Assembly (NCBI GenBank): GCA_009829735.1
Contig: CM020618.1
Span: 6,260,882 to 6,324,881 of the forward strand
Source: Pyropia yezoensis
Taxonomy: Eukaryota; Rhodophyta; Bangiophyceae; Bangiales; Bangiaceae
DNA length: 64,000 nucleotides
Reading direction: 5' to 3'
Positions 1 through 64,000 of this stretch are shown piece by piece; the first letter of the stretch is position 1, and each line of letters begins with the position of its first letter. A program made the position numbers and the translations under genes. The notes under the pieces were generated by a model. That model was given only the letters and a program-made list of their open reading frames with translations, was not told where the DNA came from and made no database searches.

Positions 1-319
1 GGCGGGACCGCTGGATGCGGTGCGTAAAGGCGCCGCGGGCGGTGGCCCAGGCGGCGATGCGGAGCACCCCCCCCGCGGCGGTGACGGCCAGGCCCGGCGC
101 GTAGGTGGCGGCCAGCGCGCGCGCCTTGTACGTGGGTGCCAGCGCCGACTCGGCGGCGTGCTCTGCCAGCGCGAGGGACATGGCCAGCAGGTAGGCGGGG
201 GAAAGCAGCAGCGACGCTTGCGACAGGTGCTCGGGGGTGTGGGTGGCCACCAGCGCCAGCTCCGACGCGTGGTAGAGGAGGAGGAGGGCCCCGAAGGCCA
301 GCAGCTCGCCGAAACCCAT
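1..319 (-). CDS. ICMT: Protein-S-isoprenylcysteine O-methyltransferase (ICMT/Ste14), N-terminal part, cut by window edge
   Basis: The minus strand reads from an ATG at 319-317 to the window edge with no stop, giving 106 residues plus one base. The protein opens MGFGELLAFG, followed by hydrophobic helices, a YHASELALVATHTPEHLS stretch, a second hydrophobic segment, and LRIAAWATARGAFTHRIQ at the edge. The order Y/F-H-x-SE ... P..LS ... LR.AA..TA...F.H is the signature of ICMT/Ste14 just before its catalytic C-terminal region. The family is an ER-membrane enzyme that carboxyl-methylates prenylated CAAX proteins. The catalytic RHP-type region would lie left of the window. The start is the only ATG ahead of the family homology; the N-terminus is shorter than in animal ICMT and closer to Ste14. 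Identification is from pattern recall, not a search. Confidence 0.72.
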   Translation of the reverse strand, partial: MGFGELLAFGALLLLYHASELALVATHTPEHLSQASLLLSPAYLLAMSLALAEHAAESALAPTYKARALAATYAPGLAVTAAGGVLRIAAWATARGAFTHRIQRSR

Positions 320-1398
320 TGCCGTATTGGGCGGCTCACGCCATGTGCGGTGGCACCCGGGTAGCTGGTCGGGGCGGCGCGCAGGCGGGCGGGGGGGTCA
401 GACAGACGAATGGGGGGAGCGGAGGGGGACGGAACTCAAAGTGCGCGGGAAGACGGGCCACCAGGGAAGAGCCCTGCCGGACGAGTTCAGACAGACAGAT
501 GGGCGCACGCAGGCGAGAAGGCGGGGCGAAAGGGAGGGGCGGGCGGGACTCAAAGCGCGCGTGAAGACGGGCGCTGGAGAAAGTCCCCTGTCCGTGGTTT
601 CATGACGTGCCGGTCATCCATGATGGTTGGGCGAGAGGCCCTTCGAAAGGGTCCCCATTTGAGACCCAGCAACGGGTTGTTGAAGCTAATCGGCTTCCAA
701 ACAGCCCTGAATCGGCTTTGGATCGTTCCGTATCGCGCCTCGATGTGATGGTCCCCTCAGCGCGGTACGGCAGGTGCGCTGCGTCGTCGTTGCTCGCCGG
801 CGCAGGTCGTCGTCGGTGCGCACCGGGCACAGGTCGTCGTTGCGCGCCGGCGCAGGTCGATGCGCACCGACGCACGGCAACTGCCGTTCCGGCACCCTGG
901 ACCTGGTGGAAGCTGGGTCGAGATTGTCGATAAAATGGTCCCTCTGCAGCCCTGAGCAATGACCACGGACGCAACAAGCCATCCACTCTCGTCGTCTGGC
1001 GGTCAAGGGTGTATGTACCAGCCGCGCAAGACGACCACACCTCTGTTGCGAACGCATTCCCAAATGTACGGCCAGCCGCGGCGACCAACTCCGTGGGTGC
1101 CGTCCACCATCGACATGGGTCCCCTGCCGGCGGACCTGACGCGCTCGCCTGTCTCTTTCGCCAGCCCCTGAGCGGAAGGACCCCGCGTGAGCCCCACTGC
1201 TGTGCGGACCGCAGCGGCCGGGGCACAGCGAAGCCCACGCAGCGGCCGCGGCGGCGGCCGTGGCAGTGTGTCGGCCAGTCGCAGCGACTACCGGTAAGGA
1301 ACGTGGCGACGACGGCAGCAGCAACTGGCGCCTCGGTGGTGGCGGCTTTGGCGGCGGCACCAGCGGCGGCCCAAGCCCCGCGCAGCAGCAGGTCTACC
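320..1398. other. Intergenic, no gene called
   Basis: This stretch lies between the ICMT start and the apparent SAC3 stop. Open frames here have no recognisable domain. A ~50 bp direct duplication at about 782-862 repeats the core GCCGGCGCAGGTCG. If the SAC3 transcript is spliced at its last codons (donor-like AAG|GTGAGG near 1399), further SAC3 exons could lie here; I could not identify them. Confidence 0.5.
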
Positions 1399-3414
1399 TC
1401 ACCTTGCCGCCCCCGTCCATGGCCGACGCGGAGGTGCCAGCGGTGGCTGCACCACCGCCGCCACCGACGACACCGCCGCGGGGTTGGCCGCCCAGCGGGT
1501 CGCCGTGGGCGCCGTGGAGGGAACCCCCCCCCCCACCAGCGCGGCCCAGCTCCCCCCCCACAAGCACGGAGACCCCCCCCCCCCGCCCCGCGTGTCTTCC
1601 CCAGCCGCGGCGGGTGCACACCCCCCCCCCACCGCCGCCGTCCGCCGGGTGGTAAACCCGCCAGCCGGCCCAAGCCCCGCCGCCGCCGTCGCGGCCGCCG
1701 CCACCGAGGCCGCCCACCCGGGGGTCGCCCCCCCCTTGCTGCCGCTACCGCCGCCGCCGCTGGGGTCCTCTGCGCCCACGCGCAGCAGCGTGGCAACGTC
1801 TGCGGGGGAGAGGGCCTCCCCCGCCCGTGGCGGCCCGACGGCGGCGTTGAGGTCGGCCAGCACCGCCGCCCGCGCGGCGGGCAGCAGCCGTGAGGCGGCG
1901 GCAGCCACGGCGGGCGGCGTCCTGTCCCCGCCGGCCGTCGCACTCGCCGCCGCTGTGGTGGCGGCGGCCACGCGCAGCAGGCGGCCACCGCCGCCGCCGC
2001 CGCCCAGCGCGTGCGACGCGGAAACGATGGACAGGGCGGCGCGCACGGGAGACGCCGCGGCCACACCCGCGGGCATCCCCCGGAGGGCCCCCGCGACCGC
2101 GGCGGGGGAGGCGGCCGCGGCGAGCAGCCGCAGCGCCGCCATTTCCTCCTCGGCCGCCGCCTCGGCAGTCGTCGCCGCTGCGTCAACGTGCGCAGCGCCG
2201 CCGCTGGCGGCCAGCAGCAGCAGCCGCCGTCGCCGCCGCCGCGTCTCGTACAGCGGCGGCAGCGACGCGAGCGCGGCGGCGGCGCGGCGGTCGGCGTCGG
2301 CGGGGGACACGCCGCCCTCCCCCTCCGCGCCGCCCCCCCCGGGGGTGCGGCCGTAGCCCGCCGCGACGGCAATGTAAAAGCGGGCGGTGACCTCGGCGAC
2401 CCGCACGGCAACGGGCCCGTCCAGGCCCTGGGCGGCCACGTCCACCCCCACCGCCCGCAGGCGGTCTGCCACAAACGCTGCGACCACTGGCGGGGGCACC
2501 CCCCCGCCCCCCCCGCCCCCCCCGCGCCCCCCCCCCCGCGACACGGCGGCCGGCAGCGTCGACGGCGGCAGCGGCGCGTGCAGGGGCCCCCCGTCGAGGA
2601 GCCCCACCAGGTGGTCCACCGTCGCGGCGAGCACCGCGGGTGGGCGCAAGCGGGTCGGCGGCGGCGGCGCCGACCCCGCCGCCCGGCGGGTGTACTTGGC
2701 CACCAGCGTCGCCGCGCACGGGGGGTGCTCCATGGGGGACACGTCGCCAGCGGCGGTGCGGGCGGCCGCCTCGTCCGGCGGGCACATGGTCGCGCACGTC
2801 CCGCGGGGAGGGGGGGGGAGTGCGGAAGCCTCGCCGGTGCGGTCAGAGAGGGGAAGGGGGGGGAGGGGACTTCGGACCCTGTGGGGCGGCGCAACGGGGG
2901 GGGGTGCGCCCGCAAAGCGCGCCGCCCGTGCCTCCCGCGCCGCGGCGCCGCCGCCAATGGGGCCGCCGCCGACGGCGCCGCCGCCGGAGCGGGTCCCGCC
3001 GCTCGCTGATGGGGGAAGGCGCCAGTCGGGCCGGGAGCGGCCGCCGGCGTCACCACCACCGCCGACGCGGCCACGGGCGCTCGGAACTCTGTCCGCGCCC
3101 CCGAGGACCCTCCTGCTGCCTTGTCCTCCACCTCCCCCACCCCCCCTAACCCCACGACCCCCATCTCCAGCACTCGCAGCAGCACCACCACCACCACCAC
3201 CACCACCACCACCGCTGTCGCCGCCACCACCAACACCACCACTGCCCCCACCGCCGCGACCACCCCCGCGACCCCGACGGCCGCCCCAGCCACCCGAACC
3301 CGTCCGCCCACGGCCGCCGCCGGCCGCCCCTGCCCCATCCTCCCCCCGCCCCCCCGGCGCAGCCGCCCCGTCCGCCACGGCGCGCCGCCACGAGCCCCCA
3401 CTGGACGCGCTCAT
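1399..3414 (-). CDS. SAC3/GANP-domain protein (TREX-2 / SAC3D1-like)
   Basis: An open frame of 671 codons from ATG 3414. The first ~215 residues are Gly/Pro/Arg-rich low complexity, including a run from (CAC)n at 3183-3213. The SAC3 domain then begins with GTCATMCPPDEAAAR, the family's C-x-x-M-CP-x-x-E entry motif. It continues with VAKYTRRAAG, LRPPAVLAATVDHLVGLL, a helical VAAFVADRLRAVGVDVA segment, and the repeated LLxLAA helices of the PCI-like core. SAC3/GANP proteins act in mRNA export (TREX-2) or at centrosomes (SAC3D1). The Met at 3414 has a reasonable context; the frame stays open further upstream only with non-ATG codons. The stop (1399-1401) overlaps a donor-like AAG|GTGAGG, so the real C-terminus may be spliced on from below 1399. 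The domain call is moderately firm; the 3' end is not. Confidence 0.6.
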   Translation of the reverse strand: MSASSGGSWRRAVADGAAAPGGRGEDGAGAAGGGRGRTGSGGWGGRRGRGGGRGGGGSGGVGGGGDSGGGGGGGGGGAAASAGDGGRGVRGGGGGGGQGSRRVLGGADRVPSARGRVGGGGDAGGRSRPDWRLPPSASGGTRSGGGAVGGGPIGGGAAAREARAARFAGAPPPVAPPHRVRSPLPPLPLSDRTGEASALPPPPRGTCATMCPPDEAAARTAAGDVSPMEHPPCAATLVAKYTRRAAGSAPPPPTRLRPPAVLAATVDHLVGLLDGGPLHAPLPPSTLPAAVSRGGGRGGGGGGGGVPPPVVAAFVADRLRAVGVDVAAQGLDGPVAVRVAEVTARFYIAVAAGYGRTPGGGGAEGEGGVSPADADRRAAAALASLPPLYETRRRRRRLLLLAASGGAAHVDAAATTAEAAAEEEMAALRLLAAAASPAAVAGALRGMPAGVAAASPVRAALSIVSASHALGGGGGGGRLLRVAAATTAAASATAGGDRTPPAVAAAASRLLPAARAAVLADLNAAVGPPRAGEALSPADVATLLRVGAEDPSGGGGSGSKGGATPGWAASVAAAATAAAGLGPAGGFTTRRTAAVGGGCAPAAAGEDTRGGGGGSPCLWGGSWAALVGGGVPSTAPTATRWAANPAAVSSVAAVVQPPLAPPRRPWTGAAR

Positions 3415-3896
3415 TGCCGAGGAGAAGGGAGCTGGAGGAAGGAAGAGGAAGGAGAGAGGGGGGAGGGGGGGGGAACGGAGAGAGAGACGGGAGGAGGGAG
3501 AGGGGTGGTGCTCCACGTGCCGCGTCACGGCGGTAGTGGGGCCACAGATGAGGGGGCGAGAGGGGGGAGGGGAGCCCGCTGGCGATGGGCGCAAGCGGGT
3601 GGCGGTGCTACATACCGCGGCAGCGGCGCAACGGGACGAGGTAGTGTGGAGGAGGCGGGTAGAGCCGCACGGCAATGGCGAGGACGCCCAACAGTGTTAC
3701 CAACTGGTTTTTGGTGTTCAGGATCGCGATTTCGAGTGCCTGCTCAGCGAAGCCTGATTCCGAATCGCTGCCCCGAAATTGACCTCTCCAGAAACAGCAT
3801 CAGCGGCTGATGATCAGTCGACACCGGCCGCGGGACCATCCCAGAAGCATCAAGTGAAACGTACCTCTGCGTGATATCCATGTTTTTAGGCAGCCC
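3415..3896. other. 5' flank of the SAC3 gene, no gene seen
   Basis: Purine-rich, then mixed sequence upstream of the minus-strand SAC3 start. It runs into the repeat block that begins near 3897. No ORF with a recognisable product. Confidence 0.5.
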
Positions 3897-4230
3897 CAGC
3901 GGCGTACACGCCTAGTAAAGGTTAGCATCCTGGGTTTCTTTACGATATCTTTTTCAAAGAGACGTGGAGCCCTGAGACTGGCCACAAAGAAACTTAGTGA
4001 GATTTTCGTGCCCCCAATTCTGGCACCACGCCACAGAGGCCATGAGGGGCGGTTGTGCGCGGCACACGCCTATTTAAGGTGTGCAGCCTCGGTTTCTTTC
4101 CACCAGCCTTTTCAAAGAAACGTGCAGCCCTGTGAGTGGCAGAGAAAAACATTGGGCTCTTTTCATGACCCCAATTTTCACCCCACGCCACAGAGGCCAC
4201 GAGGGACAGTCGGGCGCAGCCCCGGTGACA
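3897..4230. repeat. Two tandem copies of a ~165 bp repeat
   Basis: Two diverged units lie head to tail (about 3900-4062 and 4063-4228). Shared landmarks in each are ACACGCCTA, GGTTTCTTT, TTTTTCAAAGA/TTTTCAAAGAAACGTG, CCCCAATT and CACGCCACAGAGGCC. I estimate roughly 70-75% identity by eye. A third copy lies inverted at about 10883-11047. The second unit also forms the outer part of the inverted repeat described separately. Confidence 0.75.
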
Positions 4231-4288
4231 CGGCCACCCGGATCTTGCGGATGAGTGTGTCCCCGAGATTGAATCTACCGAACTCCTT
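4078..4288. repeat. Left arm of ~210 bp inverted repeat
   Basis: The reverse complement of this segment matches two separated blocks: 6635-6699 (pairs with 4226-4288; about 4 mismatches in 63) and 10883-11030 (pairs with 4078-4225). Joining the two blocks across the Harbinger element restores one continuous right arm. The arms enclose the low-GC island 4289-6634. This looks like the terminal inverted repeats of an older transposon, class unknown. The outer ends both read TTAAGGTGTGCAGCC, but homology continues about 15 bp beyond TTAA, so the true outer end is uncertain. Confidence 0.75.
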
Positions 4289-6634
4289 GCACAAGCATCA
4301 GAGCTAGCTCTATGAAAGTCTACACATTAAAAGCGAATGGTATGCAAACAATATGATGCCAACAATGCTGGAAAAACCGGACAAAAATACTAAGGTTGAC
4401 CGAATCCGTGATATGAAACCTCATTCAGTTATCTCTTTCATGCACTTTCGAAGCCAAAGGTATGCATACATAAAAGTCAGAAACATTCACACATGCACAG
4501 AATCATGGCTTTTCCAGTGTAAGAGATATTCCCTTATATTGAACTCTATGTGGAATAGCTTAAGTACATAGCAATAATTTCGTAACAATCTCACATTAAG
4601 CATAACGTACAGTAGCAAATTCCGATTCGTTAGCCAAACCTGAAGTAAAACCTAAGGTAGCTGAAATGAAATCAAAGGCAGCTCCTAGCCCAAACTGCAC
4701 AGCGTTTTTTTTATATTTTCCATAAAATGGGTTCCATTCCGATTTTCAACCGACAGCTGTCTGTATGAAGGTGACTCAGTACATCGTTCATGACTATATA
4801 ATTGTTGATTGAGTATCAAAAGCAATAAGTTGAAACCTGTAAATGTCTTTATTTCTAAAGTATCGTAGTAGAAAAACAAGATTAAGGTTAAGAAAACATA
4901 GTTGCTAGTTCGTCTTCCGCATAAGTATTATCTTGCAAAAGATCTTGCAACTCAGTACGCACCCCCCCACAAATCTTTGGTTCAACTTGAGCATCAGCTC
5001 AGCCCGAGGAAGTGAGCCTATTTTATTGTATTTGCAAGTTTGTTGCCACTTGTGAAGATGAATGCCCAACTCTTGCCTACTGAGTGCGATTCTTCTGGCA
5101 TCAAATGTATTCCAGTGTCTGGCTAGCTTCAAGAGTTAATGTGCCAAGTGGTAAGCTTGTTAAGTCGTCAAGAGCTGGACCGTATGCTTCGAAGAGAGCA
5201 AAATATCTGCCCACGTATCGTGAGAGAGAAGAATTCCTGCCTCAGTTGAAGTTGTTTTGTTCCCTCGTTTTTTCATAGAGGGAAACATTTATTGGGCTCT
5301 GAACATTCTCATGTTATACGCTAACAGCTGCCCGAGGACCAATCCACCTATCAGTTGCTTTTTTGAAACTGCGTTGTTTTGTAATTGCTTTCAGAAATCG
5401 GAACTGATCCAAGGTAAATGGGAGGTCTGTCATTAACATTGTCGTCTGAGGTTTTTAAGTTTAGTATTGGGCAATTTATGCTTTTCCTCACCTAAATGTC
5501 GTTGTTTACGCATCTCGATTTTTTACATGGTGAAATACAACACAAAACAATGTGTAATAAATCTTTGCGTGTGTTTCAATTTAAGTTTGACGCAAAAAAG
5601 GTATCTTGAGTTCAATTCTAATCATGAAATATAGGAGACAATATGGACTTCAGACTTTTAGCTCTATTTTATCAGTTTTAGCAGCATCATTTTGGAATTT
5701 TGACATCGTAGTTTTGTTTGGAATCTTTTATTTTCTGACTTTAGGAGATAGAGGATTTTACCTTCCTTATCTCTATTGTATGTTTGAATAAATAAGAGCC
5801 CCCTTGTACTTTCGGTTATTACACATGAATATTATTGGTTGTACGTAGAAAATCAGTTTAAGTGAACGTATTTTTTAATGTATAAAATGTACAACCAAAT
5901 TATGTCTGTGTTAAAGAAAGGGACATCCAACGCTAAAAGCAGTTCCGTCGAAGCTAATTCGAGAAATCGAGCGAACACTGAAGCTCAAAACTGTGTGTAT
6001 TCAGCAGAATCAGTATTAACCAGGAACTCCCATTGTTTTTTCTGTAATCTATCTGAAGCATCATATACTTTTAGCGATTAGAAGTGTCTCCTCATTGGCC
6101 GACGAAGATCAACTCGGCAGGTGTGAATAGAAATGATTAGAACAAATTGCTTAGTCGAGAGTCAACCGTTCCCCAAAGAACGGCTTCCGGAACGAAACAC
6201 CACACCATGGTGAAGTGCCACCCACCCCACCTCATCCCCTCGCACAGCGCCCAAAGGCCACCACCCTCGCCCGGCGCACCCCCCAAAGGCTCTCTAACCG
6301 CCACACCCGGGGTTGGCGAGGTCAAACAGGGGTGGGCCCGGCGCAGGGGGCGTCATTTCACGTCTCAGGGGAGGTGCGGTCCCCCCATGACTGTGACTCT
6401 ACCACCTGTGGCGGATGTACGGTCCTCTGCATCTCGGAGGCTTTTCGACCCTCATAGTACACCTGCAGACGCTTCCCCGAGGCATCTCAGAGATGTCTGA
6501 GAATACCCGGGGTAACAGCGACAGGAATGGAGTTATTGATGGGGGAGGGCTGTCACCTTCAGACCCCGGCGGGGGGGGGGTTGAAGGGGGAGGCGTCAAG
6601 GCGACGGGAGGGGGGGGAGGGGTGGAAATGTCGT
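4289..6634. other. Low-GC island between inverted repeats, no gene recognised
   Basis: From about 4290 to 6135 the base composition is strikingly AT-rich for this window. From 6180 to 6634 it returns to GC-rich. All open frames are under 80 codons in the AT-rich part and none resembles a known protein, including common plastid or mitochondrial proteins. There is no tRNA-like fold I could pick out. It may be the degenerate core of the surrounding transposon, or captured foreign or organellar DNA. The sequence alone does not decide. Confidence 0.6.
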
Positions 6635-6696
6635 GCAAGGGGTTCGGTAGATTCAATCGCGGGGACACACTCATGCGCAAGATCCGGGTGGCCGCG

Positions 6697-6699
6697 TCA
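6697..6699. repeat. Target-site duplication TCA, left side of Harbinger element 1
   Basis: TCA immediately precedes the element terminus GAGCATGTC and is repeated as TCA at 10880-10882. The empty paralogous site (reverse complement, TGA at 4226-4228) carries a single copy, confirming a 3-bp duplication. Confidence 0.85.
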
Positions 6700-7084
6700 G
6701 AGCATGTCTATCGGTGGAACCCAAAACCCATACTATTATGGGTTATAGCTCAGATCATGTCTATCGGTGCACCTATAACCCATAAAAAATAGCTCTGAGC
6801 TATCTGCGGGGCCAAATCCGGGCTCGGATAGCGCAGAGGATAGCTCAGAGCTATCCTCTGAGCTACTATAGCCAAGCCAATCAGATGGTTCCATCCCAGG
6901 AATGAGCGGCGGTGGCACAATTTCTGTTCAGAAGTAAAGAAGAAGTGGCACAAATATGGTCAGAGTGACACTCGCAACTGCAAAGCCCGCCTGTCCCTCC
7001 GTCCAACCCATGGCACTACCCGCCGTCTTCGTTGGAGCTGCGACTCTCGAGTGGCCGCCCCCCCTTCGCATGTCAGCGAGGACC

Positions 7085-8143
7085 ATGGCATCGTCGGCGG
7101 ACAGCCCGAGTTCCCCCGCCGTGACTGATCCCATTCCTGTGCCTGCCTCTCCCCGTTCTCGTTCATCTGGTCCGCCGGATTCAACGGTGTCGCCTGCAGC
7201 GAGCGCCACCACTGCGCGAGGCCCCAACATTTCCCCCGAGGAGGACCTGGCTTTGGCGCGGTCGTGGATCAACGTGTCGGAGTATATTGTCGACATGGAC
7301 AGGGACTGCTTTTGGGAAAAAGTGGCGGACGTGTTTGTCAAGCAGCCGGAGGTCTCGGAGCAGCGGACACCCGGGAGCCTGCGGTCGCGGTTTTCGACTT
7401 TGCAGAAGCAATCCCAGAAGTACAATGCTGCGGAAGCCAAGTATCGTAGCTCCATCCCGTCCGGTGAGTCAGAGGCGGAAACGGTCAAGAACATTATGAC
7501 GTACTACCGAGTCTCCAACAAAGTTTTGAACAAGAAGAAAGAACGTGTACCCGCCCCCATGTTCAAGAGTGTCGCTGCGGCGCACCTTCTCGCCACGTGT
7601 CCCAAGTTTTCTTCCAAGGTTCTGGCGTCTTCTACCGGCGGCAGGGCGGAACCTGGAGCGCCGTCAGCGGAGCGGCGCGAGTCAGTGGCTGGACCGTCAG
7701 AGGCTGGGACGACACCTGACACCACCAGTCCGCCTCGGGTCGCACCAGGAACAGCTGAGCCACCAGCTGTGGAACCAGCCATCCCGGCTGTCAAGCCGAG
7801 CGCGGCTCGCCCTCGGGGCGTCAAACGCACGAAGGCCTCTTTGGTGGACCCCAACCCCGCTGGTGCCGCCGTCGAGCGCTTGGCTACTTCCGTGACGAGC
7901 ATGAAAGAGGCAATGGTCTCTTCCAACCGGCGGAAGGCGGACTTGGCGGGGTTGGCGCTAGAGGCGAAGCTGGTGGACATGCTGGACGAGGGAGCCGAGA
8001 AGCAGACGATGGTGAGGGATTTACTGCGTAGGACCAGGCAGGCCAGCACGGCAACTGACAGCGCAACCGCGTCCGCGCAGCAGCGCACACCGACCGAGGT
8101 CCCTCGTGAAGTGGACGACAATGATGAGGAAGAGGAGGGTTAG
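7085..8143 (+). CDS. Myb/SANT-like DNA-binding protein of Harbinger element 1
   Basis: 352 residues from ATG 7085, which has an ideal ACCATGG context; an upstream in-frame ATG at 6956 is less likely. After a Ser/Pro-rich start comes a trihelix/Myb-like domain: ISPEEDLALARSWINVSEY, FWEKVADVFVKQ, RTPGSLRSRFSTLQKQSQKY, then IMTYYRVSNKVLN. This is the pattern of the second ORF of plant PIF/Harbinger elements (often annotated as NAM-associated or glutathione S-transferase T3-like). In known Harbinger systems this partner binds the terminal repeats and helps import the transposase. Residues ~210-300 are disordered and Pro/Ala-rich. A helical segment and an acidic tail (DDNDEEEEG) end the protein. 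The frame is intact. Family match firm; the role is from family knowledge. Confidence 0.82.
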   Translation: MASSADSPSSPAVTDPIPVPASPRSRSSGPPDSTVSPAASATTARGPNISPEEDLALARSWINVSEYIVDMDRDCFWEKVADVFVKQPEVSEQRTPGSLRSRFSTLQKQSQKYNAAEAKYRSSIPSGESEAETVKNIMTYYRVSNKVLNKKKERVPAPMFKSVAAAHLLATCPKFSSKVLASSTGGRAEPGAPSAERRESVAGPSEAGTTPDTTSPPRVAPGTAEPPAVEPAIPAVKPSAARPRGVKRTKASLVDPNPAGAAVERLATSVTSMKEAMVSSNRRKADLAGLALEAKLVDMLDEGAEKQTMVRDLLRRTRQASTATDSATASAQQRTPTEVPREVDDNDEEEEG

Positions 8144-9231
8144 CGGGAACTTGTGCTTGCCTTTGTTTGTCTCATGTCAGCGACAGTTATCTGTTGCAAT
8201 GACTTGCATTCCAGTCGTTTTCAATAATCTCCATTTTTTGTCTTTTTGGGCCACGTGTACCACAGTCCTTCGAACTTTTCTTGTGTTTCTGGGGCTTCAA
8301 ACATGGCATTGTGCGGAGAACCGTGAAGCGCACCCCGCTGTCAGACGTTCCGCGCCCCCCACCTGCCCTTCCAAAATCCTCAATGAGATCCGGCCGCCTC
8401 GCTCGAACCCCCCCCCCCCCCCCGCGTGGTCCCCCCTGCCCGCCCCCCCCATGCGAATGGTGGCTTTTTCGTGACCACCGCCACAGCGGCAACACGGCAC
8501 AGACCCTACCTACGCGGCCGCAACTACTCGCTCGTCCAGTCTCAGCCTCCTCAGCAACGGCGCCGGCGCCGCAGACGCCACCGCACCCCCTCGCTCTACC
8601 AGCAAGCGTCCCCCTTCCGAGATTCGGCCGCCCCTCTCGAAGAACCTTCCCCCCCCCCTCCGTACCCGAATGGTGGCTTTTTGGCGGCCACCGCCGCAAC
8701 GACAACAGCGGCACAGAGCCTACCTACGCCGTCGCCTCCATTGACTGGTCCCGTTCCGCTCATCCTGACCCGCCCTCATCAGCAATGGTGCCGACGCATC
8801 CGACGCCACCTCATCCCGTCGCTCCCCCCACCCCCCCCCTGCCAGGCATCCCCCCCTAGATACGCGCACCGCCGGGAAGTGAGCTGTTTTCTCTGCCCTG
8901 GCGACAAACGGCGACGCCGCCGCCGTCACCGCCTCGGCTGCCGCGGCCGACACGATCCCTGGTCCCGTCGACGGGGGCCGTTGTGCGCACGAGAATTGCT
9001 GATATTCACAGAATTTTGGATTGTTTTGGATTTGGGCCTAATGTGCATTTTGTGGGGTACTTCCGGACCCGGAATTCATGAGAGGCTTAGACCGTGCATG
9101 GTGTGCGCGCTCGTGGCATTCAGTCAAAGCGCTCTTGCTCTTGCAAACACGAGAGATACTATGCAAAAAAAACACATAGCCATCAGTACAGTTGCGTCTC
9201 GCCACAAACAGACACCACGAGCGGACCACCA
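8144..9231. other. Spacer between the two genes of Harbinger element 1
   Basis: About 1.1 kb separating the convergent stop codons. It contains a diverged duplication: CGAATGGTGGCTTTTT followed by similar CACCGCCxCAxCGxC text at about 8453-8530 and again at 8668-8740. There are long C runs near 8408-8455 and 8647. The first part presumably is 3' UTR. No additional gene recognised. Confidence 0.55.
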
Positions 9232-10581
9232 TCATGGCTGTTGTGTCTCCCCACGAACCGACCACAAGTGATCAATCAATGAAGCACGCAGAGCAACATG
9301 CCCACTCTCGCTCATGACCTCGTCCGAGCGCTCCACCAAGGACGCCAGCCCAACACAAGGTCCCACAGGTGAAGCAATATCCCCGGCCCCATGCATACCA
9401 GGGAGGCACTCGTAAAACTCATCCAGCACGCCAACAGACTCCCCCCCATCATCCGCCTCGCCGGCGAGCTCCCCATGCTTATCCATGGATGCAATCAAAT
9501 TGTGCAAGATAATGCACACGTCCGCAACCTGCAATATGAACTCGTCACTCCACTCTTCCCTGTCTTGACGCAGTATCCGAAAGCGCCCCTGAAGACACCC
9601 GAAAAACCTCTCAACATCCTTACGTATCGCTTCTTGGCACTTCTTGGCGTGAATCTCTTTCTCGCTTGTTGCACCAGAGCCGGGAAGAAAGAAAATCGCC
9701 CATCGCGGGTATATGCTGTCGCCGAGAAAGTAGAGTGGCCAGGAACGTCGGATTCCGTTCAGAACGTAGCCACCAGGAAGATGGATGCACCGGCGGCCGC
9801 ACAATATCTCGGAGAAGAGGGGGCTGTGGCTGGCAACAGTGATATCGTTGTTCGTACCTGGCCGACCAGCAAACCAGTCCCAGCAATACAGGTCCCCGTC
9901 CACGAGCGCCTGGCACGACAGCACCGCCAGTTTTCCGTCCTTAGGGTTGTGGTACTGTCCTTTGAAGGCTCTGGGGCAGTTCTTCCACTTGATTTTCATG
10001 CAGTCCACTGACCCCATACAGCCTGGGAGACCACGCGCCGCAAAACTGTCCGTCAGGGCCGCGAGCTCAGCTGCAGTCGGATGCCGGTTCAAAAATTGAG
10101 GTCCAAATCGGGACCGCACGGCACGGAGGACGGCTACAAAAGCTTGTCGTTGAGCCTCCACCGACATGCGGGAGTGGTCGTCGAGATCTCGAAAAGATCG
10201 ACCAGTGCCCAGACGCCGTAGCGAGTTCAGAATCTTGACGTGGAAGGGATGGCCACGCCTGCCCGTGCAGTCGGTCCGCTGCAGCAGCGTCGGGTCCACG
10301 AGGGGCAGCTCGCGCTCCAGGATATGGTACAACCGGAGAGGAACTCGGAACACTCCGCGAAAGTGGGAGGAGGTATACCTCGGAGAGGATGACAGGTAGT
10401 CGGCAAACCAGGAACACGCACCTCGGCTTATGTTCGAAGCCGACCCTACCTGCCGCCCGCCCCACACTGCTGGTACTGGCTCGAGCGCAGCCCCGCCGGC
10501 CGTTGCAGCAGCTAAGCATACTTCGATAACAGCCTCCTCCTCGTCATCGTCGCTCAACAGGTGCGTAAATAGGTCGTCCAT
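9232..10581 (-). CDS. PIF/Harbinger DDE transposase, element 1
   Basis: 449 residues from ATG 10581 to a TGA at 9234-9232. An acidic N-terminus (DDLFTHLLSDDDEEEAV) precedes a helical domain with FRVPLRLYHILERELP and RRLGTGRSFRDLDD. The nuclease core follows: GCMGSVDCMKIKWKNCP (first catalytic Asp), YHNPKDGKLAVLSCQALVDG, PGTNNDITVASHSPLF, YFLGDSIYPRWAIF (second Asp), and AIRKDVERFFGCLQGRF (Glu). All three DDE residues are present. The protein resembles the plant-transposon (HARBI1-type) group. It cuts and pastes the element by a 3-bp staggered target joint. The frame is uninterrupted across the whole domain, unlike most fossil copies. It lies opposite and convergent to the Myb/SANT-like partner. 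Confidence 0.92.
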   Translation of the reverse strand: MDDLFTHLLSDDDEEEAVIEVCLAAATAGGAALEPVPAVWGGRQVGSASNISRGACSWFADYLSSSPRYTSSHFRGVFRVPLRLYHILERELPLVDPTLLQRTDCTGRRGHPFHVKILNSLRRLGTGRSFRDLDDHSRMSVEAQRQAFVAVLRAVRSRFGPQFLNRHPTAAELAALTDSFAARGLPGCMGSVDCMKIKWKNCPRAFKGQYHNPKDGKLAVLSCQALVDGDLYCWDWFAGRPGTNNDITVASHSPLFSEILCGRRCIHLPGGYVLNGIRRSWPLYFLGDSIYPRWAIFFLPGSGATSEKEIHAKKCQEAIRKDVERFFGCLQGRFRILRQDREEWSDEFILQVADVCIILHNLIASMDKHGELAGEADDGGESVGVLDEFYECLPGMHGAGDIASPVGPCVGLASLVERSDEVMSESGHVALRASLIDHLWSVRGETQQP

Positions 10582-10879
10582 TGGAAAAAAAACGGGGGGG
10601 GGGCGGGGGTAGGGAAGGTCGGAGGGTGAGACGGGTCACGCAATGACAGGCAGGCAGGGATGTCGGCAGCGATTCACGAGCGTGTGCGTTGTCTCGCCAC
10701 TCTTCAAACCCTTCAGACTTAGCAAATTAAATAGAATTCCACATCAAGTGGCTCTCATTTCGACATGCAAGTCTGCTGAAGACGCCAGGATGGCTCAGGA
10801 CCGATAGACATGCTCGGAGCTATCGCTATAAAAAGTAGCTGAATGGGTATGGGTTTTAGCTCCACCGATAGACATGCTC

Positions 10880-10882
10880 TCA
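10880..10882. repeat. Target-site duplication TCA, right side of Harbinger element 1
   Basis: Second copy of the TCA at 6697-6699, directly after the terminus GACATGCTC. The sequence beyond it resumes the interrupted inverted-repeat arm. Confidence 0.85.
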
Positions 10883-11047
10883 CCGGGGCGGCGCCCGACC
10901 GTCCCTCACGGCCTCTGTGGCGTGGGGTGAAAATTGGGGTCATGAAAAACCCCCAATTTTCTTCTCAGCCACTCACAAGGCTGCACGTTTCTTTGAAAAG
11001 GCTGGTGTAAAGAAACCCAGGCTGCACACCTTAACTAAACTTTAGGC
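10883..11047. repeat. Right-arm remainder of the ~210 bp inverted repeat (third unit of the 165 bp repeat)
   Basis: Reverse complement of 4060-4225, with shared landmarks CACGGCCTCTGTGGCGTGGGG, AAAATTGGGGTCATGAAAA and GCTGCACGTTTCTTTGAAAA split over the block. It was continuous with 6635-6699 before Harbinger element 1 inserted. Confidence 0.75.
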
Positions 11048-11212
11048 GTGGCACGCCGGCAAGTCAAGGGTGTGCGCCGGGCCGGGGCAATGGCCGCCCC
11101 AGGGACGTGTGCGTAGTGGGCGGCGGTCGACTCTGTGAGGCCCGTTCGCAGTTGCAATCGGCGTGACGGTATATACGCGTAACGCCGATCTGATTGGCTG
11201 TGCCCATCCCGA

Positions 11213-11273
11213 CGGTATACCGCGGTATAGACATACGCGGGGCGCCCGCGTATGTCTATACCGCGGTATACCG
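11213..11273. repeat. Perfect 28-bp-arm palindrome in the left end of element 2
   Basis: Arms 11213-11240 and 11246-11273 are exact reverse complements around the 5-base centre GGCGC. The arm contains GGTATACCGCGGTATAGAC, itself built of the smaller palindromes GGTATACC and CCGCGG. It lies between the terminus and the first gene, so it could be a cruciform, a protein-binding site or part of the promoter. One GGTATACC also occurs near the right terminus at about 14415. Confidence 0.9.
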
Positions 11274-11555
11274 CGGCGTACACTGCAGAGATCAAGACTT
11301 GACGATCGAATTGAGACCAAGTTTGGAGTTGCCAGAGACAACTCACAGGTTCGAGGGGTGTCGTTGGACAAAGTCCATTGGCGGGCAGAGGCGCCGGGAA
11401 GAAGACCCACAACATTGGACACGCACTGGCGGCAATGCAAAAGCGACCCCGCCCCCGGAACCACTCGAGACGCCAACCCGCACATCCACACACACGCTTC
11501 CGGACCAGAGCCTCACGCCTTCTTCCTACCTGTTGTTGCGTCGGATCGGACCAGT

Positions 11556-12927
11556 ATGGCTTCCCGTGTAACTGTTAAGCAGATGCGAGCCGAACTGAAG
11601 CGTCGGGGGCTCCCCATTCACGGGACGAAGCAGATGCTCGCGGACCGGTGCCGACAGAATGGGGTCTCGTGTGCTGGGCCGGCTATCACCGGGACGGATG
11701 GATCTACCTCGGGTGCTCGGTCGGGCGCTCTCCCTCCCCCGTCGAATCCTGGTTCCCCTGCGCCCGACGAGCCTCGCCCCTCCCCTCCTCGGCGCACACC
11801 CGCAGGACAGAGCGAAGCGCCAAGCGATCCTGACGCGACCGTCCCTGCTGCGGCAACCCCTGGACAAGTGTCTGCCGAGAGCGGTGGCACGGCAGCCATC
11901 CAACCGAGCCCAGACCGACAGCCTCCGTTTACCAAGCACGAGAGAGCGCGTCTCGCGCATGTGATGTGCCATGGCGAGGTCGCTGCTGGTGTCATCGTGT
12001 CTCGCGGCCCGATGTCCCGCCAACAGGTGGACTCGAGGTCGAGTCGTACGGAGGTCTGGCCAGTGGTCGTGGCGGAGGTGTTCAACGGCCCAGAGGTCTT
12101 CACTGTTCCCGCCGCGTGCGCAGACGCAGCAATAGACCCCAACCTTCACACAGTTCGGCGCACGGGTCAGTTCTTGCGTGCAAAGTGGACAGAGGTATGT
12201 TCTCAGCGCGATCTATTTATCGGGCCCGCTTAAGTGCTGCGGTGAGGGTTGTATTGGAGGGATCTTTCTGCGCTTCTCCGCCGCCGTAGCGGTTGTCTGA
12301 CGCCCCGGCATCATTTCATTCGTGTGTATCACTCTCTGTGTGCAGATTGCTTCTGGTTTTTGGCGCGTGCATAAGCGCTACTCCAGCTCAGGCCAGAACG
12401 ATCCGAACTTGTGGTCAAACTTCTCGCAAGGGGACACGCTGTTGGACTATTTGTTCGTGTTGCTGAAAGACAAGGAGATTGTTCTGGAGCTCATGAACCC
12501 TGAAGTGGGGCCCGCGGGCGTAGAGGGCGACGTGCCTGGGCTGACCACGGTGGGAGCCGCGACCTCTCGAGCCAAGCGTAGGCGTCCGGTGGAGGCCGGA
12601 ATTCAGTCGCTGATCGACAGCTCTGCCAGCATCGCAGCGTCGGCCGCAAAGCAAGCGCGCCTGGCAGAGCTCGTTGCTCTGTCCACTACCCTCAAGAATG
12701 CGCAGGACGCTGGCCTACCGTCTGGGATTGTGCTGGCCCTCACGACGCGATTGGAAAGTGCTCTGCAGTCCTCCGTCGGCCAAGAGCCTCTCGAGACTGC
12801 AGCGGAACCAGAGCCGGTCGCAGCGGTCGGCGGCGGCGGGCGTGGTCAAGATGATACTGCCGGCCCCGTGGCTGGCTCCTCTCAGCCCCGTCCGGTTGAC
12901 CCATCCGTGGACGAGGAGGAGGCGTGA
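11556..12927 (+). CDS. SAP-domain plus SANT-like DNA-binding protein of element 2 (spliced)
   Basis: Two exons, 11556-12194 and 12346-12927, give 406 residues. The intron (12195-12345, 151 bp) has donor GAG|GTATGT and acceptor TGTGCAG|ATT, phase 0, and restores KWTE|IASGFWRVHKRY. The N-terminus (MASRVTVKQMRAELKRRG, then GTKQMLADR) is a SAP helix-turn-helix DNA-binding motif at residues ~2-36. A Pro/Ser-rich linker follows. From ~125 the protein looks like a Myb/SANT-like trihelix: EVWPVVVAEVF, LRAKWTEIASGFWRVHKRY, SSSGQNDPN, then FSQGDTLLDYLFVLL. The C-terminal third is helical, ending in acidic DPSVDEEEA. It occupies the place of the Harbinger Myb-like partner, so terminus binding or transposase import is the likely role. 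SAP call firm; SANT-like call moderate. Confidence 0.78.
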
Positions 12928-13083
12928 GGGTTTTTCAAGGGATTGCCTGTGTCGTTTAGAGAGCTGTTCATTCTGCGTCCGATTGTAATGCGAGGGCACC
13001 ACGGTACACATGGGCTTCTTGAACGCGGTGGGCGGTGCACATGGCGCACGTAGGAAAAACAATGTCTTGTGCACACACTTGAT

Positions 13084-14328
13084 TCAGTACATGGGAGGTA
13101 CCCCCGGGCGCAGCAATCCAAGCTCTTCCACCCGACGAGTCATTTTCACCCTCAACAAGGAGCGCTCGCGGTCGCGACGTCGACCACGCTGGTCGGCACT
13201 CACGGTGTCATTCGGCGCCAAGTAAACATTCCCTCCAGCGCGGTCGTTGGCGAACGGTGCCAAGCGGTCCGTACCGCTCTCGGACTCGTCACAGCAATAG
13301 TTATGCAGACGAAAGCACGCTCGAATCAAAGCTGGCCGCTTCGAAAAGGGCACACGAAGAGGTCGCCAGAAGACCCCCCACCGCCACACAAGCATCCCAA
13401 AAGCCTGCTCAATGTGAATACGGAGGGATGAGAGATGGAAGTTGTAAGAGTCCCGCCAGCGATCACCCCTGCCACCACCTGGCCACGGGACGGCCAATGC
13501 CTCGCTTGCAGCGTACGCATCGTCTGCCGCAATACAGTGGCCATCCCTAATCAGCGCCGCTGTTATGGGGTCCTCCGGCCTCAGGAGCGCCTGCCCGAGC
13601 AATGTACAAGAAAACGCCGTCGAGTCGTGAGAAGACCCAGGACTCATGCAGGACATCCATCGAAACTTGTACGAAGCGTCACAAATGGCCTGCACATTGA
13701 AAGCGTAGAAGCCCTTCCGAGAGTAGTAGTCGGCCACGCACGTAACATCCGATGGTAGGGGCTGCTCCTGCTCAATCGCCACGCCATCGAGCGCTCCGAT
13801 GACGTTGGAGAACGGGGAATTCCGCCCCGCTTGGAAGCCAGCAGCGTACGCGAGTCGACGAGTACTGTTCCCTACCTGGAAGTCCAGAGCCAGTGCAGAG
13901 GTAGAGTTAACAGCGTCCACGACCTCCCACACTGCGCGGTACAATGAGGCCGGGTGTACCCCAAACGCCGCGCAAATGTCCACGTAGCTACCGCCTCCCA
14001 AATAGCGCAGCGCCAAAGCAGTACGCGTCTCCGCAGAGAGGCCACGACGGGGCAAGAGAGGGCGCAAGAGTGCCACCAGGCCATCAAAGGCGCCATCGGA
14101 CATGCGCATAGCGCGAGGGAATAGGGCGCCGTAGCGTGCCCGGACGTCGGAAAAGGGTACAGAAACAGATGTGTATTGAAAGGGGTCAGAGAACAAACCA
14201 CGGTGGGCATGCAAGGCTCCAGCCACAGACGTCATGAACGCACCCGCCCGCCAGATAGGAGTGGGGTCCATGATGCTGTAGGCGGCGATATGAACGGGCT
14301 TTGGTGGCGCTCGAGCAGGGCGGACCAT
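13084..14328 (-). CDS. HARBI1-type DDE transposase, element 2
   Basis: 414 residues from ATG 14328; a second in-frame ATG at 14271 (MDPTPIWRAG) is an equally possible start. An HTH-like segment (RYLGGGSYVDICAAFGVHP, then ASLYRAVWEVV) precedes the DDE_4 nuclease: FSNVIGALDGVAIEQ (first Asp), DYYSRKGFYAFNVQAICD, MSPGSSHDSTAF, HCIAADDAYAASE (second Asp), and SLRIHIEQAFGMLVWRWGVF (Glu). The domain and spacing are those of the HARBI1/PIF transposases. It is only distantly similar to the transposase of element 1, so the two elements belong to different lineages. A charged RRRDRERSLLRVK segment lies near the C-terminus. The frame is complete. Confidence 0.9.
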   Translation of the reverse strand: MVRPARAPPKPVHIAAYSIMDPTPIWRAGAFMTSVAGALHAHRGLFSDPFQYTSVSVPFSDVRARYGALFPRAMRMSDGAFDGLVALLRPLLPRRGLSAETRTALALRYLGGGSYVDICAAFGVHPASLYRAVWEVVDAVNSTSALALDFQVGNSTRRLAYAAGFQAGRNSPFSNVIGALDGVAIEQEQPLPSDVTCVADYYSRKGFYAFNVQAICDASYKFRWMSCMSPGSSHDSTAFSCTLLGQALLRPEDPITAALIRDGHCIAADDAYAASEALAVPWPGGGRGDRWRDSYNFHLSSLRIHIEQAFGMLVWRWGVFWRPLRVPFSKRPALIRACFRLHNYCCDESESGTDRLAPFANDRAGGNVYLAPNDTVSADQRGRRRDRERSLLRVKMTRRVEELGLLRPGVPPMY

Positions 14329-14504
14329 CTGCACACCCCACTCTTCAAGTCACACTCCAGTGTTTGTGATACTTCAAAAAGAGTCATGATGAGTTGTTCA
14401 AAACTTATGTATTTGGTATACCGACCGGACTCCCCTCTCCCGTTCCTTTCGCAGGTATATACCGTCGTCACATGAGACGGTACGCGAACTGCGAACGGGC
14501 CTGA

Positions 14505-14897
14505 AAGAGGGCGATGGGACCACGGAGGGGTTGGGGAGGGCCAAGGGCAAGCTGCCGACCTTCCCACGCCAGTGCCGGGTTGTGCTGGAAGTGCCGCTTG
14601 CTTCGTATGACTATCTTCCTGGTTTGGGAGTGGTCCCGCTCATCACTGCAGTGTACCGCAACTGTGGTGGTGTAACCGTGTCGACGGTCTCCGGTGACCC
14701 TCGGTACCGGAGACCCTCGCGCGCCATGCAAGCGTTGCCCAAACAGGACGCCAGCCGAGCCTTTGCAGCCTGCCTATCACTCCACGCCCGGCACCCGTGA
14801 CTGCGATGGGTCGACCCCCCCCCCCACCCTCGCCCCTGCATGGGGTATGCGTTTCTCCTGGATAGCCCAGCCGGTTGTGCTCTGTCCCGCGCTGGTA

Positions 14898-14931
<34 letters not shown>

Positions 14932-15622
14932 GAGGCTGCGAAGGTTGGTCCCCGACAGAGCGCCACGGCACACGCCGACCGCCATAGGGGCGGGGAACGC
15001 GGTCAATGGCCGAGGCGACAGAATGGCCGGTGGACGCCCCTGCGGACCGCCGCCGCCGCAGCGTGCCGAGAGGAGCCCTCGCTTCCGTGCAGGCGGCACG
15101 CGCGCATCCCATCTCACACACCCGCACGCAAAACACCATTGCGGCTGTCACACCCACTCTGCGAGCGGGCCACAGCGGCCGCGTGGCACACGGCCGCAGG
15201 GGCTCTTCCCCCCCGCGCCCGCGCCACGGTCAATGCCCGGACGGGGATTGTACAGACGAGGTCCGTGGTGCGTAAGTCGTGTGGATGCCATATGGCCATG
15301 GGAAGGGAGGGACCCGACGGGGGCGGCGTGGCGCCCACCCACACGCCACCAAACGTCTGCTGTGCGCGGCGCAGCAGACCGCCCGCCCTCCCTCTCGGCT
15401 TCTTGGGAGGCTCCCACTGACGCGCCACGGCGGTAGGCAGCAACCGACGCGGTGAGTTCGCCACGGCCATACAAAAAAGGATAGTCGACCCAAAACGCAC
15501 ACGCGGCTGGGGACTGCGGGTCGGAGAGTGGTGGGGAACAAAAAAAAAATACATGAAGCGCCATCGCCCCGCCCCCCCCCCGGCCCCACTGTCCGTCCCG
15601 GCAGCGCCGGGTCGCGTCGCCG
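14505..15622. other. Intergenic between element 2 and the MFS gene, no gene called
   Basis: GC-rich with a (CGG/CGT)n tract near 14896-14935 and a run of A at 15540-15550. Open frames on both strands lack a domain or a good ATG. The right part is 3' flank of the minus-strand MFS gene. Confidence 0.5.
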
Positions 15623-15673
15623 TCAACGGGCGCGGCCGGTGCTGCCACCCGGGGCGGTGGGGAGCTTTCGGTA

Positions 15674-15704
<31 letters not shown>

Positions 15705-17920
15705 CCCCCCTCTGCCCGCATCGCCCGGTGGGCGGCGGTGTAGGCCAGTGCCGCGCCTACGACGCCCGCCCACGACGCGCCCGAGGCGACAAACGACCAC
15801 ACGTACGAGCCGAAGTGGGTGCGGAGGGCGCCCGCCACGTATGAGCCGACGCTGCCCGCCGCAAAGAGGGCGACCAGGTTGAGGTTGCACCGGAGGCCCA
15901 GGCGGGCGGTCCCGAAGTCTTGCAGCGCGGCCGTCGACAGGCTAAATACCCCAGCGTAGGCAACGGCGTAGAGGCCCACAAACGCCCCCATCTGCACGGG
16001 GCTGGATGTGAGCAGCAGCGCGCCGCCGACCCAGTCAAACAGGAACGCCGATGCGATGGCGCCGAGCACCCCAAAGCACGCCATCAACAGGCCCTTGTCA
16101 TACCGATCCGCCAGGGGACCGACGCCCAACTTGGTCACCAGCGCCCCCAGGTTGAGCGCGGACAGGTAGCGGGCGGCCACATCCAGGTGCAGGCCACTGC
16201 CGCCGAAGTCCTCCCGCAAGAACACGAGCAGGTGGTCCAGGACAACGTGCATGGAGAATGAGAACGAGGCGACGACGGCAAGTAGCGCCAGGTACGGAGG
16301 TGTCAGCAGCCTGGGAGTGACGTCGGTAGCGGCATCACACTCGGCCGCGCTGGAAAGCGGTGCTGCGCCATCGGCGGGAGACGCCCGTGGGGACGCCACC
16401 GACCCCGTCGTCGGCGTGGGCGCACCCGCCGCGTCAAGGCGACCAAGACGGTCAGTCGAGGCGCCTGACGACGTCAGACCAAGGCGGTCCGACGAGGCGC
16501 CTGCTGTCGCTGGGCTGTCAGACGGGTCGGCAGCCTTGGCGGTACCCCCGCCACGACGGGTGATATCTCCTTTGGTGGTAAGCCCGCCCGCGCGTGGTTG
16601 CCGCTTTCCTTCCGTCGAGGATGCGGGCACCCCTGCAGCCGGGGCCGGAGCGCCGCTCGCCTCATCTTCGCCCATCGGCAGTGGCGGAATCGCGCGCAAA
16701 AACACCAACGTCAGTGGGACGCCCACCAACAAAAATAGCGCGCTCATCGACGCTGATGCAACGCGCCAGCCCCACGCCGCGCAGAGACTACCAACCAGCG
16801 AAGGAGCGAGGAAACCCGCGAATGAGTAGCCCGCGAGAAGGCATGAGGTGGCGGTACCCATACCCGGGCGGTCCCCAAACGCGCGGGACACGAGCAGAAG
16901 CATCGCCGTGAGCCCTCCAAACAGCTTGGTGACCGCAAAAGCCGCCTGTAGCGCCACTAGCTGCGGCAGGTTGTTGCAGAAGGGAAGTGCCATCGCCAAG
17001 ACGGCCGCCGCAATGACACTCGTCCGCAAAATCGCGTCCGGCCGGGAGCGGTCCAGCACCGCGCCGGCTGGTACTAAGAGCACCGCATTGATGAGCCGGT
17101 ACACGTTGAGGGGGAGAGAGATCTGGGAAACCGTGAGGCCCAGGTCGGCGCGCATTGGCGACAGCAGCGTCGCGGGGGCTAGATACACCGACGCAGCGTG
17201 AAGGGCGTGCACCATCGACGCCGCGGCGACCATACGCCATCGCCGCCGTGTGTGCTCCTCCACGGACATCATGCCGTCACCGCCAGGGGCCGGCCCGCCT
17301 CCCTCACCGCCACCGTGGCCACCCCCCCCCGCCCCCCCCCCGCCCCCCCCCGCCGTCGCAGGAGTCGGTTCAACAGTGCCACTCGGGCGGGAAGGAGGTG
17401 GCAGGTCGGGTGGCGGAACGTCGAGCAAGCCGCCCGACGATGCGCCCGACGTCGAAGCTGCTAGTGGCACCAGCCGGCCAGCTTTCAGGCGTCGCGGCGG
17501 GTGCACCGCAGGGGGCGTCGCTGACGACACGACCACCACCGAGGCCGCACGCGAGCGCCGCCGTCTCCGCGGCGTCCACAGCCGACCGCCACTGCTGGGA
17601 TGAGCGCCAGCAGTCGTGACCCCTCGGCTGCCGATCCACCCGCTCGCTCCCGGTCGAGAGCGCGCCCCCCTCTCAACGGGTGGCGCAACCACAAACGCCG
17701 CAGCAGAGCTCGTAGAAGAGAAGGGGCCTCCGCGGCAGCGTCGAGCGCCACAGATGCTCCCAGAGCCGTCGCCACCGCCGCCGCCGCTGCCGCAATTGCC
17801 AATCGCAGTAGGCGTCAAGGTGGAAGAGACCCCTGGAGGGGACTCGAGTCGGGCTAGGCGCTTTGGCGACCAAGACACCCGGGTGGCGGTAGAGGGCGAC
17901 CCCAGGTGGCGGAGCGGCAT
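15623..17920 (-). CDS. Major facilitator superfamily transporter with long cytosolic N-terminus
   Basis: 765 residues from ATG 17920 (MPLRHLGSP); a later start at 17272 (MMSVEEHTRRRW) would remove a low-complexity N-terminus of ~216 residues. Twelve hydrophobic segments form two six-helix bundles. The first opens ASMVHALHAASVYLAP, with LPLNVYRLINAVLLVPAG and VLDRSRPDAI as the loop 2-3 motif. A ~110-residue Ser/Ala-rich loop separates it from the second bundle (LTPPYLALLAVVASFSF ... LVTKLGVGPLADRYDKG, again the MFS loop motif). The C-terminal tail has a poly-Gly run. The fold is clear; the substrate is not. It most resembles monocarboxylate or oxalate-formate type or uncharacterised algal MFS proteins. 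Membrane location is inferred. It is divergent from RAD54B. Confidence 0.75.
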
Positions 17921-18843
17921 GACCGATGCGTCGTCGACCGGCGAGTCCACACTACGACGGTGGTCACTGGCGGGCGGGGAACGCAGCCGCCCAGAACAGT
18001 CAGACCACAACGATGGCCGTGCGCGCGTCCTGGCCGACGGGATGTGGGCGTGGGCGATTGGCGTCGAGCGGTGACGGGGGTTGGCGGTAGCACCCAGCGC
18101 TGCTCACTGCCGGCCGTCTGGAGGTGGCGGATAGGCACGTGGTGCCCTCACCGGGACGGATTCGGACCCGCCCCTCAGGTGTGTCTGCAGAGGGGGGGGA
18201 GGCCAAAGGAACACCCGCCGCCGCGGATCAGTTTGCAGGAAATGCAGTGTCGGTGGAAGGGGAGCCCGCAAGGCCATCCCGTGGGTCAGCCTTTGGCCCC
18301 AATAATTGTAGTTCAATTTGCCGGATACGATGAATGCGTTCCTATGCGGAATCCAGTGCTCCCGCCACATTGTCTCGCCGGATGCAACCAGGAGCCGTCG
18401 ACACGGCACGCCATGAACGGAGGCAGCCCAGCCAACCGCGTGACCCAGCCAGCCGCGTCGCCGTTGTCACAAACCCTGCCACCTGCCCGCGGTAGTTCCT
18501 GTCGTCGACAAGGCAGCCCTGCCGTCAATGCCGCTTGCAGCGGCCAAGGACGCGTATGGGCAGGTTGCAGAGGTGCTAGCGTGCCGCTCGCCTCTCTTGA
18601 TGCCCCCACTCCTTCACCCTCTCCCCATGCATTGAAGCGCTCGGATCTGTTGTGTGCGATCCTCGTTGGCGTGCCTCCTTTTTTGGACCTGCGCTGCGTG
18701 CTGCCGTGAGCTGCCCCTGCGCAAAGATTCCCACTGCGGTCTCGTAAGCTGGCGGAGAGGCAGGAGCAGTACGGTGGAGGGCAGAGAGGCGGCGGTCGCT
18801 GCACTTCCAGCTGTGTCGCCAACGTCACTCTCCGGTCGTTACC
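17921..18843. other. Divergent promoter region, MFS gene / RAD54B
   Basis: About 920 bp between two outward-facing starts. No conserved ORF. If the MFS gene starts at 17272, up to 650 bp more belongs here. Confidence 0.5.
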
Positions 18844-21800
18844 ATGCGCCGCTCCCGGGCTCCATCTATGCAACGTGGCGGACTGGCGCGTCGTGTGGCA
18901 CCGCCTGGGGCGACGGCAACGGGGGGGGCGACGCCCGCGCCTGTCGCGGCGGTGGTGGCGACACGACCCGCGGGTGCTGCCCCACGGCCACTGCCCACAC
19001 CGGGTCTGCGGCTCGCAGCGGCGGCGAGCAGCATACCTCGGAGATCGCTTGGTGTGCCTCGGGGCGGTGGCGTGGCCGCGGTGAGGAGCAGGGAGGTGGC
19101 CGCGGTGACGGGCGGGGCGTCCCCTACTGTGACCCCTGTGCGCGGTAGCGCGTCCGCTGTGGGGGCGACAGCTGATGACCCCGAAGCCGTGGACTACTTT
19201 AAGGTCATGTACGCCAAGCGGTCCAAGAAAAAACACAAGTCTTTCCTGGATGGTACGACTTGCTCCGCCCCCTTCTGCTCGCGATGCGTTCGTTCGTTGA
19301 GCTTCCCAGTTTTCCGTTTTCCCGCCCACGATGTAGGCGTTGGTTTGCTGGGTGTGGCTTGCCCTCTCGATGGGGGGCCCATTCCGTCTGCTGGCTTCTG
19401 ACTGGCCCTTTTTATTTTCTGGAATGTCACGCTGCTGCGACTGCTGGGACCATTTGACTGTCTTGTTCCTGTCTGGACTGCACATAGGTTTTCTGGTTTT
19501 GAAGAGCGACCGGTTTGCGACCTTGTATGGTGACGCCGGGGCCGTGGTTGCCAAGTCCTCCCATGGCAAGCTTGGAGGCCTCAAGCCCGGCAACACACTG
19601 GAGGTGGGTTCGTGGGAGGTGGAGGTGGACGTTCCTATCCCGGCCAATGACTTCGTGTCTGGACGGGTGTTCCTCGCAGCCCCCACACCCTCTGCTCCGA
19701 GTGGTACAGGCGCAGCGTCGAACGTGGGCCGTGCCCAGCCGCCTGCCCTCAAACGCTTCAAGTCTCCCACTATCCCGGTTGTGCGTGTGTCAGCAGCGCA
19801 GGCGGCGGCAACGCCCACTTATGACCCCACCCACCCAAACACCTTCCTCATCGCCCCTGGCGTACATGCCGACCCCAAAGACGCAGAGTCGCCTTATGTA
19901 CTGGCGCCCGTAGTGATGGATCCCTATCTGGGCAAGTCGCTTCGTCCCCACCAACGGGAGGGCATTTGCTTCCTCTACAAGTGTGTGACGGGCGGCGCAG
20001 GGGTTCCAGGCGGCGGCCACGGCGCCATTCTGGCTGACTCGATGGGGCTTGGTAAGTCTCTTCAGGCCTTGAGCCTACTGTGGACGGTACTCAAGCAGCG
20101 GGGGCCGCTTGTGCGGAAAGCCATTATCGTTTGTCCCGCTAGCCTGGTCAGCAATTGGGTCAAGGAGGTGACCAAGTGGCTCGGCCCGGAGCGGCTCAAG
20201 CCCGTGGCCGTGCAGTCTGGGGGTGGCGGCGGTTCTGGTACCTCTGCCTTTGGCACCAATATGGCACTCGGCGACTTTGTGCACGGCAACCGGCCGCTGC
20301 TGATTATCTCGTACGATATGCTACGGGTGCATGCCGAGTCTATCAATGCGGGCCGTGGCTGTGGGCTGCTGGTTTGTGACGAGGGTCACCGTCTCAAGGC
20401 ATCAGGGGGCAACAAGACGATTGCTGCTCTGTCGGCTCTACGCTGCAATCGTCGGGTGATTCTGACGGGTACACCCGTGCAGAACGACCTAGAGGAGTTC
20501 TTCGCGATGTGCTCTTTTGTTAACCCCGCTTGCCTCGGTTCCCTGCAGTCCTTCCGGTCGGTGTTTGCGGCGCCCATCCTTGCATCGCGGGACGCGTCGG
20601 CTGGACCCGAGGAGCGCGCCCTCGGCCGCGCCCGCGCACTGGAGCTGTCGCGCGTCACTCGTCTGTTTGTGTTGCGGCGGACGTCGGCAACTCTGGAAGA
20701 GTTCCTACCGCCAAAGTGCGAGACCACCATCTTTTGTCGGCTGGCGCCTGTACAGGCAGCTATGTATGCAACTGAGTGTAGCCGCGGGGTGCGGGACCTT
20801 TCGCGGCAACGGGGCTTTGGCGCGGCGCTGTCCACCATCATGACTCTCCGCAAGGTATGCGCCCACCCAATGCTTGTTTCTACAGGCGGAGATGGGGATG
20901 ACGGGGAGGCTGCTAACGACAATCGGCCCGCCGCCGACACGAACTGGAAGGCTGTCAATGTGTCGGAAGCAGAGTCGGGCAAGCTGAACGCCGCCCTTGC
21001 CATCCTTGACGCTGTGTATGCGTCCAGTGGCGGCCGGGAAAAAACGGTCTTGGTGAGCAATTTCACGCGCAACTTGGACCTGTTCGAGTCGCTGTTCATG
21101 GAGCGGGATATCCCTTTTTTACGGCTGGACGGCTCCACGCCCGCCGCGACGCGCGGGGGTATTGTGGACCACTTCAATCGGCGCCGGGTGGCATCTAAGA
21201 ATACCACCGACGATGACGCGGGCGAAGATATTGCTGTGCTGCTGCTCTCTGCCAAGGCTGGCGGCGTCGGGCTGAACCTTATCGGTGCCAACCACCTAAT
21301 CCTGTTTGACCCGGACTGGAACCCGGCGACGGACCACCAGTCTATGGGCCGCGTGTGGCGCGACGGCCAAAAGCTGCGCGTCAACATTTACCGTCTGATC
21401 AGTACGGGCACTATCGAGGAAAAGATCCTGCAGCGGCAGCTGTTCAAGGGCGAGCTCCAGTCTGTCATGGATGCAGGTGACGAGGATGGCGGCGGCCGCT
21501 CCAGTGGGGATGGTGGCAAGGTGGGGGGAGGCGACGGTGGGCGGCACAATTTTTCTGTAGAGGAGCTTCGTGAGCTGTTCCGGTACAATGGAGACGACAC
21601 CGCTTGCGACACGCTGTCGGTCTTGGAGTCGGGGCGTGGCGGCAACGCTGCCGTCCTCTCTGCCCCTCTGTTGTCGTACCGTGAGTCTGGGGGGGAGCCA
21701 CCGAACGCGCTTCTGAGGGCTGTGAAGGAGGCCACTGGGGACACGTTGTCCTATCTCTTCTACTCTGAGAGCGGCCGGTGCACGGCGCGTCCGCGTCCAG

Positions 21801-22324
21801 CCGCCATCGGGGAGGTTGTCGTTGCTGGGGGCGCCGGTGGTGGTGAGGACGACGCAGTAGATCTGCTGGTGGCGTCCGGGGTGGCCCACGTGGATGTCAG
21901 TGCAACGGGAGTACCAACGGTGGACCGCATGGATGCTGAGCCGGACGACCTTTCGTGCCCCCGACCCACGCGTACTCGAAAGCGCCCGCGGCGCGTTGCG
22001 GGCACATCCTCTGACGAGAGCGACGAGCGCCGCAATGGGAGCAGCGACCGGGCCGGTGAGGCCATGTCCGCGCCCGTCTCACTCCCGTCGTCGGCTGTGG
22101 CCCCCTCGACCGAGGCCGAGGTAGGCGACGCAGACGTTGGCGATGTGAGTAGCGGGGTTCTTCCCTCTGCTCCTTCGCCGGCTCGGACGTCAGGCCGCGC
22201 CCGCGGTCGCCGTGGAGCCGCCTCTGCCCCCAACTATGGTGGCGCTAGCAGCGACGGCAGCGCTGGAGATTCCGAGGATGGCTTTGATTGGGAGGCCGCG
22301 CTTGCAGAGGACGAGGGCGACTAA
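18844..22324 (+). CDS. RAD54B: RAD54B/Rdh54-like SNF2 DNA translocase (spliced)
   Basis: Exons 18844-19252 and 19488-22324 give 1,081 residues. The intron (19253-19487, 235 bp) has donor GATG|GTACGA and acceptor ACATAG|GTTTT, phase 1, restoring SKKKHKSFLDG|FLVLKSDR. The start MRRSRAPS matches the conserved MRRS-x-APS N-terminus of RAD54 proteins. Residues ~115-210 form the RAD54B-type N-terminal module (DYFKVMYAKRSKKKHKSF ... GDAG ... EVDVPIPANDFVSGRVF). SNF2 motifs are complete: DSMGLGKSLQ (~318), VCDEGHRLK (~431), LTGTPVQNDLEEFF, SAKAGGVGLNLIGANHLI, FDPDWNPATDHQSMGRVW (~743), then GTIEEKILQRQLFKG. The tail is acidic and disordered. RAD54-family motors remodel RAD51 filaments and chromatin during homologous recombination. 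The N-terminal module favours RAD54B over RAD54L. Nuclear, inferred. Confidence 0.92.
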
Positions 22325-22512
22325 AGGGGCGGTGCACCTGTTTACCAGGCTTCTCCTCCGTGAGGGGCGGTTCGAACAACTTTGTCCTCGGATTGCCTGG
22401 GTCAGGTCATTGTACTGTACATTAGTCGATGACCAAGACATGTCCGGGACGTGGGGCCTGTGGTGTGTGTATTACTTTTTTTTTATAGGTAGAGCGCATG
22501 GGCCGCGTCGTC

Positions 22513-25500
22513 CTACTTCGGTGTTCCTCGGCTTGCAACCAGCCGGGGCGAGACGGCCATGGCCGAGTGGATGTCAGACGGCGCGTCCTTTCTCGCCGCA
22601 TCACCGTTGCTGAACTTGAGGATGAGACCTTCAATCGTAGTCGCCCGCACGTGCGCACCGTTGCGGCCGCCGCCACCGCCGCCACCACCGCCGCCACCAC
22701 TGCCGCGGCCGGCCGCCCCCCCTCCACGGGATGCGGTTTCTCCCCGCCCGACCGCAGCGGGAGCGGAACCCCGGCCGCCAACGCCTGTTGCTCCCCCCCC
22801 TCGACCACTAGCGCCCCGCTCTCGCCGCCGCTGCGACGGGTTTCGTGGCAGCGACCGCATAATGGAAGACCGCAGGCCATCCCCACTCTCATCGGCACCC
22901 CAGCCAGCGGTCGCTGGCCGGCGCGGGCCGCCGCCGACCGCGACCCCAACGACCCCGCCACCATCACAGCCGACGCTGTCGCCCACGTCCGACGCCCCGC
23001 GGCGGGACAGCTTGCGCACCAACGCCGCCACCGACGGGCGTGTAAGCGACGGCACGCGCGTGGCGTCGCGCTGGGGTGGTGGTGCCCGCACCGGTGCGCG
23101 TAACGACGCCGAGGTTGCTGTGAAGGACTGAGACATGCGGGGCACACCGCCAGACAGGGGCACCCCCCCCCTGTTCAGCGCAGGCGCCACCCCACCGTTG
23201 ACTACAGGGAGTGCCTTGTCCGAGATGCCCACCGTGGCGCCCTTGGCAGCGCCAGCATCGCCGGCCAAGGACGTCGTTGGTTGTCGGTGCATGCTGTGGC
23301 TTCGCCGGCTGGCAACGTGCCGGCCAGGTAGGCGCAGACGGGGCGAATCCGCCCCTTCACCACTGCTACGGTTAGATCCACTGCCACCAAGGGCACCGAC
23401 AGCATCTCCTGGCCCCTCGCCTTCTCCTTCTAGAGTCACATCAGTTGACAGACTGGCAGTAAGGCGAGCGGCCGCCGGTGACGCGGAGCGGGACCACAGC
23501 CGCCCACTGTCAAAGCTGGACACCCGCGCAGCGATGGACGGCCCGTGAGCCGACGACCGGCGGAGCACCCCGTGGGAGCGATGCGCCAAGTACGTAGAGG
23601 AGGAAGACGCCGACGGCACACCCGAAAAAGAGGTGTTGGACGCCGACGAGTATGTGGATGCCGCCGGCGAAATCGGCGGCGCGGGCGGAGGGAGGCCATT
23701 GGCCGCATAAAGCCGACCAGCAGCGGCAAACCGCCGGCCCGCGAGGATCACAATCACCAACCGCCGCCAGCGCACGGCAGCCTGAAAGCCGGGCGGAGGC
23801 GCGGACCGACCGCCCGATCGGCTCCCCGAGGAGAGGGTACTGGCTCGGCGGCCGGAAAGGGAAGGTGTCCCTGCCCACGGCATTGACGCCAACGATGGGG
23901 ACGCTAGACGAGACACCAGGGAAGGCTGGGCAAACACGTCGACAGAGCTAGCCCACCGGCCCAGGCCAGTGTCGTCACTCAGCATGTCATTATCAGAGCA
24001 GCTGCGATGGGATAGTGGCCCGACGGATGAAGGGGGTTGGGGTGAGGCCGGGGCACATGGCGGCGCCGACTGGCGATACCCCTGGGGGGGAGATACCACG
24101 GGCGGAGTCGCCGGGGTCGTCGTCGCGGCCGTTGTCAGCGCGCGCGTCGATGCCCCGCCTGCCATTTGCCGCCGCGACGAGGCAGGAAGGAGTGGTGGCT
24201 TGTCGCCGCCGACGCTGCCGCCGCCGCCGCTGGCGCCAGACAGCCGCAGGCTGCGGGAGGAGTTGGTGCCAAGATCCCCTGGCAACCCCTCGTCCGATGG
24301 GGGCCCGCGGGGGGGGGAGCCCGCCCCCGTCCCCGCCCCCCCGAGTCGTCGGCCTGCACACACGCAGGCACTGTACACGGGCGGCGACGCCGCACTGAAC
24401 GACGGCGGTAGGTTGACCGACCCAACCCGGCCGTCACAGGCGCGGTTGGTACAACACGGCGATGTGCAAGGCCGCCAACCAGAGGGTAAGCACCCCGTGA
24501 TGGGCGATGCGGAGTGGGCGGCCAGTTCTGGCAGCTCAGACGACAAAAACGTCGCTGCCGCCAACGCATCCGTGGATGACGATGATGCCGTCTCGGTTGA
24601 CGCCCCTCCCTCAGCCAAGTATGGGTGGTGCAGTGCCGCGAGGGCGGTGAGGCGCCGCTCCGGGTTCACCTGAAGCAGACCCCGGACAAGGCTCCGCGCC
24701 GCGGGGGACACCGCGTCGAGCCCCGCTGGCAGCACCGCGCCCGTGCGGACGGCCTTGACAATGTCGACGAGGAAGGCGCCTTGGAAGGGGAGCTCCCCCG
24801 TGAGCATCCAAACCAGCACCACCCCGGCCGACCACAGGTCGACGGAAGTGCCATAGCCGAGGCGTTCGCCCGACAAAGAGTGGCGACGGAAAAAGTCGGG
24901 CGCCAGGAACTGGGGGGTGCCTAGCACCTCTCGTAACAGGCCACCGGTGTCGCCAGCACGTGTTCGACCGCTGTAGAGCGTCGCGGCAAAGCCAAAGTCC
25001 CCCACGCGCGCCGTCCATGGCCAGTCCGCCGCTGCCGAACCCAGCAGGATGTTTTCGGGCTTGATGTCCCTGAGGCACAACAAGCACACCATGCAAAGAG
25101 AGAAAGGGAGAAAGGGCAGCACGGCATTGCAATGATGCGGCGCCGTAGTTGGTCTCCAAAGAGATACATAGGGGCGAGCGTTAGTCGATGCAAATTCTCA
25201 GGAAATTGGGGAATGGGCGGGCGTACAACCGGGACTGCGTCGCGGCGAGCGGGGCAAAGGTGGAGGGTGTGCCTCACGCAGGCCCGCTTGAAGAGGGCAC
25301 GCGCCGAGCCACGCATGCGCCTCGCTTGCAACCCAGGCCTGACCCACGACGACGCCCACACTCAATCAACGTAGTCCACTGCGCCCGCGCTTACCGATGC
25401 ACAATCCCCCGTGCGTGCAGGTACACAAGGCACTGGAGCAGGCTCCGCATCACCGTCACCACCGCACGCCCCGAAAACGGCGCCTGGTGCTTGTCGAGAG

Positions 25501-26683
25501 ACCCGCCCGCCATGTACGGGGTAACCGTGACCAGCCGGTCTGGCTCATCAAACATGTCGAGCGCCGGCACCAGCGCCGGGTGCCGCAGCCCGGCATACGC
25601 GTCCATGGCGGTGGACTCGCACTCGAGCTGCGCCGCCGACAGGGCACACTTCTTCACCTCCTTGAGCGCCACCGGCCGGCGGGTGCCGGCCGCGTTGCCC
25701 ACGAGCGGCAGCACCGCGTACACCCGGCTGTTGTCGCCCGTGCCCAAAAGCGTCGCCGCACGAAGGGAGTAGACGTCCGTCACACGACGGGCGGCGGTGA
25801 GCAGGGCAGTGCGCCAAGCAGAAAAGGTGGTCAGGTCGTCAAAGAAAAAGAAAAGGAGCGCGCCCGATGGGAGGCGCACGTCAATCTCCAGGGGGCGTTT
25901 CTTGGGCATGGGCGTCACCCGCAGGCCGACCATGTTCACACGTAACGAGTCGTCTGGACCGCTGAACGGCGTCGGAGCCCCACCGCTGCTGCTACTGGCC
26001 TTGGTCGACCACGTGCTGCTGCCAACCAGCCTGCTAACATGGGCCAACGTGCCGCCCACACTCAGCGGCCGGACGCCACTACTGCCACCGCCGCCATGGC
26101 CGCTCCCGTCCCCGATGCCGCTGCTGCCACGACCACCGCCGCTGCCGATGCCGCCGCCACCACCACCGGCGCCACCTCCGCTGCTGCCGCCGCTGCCGCT
26201 GCCGCCGCTACTGCGCGTGGCGAGCGAGCGCGCCCCCCCCCCCGCTCGCGTCGATACAGACGCCAAGGAGCCCCCCCCTCCCCGCCCCCCCGCCACCGCC
26301 CCCTCCCCGCTGCGTTGCGCACAGGACCGCTCACCATCGGTGCCGGACGGCCACCCCCCCCCCCCCGTGAACCCCCCGAGCTGCGACGGCGGCAGCTCCC
26401 CCGACGGCCCCAGCGTCAACGTGGAGCACCGCACCCGCACCAGCCGCACGCGCGCCCGCTGCAGCAGCCGCGTCTTGACACGAAGGGGGGCGACGAGGTG
26501 AACAGCCCCACCCGGCGGCGGCGACGTGGCAGCACCACCACCACCGCCGCTGCTGCTGCCGCTGTTGCCGCTGCCGTTGGCGCTACCGCCATGAACGCCG
26601 CGGCCGCCGCCGGGGGGGCCGCCTCGCACGTGCCGCGCGTCCACCCCCGCTCGCCGATCTGCCGTGCCGCGGGCGTTGGCCAT
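22513..26683 (-). CDS. PH-domain serine/threonine protein kinase (CAMK-like), spliced
   Basis: Exons 26683-25395 and 25069-22513 (minus) give 1,281 residues. The intron (25394-25070, 325 bp) has donor CATCG|GTAAGC and acceptor CCTCAG|GGACATC, phase 2, exactly rebuilding the catalytic loop GIVHR|DIKPEN. The start ATG 26683 has context CGCCATGG. A PH-like domain is split: strands at ~61-99 (VHLVAPLRVKTRLLQ ... LVRVRCSTLTLGPSGE) and 246-299 ending in the helix DDLTTFSAWRTALLTAARR. A ~145-residue Gly/Ser insertion lies between. The kinase spans ~304-582: Gly loop LLGTGDNSRVYAV, Lys341 in VALKEVKK, HRD 429-431, GDFGFA, APD in place of APE, DLWSAGVVLVWMLTGELPF. The ~700-residue tail is low complexity. 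Active-site residues are present. PH suggests membrane or lipid binding; substrates unknown. Confidence 0.82.
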
Positions 26684-29198
26684 GGCGAGGCCACGCTCGC
26701 ACGAGGCCGAAGGCGGTTGTTGGCCGGCGCCGCCGCCACGCCACAGGGCAGCAGCACGCGGCCCCAGGACACGGGCGACCTACAAGACCGGCGCCCCCGC
26801 ACGAGGAGGCGGAAAGGGGGGCGGCGGCCGTCGGCCGCCGCACCGCCCGCGGCACCGCCGCGGTCGCGCTGTCGGCCGCCCACACGCACGCAGCAGCCCA
26901 GGCGGGGGTCGCGCCGCGACATGCGGCGCCACCGCCGCCGCCGCCCGGGGCCGAGTGGCCTCCCCGCTCCCGGGGCGCCCGTGGACGCCGCTGCCGTCGA
27001 CAGGGGGTTCACCGTCGAGTGGCGGCTCGCGGGCCACCGCCGCGCATGACCCGTGCGGCCGCGACGGTACGTGCGCAGGCGGCACACCCCCACTGGGCCA
27101 CCCCCCCCACCCCCACCCCGTCGCCGTCGCCGACGCCGACGCCGCCGCGCCCGCCGCCGCGCCCGCAGCCGCGCCCGCAGCCGCGCCCACCACCACGCGG
27201 GCGCCAGGCGTGGAGCAGAGTGCAGTGCGGGGACGCGGCCACTGCGGCGCGGCGCGGCGCGGCGCGTCAGCGACGCGCGCCCGCGGGGGTCTGGCGGGCG
27301 GCACACGTACCGTCTCGAACGTAGCGAGTACACTGCCGCGACCCCGCGCTTCTGCTGCGCTGCCCCACCCCACGCGGGCCCAGTCGCCACACGCAACGGG
27401 GTTGGCGCGAGTACGGGGGGAGCCTGCGAGATAAGGGACGGGAGGAGGCGGCGCCTGTGGGGCCCGTACCGAAAAGAATGGACGGCCCCGCGCCGAGAGG
27501 AGCCCGGGGGGAGGAGGAAAGGAAAGGGGAAAGCTGGGGGAGGGGGGGATAGGAGGGGGGCGGTGGCGGGGCACTCGCACTGGCCTAACGCCGGCAGCAC
27601 GGGCGTGTGCAGGTGGCTGCTTGCGGGGAGGTTCGGCAGGCGGGCGGGCAGACAGGGGGCGGGCGGGCGGGCGGGCGGGCGGGACGTCGAGCTGGCCGGC
27701 GGTCGGACGGGCAGGAGGGTGGGCGGGCGGGAGTCGCGAGCAAGAGCGTGAGCGGTGCGCGGCACCCGCCCCCCCCCCCCCCGCCCCCCCAGAGGCGCTC
27801 GTCAAGAAACGGGCAGTGCTGCCGCGGCCGAGCGCGCGGCGTGGGACCCCCTGCCGCGGCCGAGCGCGCGGCGTGGGACCCCCTGCCGCGGCGAGCGTCG
27901 ATACCCCCCCGTCAACGGCAGCCCGCCGGGGGGTACCCCACGCACACGCCGCCCCCCCCCCCCCCTCGCCCGCGACGCGACAGCGGTAGGGGAAGCGGTC
28001 GCGGCGGCTGTGACGGCGGGGGCGGGGGCGGGGGCGGGGGCGGCCGCGCACACGCGTACGCTGCCGGGCGGGGGGGGGTCGTCGTGCGGTCCACTCACTC
28101 TGGGGATCCCTGGCCGCGGCGTAGGGTGGCGACGACGACGGCGGCCGCGACGACGTCGGCGGCGGGGTCGGGGGAGGGGGGCGCGGCGGCCACCGCGTCC
28201 AGCAACTGGGGGCCCAGACGCAACAGTCTGCGGAGCGGGAGGCGCACCCACCGAGGCGGTGTATCCGGACAGAGTGGGGGGGTGGGGTTGCAAGTGAGGA
28301 GGGAAGTGGGGAGAGGGGGGGCCGCCAAGGACGCTGGAGGTCCCGCGCCCCCGCCCCCGCGGGTGCTGAGGCTGGGGGGCGGCCGCGCCGAGGGTCGTCT
28401 GGCTCACGGCACCCCGCACCGTCTGCGTCCAGGGCGTGGGTGGCTGCACCCGCCGGTTGATGCGCGTCGTTGATTGGCAGCAGGGGTGCGTGGTGGAGGG
28501 GGGGGGGGGCAGAGAAAAGAGGGAAGAGAGCGCAAAGAACTGGGCATCACGGCGGGATCGCCGGTGTGGCGCCGCCTTTCAAAAAAGGCAGGGCAGTGGG
28601 TGGATGTCCTCGGACTGGTCGCCCATCATGTGAATCCTTGCTGGCGTCATTTGCGCGCGGCTCGGTTGGTGAGCTCGCTGGGCTGATCAGTGGGCCCTCA
28701 TTCGGGCATGAAACAAATGCGCTTCTTGCCGAATGAAGGACGATAGATTCCTGGAAGTAGCCAAAATCGTCTAAAATGCACTAAAAGTAAGCTGAAACTA
28801 CTGTCAATCCTCGATGACCACCATCCTACCAAACAGGCTGCCCAACAAGAGATGCGGCGCGCTTTGTTGACGACTGCAACGCTTGTTGAATTGCTGTGTC
28901 GCGCAGAGACCTCCTCAAGCTGTTCAACAAGAAAACGCGAATCAGGCGTTGCGCGCGACGTCGGGATAAGGGGCACTCCGCGGCGTGCGACGCCGGGATG
29001 AGGGGCACTGCGTTGATGACCGCGTGGACATCGGCTGCGCGGAGCGAAGTGATACTAGTACCTCAGAGAGAAGGTACACAAGACAGACTGTCCTGAACGC
29101 ACGTGTCGAGGGTAAAAATGACATGCTGGGGAGAAAACCAAGCACACACACACAAGCCACATCAACTCTGCCCACGACAAGAACAGAATACACTACGC
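26684..29198. other. 2.5 kb without a confident gene; simple repeats and G-rich tracts
   Basis: Upstream of the kinase start and downstream of the RFTS-like gene. It holds (GGGC)n at 27657-27684, an exact 32-bp tandem duplication (27819-27850 and 27851-27882) with a partial third copy, and a four-block GGGGGC tract at 28015-28043 that could form a G-quadruplex. A minus-strand frame at 28095-28328 (RLPLRRLLRLGPQLLDAV) ends at a donor-like AGA|GTGAGT and could be an exon, unproven. From about 28700 to 29200 GC falls. Confidence 0.5.
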
Positions 29199-30674
29199 TC
29201 ACAGACATGGCTGCCGAGACAGAGGCTCCACGTGCACGCGCACGAAAGAGTCCACATCCACCCCCGCGGCCGCCATCTCCGTCACCCGCTGGCGTGCACG
29301 TGCCATCCCGCACGCATCCGACGCGTACTTGCTGCCGGCCGCCGCCGGAGCGGAGCCCCCGCAACCACCAGGCGCGCCGGCACAAGCGCACCGAGGGCCC
29401 ACTGCTACATCCGCGTCCGAGGGCGACGCAGCCGCTGCACCCGAGGGAGAAGCTTTGGAGGATGACGCCACGCCCGCCGTCGCCCGCCGCTTGGCAGCAA
29501 CGCCACCGGGGCGGTCGCCAACGGGGCCCTTGAGAGACACCGTGCGCTTGCGCTTCTTGGGATGCGCGGGGTCAGCAGCTTGCCCAGCCGGGCCCGAGCT
29601 ACCCGTCCCCAGCGGCGGGCACGCAGGCGGCGGGGAACCAGGCTGCGACACTGGAGACAGCGGCGGCAGCGGAGGCCGCATCGCAATAGGGAGTGGCGGA
29701 GTGCGGGGCGAGAGTGGCGAGCGCGACGCGCGCCGTGGGGAGAGAGACGATCCTCGACTTCCCGGTGAGCCTGCCCGTGGGGGGGTTGGCGGCTTAGCCG
29801 CCGACGGTCGCACCGCCGATGTCAATGGGGTCGTACCCCCACCACCCCGAGCAGACGCCGCCGACACACGCGCTAACGCTCCAGGAATTGGAGACACACC
29901 AGGAGATGTTGCGCGGCCACCTGCGGGAGCGACAACGCCGGATATCTCCCGCCCGCGACGGGCGAGCTCTTGTGCAAAGAGCGAGCACCGCAGCGCAGGG
30001 TCATCCAGTGCCCACCCCTGGGCGAGCAGGAAACTCCGCTCCGCCAGCACGTCCGCCTCCGTGTACGCCCGCATGCCCGCCGCGCGGCGCCCCAGCTGGC
30101 GCACCACCTTGGCGTACGTCGCGTCCGCCGGGGGCAAGTGCGTCGCAAGCGCCACCGCCCGGACCAGCAGCTCATATCGCCGTCGCGCACGGCTGCGGCC
30201 GTGCACCGCCACATACGCCGCGGCGGGGCGGCCGACAAGGTAGTATCGGCCAGTCGGGGTGGTGACCACCAGCCGCGGCTCCTCGCCCCCCAGCTCCACC
30301 GTCCAGCCCGTCAATGAGGGCAGGGATACGGTCAGAGGTGAGCAGCCCGGGGCATTCAAGACGCCACCCGCGGCCAACGCCGCGCCGGGCACTTCCACCT
30401 CATCCAGAGGGGCAGGCATGCCCGCAGGGCCACCCGACGACAGCCGCAGGCGGGTGACCACAAAGTGGTGAAGCGCGCGCGTGGGCGGACCCCCCGCGCC
30501 CGCGAGAGGGGGAAGGTTGTACGCCACCGGGATGGCCGCCTCTTGTACGGGTATGGAAACGCCAACGGATGAACTGGTTACGGGCCGAGGACGACCCATG
30601 CCGACGGGTGCCGACGATCGCCGCCGCGGCGGCGGCACCACCCCCTTGACCGTTGCCAAAACGGACGCCGACAT
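29199..30674 (-). CDS. RFTS/DNMT1-RFD-like domain protein with C-terminal Cys cluster (chromatin protein)
   Basis: 491 residues from ATG 30674 (context CGCCATGTC). Residues ~53-194 resemble the replication-foci targeting domain found in DNMT1 and other chromatin proteins: RALHHFVVTRLRLS, PLDEVEVPGAALA, SLPSLTGWTVELGGEEP, LVVTTPTGRYYLVGRPAAAY. A long Ser/Pro-rich linker carries a probable nuclear signal (HPKKRKRTVSLKG). Near the C-terminus, RCACAGAPGGCGG is followed by GSKYASDACGMARARQRV, like the KYCSDxCG...A..R motif of CFP1-type CpG-binding proteins, but with Ala where the motif has Cys. No methyltransferase, PHD or CXXC domain is present. A chromatin or CpG-reading role is inferred. Domain calls come from motif memory and need a profile search. 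Confidence 0.55.
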   Translation of the reverse strand: MSASVLATVKGVVPPPRRRSSAPVGMGRPRPVTSSSVGVSIPVQEAAIPVAYNLPPLAGAGGPPTRALHHFVVTRLRLSSGGPAGMPAPLDEVEVPGAALAAGGVLNAPGCSPLTVSLPSLTGWTVELGGEEPRLVVTTPTGRYYLVGRPAAAYVAVHGRSRARRRYELLVRAVALATHLPPADATYAKVVRQLGRRAAGMRAYTEADVLAERSFLLAQGWALDDPALRCSLFAQELARRGREISGVVAPAGGRATSPGVSPIPGALARVSAASARGGGGTTPLTSAVRPSAAKPPTPPRAGSPGSRGSSLSPRRASRSPLSPRTPPLPIAMRPPLPPLSPVSQPGSPPPACPPLGTGSSGPAGQAADPAHPKKRKRTVSLKGPVGDRPGGVAAKRRATAGVASSSKASPSGAAAASPSDADVAVGPRCACAGAPGGCGGSAPAAAGSKYASDACGMARARQRVTEMAAAGVDVDSFVRVHVEPLSRQPCL

Positions 30675-33600
30675 GGCGATGAAAGTGGGCGCGGGGGTCG
30701 AACGCAAATAGGACGAAGCCGGGGGTAGTCACGTCGTCACTTCCGCACCGAGACGCGTGCACGACCGTTCACGGCGTGCGACACGGTAACGACGACGACC
30801 ACTCGCACACGCAATGCCACCCCGTCCGCGTTCTCACAAAAAGTCGAGGCCGACCGGGCGCGCCAACACCGGCAACCAACCTACCGGGCCGTGCGGAAAG
30901 GCCTCGCCCCCTCGCAGAGCAACCAGGCACAACGCACGGCAACGACGAGGCAACGTCCGCGAACAGACGACGCCAAATCGAGAGCCAACGCCCCCTTTGC
31001 GTAGACCACCCACAACGGGCACACACTCCCACCCACAACGGGCACACCACGGCAGAGTCCCGTCACGACGGCGAGGGGAAGGGAGGAGGAGGAGGGTGGT
31101 GGGCGGGGGGGGGGGCAACCAGCGGGGGGGACGGTGGGGCCAGAGAGAGGGGGTGACGTCGGTCCGAGTGGCGAGACACGGCGACGTGTGCCGGGACGGG
31201 GAGCGCGACGGGTGGGTGGCCCAGCGTGCGACAGCGTCAAGAGCGGGAGGGAGGACCCGCTAACGCAGCCCGACAGCCGTGCACCGTGAGCGCGGCGCGG
31301 GTGAGGGGGGGGGGGGGGGGGGCGCGCAACGCCAACCGTGTCGTCGGCCAGCTGCGCCGCGGCCGGTCAAGCACGGCCCGCCCCATGGCGGTGGAGGCCG
31401 TCCACCCCCCCCAGCACACCCGTCGCGGTGGGTGCGGGTGGCGGCGGCGGGTGTGGCGCGCGCGCGGGGTGGCGCGGGGTGTGGCGGGGGGCGGGGGAGG
31501 GGCAACCCCGGCGGCGGCGGCCCCTCACGTCGTCTCGGGGCCCCGTCCCCGCCGTGGCCGCGGTTGTGTGGGCACAGAGACGCCCGCGTGGGCCTGCTGT
31601 CGAGCGGGGTGGGTGGTGGGGGGGGGGGGGGGTCCTGCGGGTTCCCCCAGCCACCACATCACACCACCCCGTCAGGCAGCTGGCCGCCCGCGTCGCGGCC
31701 GGCCCGGGTGGTGTTGACCCCCCCCCTCGCCTCCCGCAGCACGACGGCGCGGCTGCCAAACGCCAGCCGTGAGACCAAGTGCACCCTGCCGACGGTTGTC
31801 GTGGCGCCGCACCCGTGCGGTGGTGGGGGCGTCAGGGGGGGGGTGGGAGGGGGGGCAGGTCGCGCGGCGGCGGCTGGAGTGGTGGGCGGGGTGGCGCCCG
31901 GCCCCGCCCTCCCCACGTGGACGGCCGCAGAGGGGGACCCCCCCTGCCTGCGTCGCCTGTCGGGCCCAACGACGGTGGCGGGAGTGGCCGCAATTGGCAG
32001 CTGCTGCCGGTGGCGGCCGGCGCCACGGCTCCCCCTCCGTCCCCCCCACGCGCCCCCCCCCCTCCCTCCACCCACTCCGCCCACCCCCCTTCCGCACCGG
32101 TCGATGCCCCCTTCCGCCACCGTGCACCGGTTTGGGTTGGTGGGCGGGGGCCTGCCGGAAGGCACGCGTCCCGGTCGCCGGAATGCCCCCTCCTCCCACC
32201 CCCTCCCCAGCTCGCTCCTGTCGGCACCCCTGTCACTGCCAGCCATCCTCCTGCCAGCACCCCCCCCCTTGCCCACTTCTACCCGCTCCGGTCCCCACTT
32301 TTGGCGCTGTCGTCTGCGAATGGCTGGCGCCCGACGACGGCGACGACGGGCCCGCACTTGTTTTCTTGTCTCTTGCCCTGGCGGACGTGCCCGCCTCCCG
32401 CCCCCCTCACCCACCCCCTCCCTCCACTCCACCCCATCGGCCCCACAACCCACTCCTTGTTTCTCCCCGCCTCCCCGCCAGAGGGGGACCACCGGGGGGG
32501 GTCACCCCGCGGCCGCTGCTCGCTCCACGTGCGAGGCCGCACTGCCCGCCCTCCGCGGCCCTCCGCCCCCCCCCCGCCCGCGACTCCCGAGGCGGCAACG
32601 GTTTGTGACGGCGGCCATGCGCATGGGCGTGCGTCTCCGCGCTGGCACCGAGCAGGTGTTTGCCCACCCCCGCCCCCCCTCCCCCACTCTCCCCTCCCGC
32701 CCTGCCGCCGGCCCACGCCGCTCGGTCTCTGTCGGACAGAGCTTGTCGTGGCGGCAGCTGTCACGACTGGTGGAGTGAGTGGCGGGGGCGGCCTGGGAGC
32801 GTGACGACGGGCACCCCCTTCCCGTCGTTGCCTCTGGTCTCCCGACTGGTGTCTGGCGCTGCCCCTCTTTCCTTCCCCCTCCCACCATCCTCCGTGGGAC
32901 GAAGCGGCTGCCCGTTTTTGACCGCGCACGCCATGCCGCTGCGCGCGGTGGGTTGTTTTTGCGTTGTGGGGGAGTGGTGGTGATGCACCCTCAGGCGCGG
33001 CGGTGATGGTTGCTGGGGAAGGGCGGTGATGGTCGCACGCTGGGGGCCCTCCCCAGTCTGCCGCGCGGACATGGGTGCGCGCGGTGGTGGCCGCCGCGAA
33101 GCATGCGCCGGACGGCGCTGCTACGTCGGCGGCGGGGGAGGCTGAGCAAACCCCGCCCCGCTGTCCGCGCTTCCAGCGTCCTGTCATCCACTCCGCCAGC
33201 ACGGACTCCGTGGTTGGGTGGGATCACCATTGCGCACGCTCTCGCGCGGCACCGTGGCGCTGCGGTTGGCCGCTCTAGCTGGCGGCTTTTTCCGTCAGCG
33301 GATGACGAGCGAGCGCCGCCGCAGGGTGTTGGCTGGTGGCATGGTCCGCAGGCTTGGCGGTGCGGTGGCTGCTGGTGGTAGCCGTTGGGGTTGCCTCGCT
33401 GGAAGGTGGAGGCTGGACACCCGGTAGCTGTGGCGCCGCCCAAATGGGTCGCCGTGGCAGTGAGAGCGGCGCCTCTGCGGCCAAGGCCACCTCCGCGTCG
33501 GCATGAGGGGACAGGTCGTCCTATTCGTTCTCCGCCGCGCGAGGTATGGGGCACCCAGTCTGCGGTCCCCCGGTGGTGGTGCCCTGGATTGTCGGAAGTT

Positions 33601-35088
33601 CAGGTACGTGAAGGAGGCAGAGGCCCCTCACGCGCGCATTCCGACGGGTGGTTGCATGTCCTGCTGTCCCCCCCTGTGCCTTTTCCATCGTCCGCACCCC
33701 TTTCTGTTGGTCGCTTGGACCGCGGCCGAAAACGCGGACCTCCCAGCAGCTCGAGCCAACCCAACCTCCGACCCTCCCGCTCCGTACAAGGTGACTCTCG
33801 GTTGCCCACCGCTTTCGCGTTTAATTATTGAGCACATGTGCCGCGCACGTCCGCGCTTTCTGCCCCTCGCCTTCCCAGTCGCTATTGCCTGGTGCCGCAC
33901 CGGCGACTGCGTGTAGTTTCGGCGGACATCCTTCTCGTACACTCTTCTTCCGCAGTTCCGCGTGTCGCTCGCCCTTGACCTCGTCCAGGTGGACGTCGGT
34001 CCCCTCATTCCGCGTCGGTCATCTGATCATCGTTCCTCCGACCGCGCTGCGGTCAAAACCTTCGACCTTTGGGCTCGTGCTACCTTTCGACTGGAGGAGC
34101 TCATGTGTTTCCACTGCTCACCAAAGCGTACCTGTAAACGCCACATTAAGTATTTTCATGCCTTCCCCTGCTTTCATCGCACTGAGGAGGTAGATCTTCA
34201 TCACACAAGAGGTGGGTGCCACTCCCCGCCTGGGGTAACGAGAGGTCGCCAGCTCGGGCGTGGGATATCAACCGACGAAGGCGACGGGCATCACCGCTGC
34301 ATAGGACGCAAGGGACGCGAAGTGCGCTCATGGGGGGCGGGCCGCTCTATCTGACGGCGTTGGCGGAAAAACGAGAGAAGTGGGTACCCCGCTGGGGAGG
34401 TTTGCATCGGACAATGGGTTGGACTTCGGCGGCCAGTTCGCGCCTAAATGTGGCGGGGGAAAGGCAGAACAGGCCCCTCACGCGCTGCCGTCCCCCAGAC
34501 GACGAACATCATCTCGGTCAGGGCCGCAGCCGTGGCCAGACAGAATCTCTGGCGTGGGTGCCCGCGCGGACATGTGGCAGAGCCACCGTCTCACCCGCCG
34601 TGCGAAGTGGGGTCATTATCCGAACGGGTAGCTGTGGGCTGGACACAAGACGCTACCCACAAAGCCCGTCCCAGTCACTGGCAAACATACAAGCAGGCAC
34701 CATCGGCACCGAAAACAAGACGCCACCAGATCGTATACCAGGACTTCGCAAGAAAAAAAAGAGCGGGAGCACAAACGAACATCAAAGGAGCAGTCGAGCA
34801 TGCTCCCACACACAAAAAAAAGAGATAGCTTCGGCGCGGCAGACCCCACATGCGCTAGCAGTGCCGTCGACAGGGCAACCACACATACCCAATCCCAATG
34901 GGCAATCATTGGTATACAGAGCCAAACGACCAGCATACCTGGCTGGTATGGCTGCGCGACCCCGTCCGCCCCCATACCAGCAGCTGGGGAGCATGAGCGT
35001 GTCACACTCCCTGAGGCGCCAGCTCTCACCTGCCCCGGCCTCTGCCAGCAACGGTCCTGCGACCATGCAGCCCAGTCAAACGACTTCC
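30675..35088. other. 4.4 kb region with no confident gene; possible multi-exon transcript
   Basis: 30,720-32,800 is extremely GC-rich with long frames on both strands, none with a recognisable domain. Plus-strand signals that could belong to a spliced gene: a donor-like GGA|GTGAGT at 32776; a donor GAG|GTATGG near 33542; a donor AAG|GTGACT near 33791 after PAPYK; and an acceptor CTTCCGCAG|TTC near 33957 opening FRVSLALDLVQVDVGPLIP and, later, CFHCSPKRTCKRHIKYFH. These do not join into a protein I know. 34,600-34,900 is less GC-rich. I see no repeat family or RNA gene. Confidence 0.4.
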
Positions 35089-35406
35089 TTACAACTCTTG
35101 CTCAATGGTGCGCCCACCCAACGTACGCCCAATAATGTAGCACGCGTACAACTCCATGCCGACGACCGCGCCCGCCGTTACGTCTGCAACCGTAAAGGAC
35201 TGGTCCTTGACCTTGGCCTTGAGGCTGGCCCACTCAGCCGCTGCTGCATCCACGCGGGCGGGCATGGCGTTGAGCGTCGACGCCACGTACTGACGCCGCA
35301 GGGAAGTGGTAGCCTCAAAGGCGGTGGCGGTCGGAGACTTGACGACCAGCTCCGACGCCGCCGCGGACTGCGCCAGCGTGGCGAGGGACTTCAGGCGAGA
35401 AGCCAT
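35089..35406 (-). CDS. ATP5MG: Mitochondrial ATP synthase subunit g
   Basis: 105 residues from ATG 35406 (MASRLKSLATLAQSAAAS), close to the family's usual ~100. The N-terminal half is a basic amphipathic helix region, compatible with a mitochondrial protein. The C-terminal half, FTVADVTAGAVVGMELYACY, then IIGRTLGGR, is the single membrane helix of subunit g with its conserved small-residue GxxxG-like face and acidic residue (GMEL). Subunit g sits in the Fo membrane sector with subunit e and stabilises ATP synthase dimers at cristae rims. The frame extends 61 codons further upstream (MASSHPTVHPSYQ), but the inner Met gives the expected length and good context (GCCATC complement). It is divergent from the OSCA gene, sharing ~625 bp. 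Confidence 0.75.
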   Translation of the reverse strand: MASRLKSLATLAQSAAASELVVKSPTATAFEATTSLRRQYVASTLNAMPARVDAAAAEWASLKAKVKDQSFTVADVTAGAVVGMELYACYIIGRTLGGRTIEQEL

Positions 35407-36031
35407 CGTGGGAAAGCAGGAGAGGGTGGTGGACGGATCGGGGAAGAAATTCCTCAGAAAGGGCGGTGGGACAGGAGTGGAAGAGGTGAGAGTAGCAAAC
35501 AGGCGAGACGGGCGTGGGAGGTGAGCAAGAACGGCGACCGCCACCACGGCTTGATACGACGGGTGCACGGTTGGGTGGGATGATGCCAATGGACGCTCGG
35601 GGCCATCAACAAGTCCTGTGCTCCCAAGAGAGCTTCAGTAATTACACACTGTTGGGAACTTAGTGTCACTCTTGGCACACTTTTCAAGCTTTTGAGCAGT
35701 AAGGGGCGACGCATGCAAAAAAAAACGGTGCGAGACCAGGTCCTACCCAGCGGCCTCTCTGGCTGCAGCAGCGCTGTAGCCAGCGCTGCGTGGTGGCCAG
35801 GCCGCCGCCAGAGACCGTGTTGGCCAGGTCGGCTATAGCGGTGCGCCGCTGCCCGCCGGGCCACTCTCCCCCGCCGCGGCGGACTGCCCACCTCGCCCCA
35901 GCCTGGTCGCTGCTCCGCCTTCCCTCGCTCCTTCTCTTCCCCCACCCTCCTCCAGCAGCCTTCCTCCAGCTGGCAAGCCTGCCCGCTGCCGCCGCGGCCG
36001 CCGCCGCCGCCGCCGCTGCTACGCGACCACC
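35407..36031. promoter_or_regulatory. Shared divergent promoter, ATP synthase subunit g / OSCA channel
   Basis: 625 bp between outward-facing starts. The centre (35590-35740) is less GC-rich and holds a run of nine A at 35718-35726. Pyrimidine-rich and CCG-repeat leader precedes the plus-strand ATG. No canonical TATA box stands out. Confidence 0.45.
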
Positions 36032-39000
36032 ATGGCCGCTGCCGAGGCCTCTCCCATGTCGGGGGCGACGCTCGCCGCGACGCTCGTCGCAGGCGCCGCC
36101 TTTGCCTCCGCCGCGCTCGCCGCGTTTGAGGCGCTCCGCCGGGTGCCGGCGCTGGCTTGCGTCTACAACTACCGCGTGTACGCCGCGTCACGGGGGGGGC
36201 GGGGGGAAGGGGGGTGGAGGGGTGTGGCCGCTACGGGCCCCACTGAGACGCGGTCAGCAGGCGGAGGCAGCGGCGGCGGCGGCGGCGGGCACGGAAGGTA
36301 CGGGTCTGTTGGTGGTGACAGCCGTGACGGCGACGGCGGCGGCGGCGGCAGCAGCAGCAGCGGTGGTCTTGACAGTGGCGGTGGCGGCGGCGAGGCGCTG
36401 CCCGCGCACCCCGCCCCAGGCACGGCGGCGGTGGCCGGCGCGCCGGCGCGCCCCTTTGGCTGGGTGGCCGCCCGCTGGTGGGTGGCGGACCCGCCCAGCG
36501 GCAGCGCCGCCGCCGACGACGCGCTGCGGTTTTGCCGCCTCCAGGCGGGGCTGTGGGCCACCGTCGCAGTTGCCGTCTGTGCGGTGCTGCTGCCGGCCTA
36601 CGCGGCCGCCCGCGCGGGCGGCGGTGGCGGCGGCGGAGGCGGCGGCGGCGGCCCGGGGGGCGGGTGGACGGCGGCCGCCGTGCCGCTGTTCCGGTCGGCC
36701 GCCGGGGGGGGGGGGCAGGTGCCGTCGGCCGCCGCCGCGTTTGCCGCGTGGGTGGGGGGCCTCAGCGTGGCGACGCTGCCCCCCCCGCGTTTCCCAGACG
36801 GTGGCCTCGGCGGTGGCGGTGGCGGTGCCAGTGACGCGGACAGCGGCGGCGGCGGCGGCGGCAGCGTCGGCGGCGGGTACCCCCCCCACCTGTGGGCGGC
36901 GGTCGGGGTGGACGTGGCCATTGCCGCTGCGGTGGCGTCGGCCGCCGCGGTGGGCGGCGGCGGGTGGCTCGCCCGCCGACGGGCGGTGCTGGCCGACGCG
37001 GGGCGGGTGGAAAACTACGCGGTGCTCGTCGAGGGCGTCTCCCCGCGGTCGGCAGCGGCGGTGGCGGCACACCTGGGGGCGGCAGTGGCGGTGGCGTCGG
37101 CGGCGGCGGCGGCGACGGGGGGCGGGGGCGGGGCGGGGGGGGACGCCCCTGCTAGCGGCCCCCCCTCCAGGCGGGGGGCGCCCGTGGGGGGGGTGCTGCT
37201 CGCCCCGGCAGACCCCGGGGGGGTGCCCGCCGCCCGCCGCCGCGCCGCTCGCGCCGTGCGGCGGGCGGTGACGATTGGGGCGTCGGGAGCGGCGCCGGCC
37301 GCCCGCCGCGACGCGGCGGCGGCGGCAGTGGCAGCGGCGGCGACGGTGGCGGCCGCGCAGCGGGTAGTGTGGGGGGAGGCGGTGTGGGGGGCGGGGGGGG
37401 TGGCGGCGCCGGCGCCCCCGCCGGTGCCAGCATTGGGCGCCCCCGCCGGTAGCGACGGCGACACTCCCCAGGACGGTGGCGGCAGCGGCAGCGGCAGCGT
37501 GGGCGGCACCAGCGGCAGCGGCGACCACGACCGCGACGTCAGCGGCGGCGTCGGCGACGCGGACGCTGTCCTCGACGACCACGACGTCGACGAAGGCATC
37601 GGCCCGGGCGGTTCGGATGGGGACCTCGAGGTGGTCGTGGCTGCCGCCCGTTCGGCCGTGCTGGGCGCCGCCACCGTTGCCACCACCGCCCCCGCAAAAG
37701 TGAAGGCGGCCGTGAACGTGGCGGCCGGCGCCGAGCGCCTCCCGCTGCTGCCACTGGTGCAGCCGCCCGCGGCCGCGGGCACCCCCTCGACGGCGGGCGC
37801 CCCCACGGCGGCGGCGGCGGACAGCGGCGCCGCCGCCGCAGCGGCCGATCCCGCGGCCGTGACTCCCCCGTCGCTGTCCGCTTGTGCCATTGTCATCTTC
37901 CCCACCGTCCGTGCCGCCCGCGCGGCGGCGCAGGTCAACGCGTCCCCCGACGGGGTGTCATGGAGGGTATCCCCCGCCCCCCCCCCCGCGGGCGTCCGGT
38001 GGGCCGACGTGGCCATCCCGCAGGCGGCGGCGGGGCCGCTCGCCGCCCTCTCCTTTGCCGCGGGCGTTGTTCTCACCACCTCCTACGCGGGCCCTGTTGC
38101 GGCGATCGCGGGCCTCGCCAACCTCTCTGCCCTCGCCGCCCTTATCGGCTACCCGCCCCTGATGGCCGTCGCCGCCCACCCCGCCGCGGCGGCGGTCCAG
38201 GGCGTCGTGTCGCCACTGGCGCTGTCGGCGCTCAACGGGGCGGTGCCAGCCGCGGTGCGGGCGGCATGTCGGCTGGGGCGGCACCCGGCGGCCGACGCCC
38301 TTGACGCCGCCGCCCTATCGGCGACGGTGGCGTTTGAGGCGGCCACCACCTTGGGCGTTGGGCTCGTGTCGGGGGGGCTCCTCTCCGCCGCCACCGCCGC
38401 CCTCACCACCACCCCACCTGCGGTGGTGGTGGCGACGGCCGCCGCGGCGGCGAGCGAGCAGGGCCTGTGGTACGTCAACTATGTGGTGACGCGGACGGCC
38501 TGGGCGCTGCCGCTGGTGCTGCTTGACCCCCCGCGGGTGGCGTGGGTGGCGGCCATCACCCGCGCGTGGCGGGCAGGCTGGCGGTGGTGCAAGGGCAGGA
38601 GCGGCGCCGGCGGCGCCAGCGACGCAGGCCACGATGCCGCGCGTGCGCGCGCCGCGGCCGCGGACGAGGCGGCGGCCGCCGCCACTGCTGCGTCGGCCGC
38701 CGCCCCTCGTCTGTACCAGCCTTACAAGGGGGTGGGGGTGTCACTGCTGGCTCTGGCGCTCGCCACCGTCGCGCCGCTGGTGGCCGTTGCCGCCGCGGCC
38801 TACCACCTGGCTTCGTGGAACGTGTGGCGGTACCAGCTGCTCTACGCCCGTGCCGCCCCCGACGGGAGCGCCGCGTGGCAGCAGTCGCCGTCGCCGGCTG
38901 AGGGCGGTGGCGGCGGTGGCGGTGGCGGCGGTGGCGGTGGCGCCATCCACAGCAGCGCCATCGACGTTGGCGTCGACGACGTGGACAAAGGCAAAGGCGT

Positions 39001-39433
39001 TGGCGGCGTCGTGCACCAGCAGGCGGTCCCCGCGGTCCCACCCCCCGACGACAGCGGCGCACATTCGGTGCTCTACCTCTGTGGCCTCGACGCACTGGGC
39101 TGGTCGCTGGGCATCCGCCACACCCTTGCGGTCGGCCTGTACCTGGTGCGGGGCTTTTGGCCGGGCGTCGCTGTTGCGGCGGCGCTTTTGGGGGGGGGGA
39201 TTGCCGCCCGCCGTACCCTCATCCGCCGCTACGGGCCCGTCGTGGCGTACGGGTGTGTGACGGACCTTCCACCACCACCCGCAGAGGGCGACGACGCTGA
39301 TGACGGTGGCGCGTCGGGCGCTGGGCGCCACGCGGACCTTGTCGCCCGCGCGCTGACTGCCTACCTGCCACCACCTCTGCGGCCGCTGCCGCCCTTGCCA
39401 GAGGCGTTGGTGGCGGCCGCAGCGGGGAAGTGA
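36032..39433 (+). CDS. OSCA/TMEM63/CSC1-family mechanosensitive channel
   Basis: 1,133 residues from ATG 36032 in an ideal ACCACCATGG context. An N-terminal helix (LAATLVAGAAFASAALAAF) precedes the family's RVYA element. Two further helices at ~172-192 and ~285-310 follow. NYAVLVEGVSP (~327) is the conserved N-Y-x-V-L-V-x-G-[VI] that opens the cytosolic domain. That domain carries a large Ala/Gly insertion before CAIVIFPTVRAARAAAQ and PPPAGVRWADVAIP. The seven-helix RSN1_7TM block spans ~665-1090 (SFAAGVVLTTSYAG, LIGYPPLMAVAAHP, EQGLWYVNYVVTRTAWALP, VSLLALALATVAPLVAVAA). OSCA/TMEM63 proteins are mechanically or osmotically gated cation channels of plasma or endomembranes. The fold and order match; ion selectivity cannot be read. 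Poly-Gly tracts lie in loops only. Confidence 0.75.
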   Translation: MAAAEASPMSGATLAATLVAGAAFASAALAAFEALRRVPALACVYNYRVYAASRGGRGEGGWRGVAATGPTETRSAGGGSGGGGGGHGRYGSVGGDSRDGDGGGGGSSSSGGLDSGGGGGEALPAHPAPGTAAVAGAPARPFGWVAARWWVADPPSGSAAADDALRFCRLQAGLWATVAVAVCAVLLPAYAAARAGGGGGGGGGGGGPGGGWTAAAVPLFRSAAGGGGQVPSAAAAFAAWVGGLSVATLPPPRFPDGGLGGGGGGASDADSGGGGGGSVGGGYPPHLWAAVGVDVAIAAAVASAAAVGGGGWLARRRAVLADAGRVENYAVLVEGVSPRSAAAVAAHLGAAVAVASAAAAATGGGGGAGGDAPASGPPSRRGAPVGGVLLAPADPGGVPAARRRAARAVRRAVTIGASGAAPAARRDAAAAAVAAAATVAAAQRVVWGEAVWGAGGVAAPAPPPVPALGAPAGSDGDTPQDGGGSGSGSVGGTSGSGDHDRDVSGGVGDADAVLDDHDVDEGIGPGGSDGDLEVVVAAARSAVLGAATVATTAPAKVKAAVNVAAGAERLPLLPLVQPPAAAGTPSTAGAPTAAAADSGAAAAAADPAAVTPPSLSACAIVIFPTVRAARAAAQVNASPDGVSWRVSPAPPPAGVRWADVAIPQAAAGPLAALSFAAGVVLTTSYAGPVAAIAGLANLSALAALIGYPPLMAVAAHPAAAAVQGVVSPLALSALNGAVPAAVRAACRLGRHPAADALDAAALSATVAFEAATTLGVGLVSGGLLSAATAALTTTPPAVVVATAAAAASEQGLWYVNYVVTRTAWALPLVLLDPPRVAWVAAITRAWRAGWRWCKGRSGAGGASDAGHDAARARAAAADEAAAAATAASAAAPRLYQPYKGVGVSLLALALATVAPLVAVAAAAYHLASWNVWRYQLLYARAAPDGSAAWQQSPSPAEGGGGGGGGGGGGGAIHSSAIDVGVDDVDKGKGVGGVVHQQAVPAVPPPDDSGAHSVLYLCGLDALGWSLGIRHTLAVGLYLVRGFWPGVAVAAALLGGGIAARRTLIRRYGPVVAYGCVTDLPPPPAEGDDADDGGASGAGRHADLVARALTAYLPPPLRPLPPLPEALVAAAAGK

Positions 39434-40541
39434 TGGGCCCGGCCACGCCCGTGCACTGCTGTGTGTGTAGCTTGCTTGGCACCCCCCCCACCCCCCCCCT
39501 CCCCTTCCTCCCCTTTTCACGCTCTGCCTACGCCGTCCCCAAGCGTCGGGCTGTACCATGGGGTTGGCGCGGCAAGGGTGCCAGTGCCAGCACCAGCGCC
39601 GTTGACTGGTCGGGTTCCTTTTTTTCTTTCTGTACGTACGCAGCGCACTCTCGCGGCGAGGGGGGTGGGCTGCGGGGAGGACTGAGGAGGGTGGCGGCTC
39701 AAACGGAGCGCCTGCCGATGTCCTTTACCGGCGTGCATCTGGCCTTGACGCACCGGGAAGGCGCGTCGGCTATGGGCTCCCGCCCCGCAGGCGGGCCTTC
39801 AATGGGGACGCTGCGAGGGCGCGGCGGCGGCGGCGCGTCCCAGTGTCGATGCCACAGAACCAGCAGCAGCGTGTGGAGCGCTCCCGTGTCCACACTGTAC
39901 TTCAGCATCGCACTGGCGTATGCCCTAGGCAATCACAGAGACTCTTATCCTTTCACACATGTGGCCGCACAGGCTCCGTTTATTCCTCTCGTACCGCCCC
40001 GTCCACAGCAATGATGGCGATGGACCGTAGTCCCGCAAAGGTCGGCCCGCCGTCCGCCCCGCACGCACGGGTAGTGGCGTCGGCCACAGCGGGGGCGACA
40101 CGCTGCATGCCGGCGGGTCAGCCCCCTTCCCAAGCTGGGCCCTCCGTTGTCGTGGACGGACATCGGGCAGAGGCCACCACCAGGGAAGTGTCCATCCCAG
40201 AAAAGTAGTCCTGGGAAGGCTCGGTGATGCATCGATCCGAGTCAGACGTGATCCCCAGGCGCCCCCTGTTCTCGCCCTCCACGTTCCCCCTCCCACCCCC
40301 CCCCCCCCCACCTTCCACCCTACAGCCCCTGCTCCCCCCCTCCTCCTCTACTGTACCGCCCTGCTCCTGCTGCTGCTGCACCGCCTGGGCCCGTAGCCGC
40401 CGCCCCACCCGCGACCCCGCCTCCGCGGCGGCGACCAGCCGCACGGTCGCATCCAACGGTCATTCACTCGACTCTGCCCCCCCCCCCCCCCCCCCCGCCC
40501 CTCCTCCCCGCTACTCTGCCCCACCCATCGCCATTGGCGTC
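39434..40541. other. Intergenic, OSCA 3' flank / helicase 5' flank
   Basis: About 1.1 kb between two plus-strand genes. It contains C-rich tracts (39481-39515, 40480-40497) and no recognisable ORF. If the helicase starts at ATG 40227, its last 315 bp are coding. Confidence 0.5.
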
Positions 40542-43500
40542 ATGGCGCCCCTGCCGGCGGCCTTCCTCCCGCCCCCCTCCCTGTGCGGGCTTGCCGCTCT
40601 CCCCCCTCCCCGCGGTCTGCCGTCACGCAGCCACCGCCGCCGCCGGGCCGCCGCCGCCGCCCCCTTGCAACGTCAAGGGCCTCGGGGGGCGGCGTCAACC
40701 CCTCTCCCCCCGTCGGCGCCCCCCCCGCCCCCCCACCCTTCGCCAGCGACCACCCCCACTTCCACCCCCACCCCCACAGTATCCGCCGCCGCCGCCACTG
40801 CCGCCGCCGCCGCCCCCGGCACCGCCACGCCCCCGCCGCCGTCGCCGCCGCCGGCAGCACCTCCCCCCGCCCCCCCCTCCCGCGCGACCAGCCGGGCGGC
40901 GGCCACGACGGCCGCCGCCGTCTATGCCGACCACTTTACGGACCTGCTCGACGCCGAGCTCGACGCGCAAGCCGCGGCGGTCGCTGCGGCGGCGGCCGCC
41001 CGCCGCGGGGGGGGGGGGCGTGCCGCCGGCGGGGGGGTCGCCGGCCTCTGCGCGCGCGGCCGGCCGCCACTTTTTGGCGACACGGTCTTTGAGCTGTCTT
41101 TTCCTCCGCCGGGGGGGGGGGGCCGCGCCGCGTCGGCCAACCTGGACGCGCAGCCGCAGCCGCCAGAGACTGTCAAGAAGGGAGGCGGCGGCGGCGGCCC
41201 CGCTGGCGCTGCCGCCGCGACGGGGGAGCTGGGGCTGTCCTTTTCCAAGGGCGACGTCGTGTCGGTCCTGCGGGACACCAGCGCCGGCGGCTGGGGTCGC
41301 GGCGCCGAGCTGTTTGTCCCCCGCCGCCCAGGGCGTGGCGCCCGCGCCGGTGGCGGCGGGGACGGCGGCGGCCGTGGCGCGTCGTCGTCCGCGGCGCTCG
41401 CGGCCGCCGCGTCTGGGTCGGCCGACGATGACGCCAGCGGCGGCTTCCCCGCCACCGTCTATGTGGTGCGACCGACAGCGGTGCAGGTGGTCCTCCCGCG
41501 GGGCTCCCCCGGCGCCAAGGCCCTCAGCGCGTCGGGACCGACGGGGCGGTGGCGGTTGACCAAGCGGGTCAACGCCGTCGGGTACATCCGGGCTGTGGAC
41601 GCGGTCGCTGCCGCGGCGGCAGCGTCGTTGGCAGAGCCGGGGGGGGCGGGGGGGGGGACGGGTGGCGCCGCCCTGGCGCGCCTCCTCGTGCGCTCCTTCT
41701 CCACCGCCACCGTGCAGGCGGCGCTCGCCGCCGACGGGGACACATACGCGGACCAGTCGCCGGTGCCGTGGCCCATCCCCGCGCACGGGGCGGATGCCCT
41801 GGACGCGGCCGCGCGGGCGCCGCCGCCCGGGGTGGTCGGTGACCTTCCCCCTGCCGCGTCCGTGACGGCACCCACGGCGGGACGGCGGCAGCCGGGCACC
41901 CCGCCCCCGCCACCGGCGCTCAACGCCCCCCAGGCCGCGGCTGTCACCGCCGCGATTGGCCGCACCCTAACGCTCATTGCAGGCCCACCGGGGACGGGCA
42001 AGACCGCCACCGCCGCCGCCGCCGTGCGGCGCCTCGTCGACGGCGGCGACGGGCGGCTTGGCGGGGGCGCCGGCGTGCGGGTGCTGGCGGCGGCGGCGAG
42101 CCACGTTGCCGCCGACCACCTGACGCGCGCGATCATCCGCGCGGGGGTGCCCGCCGGCAAGGTGGTGCGCCTCGGCACCGCCGCGGCGGTGGGGGAAGAC
42201 CTCTGGGGGACCACGCTGGACGCGCGGGTGGCGACGCTCCTCACCCGCCTCGGGGGGGGCGAGGGGCGGTCGTCCGACGGGGACGACGACGGGCCGTCCC
42301 GGTCCGTCCTGGCGGGCGTTGGCGCAGGTGCGCCCATGGTCCGCACGCCCGCCGGGGCGGCGGCGCTCGCCGCGGCGGCCGCTCGCGCCGAGGCGGTCGC
42401 CGTGTCGGCGGCCCGCGCGGCGGCGACCGACGCCGTCCTTCGCGCGGCGGCGGTCGTCGTGACCACCTGCGTGGGCGCCGGCCACGAGACGCTGGCTGCC
42501 ACGGAGTTTGGGGCGGTGCTCCTCGACGAGGCGACGCAGGCGTCCGAGGCGGACGCACTCATCCCGCTCTTCCTCCCCGGCCGGGATGCGCTGACGGCAG
42601 AGGGCGCCGCGTCAGGTGGCGGGGGCCGCGGCTGTCCGCCGCTGCTGGTTCTCGTTGGCGATGACCGGCAGCTCCCGCCGACGGTGGTGTCCGAGGTGGC
42701 GGCGGCCAACGGGCACGGTGTCAGCCTGTACCGCCGCCTCCGCGGGGCAGGGGTGGCCGTCACGCCCCTGCGTGTGCAGTACCGGATGCACCCGGGCATT
42801 GCGGAATGGCCGGCGGCCACCTTTTACAGCGCCCACGCGCTGGCGGATGGGGTGACTATGGCCGAGCGGGCGCTCCCTCCCGCTTGGACAGCCCCAGGGG
42901 GGGTGTGGGGGGGGAGGGTACCCGTCACGTTTGTCGACGTGGGCGGGCCGGGGGGCGGGGAGAGCCGGGGGGGCGGGAAGGGGAAGAGGCGGCCCGGCGC
43001 GGCCGAAGCGGTGGGGGAGGCGACGGCAGCGGCGGCCGAAGCGGCCGCGACGGCGGGGGCGGCACCCGCTCCGGCGGGCGGCGGCATGGCCGCCTTCTCC
43101 TACCGCAACGACCGCGAAGTCGCTACCATTGTCGCGCTGGCCACCTACCTGGTGCGACCCCCCCCCCCCCCCGTTGCGGGAACGGCGGTCGCCCTCCCCC
43201 CCCTAACCGCCGCCCACGTGGGCGTCCTCACCCCCTACGCGGCTCAGGCGCGGGCGCTGTCGCGCGCCCTCCGCGGGGACCCCGCGACGGCGGCTGCCGA
43301 GACGGCAACTGTCGACGGCTTCCAGGGGCGGGAAAAGGAGGTCATCCTCTTCTCGGCGGTCCGCTCCAATGCGGGCGGTCGCGTCGGCTTCTTGGCCGAT
43401 GCCCGCCGCGCCAACGTGGCGCTGACGCGCGCGCGGCGGGGGGTGGTGGTCGTGGGGGACGCCCACACGCTGCGGCGATGCCCGCTGTGGGCGGGGTGGC

Positions 43501-43595
43501 TGGCGTGGGTCGCTGCTGAGGGGCGGGTCGTTACGGGTGACGAGCTGCCTGCGTTGTTGGGAGGCGAGGGGAGAGAGGCCGCAGAGGTGGCGTAG
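40542..43595 (+). CDS. SF1 (UPF1/IGHMBP2-like) helicase with probable organelle transit peptide
   Basis: 1,017 residues from ATG 40542 (context GCGTCATGG); an upstream in-frame ATG at 40227 is an alternative. The first ~60 residues are Pro/Arg/Ala-rich and lack acidic residues, like a plastid or mitochondrial leader. A barrel-like region (LSFSKGDVVSVLRD, WRLTKRVNAVGYIRAVDAV) precedes the motor, as in SMUBP2/IGHMBP2. Superfamily 1 motifs are complete: AGPPGTGKTAT (~479), LLDEATQASEADA (~660), VGDDRQLPPTV (~704), VQYRMHPGIAEW (~745), TVDGFQGREKEVILFSAVRS (~923), VALTRARRG (~957). The family unwinds DNA and/or RNA with ATP in translation, decay or organelle genome upkeep. Helicase identity firm; targeting inferred. 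Two UGUACAUA elements follow in the presumed 3' UTR. Confidence 0.85.
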   Translation: MAPLPAAFLPPPSLCGLAALPPPRGLPSRSHRRRRAAAAAPLQRQGPRGAASTPLPPSAPPPPPHPSPATTPTSTPTPTVSAAAATAAAAAPGTATPPPPSPPPAAPPPAPPSRATSRAAATTAAAVYADHFTDLLDAELDAQAAAVAAAAAARRGGGGRAAGGGVAGLCARGRPPLFGDTVFELSFPPPGGGGRAASANLDAQPQPPETVKKGGGGGGPAGAAAATGELGLSFSKGDVVSVLRDTSAGGWGRGAELFVPRRPGRGARAGGGGDGGGRGASSSAALAAAASGSADDDASGGFPATVYVVRPTAVQVVLPRGSPGAKALSASGPTGRWRLTKRVNAVGYIRAVDAVAAAAAASLAEPGGAGGGTGGAALARLLVRSFSTATVQAALAADGDTYADQSPVPWPIPAHGADALDAAARAPPPGVVGDLPPAASVTAPTAGRRQPGTPPPPPALNAPQAAAVTAAIGRTLTLIAGPPGTGKTATAAAAVRRLVDGGDGRLGGGAGVRVLAAAASHVAADHLTRAIIRAGVPAGKVVRLGTAAAVGEDLWGTTLDARVATLLTRLGGGEGRSSDGDDDGPSRSVLAGVGAGAPMVRTPAGAAALAAAAARAEAVAVSAARAAATDAVLRAAAVVVTTCVGAGHETLAATEFGAVLLDEATQASEADALIPLFLPGRDALTAEGAASGGGGRGCPPLLVLVGDDRQLPPTVVSEVAAANGHGVSLYRRLRGAGVAVTPLRVQYRMHPGIAEWPAATFYSAHALADGVTMAERALPPAWTAPGGVWGGRVPVTFVDVGGPGGGESRGGGKGKRRPGAAEAVGEATAAAAEAAATAGAAPAPAGGGMAAFSYRNDREVATIVALATYLVRPPPPPVAGTAVALPPLTAAHVGVLTPYAAQARALSRALRGDPATAAAETATVDGFQGREKEVILFSAVRSNAGGRVGFLADARRANVALTRARRGVVVVGDAHTLRRCPLWAGWLAWVAAEGRVVTGDELPALLGGEGREAAEVA

Positions 43596-44158
43596 GCAAC
43601 CGAGACAACCCTCAAGAGACAAGTCATAGGCAACTTGCAGAAAAACTCTCGAGAGACAACTCGAGAGGCGGGTTGGGAAGCGGGTGGCACGCATGCCGTT
43701 GGACACGCCCTGTACTGTACATACATTGTACATACATTGTCATGTCATGTACAGTACAGTACTGCGGGAAAGTAATTACACTCAGTCGATCGAGTAGCGC
43801 GCTCGTCCGTCCTGAGCTTACCCCATTTTGGCGCGGACGCGCAAGCAACAAAATAGCATGCAAGCGACCGGATGAATTCGGTCACACCCTGCCGGGGGGG
43901 TGGACGTGTCCAGCCGTTTTCCGGTGCAAGCGCGCAATCGCGCTGGGTGTACGCGCAATCGCGCTGGGTGCGCCCAAAGCCGACTGACGTTGTCGGTTCC
44001 TCTGTGTCTGTGTTGTGCGCCTTGCACAGGCAGACCACCCCGTTTCCCTTCTGTGCGCGTCGCGGCGTTTCAGCTCTGTGTCGTGAGTTCGTCCTTCTCC
44101 TCTTGGTTGTCGTTGTCGTCGCCTCCCGTCCCCATCCCCGCCTGCTCGTCCCCCCACC
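43596..44158. other. Helicase 3' flank and STS1-like 5' flank
   Basis: 563 bp of moderately GC sequence. It holds the GTAC-rich inverted repeat at 43710-43759 and a short direct duplication of CGCAATCGCGCTGGGTG (about 43935-43970). It ends in a pyrimidine-rich leader before ATG 44159. Confidence 0.5.
43710..43759. repeat. Inverted repeat with tandem PUF-like UGUACAUA sites
   Basis: Arms CTGTACTGTACAT (43710-43722) and ATGTACAGTACAG (43747-43759) are exact complements separated by 24 bp. Within it TGTACATA occurs at 43716-43723 and 43727-43734. That equals the Pumilio/PUF RNA-binding consensus UGUANAUA, placed about 120-140 nt after the helicase stop. It also contains six GTAC cores. Function inferred only. 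Confidence 0.6.
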
Positions 44159-44812
44159 ATGGCTTCTTCGGGCAAGCGCGCTCGCGTGGAGGAGGATGCG
44201 GGCCCTGCTGATTACGAAGAGGCACCCGCCCTCCCCTCTGCCGAGTCCCTGGCAGCACTCCGTCCGCGTCTGCTTGGGTTGTCACGGGAGCAGCTGGCGG
44301 ACCTTCTGATCAACGTTATTGCCGACGGCAGCCTCCCAGAGGAGACGCTACTGGCGCGGGTGCCCGCCCCTTCGCTGCGACCGGTGGCCGAGGCTCTGAA
44401 GAAAGCCAACGCGGCGATCCGTAAGAGCCTGCCCAACAGCCGCTTTGGGTCAGGCACCGACGCGTTTTGCTACCGCTGCTGCGCCACCCACGTGACGGCC
44501 TTTAAGAAACTGATTACCGACGAGGGCAAGACGCTCGAGACGGCGGGGCGCTGGCCGACCGTCCTCCGCTACTGCGTGCTCGCGTGGACAGAGGCTGACG
44601 AGAGTGTCACGTGGGACGAACCGAACCACAATGCATGGCGCGGGGTGGTTCAGAAAAACCTTGACCGCCTGGCGCTCAAGGCCTCCAAGGGGATGATCAA
44701 GGACAAGACGGTCGGGCGTGCGACGCTGGAGCAGGTGTTGGAGCAGTACGGGGAGTCATTTCCAGCCATCACCGCACCTCTCCAGACGGCCATTGCCAAG
44801 CGCAAGAACTGA
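44159..44812 (+). CDS. Cut8/STS1-family nuclear proteasome tether-like protein
   Basis: 217 residues from ATG 44159 (CCACCATGG). The basic start (SSGKRARVEED) could serve nuclear import. The helical core contains LSREQLADLLINVIADGS, VPAPSLRPVAEALKKANAAI, then FCYRCCATHVTAFKKLI and an ESVTWDEPNHNAWRGVVQKN segment. It has the order of the Cut8/STS1 domain: leucine-rich helices, a P-S-L motif, a Y-x-R segment, then a W-x-x-x-x-H-N segment. In yeast, Cut8/Sts1 anchors 26S proteasomes to the nucleus and supports degradation of mitotic regulators. The protein is shorter than fungal members. Identification rests on motif order; moderate confidence. It lies convergent to the SbcDC fusion. Confidence 0.6.
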   Translation: MASSGKRARVEEDAGPADYEEAPALPSAESLAALRPRLLGLSREQLADLLINVIADGSLPEETLLARVPAPSLRPVAEALKKANAAIRKSLPNSRFGSGTDAFCYRCCATHVTAFKKLITDEGKTLETAGRWPTVLRYCVLAWTEADESVTWDEPNHNAWRGVVQKNLDRLALKASKGMIKDKTVGRATLEQVLEQYGESFPAITAPLQTAIAKRKN

Positions 44813-45461
44813 ACGGAACCTGGGGGGGGCGGTTAGGGGCACCATGGAGGGGTGATCAGGAGCATCATGGGGGGGTCTGTGCATCCCTTGTGCACAGAGC
44901 CATATGGCCGTGGGGGCGTCTTTTAGTTTGCATGCTCTGCCGGCGCCGGAGGCGCTGGGCGGTGCTGCTTCTCTTCTATTCTCATGTCCAAGGGAGAGAG
45001 TCGGTTTTATTTGTTGTCGCTGGGTGTAGGAGATGTATGGGGGATACCGAGATGTTAGGGGTATGAGCACATGCATTCTGTGTGGTTGGATGCTGGGATT
45101 CATATCGATCCTCTATTTTTTTTTTCCAGACTCGCAGGTGAGCGGCAATGCCCTTGAGCGCTCCTGTATGTACGAGCCCCGCACGGCGCTGCCTGCATGT
45201 CCTCTGTATGCACTGACGACGAGAACGGGATGGCGGCTTGATCGTGGCCCCTCCCGCGCGACGCAGCGTTCTAGAGCTTGCCCAGTGCAGTTGGGCGGGC
45301 AGGCCGAAGCTGGTCGCCAAGCCATGAGGAGGGGGGGGGGGGAAGGACGGTCGCGCCGTGCCCCGCTGAAGTCCACCGTGAGTGGCAACCGTGTTCCATC
45401 CGCGGGAAAGACGCGTGCCAGGGCGGACGTCCGCGATGACGGCCGCGGGCCGGCCAGGCGA
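44813..45461. other. 3' flanks of two convergent genes
   Basis: 649 bp between the STS1-like stop and the SbcDC stop. It holds a short pyrimidine run with AG at 45115-45130, but no ORF or RNA gene I can support. Confidence 0.5.
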
Positions 45462-48400
45462 TCACGACCCCCCCGCCGGCGGGCGGCCGCCGTCGGCGGC
45501 GGCACGCCCCCCCCAGAGGTCGCCAAAAGGCGCCAGCCCCGCCCCGCCTCCCCGCCCTGCCACCAGCTTCTCCACCGCCTCCCCGTTGGGCCCCGCGCCG
45601 GCGGGCGGCGCCCCCCCCCCGGCGGCGCTCCCGCCCCCGCCCCCGCCCACATCCACCACCGACCCCCGCCCCGGCACGCGGCGGACAACGTCGACACCCG
45701 CCGACGCGACGGCGGCCACCTCGGCGGCGCCCGTCTGGGCCACCACAAGCACACAACGGCGGGGGACGGCGAGGCCACCCCCCCCCAGCAGCGCCGCCAC
45801 CCGCGCGCGGCCGTCGTCATCGAGGCCCGCCAGTGCCTCGTCGAGCACCAGCAGATCGGGGGCGTAGCCGGTGCGGTCGGCCAGGAGGTCGGCGTACGCA
45901 AGCGACGCTGCCAAGTTGACCCGCCGTCGCTGGCCGCCCGACAGCTGCTCCAGGTCGCGGAGGTCCCCGCAGCTGCCGTCTGCAGCGCCATCGTCGTCGC
46001 CAGCGGTGACAAGGTCGTCGTCTGTGCTGCCACTGTCGTCGTCAGCGGCGCCAACGACGCCGTTCCCACTGCCCTCGTCGCTGTCATCGCTGGACGAGTC
46101 TGCCATGCCAGCCACGGCTGTGCCACCCTCCAAGCCGCCGCCCTCTTCCACCTCCAAGGACGCAAAGAGGTGCTCCAGTCCCGCTTCCCCGTCGCCCGCA
46201 CCCCCACCCACCAACACCGCCTTGCGGATGACCTCCCGCGTCTGACCCGCCCGAGCGCGCCCAGCGTCGCGGTAGGCGGTGGTCGCGGACAGGCGGAGCG
46301 CAAGCTCCCCCCCCCCAGGCGCGCACAGCGGACGGAGGTATGCGTTGGTCCGGTCTGCCAGGTCGGCGAGCAACTCGTCAAGGAGAAAGGACACGACGCC
46401 TCGGCCGCCAAAGGCCGCCTCGAGGGCGCCCGCGGTGGCCGCCTCTTCCGCCGCCCCCGCCGCCGTCGCGTTGTTGGCCGCCGCCAGCGCCGCGTGCTCG
46501 GCCACCAGGTCCGCCGCCGCGGCGGCGCGGGTGACAGCCGGCGACGCTTCGCCGGCTGCACGCGCCCGCGACGCGGCGGCCATCAGGTCGGCCACGCGGC
46601 CCGCGGTCGCGGTCGCCGTCGCGAGATCCGCCTCGAGCGCCGACACGGCCGCGGCGGCGGTGGTGGCCCGCGCGGCCGCGGCGGCAGCGGCGCCTCTGGC
46701 CGCCTCTGCCGCCGTCGCGGCCTCGTCGACGGTCGCGGCCGCCGTCGCCGCCGCGTCGGAGGTCAGGGAGGCCAGCGTCGCCGAAGCAGCAGAGGCAGCT
46801 GCCCACAGGTCAGCGGCTGACGCGGCCGCCACGGACGAGGCGCCTCCGTCCGTGCCGCCCACAGCGGCGCCGCTGCCCGTGGCGGGGGCACCAGATAGGC
46901 CCACGTCAACTCCCGCAGACGCCGCCGCCGCCCGAATGTCTGCCAGCGCTCGCCGAGCGGCGGCCGCCGAGGCCGCCTCTTCTGCCCCCAGCTGCGCCAA
47001 TGCCTCGTCCAGTCGCACCGCCCGCTCCTGTCGCCGACGCGCCGCCGCGGCGGCAGCGGTGGCCGCAGCCGCGTTCCTCTCGGCAAGGTTCGCCACTGCG
47101 GTGGCGGCGTCGGCCTCTGCTTCGAGGCGGGCGTAGAAGCGGTGGATCTGCACATCCTCAGTCGCGCGGGCGTCTGCCAACGCACGCTGCGCATCGTCAA
47201 CGTCGGCCGCTGCCGCCTGCTCGTCGGCGATCAAACCCGCCCGCCCGGCCGCGTGGGTAACCGCGTCCACCGGCTGCAGACACCGGGGGCAGACGCCAAA
47301 AGGCACGGCGGGCTCTCCCCCCGCAGGCCCATCCCCGCCAGCCCGGCGGTCATAGTCGGCGGCTGCCGCCGCCCCCGACGCAGCCGACAAGCGCGCCCGC
47401 AGCGCGTCCCGCACGGCAACGCGCTGCCGTACGTGGCCAGCCGCCTGCGCCGCAGCTGCCGCAACGGCCGCAACATCGGGGTGTTGCGACGGCGCCGCCC
47501 GACGAATGGCGGCGACGGACGCCGCGGCGCGGCGGCGCGCAGCCACGGCCGCATCGCCAGCCACCTGGGCGGCGGCAATGGCCGCACCGACGGTTGAGGC
47601 GGTGGCCCCTGCCGTGTCATCCTCGGCCACCTCGGCGGCGAGCGCCGCCACGGCCGCCCGGCGGGCGTCCACACGGGGTAGGACGTCTGCAGCAGATGCG
47701 GCCACGGATGCGTGCAAGCTGGCAGCAACGGTGGCGGATGCGCCCCACCGCTCGCGGGACGCCACGGCCGCCGCCCAGCGGGCGTCGGTGGCCGCGGCCA
47801 CGTCCGCGGGGGTGCCTTGGAACGCCCCGGCGGGGCCATCAGTGGGGGTGGCGGCGGTCAACGCCGCTGACAGCTCTCGCCGCGCACCCACGAGCTGCTG
47901 CCCGAGGTCTGCCACGCGGGCGGCCGCCCCCCCCGGGGCCCCGCCGTCCAGGTCAACTGCTTCTGCTTCAGAGGCTGCTGCAATGGCCTCGGCATCGGCA
48001 CGTGCGGCGTCCGCCTCTGCCTGCCGCGCAGCGGCGGCCGCCTCGTAGCGTGCCACCAGCTCCTCTGACGCGCCTGCCACTGCTCGTGCGCTTGCCGCCG
48101 CGGCCGCCGCCTTGGACCCCCGTTGAGAGGCCATCTCCCGGGCTGCGGCCCACACGCCAAGCTCTAGCGCTGGCCCAAGCGCGGCCTTGAACTCAGAGTC
48201 GGTCGCGTCGAGCAGGGCGCCGCGCGACTGCTGGCCAAAAAACGCAACCGCCGGCAGCAGGGACGTGTCGAGGAGGGTATCGAGGTGCTTCTGCGTGGCG
48301 GCCGTGTCTTGAAGGGAAGCGTCGACGCCGTCAACAGTCAGGCGTAGACGCTGGATATACCGCACGCGGCCGCTGGCAGCGGTGATGCGCCTGGCGCTGC

Positions 48401-50624
48401 GGGTGACCACCAGCGCAATTCCTCCGCCGGCTTCGCCATCGGCATGCGTGACAGCTACGTCATCAACGGTCGGCGTTCTCGAAACATCGTCTGCGGGCGA
48501 CGGTCCGTTGCCGATCCCGCTCGCCGCCGCGATGCCGTCCAGGTCAGCTGCGAGCGCACCCAGTTCCACGCTGCTGGGCCCCTTTGTGGTCAAGGGGTTC
48601 GCGCCGCCACGGCCACCAACCGCCCCGTTGGTAGCCGCCGACGTGGGCTCAGCGCCCTGCTCTGAAGAAGGCGCGCCAGCCCAAGCGGCCACCCCCGCCC
48701 CCGATACGTGCAGCCTAAGCGTCACCTCCGCGCTGTTGGCCGCGGGGTTGACCATGGCCCCCCCCACCCCTCGGTCCACGCTCCCCACCGGCCGCGCGTC
48801 CCCTCGCCCCGTCAAGGCCCACAGAGCTGCCATGACGAGCGTGCTCTTCCCCACCCCGTTGCTCGCCGGCCCGTCTCCAACAACCGCCACCACCCCTCGA
48901 CGATCCAGTGGGTACGTGGTGGTGCCGCGGAAGCACCCATAGTCGCGCAGCCGCACCGACTGGAAGGCGACAGAGACCTCGCAGCCACGGCGGGTGGCGG
49001 CCGCGGCGCCACAGGCGCCAGCCGCCCCATCCCCATCGGGCGCACCCTCTGCCAACAGCGCCAGGCCCAGGTCCACCACCGCGAAGGGCAGCGCTTTGGC
49101 CGCTGCAAAGGCGCGAAAGACCGCGGCGGGCGCCATGGCCCCCGCCGCCACGAGCCGCGGTGCCGGCGCGTCGGTGGTAACAGGAGTGCCAGCCGCCGAG
49201 CCTGCCGGCCCAGATGGCGGCGTCGCTGGCAGCAGCCGCACCCCTGCCCCTGCCGCACGCAGCGCCGCGGTGGCGGTGACGGCGGCGGCAGCAGCGGCAG
49301 CGTCGCCGCCCGGCACACGAAGTACGACGCGGTCGCCGGCGCGGACGGCCGGGAGGTCCCCCGCAGCGGGGGCAATGGTGGCGGCGGCGGCGACAATGCC
49401 GTCACTGACAGCGGCAGCATCAGGGCCACCCGCCACCCCCCCCCCGGCGGGCAGGTCCACCACAAAATGGCGTGGCCCGACGTCGAGCGGAATCGTCTCG
49501 ACCACCCCCCAACCCGCGTGGCGGTCAACGACGAGCAGCCGCTTGGCCTGCCCCCGCTCTCCAGCCGACACCTCGTATGGGCTCCCAACGCACACCACGC
49601 CCGCGGGGGTCACCCCCGGCGCGTGGATGTGACCCGTGTATACACATAGGTCGGGGGGGAAGAGGCCAGCGGGGACCGCACTCGGCCGAGGGATTGACGG
49701 CGGCGGCGTTGGCACTTGTAAAGCGGCGTGCCCCCCCTCAACCCCCTCGGGGCCGCCCACCACCCGCGGCGACGGCCCGTCGGCGCGGACGACACTCCCC
49801 ACGTCCACGTGACAAAACAGGGCGCCCGCGCCTGCGGCGACGCCCGCCCGGACGGCCGCGGTAAAAGCCGACCGCTCGCGGCAAAAGGGCACCCACAGGG
49901 CGCCCATGCCGAGGGCAGGCGCGTCCACCACCACCGCCAGGTCGTCGCCGAGGACGGCGCCCAGGGCGGTGAGCGCGTGCTCCCGCCCACCCAGTGTCAG
50001 CTGGTCGTGGTTGCCCGGCACCAGCACGACCGGGATGGTCCAGGTGCGGAGCTCGCGGACGACCGCGTTGAGGGCGGCGACGGACAGGGCGCCGCGGACG
50101 TGCCACCAGTCGCCGAGGAAGATGATGCCCGCGCCACGGCCGACCGCGGCCGCGTAGGCAGACCGCAAGGCGGCGAGCGCGGCGGGCAGCGTGGCGGGCC
50201 GAACGTGCAGGTCCGACAGGAGAACGTACCGGGAGGTGGCCTCGACGGCGGGGGGGATGAACAGATGGGGGAGGGCGGCGGGAGGGGGCACCGACGGGGG
50301 GTCGGCGGCCGGGGACCCCCCGTTGGCCCCAGCACCCGCCGCGGTGGCCGCCGGCCGCCGCCCCCGCGGGCGCGGGGACTTTCGCAGCGCCCCCCGCCCC
50401 GCGGCCGACGATGCGAGGCCCGTCGGTGGTGCCGCCGCGGCCGCACGCGCCGCAGCCGCCGCCGCTGACGCCGCCGCGGTGCGCGCCAGCGGGGGAGGCA
50501 CCCCCGTCGGCGGGCCCGCACGGCCGCGTAGACGCGGGAGGGCGCGCAAGGCCGCCACGCCCAGCAGCAGCCCGCGAGGGGGCAGCGACACAAACGCCGC
50601 GGGGGGGGTGGCAGGCCGCCTCAT
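45462..50624 (-). CDS. Single-chain SbcD-SbcC (Mre11-Rad50-like) nuclease-ATPase fusion with organelle-type leader
   Basis: 1,720 residues from ATG 50624 (CACCATGAG), one uninterrupted exon. Residues 1-~100 are Arg/Ala/Pro-rich without acids, like a plastid or mitochondrial transit peptide. A complete SbcD/Mre11 phosphoesterase follows: LLSDLHVRP (137/139), FLGDWWH (171), VPGNHDQL (204-206), CHVDVG (271), YTGHIHAPG (331/333). From ~550 an SbcC/Rad50 ATPase begins: VRLRDYGCFRG and a Walker A NGVGKSTLVMAALWALTG (~588). An Ala-rich coiled coil has a CPRCLQP zinc hook at ~1110 at its centre, then the signature LEQLSGGQRRRVNLAASLAY (~1557) and Walker B PDLLVLDEALAGLDDD (~1590). SbcCD/MR complexes open hairpins and process DNA ends and are normally two polypeptides. 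Both active centres look intact, so an organelle genome-maintenance nuclease is the best inference. Confidence 0.85.
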   Translation of the reverse strand: MRRPATPPAAFVSLPPRGLLLGVAALRALPRLRGRAGPPTGVPPPLARTAAASAAAAAARAAAAAPPTGLASSAAGRGALRKSPRPRGRRPAATAAGAGANGGSPAADPPSVPPPAALPHLFIPPAVEATSRYVLLSDLHVRPATLPAALAALRSAYAAAVGRGAGIIFLGDWWHVRGALSVAALNAVVRELRTWTIPVVLVPGNHDQLTLGGREHALTALGAVLGDDLAVVVDAPALGMGALWVPFCRERSAFTAAVRAGVAAGAGALFCHVDVGSVVRADGPSPRVVGGPEGVEGGHAALQVPTPPPSIPRPSAVPAGLFPPDLCVYTGHIHAPGVTPAGVVCVGSPYEVSAGERGQAKRLLVVDRHAGWGVVETIPLDVGPRHFVVDLPAGGGVAGGPDAAAVSDGIVAAAATIAPAAGDLPAVRAGDRVVLRVPGGDAAAAAAAVTATAALRAAGAGVRLLPATPPSGPAGSAAGTPVTTDAPAPRLVAAGAMAPAAVFRAFAAAKALPFAVVDLGLALLAEGAPDGDGAAGACGAAAATRRGCEVSVAFQSVRLRDYGCFRGTTTYPLDRRGVVAVVGDGPASNGVGKSTLVMAALWALTGRGDARPVGSVDRGVGGAMVNPAANSAEVTLRLHVSGAGVAAWAGAPSSEQGAEPTSAATNGAVGGRGGANPLTTKGPSSVELGALAADLDGIAAASGIGNGPSPADDVSRTPTVDDVAVTHADGEAGGGIALVVTRSARRITAASGRVRYIQRLRLTVDGVDASLQDTAATQKHLDTLLDTSLLPAVAFFGQQSRGALLDATDSEFKAALGPALELGVWAAAREMASQRGSKAAAAAASARAVAGASEELVARYEAAAAARQAEADAARADAEAIAAASEAEAVDLDGGAPGGAAARVADLGQQLVGARRELSAALTAATPTDGPAGAFQGTPADVAAATDARWAAAVASRERWGASATVAASLHASVAASAADVLPRVDARRAAVAALAAEVAEDDTAGATASTVGAAIAAAQVAGDAAVAARRRAAASVAAIRRAAPSQHPDVAAVAAAAAQAAGHVRQRVAVRDALRARLSAASGAAAAADYDRRAGGDGPAGGEPAVPFGVCPRCLQPVDAVTHAAGRAGLIADEQAAAADVDDAQRALADARATEDVQIHRFYARLEAEADAATAVANLAERNAAAATAAAAAARRRQERAVRLDEALAQLGAEEAASAAAARRALADIRAAAASAGVDVGLSGAPATGSGAAVGGTDGGASSVAAASAADLWAAASAASATLASLTSDAAATAAATVDEAATAAEAARGAAAAAAARATTAAAAVSALEADLATATATAGRVADLMAAASRARAAGEASPAVTRAAAAADLVAEHAALAAANNATAAGAAEEAATAGALEAAFGGRGVVSFLLDELLADLADRTNAYLRPLCAPGGGELALRLSATTAYRDAGRARAGQTREVIRKAVLVGGGAGDGEAGLEHLFASLEVEEGGGLEGGTAVAGMADSSSDDSDEGSGNGVVGAADDDSGSTDDDLVTAGDDDGAADGSCGDLRDLEQLSGGQRRRVNLAASLAYADLLADRTGYAPDLLVLDEALAGLDDDGRARVAALLGGGGLAVPRRCVLVVAQTGAAEVAAVASAGVDVVRRVPGRGSVVDVGGGGGGSAAGGGAPPAGAGPNGEAVEKLVAGRGGGAGLAPFGDLWGGRAAADGGRPPAGGS

Positions 50625-51147
50625 GGTGGGTAAAGGGGGGGGGGGGGAGGATCACCCAGCCGGCGGGGAGCGCCGGCCGACGCCCGGGACAGGGCCAGTG
50701 ACAGCGCCGACGCCGGGGCGGCGCCTGCGGGGACGAGAAGCGGGGGGAGCAGGAAGAATTGGAGGAGCTGGGGGTGCGGGAGTGCGAGAAGTGGGAGGCA
50801 GGGGGGCTGACGGGATGAAAAGCATCTGCCTGCCCCCCATAGGCGGGCGGGGGTGGGGGTATGGTGGGGTGGTGGGGGTACGTCTTGCAGGTCGAGGGCG
50901 ACACCTCGACAGCGGAGGGCGCGGTGGGCGCGAGCAAGACACAGATCGGGTCGGGCCAAATTTCCCTGGACACCCCCGACTGACCCCCGGATTTTGAGCA
51001 GGACCACGTGCCGTGCGTCTAAAGATCAACGCCTTCGACTGTGGACAGTGCAGTACGTATTAATATGTGCATACCTCTTGACTCCCCACCCCCACCCCGC
51101 ACCCCCACCCCGCACCCCCACCCCGCCCCCCCTCCCCTGCCGGTGGG
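50625..51147. other. SbcDC promoter region / ACAD 3' flank
   Basis: 523 bp. Upstream of the SbcDC ATG lies a G/C-rich leader with a run of G (50636-50648). At about 51078-51131 there is a C-rich imperfect repeat of CCCCAC/CCCCGCA units, a possible G-quadruplex or i-motif former next to the ACAD stop. No gene. Confidence 0.5.
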
Positions 51148-53814
51148 TCAGAGCTTACCCCACACCGCCCCTGGCGCCGCCGCCACCGCGCGCAGCTCCT
51201 CCCGCCCCACCACCGCCCAGTGCACCTCGTCGGGCCCGTCGGCAAGCCGCAGCGCGCGGGCGGCGGCCCACAGGTAGGCCAGCGGGGTGCCCCCGCCGAC
51301 GCCCGCCCCGCCCCACACCTGCACCGCCCGGTCAATGACGCCCCCAACCGACGTTGGCACCACCGCCTTGACGAGTGCAATTTTGGCGCGGGCGGTGCGG
51401 CGCGCCGCCCGCCGGGCGGCAGCCGCGCTGCTACTGCTGCTGCTGCTGCCATTGCTGCCGCCGCCGCGCGCCGCTGCACCGGCCGCCTCGAGGTTGTCAA
51501 GCGCGTCGAGGGCGGCTGCCGCGTCCAGTGCCAGCAGCCGCGCCGCGTCCAGATCGGCGCGGCTGCGCGCAAGCCCCTCCAGCACCACCCCATGGTCGGC
51601 GAGGCGGCGGCCAAACGCTACCCGCGCCCGCGACCGGTCGACGGCGAGCGCCAGCGCCCGCTCCCCTGCCCCCACCAGCCGGAGGCAGTGGTGCAGGCGG
51701 CCTCCGCCGAGGCGCGCCTGCGCACCCGCAAAGCCCCCCCCGCGGACGCCCAGCAGGGGTGACGGGGACAGCGGTAACACTGCCGAGGCCAGCGTCAGGA
51801 CGCCATGTCCGTGTGGAGCGTCGTCGTAGCCAAAGACGGTCAGCGGGCGGTCAAGGGTCACGCCTGGGTGGGGCAGCGGTAGCAGCAGGAGCGTGTGCTG
51901 GTTGTGCGGGGTGGCCGCTTCGGGGGGGGACCGCTCCCGTGGGTCGTCCCGAACGAGCAGTACGCACACACGGGCGCGCGGGTCGAGGCCCCCGCTCGTC
52001 CACCACTTTTGGCCACGCAAGATGAGCGCCTCCCCAGACGGTGCCGTCGTTGCGGTGGCGGCCAGGTTGGTCGCGTCTGACGAAGCAACCGCCGGCTCGG
52101 TCATGCCAAAGCAGGAGCGGATGGTGCCGTTGAGGAGGGGATCCAAATAGCGGGCACGCTGGGCGGGGGTGGCCAGCCTTGCAAGCAGCTCCATGTTGCC
52201 CGTATCGGGCGCGGAGCAGTTGAAAGCCTCGGATGCCCAGGTGACAGAGCCCATTACGGCCGCCAGCGGTGCGTACTGGACGGCCGAGTAGGAGCCGCCC
52301 AGGGAGGGCGGGAGGAACAGGTTCCACAGATGCAGTGACCTCGCAGACGCCTTGAGGTCTTCGAGAGGGGGAAATGGCGTCCATTTGGTGGCCGACGCCG
52401 CGCAGTGAGAAGCGTGCGCCGCCTCGAGCGGCACGACGCAGGTGGCCATGAATCGCTTGAGCGCGACGAGCGTAGCTGCCGCTTCGCTGTCGGTGGCCCG
52501 CCGGTCGCGCACGTCAGGGGCGGCAACGAGGGAGCCGCCATGGTTTGCTACAGGGCGGGGTACCTGGCCCCCCTGTACGCGCACCGCTCCAGCTGACGGG
52601 CCTTCGCCTCGCAGCGTCGCAGCGGCTTGTTGCACAAAATAGGGCGCCAGTATCGCCGCCTCTGCTGCGGTGCTGCCCGATGCGTTGCCACTCCGAGACC
52701 GTGCTGCGACGCCAACCAGCACCGCACCAGACCGGAAGAGAGCAAACGCCGCCAGCAGTCGCCAATGTGTGTCGTCCGACACACCACTGCTGCCGCACGT
52801 AGCAGCAGTGGCAGCCACGTAGGTAGCACGAAGGTCAGCCACAGACGGAATGCCTGCCGCCGCCAGGTCTGGCACGCCCCCCAGCCCCCGTACAATGGCC
52901 GACTGCACTGGTGGGTCTGGCAGGGCGTGCGGGATGGCAAGTGTGGCAAGGTCCGCACCAGGCTCATCGCTCGTGGCGGCCAGCTCCCAGTCCAGAATAG
53001 CCACCACCTCGGGACGCGTCGGGTGGAACTTGATGTTGCCCAGGTGGAAGTCTCCGTGCGTCAGGCACACTCGCCGTCCGCCATCATCTCCATTGGCGCG
53101 ACCGCCACGGAGGGACGACTGCGCGACCGCAGAGCTCAAGTTGGCAAACAGACGGCCCATGTCCCCCCCCGCCCCTCCCACCGCGCGGAGCTGACCCCCC
53201 CAGCGGCGCAGCTGGCGAGCCAAGTACCCACCCCGGGATGGAAAAGCTCGCCTGTCCAGCGTCAGACTTGCCACGTCAACTGCATGCAGCGAAGCCACAC
53301 ACTGAACCGCCGCGGCGTACATGGTCGCCCGGTCTTCTGGCGAGACACCAGGCAGGGTCGGGTCGTCAAAGCACCGCCCCTCCACGTATTCCATGACATA
53401 AAACGGGGTCCCAACGACAGCTGCGTCAGCGCACATCGCATACACGGACGGCACAGGCACAGAAGTTTGGGCCAGGGCGGAGAGCACAGCGTACTCGCGC
53501 TCGATAGCATGGGCCGACGGGAGAAGCACGCCGTGGGGCTTCTTGCGCAGGACCACCGTGAGGTCTACAGCATAGGGGGGAGCGGCGCCGTCGGAGGCAG
53601 AGGTGATACGGAGATGGTAGGTGGGGTTGGACTGCCCGACGGGAAACTTGGTCGCGGTCAATTGCAGGGGAGGGAGGGTGACGCCTGTCGCCGCCAGCGC
53701 CGAAAGCGCATCGGTGAGGGGCGGGAGGTGGACCGTAGCCCATTGAAGAAGAGCATGAGAATTGAGGGCCTCGGGCGACTTGCCACCAGAAGCAGAGAGG
53801 GGAGAGACAGTCAT
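51148..53814 (-). CDS. ACAD10/11-type protein: APH-like kinase fused to acyl-CoA dehydrogenase (IBR3-like)
   Basis: 888 residues from ATG 53814 (MTVSPLSASGG). In-frame ATGs at 54009 and 54063 would add up to 83 residues including a hydrophobic stretch. I prefer 53814 because the protein then begins near family homology. N-terminal half: aminoglycoside phosphotransferase-like kinase with KFPVGQSNPTYHLRI, AIEREYAVLSAL, HGDFHLGNIKFHP (~251) and AILDWELAATSDEPGADLA. C-terminal half (~440-885): acyl-CoA dehydrogenase with CFGMTEPAVASSDATN (~567), LRGQKWWTSGG, AGERALALAVDRSRARVAFG, a VWGGAGVGGGTPLAYLW segment and EVHWAVVGREELR. In animals ACAD10/11 phosphorylate and dehydrate 4-hydroxy acids for beta-oxidation; Arabidopsis IBR3 acts in peroxisomal indole-butyrate breakdown. 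The C-terminus (GKL) is not a clear PTS1, so location is open. Confidence 0.88.
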   Translation of the reverse strand: MTVSPLSASGGKSPEALNSHALLQWATVHLPPLTDALSALAATGVTLPPLQLTATKFPVGQSNPTYHLRITSASDGAAPPYAVDLTVVLRKKPHGVLLPSAHAIEREYAVLSALAQTSVPVPSVYAMCADAAVVGTPFYVMEYVEGRCFDDPTLPGVSPEDRATMYAAAVQCVASLHAVDVASLTLDRRAFPSRGGYLARQLRRWGGQLRAVGGAGGDMGRLFANLSSAVAQSSLRGGRANGDDGGRRVCLTHGDFHLGNIKFHPTRPEVVAILDWELAATSDEPGADLATLAIPHALPDPPVQSAIVRGLGGVPDLAAAGIPSVADLRATYVAATAATCGSSGVSDDTHWRLLAAFALFRSGAVLVGVAARSRSGNASGSTAAEAAILAPYFVQQAAATLRGEGPSAGAVRVQGGQVPRPVANHGGSLVAAPDVRDRRATDSEAAATLVALKRFMATCVVPLEAAHASHCAASATKWTPFPPLEDLKASARSLHLWNLFLPPSLGGSYSAVQYAPLAAVMGSVTWASEAFNCSAPDTGNMELLARLATPAQRARYLDPLLNGTIRSCFGMTEPAVASSDATNLAATATTAPSGEALILRGQKWWTSGGLDPRARVCVLLVRDDPRERSPPEAATPHNQHTLLLLPLPHPGVTLDRPLTVFGYDDAPHGHGVLTLASAVLPLSPSPLLGVRGGGFAGAQARLGGGRLHHCLRLVGAGERALALAVDRSRARVAFGRRLADHGVVLEGLARSRADLDAARLLALDAAAALDALDNLEAAGAAARGGGSNGSSSSSSSAAAARRAARRTARAKIALVKAVVPTSVGGVIDRAVQVWGGAGVGGGTPLAYLWAAARALRLADGPDEVHWAVVGREELRAVAAAPGAVWGKL

Positions 53815-55143
53815 GTCGCTCGGGGAGGCAGGCAGAAAGGAGGTTGGATAGCAGTGGCGGCCAGCAATCAAGTCGCTCAGGCACCGATGACGGGATGGCG
53901 GTCGGAGTAGCACAGCCAGGGCAGCCAAGCACACCGCAGACGAGACAAGGGAGAGAGCTGTGGGGCCGGCGCCAACCACGAAGAGATGACGCACAATTGT
54001 CTGCCCCATTCTGTCGTGACGTGATAAATATATTTTCAATACTTCACTCGACTTCATTCTCATGTCTTCTGAAGTCACGAAGTCACGAGTCCCCCTCCGC
54101 TTTCCACGTACAGTGACCTATCCAAAGTATTTAATCCCCACGCCGACCCGACCATGTCTCTTCCTTTGCCTACGGCAACCATGCTCGGCTACCTTGGACT
54201 TGGGGTCTCCGGGGATTTTTAGGCCCGGTGTGCTCGTGAGAACGTCTGCCATCACCCTGAGCTGTCAGATCATCATGATGTCCACCCGCTCCTTTCCTGG
54301 CTGAACAACTGGCTCCAGGTCATACGCAGTCGGGTGCAAGTGTTGAGGAGAATGGCTACACCTGCACACTTGTGAAGGCGCTGCTCTCGGCTTGAGACAT
54401 GCTTATCAATACACAGGGAGCGTGCCTACCACAGCTCTGCGTTTTAACCGTTTGTTTTATAGCGCTAGGGACAGCAGCGCGATGTTTTTCTCCTATTGAT
54501 AACAAAAGTGCCGCGCGGGACATGCACTTGCGGTTTCTAATGCATGTGACGCTACAGCGACCTGTAGGTCATTAATAAGTTGTATTCTCGCAGACAGACT
54601 GAAGAAGTCGGATGAGTGTCTTGCCGCTTCCGCTGTACTATTTTTGCTGGTAACGAAAGCAGAGATAGTAGTGAAACGAAATCAGAATAAGGTTGCGTGT
54701 TGCTCTTGTGCCTTGAGGGCAGCTGTAGGTACATGTAAGAGTGAAGTGAAGCGGGCGACCCGCGCAGAGTCACGTTGATGCGCCCCCGCAGTCAGACAGG
54801 TTGACGCATCCCCATTGCACTGATGGTGCTACAGAGTTTAGGAGGGCGAGTGGGACCTAAACGAGCCGTGTGGGAACGGTGACAAAGGCCAAAAGAAGCG
54901 GGACGAGGCAAAGAGAGATATGAAACACTGCCAAGCAGCCCGCTCAGCGATAAACCGTGCAGAAGCGGTGCGACCACGTGTGAGTCCATCCCCCCTCTCC
55001 TGAGCACCCCGGATTGGCGCGACATCGCCGGTTGCGGCGGCGGCCGCTCGTTGCGGGTGCGACCCCGTTCGTCAACCACCGTTTGGTCGTAGCGGCGGAG
55101 ACAGACGAGCACGACCCCGCGCATCCCCACCACAGCTTTGGTC
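53815..55143. other. ACAD promoter region / TPX2-like 3' flank
   Basis: 1.3 kb, or 1.08 kb if an upstream ACAD start is used. From about 54,000 to 54,780 GC is clearly lower than in the flanking genes. No ORF above 80 codons with any recognisable feature and no tRNA-like fold found. Confidence 0.5.
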
Positions 55144-56553
55144 TCAGGCAATGGCCGCTGGCGAGGCGGCTGACGTCTCTGACGACAGTGGCGACGGCAG
55201 CGGTGACGACGACGGAACCGCGGTTGGCCCAACGGGCGTGGCTACAGGAGCGGTCACCGCTGTCGCTTGGTCAGCCATTCCCTCTGAAGCCGCCCCTGTC
55301 GCCGTACTGGTCAACCCGTTCTCCGCGCCCTCTGACGCTGCCTCTGTCGTCGAGTCTGACGTCGTGCCGGCCGTCAGCGCTGCCACGCTGGCTGCCGTCC
55401 CGTCGTCCACCACCTCGACCGCAGCCGCCACCGCTTGCCCTTCCGCTGTCGCTTCATCTACCAACAGTAACTCCCCTACCGCCGCGGCCTGGGCCGCCAC
55501 CTCAGCGTCCTCTTCCGCCGCCGCATCGGCCATCGCCGCGGCCGCCTGCTTCGCTGCATCACCGTCAGCCGGCGCGGTCGACTCGTCGGCGGTCCCCACA
55601 GTGGCGGCCACCACCGCCTCTGCCGCCGCCTCCGCCGCCCGCGCCGCCCGCGCGCGACGCTTGGCCGCAAACGCCGGCGTCCGCGGCACGGTGGGCGCCT
55701 TCTTTGGCCGCGCGCCGCCCCCCCCCGGCCGAGCGGGCGGACGACTTGCCGGCAACGGCACGGGCACGTACACCATCTGCTGGCGGAGGGCGGCCACGTC
55801 GGCCGCCTCGCGCTCGGCCGCCGCGGCCGCAGCGGCGGCCGCCTCGGCCGCGGCAGCGGCCTCACGCGCACGGCGGCCAGCATCCCACTCGGCCCGCTCT
55901 GCCGCGCGGACGTCCGAGTAGAGCACCACCGCTGGCGGTGGGGGCCCACCCGGGGGGGTGATGGCGGCACCACCACCCCCGTCGCAGCGGCCGCCACCGC
56001 CACCCGCCGTGGTGGCCCCGGTGGGGGGGGGCGCGGCCGCAGCCGCCAGTGCCGAAGGGAGCGTCGGCGCCCAGCCGGCGCTGTGCCGCAGCGGCCGCGG
56101 GCGGTAGGTGCGGGCGGCCGCGTCGGCAGCGGCGCGGTCAGCGGCGGCGGCGGCCAGGCGGGCGAGGCGGCGCTCGTGAAGGGCGACGGAGCGGAGGGCA
56201 AAAGGTTGGGGTACGGTGGGGCGCCGGGGGCCACCAGCAGCAGGGGGGTGGGGAGGGGGAGGAAGTGCCGCCTCGTAGGCGGCGGCGGCTGGAGAAGGGG
56301 GGGAGGGGGCGGCGGCGGCCGCAGACGACACCCGTCCCCGCCGCGCGGGCGGGGTGGGGGTCCGCGGCGACGGCGGCGACGGAGGGCTGCCAGAGGCGGC
56401 TGGCGTGGCCGGGTCGTGGGCAGACGTCTTGGTCGGGGCGGCCGAGCCGAGGGGGCCCGACGCGGAACAAACCGACGTGGGCGTGTCGGCGGGCGTGTCG
56501 GCGGGCGTGTCGGTGGTGGGGGAGCTCCAGCTCGAGTCCATTGAGGTGGGCAT
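55144..56553 (-). CDS. TPX2-like microtubule-associated protein
   Basis: 469 residues from ATG 56553; a second ATG four codons on (56541, MDSSWSS) is also possible. The N-terminus has a near-perfect PADTPADTPT repeat. At ~114-134, VPQPFALRSVALHERRLARL matches the P-F-x-L-R-x-x-x-x-x-E-R motif of TPX2/WDL proteins. At ~208-268, VVLYSDVRAAERAEWDAGRR, a long Ala/Glu helix and then ALRQQMVYVPVPLP follow the TPX2 C-terminal domain (..ER..F/W....., helix, LR...V....P.P). Family proteins bind and bundle microtubules and help nucleate spindles. The C-terminal ~170 residues are acidic, Ala/Thr-rich and low complexity. No Aurora-binding or importin motif was recognised. Call moderate. Confidence 0.6.
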   Translation of the reverse strand: MPTSMDSSWSSPTTDTPADTPADTPTSVCSASGPLGSAAPTKTSAHDPATPAASGSPPSPPSPRTPTPPARRGRVSSAAAAAPSPPSPAAAAYEAALPPPPHPPAAGGPRRPTVPQPFALRSVALHERRLARLAAAAADRAAADAAARTYRPRPLRHSAGWAPTLPSALAAAAAPPPTGATTAGGGGGRCDGGGGAAITPPGGPPPPAVVLYSDVRAAERAEWDAGRRAREAAAAAEAAAAAAAAAEREAADVAALRQQMVYVPVPLPASRPPARPGGGGARPKKAPTVPRTPAFAAKRRARAARAAEAAAEAVVAATVGTADESTAPADGDAAKQAAAAMADAAAEEDAEVAAQAAAVGELLLVDEATAEGQAVAAAVEVVDDGTAASVAALTAGTTSDSTTEAASEGAENGLTSTATGAASEGMADQATAVTAPVATPVGPTAVPSSSPLPSPLSSETSAASPAAIA

Positions 56554-57617
56554 CCAAGAGACAAGAGAATCGAAAGAGCCACAACGTGAGAGGAAGGGAA
56601 GGGAAGGGAAGGAAGGGGGACGGGTCGGGGTGGGAACAGAACGGCAGGCAGGAGAGAAGAGAGGCGGGGATTCCCAAGAACGGAGCAGACACGGGGGGAT
56701 AGCGAGGTGGCGCGGGGGGGGAGAATCGAAAACACGGCCGGGGTGTTGGCCACGCCCACGGCCGAGGCGGAGACGTCAAGCCACGACCGGCAAAGCGTAC
56801 AGCGTTGCCGGGGCAAAGGAGGAGTAGGGTCAGCAAAGGACGCCCTGTATCTTACAGTATGTAAACATCAGCTGATCATTGGGTGCGACCCACGACCGGC
56901 AGGTCGCGTGCGAGGCGGGGCTCTCTTACCCACTCCCGCTATCCAGGGGGAGTGCACGCTCTCCCCCGTTTGAAGGTTTGAACACCGCGAGCAGCCTGCG
57001 GTGAAGTGAGGAGCTCAAGTATGAAAGTACAGTACGGTACAATACATTTCCAGGGAGAGCCCACTTTGCACATTGCTGGCAGATCACGTGGGCTACCACC
57101 TCGACCGCGCCGCGCCGCGTGTCCCAAGGAGGCCCCTGCATGAGATGGCCAAAGCAGCAGCGAGAGGACGCCCCCTCCGTTGCGCGAGCGATATCTATCC
57201 ACACGGGGGATACTGCTCGAGTGTCCCATCGGGGGCGGACGGGGGGGGGGGGGGAGGTGGGAGGACTCGTGTGGAGTGCCAGCGCGCGGTGCCGCCCGCA
57301 CCGCCGCGCTCGGCACGCCGGGAGCTGCAGCTGTAGACCGCGTCTCGCAGGTCGCGTTGACGGCGGCGGCGGTGGCGGTGGCGGTGGCTACGACGGTGGC
57401 CACTGCGGCGGCAGCGGCGGATGCAGCTGCGGCGGCGACGGCGGCGGTGCCCGTGGCGCCCGTCTAACGGCCGGCGCCTTCCCCCTGGTGCCGGTGAGCT
57501 CGCGCGGCTCGGCCGCCGCCCCCGCCTCCCCACCCTCCCTTGCCCGCTCCACCCCTGCCACCTGCAACCCCCCTTGCCACCGGCAACCCCCCCCTACTTC
57601 CCCCCCCACCTTTTGCA
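56554..57617. promoter_or_regulatory. Divergent promoter region, TPX2-like gene / FUSC transporter
   Basis: 1.06 kb between outward-facing starts. It contains a (GGGAA)n purine stretch near 56597-56625 and a GTAC-rich segment near 57028-57042 (TACAGTACGGTACAAT). A CGG/GGT-repeat leader lies just upstream of ATG 57618. No separate gene supported. Confidence 0.45.
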
Positions 57618-60600
57618 ATGGTGGTCCCCGGTCCCGCCCGCGGCGGCGACCGTACCCTCGCCCAGCATTTGCGCTATTGTGGCCGCACGGCGGTGGCGCT
57701 GGGGGTGGCCACGGCCATTGCTGCGGCGCCCGCCGCGCGCGTCGACCCCTTTGTACCCGTCCTGGTTGTCATTGCCGCCGTGGCGGGCACGACCGAGCCG
57801 TACGTGGGGCCCCAGCTGCGGTCGGCGGCGCTGATGCTGGCGGGCGCGGCCTACGCCGCCACCGCGGCGGGGGTTGTGCAGCTGGGCGCCCTGGCCGTTG
57901 GCGTGGCCACTGGCTGGGGAGGGGGGGGCGCCGCTGTCGACCTCGTCGGCGGCGGCGGCAGCGGCGGCAGCGGCGGTGGCGGTGGCCCCGGCGGCGGTGC
58001 CGTGTCAGCCCACCCGCTGGTGGTCCTCGTGCTGGCGGCGCCTTTCCTAGCCGCCGCCGCCCTCCTCCGCGCCGACGGCGCGCTGGCGCCCTTCCCCACC
58101 GTTGCCAACAGCCTGATGGGCGTGCTGCTCATTAATGGCGTGGGCGCTGGGGGGGCGGGGCAGCCAGACGTGGCCGTCGCCGTCTCAGCGGTTGTCACGG
58201 CGTCGGGGCGGCTGGTCGCAGAGGGGCTCATCGCGGCCGTCATTGTGTCGGCGGCGGCGTTTCTGGGGGGGGGGGACCGCAGCCTGTACGCGGGCTCCCA
58301 GCTGCTTGCTGAGCAGCTGGCGGCGATTGGGGCGGGCATCTCGGCTGCCGCGTCGGTGCTGCTTGAGGGCGGCGGGGAGGGCGACCAGGATGGGGGGGGG
58401 GGGGGGGGGCAGGCGGGACGGGCACCACCGCCGCCGCAGCCGCCGCCCGCAGACTCGCCGCTGCCGCCGCCGGCGTTGCCCCCTTTTTCTTCCACGCCCC
58501 CGTCACCGGCCGTGGATCCAGCAGCAGCGGCGGCGGCGGCGGCAGCGAGTAACCGACCCGCCCCTGTTGGGACCGCAGCAGTCGATGCTCCCCCGCCAAA
58601 TACCGCATTGGGTGGCTCGCCTCCCCCTCCCCGGGCGCAGCCAGACACCCGCTCCCCCCATCCCCTTCCACAATCGCCCAATAGCGGCTTTCTATCAGCC
58701 GTGCGGCTCCCCCGCCTCGGTTCTTCTGCGTGCCTTGTTCAGCCAGGCTCTGCTCCCACCGCCCCTGCCGACGACGACGCCGCCCTAGAGGGGAGCTCCG
58801 TTGGCAACACCCTCCCGCGGTGGCTGCCTCGGTTGGGGTCCACTGCCTCCTTGTCAGGCCTGGCGGTGGCCGACCCGCACGTCGACCGGTTATCCTCCGG
58901 TGGCGCCAGTGGTACGCCCGTCACGCTGGGAGATGCTGCTTTCCCACGGCCACCCCTGGTCACGGTAGGTGGGGGGCTGTCACGCGTGCGGTTACCGCGG
59001 CTGGGCTCCTCCGCGTCACTCCTCCAGCTCGGTGCGGCGGCAGGACGAGGGGTCGGCGGAGCAGACGGAGTGGCAGGCAGCGGCGGTGACGGTGGTGTGG
59101 GAGGGCTCTCGCGCGTGCGGCTACCCCGGCTTGGTTCCTCTGTGTCGCTCGTGCAGCTGGCCGCCACCGCAGCCGTCGGCCCCGCGGACACGGGCACTGG
59201 CAACGGTGGTGATGCGACGAGGGGGTCCGCCGGAGCGCCCAGCTCCCCCCGGCCGCCGCGCAGACTTGGTCACAGCTCGTCGTCATTACGGCTCACCCGG
59301 ATGGGCTCCTCCACGTCTTTGGGGTCCACGAATGACAGCGCCTCGCCGGCCACATGCCCAGCACCGCGGCCTCTGTCGTGGGATACCCCCGGTGGCGGGC
59401 AGCGGTCCCTGGGAAGCGGTTGCATAGGTAGTGGGTCTTCCACCGCATTGCCGGTGCCCGGCGCTAGTAGCGGAAGCGACGACGATGGCGACAAGGGTGG
59501 TGGCGGCGGTGGTGGCGGTGACGGTGGTGACGGTGGTGGTGGTGGGAGCCCCAGGAATACCTCCTTACGGGGCAGCCTGGGCACCCACTCCCGTAGGTCT
59601 GCTTGTCGCCGCGACCTGGGTATTTTGTCCCCTTCCCCCCGCGCGGCCGTCCGGCGGCAGGTGCGGTCTGATTATGCGCGGCGGGCGGCTGCGGTCGCCA
59701 CCGAGTCGGTCCTCCGCCGCGTTGAGTCGGTGGGGTCGGTGGATTCCCTCGCCGGGTCGTTGTCGTTTGTGGGAGCCCCCCCGCATCTGCGGCTTTCGTC
59801 GCCGTCGATGGGCCGAAGCCAGAGCCAACAATGGGGAGAAGCGGCATCGCTGCTGCGGGAGGCGCGCACCCCGTCGCCCGGACCGGCGGTGGCGGCGGTG
59901 CTGCGTATGAGCGGCAGGGGGGTGCCAGACAATGGATATGGCAGTATTGGGGACGGGGGGGGGTGGCCTCGCACTGCGGCCGCCAGGCCAGCACATGAGA
60001 CGGCTGCCGACCGTCGTGCCGGTGGTGGTGGTGGGGACAAGAGTGCCTTGGCGGGTGGCCCAGCGCCACCACTGTCTCAGCGGGACAGCATTGGGAGTGA
60101 CTCGTCTGCCGGTGGCGCCGACCCCTCTGGCGTCCCCCCCCCGCAGGAGTATTGCGCATCAGCCGCCGCCGTCGCCGCCTCACCTAGTGACGCAAGCGAC
60201 GGGGAGACCAGTTGCAGCAGCAGTGCTACCATTGGCGGCGACCGCCGCCACTGCCGCCACCACACTGGCGATCGCAACAGCGTGCAGGGCCTCAACGATG
60301 AGGTGCAGCTCTCCAGCGGTGACGTGGCGGCGTGCCTGTCTGCGCTCGCACGCTCACAGGAGCTCCTCACGTCGGGGGCGCTGGAGCCCAAGCTGGGCTC
60401 CCCCCACCTGTATGCCCCGGAACCGACGGCTGAGCTCGCGGGGCTGGTGCGGGCAGCCGAAGGCCTCCTCGCCCGTACCGCCGCGCTTGACACGGTCGCC
60501 CACGGGGGCGCCTTTGATGGCCCCGCCCCCCCCACCGCCCGCTTTTTCACCGACGGCGGCGCCGCGCCAGAGTGGCAGTCGCTGTTTGCCAGCTCCGCCG

Positions 60601-63600
60601 CTGGGTGTGTGGTGCTGGGTCGGTGGGCGGCGGGGGGCAGCCACCGGCGGGGCAACCTCGCCGACTTGGACCTGCCCGCCGAACTGGACGCCCGCGCCTG
60701 GGGGCCCCGCCGCAGCGTCCTCTACCGGGCGGTACTGCGCAAGCACCGGCGGTACTGGTGCGCCACGGGGGGCAGGGGCGGGGTGGGGGGGGATGTCGAC
60801 GACGGCGCCAGCAGGGTCGCGGCGGGCGACACGACTGGCGGTGGCGGCGTTGCCGACGTGCTTCGCGCCGCCGAGATGCGGGCGGTGCTGTACGCGGCGG
60901 TCGCGTCGCACTCGGTCGCGCATGCGCTCGGCACGGTCGTGGCGGCGGCCGTGCGAGTGGCCCACGCCAAGGCCGGTCCACGCACGTCGGCCGGCCTGTG
61001 GCGGGCCGCCGCCTACCCCGCCGCCGCGACGCGCGCGACGGTGCGGCGGTGGGCGTCTGGGGGCCTCTCCTGGTCGAGGCAGGGCGCGTTCGCGGCGCAG
61101 AACTTTGCGCTCCTCTACACCCTCCTCGTCGCCGCCGTCCTCGCCGCTCCATCCCGCACCGGGGGCCCCCCGTCCGAGACCGCCTGGGTCTACTGCTCCG
61201 CCGCGCTCGCCGCGCAGGCGTCGGTCGAGGCGACCGTCTTTATCGGTGGCCTCCGCGTCGTCGCGTCGGCCGTCGGCAGCGCCACAGCGTACCTCTTTCA
61301 CATGGCGGCCACGCCCCTGTGGGGTTCGAGCGGGCAGCACGCCGCCCACGACGCGGTTCTAGTGGCTTACATGGCCACCTTTGCGGGCGCTACGCTCGTC
61401 GTCACGCCCGCGCGGTTCCGCCACGCCGCCTTCCTCACCATTGTCAGCAACTGCATTGTGGCGCTGGGGCCCCGCGCCACCCCGGCGTGCGAGGCGGCGC
61501 GGGCGGTGGCGACGTCGGGGGCGGGGGGGGGGGCGGGCGTCATGCGCGCCTGCGCGCCGTCGGCGTCGTATGCTGTCTCCCGGGCGGTGCACGTGGCGCT
61601 GGGCGCACTAGCGGCAATGGCATCGCACACGCTGTTGCTCCCGCGGTTTGCTGGGTACGACAGTTGTGAAGGGGAAAGGGGGTGCCGGTGGGGGGGAAAG
61701 GGAGGGGGGTAGTCGAGTTATGTGGCGGCGCATGTGGGTTTGGTGTGTGGGGCACGATGTGTGAGCGCCTTGGGATAGGCCGAGTGCTTGCTACACTCTG
61801 TGTGGCTTGCAGGACCAACGTGCACTTTCTGACGTGATGCTTCACTTTGTACCCTGCTGTCTGTGTCTCGTTTAGTTCTATATTGCTGCACTGCTCGGTT
61901 CACCATGCTACCCATCGCTGTCTTTTTTCCCTTCTTGTGCTTGCTCAGTGTGGACGCGCGGCTGTCTTTGGCCGATGCTGCCGCGGGTGCCGTCGGCATG
62001 TATGCCAAGCTGTACCAGAGCTACCTGGACTTTTCAGACCCCGCCGACGCCAGTGGCGGCGGCGGTGGTGGCGACCTCCGTGACGGTTCCCCCCCCGCCC
62101 TTCGTCCGGGGGTGTCGATGGACTCATTGTCCTCGCTCAACCTCCCCCCCAGCAGTGTGGTTGCGGTGGATATGGAGGCCCACGAGATGTACGCGTGGAA
62201 TACGCTTGCCGCCGAGGTGCAAACCGCCGTCGAGCGTCACCTCCTCCGCGCCACCCGCATGCTCAACGCCGAGACGGGCGGCTGGCAGGGCGGTCCGTTT
62301 GCGCGGCCCATGGCCCAGAACGCCGCCCTCGTCCCCCACTTCCAGGCGCTCATGCACGCGGTAGGCGAGCTGGCCGTCGTCCTCGAGCGGCGGCCCGTCC
62401 TCACCGGCGCCTACACCCGATCTGCCCACCGGCTGTTCATTGAGCCGCTTGCGCGCCCGCGGGCGGCGGTCCTTGCCGCCGCCGTTGCGCTCGGCGACAC
62501 GGTCGCGGCGGCGCTGCGGCTGGACGCGGCGTTTGGGGTGGCCGCGGCGGTCACGTGGATCCGCACCCACCTGCTGACCAGCTCCGCGTCGTGCGCGGCG
62601 ACGGTGGCGACGCTGGACCGGCGGCTGGGGCGCCTCCGCGCCGCCCGTGCGGTGTGGCGGGTCGGCTACACGGCCGCCCTGGCAGCGGTCCACGAGGAGC
62701 ACGCGCGGCGGGCGCCGCGGGTGGCCGCCGCCACCGCCCGCGCGGTGGCGGCCGCCGAGGCGGCAGCCGTCGCGGCGGGGCGGCTGGGCAGAGGGGGGCT
62801 GTCGGCGACCGCGTCGCCGGCCACAAGACCCGCGGGCGGTGGGGGGAGGGGCACGAGCGGGACCGCGTCCCCGGTGGTGCCCCCCATCTTGTGCGCTCAC
62901 TTGGGTCGCTCGCACGTGCCCCTCGACGGCCTGGCCGCCCGTGTGCCAGCGCCGGCGAGGCCGCTCGGCTGGCGCCTGGCGGGCCTCGCCGCGGAGGGGG
63001 GCAGCCGTGCTGGCGCCGGCGGCCGCCGCCCCTTTTACGCGGGCCTCCCGTGCTCGCGCCTCTCTGTCGATGGGCGGCTGGGCTTCCGGGCACCCTCCCC
63101 GCCGTGTGCGGAGGCAGGGGGAGGGGGGAGCGCCGCCGCTGCCGCCGCTGCCCCATCCGCCTCGCCCAACGTGCTACGGTCACTGTCATTGGGTGGTGGT
63201 GGCGGCGGCGGCGGGGGCGCGGCCCTGCGTCGCGCCGAGACGGTCGGCTCCTGCCTGACCGCGGCGTCGGCGGGGACGGCGACGCCCCCGGGCGGTGGAG
63301 GCGCCGCGGAGGCGCCGCCGGGCCTGTCAGCGGCGGGGGGCGACGGCAGCGGCGGCGGCGGCGGCGGCGGGGCGTCGACTGACAACCTCAGCGGTTGGGG
63401 GACTGCCCCGTTTGGGCAGGGCGGTGCGCCGAGAGGGGGAACGGCCGGCGGCGGTGGGGATGGCGGCGGTGGGGATGGCGGCATGCGACGCTCCTGGAGT
63501 GGCTGGAGCACCGACAGCGGCGGCGACCTGACTGCCGACGCCGACGGCCTGGCGGACCCAGTCTTTCTCAACTCGGACGACGCGGTGCTCTTCCACGCGG

Positions 63601-63704
63601 TTACCTACACGTCCAGTGCGGTGCTGGACGCGCTCGTCCGCCTGGCTGAGACGCTCCTGGCCGAGCTCCGTGAACGGGAGCAACTCGCGGCAGCCAAGGG
63701 GTGA
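57618..63704 (+). CDS. FUSC-family (fusaric-acid-resistance / ALMT-like) membrane transporter, spliced
   Basis: Exons 57618-61654 and 61949-63704 give 1,930 residues. The intron (61655-61948, 294 bp) has donor GCTGG|GTACGA and acceptor GCTCAG|TGTGG, phase 2, restoring LLLPRFAG|VDARLSLADAA. Start ATG 57618 (GCAATGG). Two hydrophobic blocks are typical of FUSC proteins: ~20-235 (VDPFVPVLVVIAAVAGTTEP, LMLAGAAYAATAAGVV) and ~1150-1360 (QNFALLYTLLVAAVLAAP, GSATAYLFHMAATPLWG, GALAAMASHTLLLPRF). Between them lies a ~750-residue cytosolic loop with five copies of a VRLPRLGSSxSL-like motif at ~361-569. A long soluble C-terminal region follows. FUSC transporters export aromatic or organic acids; the substrate here cannot be read. 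Family call moderate, gene structure firm. Confidence 0.7.
58701..59325 (+). repeat. Five-copy LPRLGSSxSL motif array within the FUSC gene
   Basis: The motif occurs at about 58701 (VRLPRLGSSACL), 58820 (RWLPRLGSTASL), 58984 (VRLPRLGSSASL), 59114 (VRLPRLGSSVSL) and 59285 (LRLTRMGSSTSL). Spacing is 120-170 bp and the linkers are unrelated. The consensus L-x-R-x-x-S matches basophilic (CAMK/AMPK-type) kinase sites. Confidence 0.8.
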
Positions 63705-63847
63705 GGAGTAGCAGGGGTCGCGGGGGGCAAGGAGGGGGGACGGTAGGAACACGTGGAGGGGCCGGGGGACAGGTGCCATTGGAGGAAGAGTGACTCGGGA
63801 AGATTTGAGCTGGGAGGGTTGAGAGCGGGGCCCCGCACGACGTGCCA

Positions 63848-64000
63848 TCACCATTTGCACGCGGCGCGGGACGTGGTCGCCTCCCGGGGGGGACACGGGC
63901 GGCGATAGAGGAGGTAACAGAACAGAACAGACACAAAGAAGAGCAGCACACGCACCTCGACGTGGAACTGGCCAAGTGGTGGCGGGATCGGGCAGAGGCA
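63848..64000 (-). CDS. 3' end of a minus-strand gene with C-terminal membrane helix (partial, tentative)
   Basis: Reading inward from the right edge on the minus strand, 50 codons stay open to a TGA at 63850-63848. The peptide PIPPPLGQFHVEVRVLLFFV, then SVLFCYLLYRRPCPPREA, has a ~17-residue hydrophobic helix followed by arginines, as in tail-anchored or type II membrane proteins. A donor-like GAG|GTGCGT at ~63956 offers the alternative that the exon ends there and the hydrophobic part is intronic. It is convergent with the FUSC gene. Product unknown. Confidence 0.3.
   Translation of the reverse strand, partial: CLCPIPPPLGQFHVEVRVLLFFVSVLFCYLLYRRPCPPREATTSRAACKW

Follow-up and report, generated by a model that had tools for sequence, protein, structure and literature searches.

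A fused SbcD–SbcC gene in the red alga Pyropia yezoensis, probably plastid-directed and most likely of phage/virus-type ancestry

The window, meaning the whole 64,000-nucleotide stretch of DNA analysed here, is C1:6260882-6324881 of the Pyropia yezoensis assembly. On its minus strand lies a single reading frame, starting with ATG and 1,720 amino acids long, that encodes an SbcD/Mre11 nuclease followed by an SbcC/Rad50 ATPase. Its features are given below in the order of translation, with window positions and the basis of each call.

45462..50624, minus strand: whole fused SbcD–SbcC ORF, 1,720 aa plus stop (ORF call and motifs)
50268..50624, minus strand: leader, residues 1-119, putative plastid transit peptide by its sequence, AAFVS at 9-13
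49470..50237, minus strand: SbcD/Mre11 phosphoesterase domain, about residues 130-385 (Pfam, alignment, structure model)
50202..50219, minus strand: phosphoesterase motif I LSDLHV, residues 136-141 (motif search, alignment)
50100..50117, minus strand: phosphoesterase motif II LGDWWH, residues 170-175 (motif search, alignment)
50004..50018, minus strand: phosphoesterase motif III PGNHD, residues 203-207 (motif search, alignment)
49803..49817, minus strand: phosphoesterase motif IV FCHVD, residues 270-274 (motif search, alignment)
49623..49637, minus strand: phosphoesterase motif V TGHIH, residues 330-334 (motif search, alignment)
49131..49469, minus strand: presumed capping domain with Ala-rich loop, about residues 386-498 (model, pLDDT about 28-57)
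49047..49130, minus strand: two helices, residues 499-526, at the position of the Rad50-binding helix-loop-helix (model, pLDDT 75-79 by block, 66 at the end)
48972..49046, minus strand: linker between nuclease and ATPase parts, about 25 residues (sequence)
48135..48971, minus strand: SbcC/Rad50 N-terminal ATPase lobe, about residues 552-830, with low-complexity insert (Pfam, alignment)
48840..48878, minus strand: Walker A with lengthened loop, GDGPASNGVGKST (alignment)
47292..48134, minus strand: first coiled-coil arm, Ala-rich, hydrophobic period 3.5 in residues 841-1100 (simple periodogram)
47280..47291, minus strand: zinc hook CPRC, residues 1112-1115 (motif search)
46428..47279, minus strand: second coiled-coil arm, Ala-rich, 3.5 period weak (simple periodogram)
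45630..46427, minus strand: SbcC/Rad50 C-terminal ATPase lobe, about residues 1400-1665 (Pfam, alignment)
45978..46133, minus strand: acidic insert in the C-lobe, residues 1498-1549, 31% Asp/Glu (sequence)
45921..45944, minus strand: ABC signature LSGGQRRR, residues 1561-1568 (motif search, alignment)
45834..45854, minus strand: Walker B LLVLDEA, residues 1591-1597 (Pfam, motif search)
45729..45749, minus strand: H-loop region LVVAQTG, Gln replacing His (alignment)

Neighbours in the window include, on the plus strand, a Cut8 proteasome tether (44159-44809), an AAA_11/AAA_12 helicase-like ORF (40224-43592) and an RSN1_7TM channel-like ORF (36032-39430), and on the minus strand a protein kinase (22516-25122); none of these four gives a hint of organelle DNA work. 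A 976-aa ORF at 51151-54078 (minus) combines APH phosphotransferase and acyl-CoA dehydrogenase domains, a pairing known from ACAD10/11. Farther away lies a transposase ORF of the Plant_tran / DDE_Tnp_4 kind (9235-10581, minus), and G+C drops to 0.40 at 4001-6000 compared with 0.59-0.81 in the other 2-kb steps.

The frame is free of N, and its single stop is the terminal one; the other five frames across 45462..50624 carry 12 to 24 stops each. Under an i.i.d. model at 76% G+C, an open frame of this length has a probability of about 1e-10. The window holds 64 ORFs of at least 250 aa, so long chance frames are common. We rejected a chance open frame, given ordered motifs on both sides, no internal stop and a coding-like base pattern. 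The motifs run correctly from nuclease to ATPase, and every one tested is present except the H-loop His. An initial sequence-only reading had proposed a Mre11-like nuclease and a Rad50-like ATPase in one intact frame, and frame, motifs and base pattern bear this out; the five phosphoesterase motifs that it saw ahead of Walker A, CxxC hook, SGGQ and Walker B were all located by residue. One copy of the nuclease part was found in the 107,475,971-base, 11-contig assembly (nine candidates scored).

A predicted model, built for the N-terminal half, shows a nuclease fold. Pfam Metallophos scores 24.3 bits against a curated cut-off of 21.5, and the residues invariant across 36 SbcD sequences, the fusion among them, are D and H of motif I, GD of II, GNHD of III, H of IV and GHxH of V. 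From the PDB, a 28-row profile with the fusion among its rows retrieved Thermotoga Mre11 (E 3.5e-24) and E. coli SbcD (E 2.2e-23). With the whole protein as query no PDB chain was matched at E 0.01, and the nuclease part alone reached SbcD/Mre11 at E 0.1 or worse. We attribute the weak single-profile scores to an Ala-rich, diverged protein. The length of the capping/helix-loop-helix region and the two helices would suit Yoshida-type fusions (see below), in which a linker of at least 9-12 residues follows, compared with about 25 here; the capping part, however, is of low confidence in the model.

On the ATPase side, the Walker A core reads ASNGVGKST (residues 587-595) and the Q-loop FFGQQ (795-799). 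Pfam SbcC_Walker_B scores 27.3 bits against a cut-off of 27, and AAA_23 and SMC_N stay below theirs. The acidic insert is missing from the three viral rows aligned with the fusion. Gln for the H-loop His, which the sequence-only reading had not noted, occurs in 2 of 24 other aligned rows, and therefore need not alone mean that function is lost; the viral SbcC proteins of IMG/VR L180 and L027 have it. As a separate observation, the SbcC-like ORF of L092 (IMG/VR contig 3300035698_032001) carries an intein-like insertion that splits Walker A between GK and the next Ser.

The genome also encodes a separate ordinary Mre11 (TIGR00583 E 3.2e-104; 349 bits, below the curated cut-off of 434.6) and a separate ordinary Rad50 (TIGR00606 E 1.4e-144, above cut-off). 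The fusion therefore comes as a distinct protein on top of this pair, and a simple replacement of the pair was rejected. Mre11_DNA_bind (PF04152) matched only the separate Mre11 gene and not the fusion. Neither TIGR00583 nor TIGR00606 is among the best 25 of 33 profile matches to the fusion, and TIGR00583 is absent from the three profile matches of its nuclease part. A RecA family search of the genome gave one match (G000:C2:12832305-12832946, 47 bits), which resembles Rad51/DMC1; no bacterial-type RecA was seen in this exon-by-exon search.

The sequence-only reading knew of no characterised fusion of this kind, a claim that fails, since the same architecture was published in 2011 from moss, diatom, prasinophytes and others (PMC3175470). 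Yoshida, Claverie and Ogata described thirteen Mre11/Rad50 fusions with the nuclease first, in holders such as mimivirus (R555), Physcomitrella, Phaeodactylum, two Micromonas, two slime moulds, Deferribacter, Clostridium and a phage (PMC3175470). The moss, diatom and Micromonas fusions form one group (bootstrap 91), virus-type origins were argued for the fusions, and all cellular holders except Deferribacter retain the ordinary pair (PMC3175470). Fusions of photosynthetic eukaryotes had therefore already been described, but they were not called plastid proteins (PMC3175470); the refuting condition set by the sequence-only reading, that plastid SbcDC fusions be widespread and already described, is thus reached in part. 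In the open-licence literature we found no paper on red-algal or later algal fusions. The Pyropia protein belongs to this non-canonical kind, and what it adds are an apparent red-algal member, the virus-side placement and the plastid-type leader.

A tblastn of the whole fusion protein gave no match at 1e-3 in phages and plasmids, and the fusion and Deferribacter proteins as single queries found no confirmed relative in viral contigs. The nuclease part drew 77 weak phage records at E up to 1, the best at E 0.5. Fused viral relatives, sought as GNH[D/E] followed by NGxGK in one frame, were absent from 182 loci, which were gathered by similarity among the matches listed and are no census. In this set the pattern matched only the fusion gene, at three overlapping loci, and the Deferribacter gene, at two. 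Of three later loci, two were inspected: L254 has two genes apart and L256 a nuclease frame without any ATPase motif. Long viral proteins in BFVD, judged on the SbcD fold alone, include those of Tupanvirus (1,379 aa), Yasminevirus (1,389 aa) and Listeria phage LMTA-57 (1,009 aa). BFVD also returned A7KV18 (769 aa), the accession given for the Bacillus phage fusion by Yoshida et al. (PMC3175470).

The leader has no Asp or Glu in residues 1-107, the next longest acid-free run being 43. At the 10.7% Asp/Glu of residues 121-1720, 106 acid-free residues have a probability of 6e-6. Residue 1 is the sole in-frame Met before residue 240, so that the leader belongs to the protein unless translation begins at a non-ATG codon or in an exon farther upstream. 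The fusion has a single AFV, at residue 10. We compared nine plastid-type loci of the same genome (six light-harvesting, three chaperonins taken as group I from the lower score), chosen by family and not by experiment. Three light-harvesting loci without a Met before the match were dropped, as was chaperonin L242, which is not leader-like (Asp/Glu from residue 20, 4 in the first 60). The remaining five leaders have 0-2 Asp/Glu per 60 residues and an aromatic residue after Ala at position 4-6 (AF four times, AY once). Among 17 cytosolic loci (8 CCT, 9 proteasome), five lacked a Met ahead of the match; the 12 used carry 3-12 Asp/Glu in 60, though introns break up the genes and make some of these starts doubtful. 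Four tubulins have 6-12, the alga's own Mre11 9 and Rad50 5, against 0 in the fusion. The comparison is a small sample with plastid-type and cytosolic controls; ATP synthase loci, tried as a mitochondrial control, yielded no usable leader. A tubulin family search of the genome returned tubulins only and no FtsZ. One report describes cyanelle import as phenylalanine-dependent, with an AFV-deleted precursor, and terms the similarity of Porphyra yezoensis plastid leaders striking (PMC2222254). The acid-free leader with its AFV motif, like that of the genome's own plastid-type leaders, upholds the earlier claim of an organelle-type leader and makes plastid targeting plausible.

The main tree had 25 rows: the fusion, the Deferribacter fusion, seven canonical bacterial pairs (E. 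coli and six from plasmids, with one Nostoc plasmid pair as the sole cyanobacterial sample), the alga's own Mre11/Rad50, three phages and 12 IMG/VR contigs. Archaeal rows were left out, and this genome supplied all eukaryotic sequences. With the halves joined, the fusion groups with phage/virus rows and Deferribacter (support 100/98). AU tests reject a clade with the seven canonical bacterial pairs (p 0.0079), one with the alga's own Mre11/Rad50 (p 0.0079) and one with Nostoc (p 6.6e-15), while a clade with the Deferribacter fusion is not rejected (p 0.19). The SbcC half alone falls on the virus side (99/98), and neither a bacterial clade (p 0.13) nor one of bacteria plus the alga's own Rad50 (p 0.42) is rejected; the SbcD half alone has no placement (62/41), with bacteria at p 0.108. 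Nostoc is rejected by both halves (SbcD p 0.0046, SbcC p 1.6e-5). The fusion thus lies outside the canonical bacterial and eukaryotic groups when its halves are joined, whereas the halves apart reject only Nostoc. In an earlier quick 39-row tree, with long branches flagged, it also lay outside E. coli plus the alga's own Mre11/Rad50 (SH-aLRT 90). Because its branch is long and its composition unusual, the exact placement of the fusion stays loose.

Walker A agrees with a virus-side placement: its loop ahead of SNGxGK is lengthened, in the fusion by a short insert of about four residues, and likewise in 11 of the 16 rows from viruses, phages or Deferribacter (nine of 12 IMG/VR, one of three phages, and Deferribacter), but in none of the eight canonical rows. 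PHROG scores (phrog_77 E 1e-14, phrog_100 E 1.3e-11) were set aside as a sign of phage origin once E. coli SbcC and SbcD had scored high too; when phrog_77 was run against the six frames of the genome, the fusion was not among the matches listed. On these comparisons the fusion most likely stems from phage/virus-type SbcCD and not from the cyanobacterial ancestor of the plastid, and they lend no support to an origin in canonical bacterial SbcCD. Of the earlier proposal of an organelle version of bacterial SbcCD, the organelle-type leader is supported and the bacterial descent is not (joined-halves AU p 0.008).

Several other explanations deserve consideration. That chance or a faulty assembly of this G+C-rich region brought two genes or exon sets together is highly improbable: long chance frames do abound in the window, but both sides carry ordered motifs without N or internal stop, G+C by codon position is coding-like along the entire frame and through the nuclease/ATPase junction, the assembly itself shows a single frame (open frame 1,729 codons), and the architecture was already known. 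An assembly join at the domain boundary, which the sequence-only reading had named as a refutation, is rejected by the same absence of N and continuous base pattern. Descent from a canonical bacterial, for instance cyanobacterial, sbcDC, fused after endosymbiont transfer and drifting convergently from its relatives, would suit the long branch and the compatibility of each half alone with the seven canonical pairs. We regard it as improbable, though less so than a join, since the joined halves reject canonical bacteria, Nostoc (one plasmid pair) is rejected in every data set, and no canonical row has the lengthened loop.

A more serious alternative, to which we give a clear minority of our belief, is that the same fused nuclease-ATPase acts in mitochondria, or in the nucleus beside ordinary Mre11-Rad50, and not in plastids. 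Arg-rich, acid-free leaders also suit mitochondrial import, with which this leader, having Arg at residues 2-3, is compatible. Against this, AAFVS at 9-13 resembles both the five plastid-type leaders of the genome and the AFV-type plastid leaders of PMC2222254, and each of the 16 cytosolic controls carries between 3 and 12 Asp/Glu per 60 residues where the fusion has none.

Taken together, we consider it reasonably likely that the gene is a nuclear-encoded, non-canonical Yoshida-type SbcD–SbcC fusion, an ATP-driven nuclease of DNA ends and hairpins, probably plastid-directed and most likely of phage/virus-type ancestry. We infer that it cuts DNA, forms a dimer and is imported into the plastid. 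Going by the solved complexes of SbcCD and Mre11-Rad50, we expect a dimer of fusions to act as M2R2 with an ATP-closed clamp. Two copies would probably be the M2R2 equivalent, the N-terminal phosphoesterases dimerising and the helix-loop-helix of each copy binding the base of its covalently attached coiled coil. ATP binding would let the ATPase lobes clamp DNA, the zinc hook would join the coiled-coil tips, and once a DNA end or hairpin was recognised, ATP hydrolysis would drive cutting. The acid-free AFV leader would direct the protein into the plastid, where it may process DNA breaks and hairpins.

A bolder scenario, in our view doubtful, is that algae captured a virus-type fused nuclease and moved it into the plastid, where it replaced a lost cyanobacterial SbcCD in processing DNA breaks and hairpins, the moss, diatom and prasinophyte fusions being the same plastid protein. 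A little-studied fused repair enzyme is apparently extended to red algae, and the enzyme by which plastids deal with DNA ends and hairpins may be virus-type, not cyanobacterial. With its fixed stoichiometry, a single-chain Mre11-Rad50 would also be handy for structural and single-molecule work.

Among known systems, the Yoshida fusions share the single chain with nuclease before ATPase, a position outside the canonical groups and a host that retains the ordinary pair. They differ in that the AFV leader and acidic C-lobe insert belong to the Pyropia fusion, and the 2011 list has no red alga; the eukaryotic members are set beside it by published description, not direct sequence comparison. Motif II of mimivirus R555 ends in His, as in Pyropia, but R555 has Asp for one motif-V His where Pyropia keeps both. 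The Deferribacter desulfuricans plasmid SbcDC fusion (WP_013008908, L017) shares the domain order and lengthened Walker A loop, and the two nuclease halves align at 43.5 bits (pairwise E 1e-7). It is placed, however, near T4-like phage rows; a clade with the Pyropia fusion is neither found nor rejected, so that the two may be independent. Phage SbcD/SbcC pairs (Listeria phage A511, IMG/VR L067 and L180) supply the rows nearest by tree path (A511, L180) and the lengthened loop, and L067 and L039 have the SGGxRRR signature of the fusion, but their halves are encoded by separate genes lying side by side. E. coli SbcCD and eukaryotic Mre11-Rad50 resemble the fusion in fold, motifs and presumed mechanism; they are two subunits belonging to canonical sequence groups, and the fusion falls far below the canonical SbcCD cut-offs (TIGR00618, 24.5 bits against 478.5; TIGR00619, 18.1 against 77.65).
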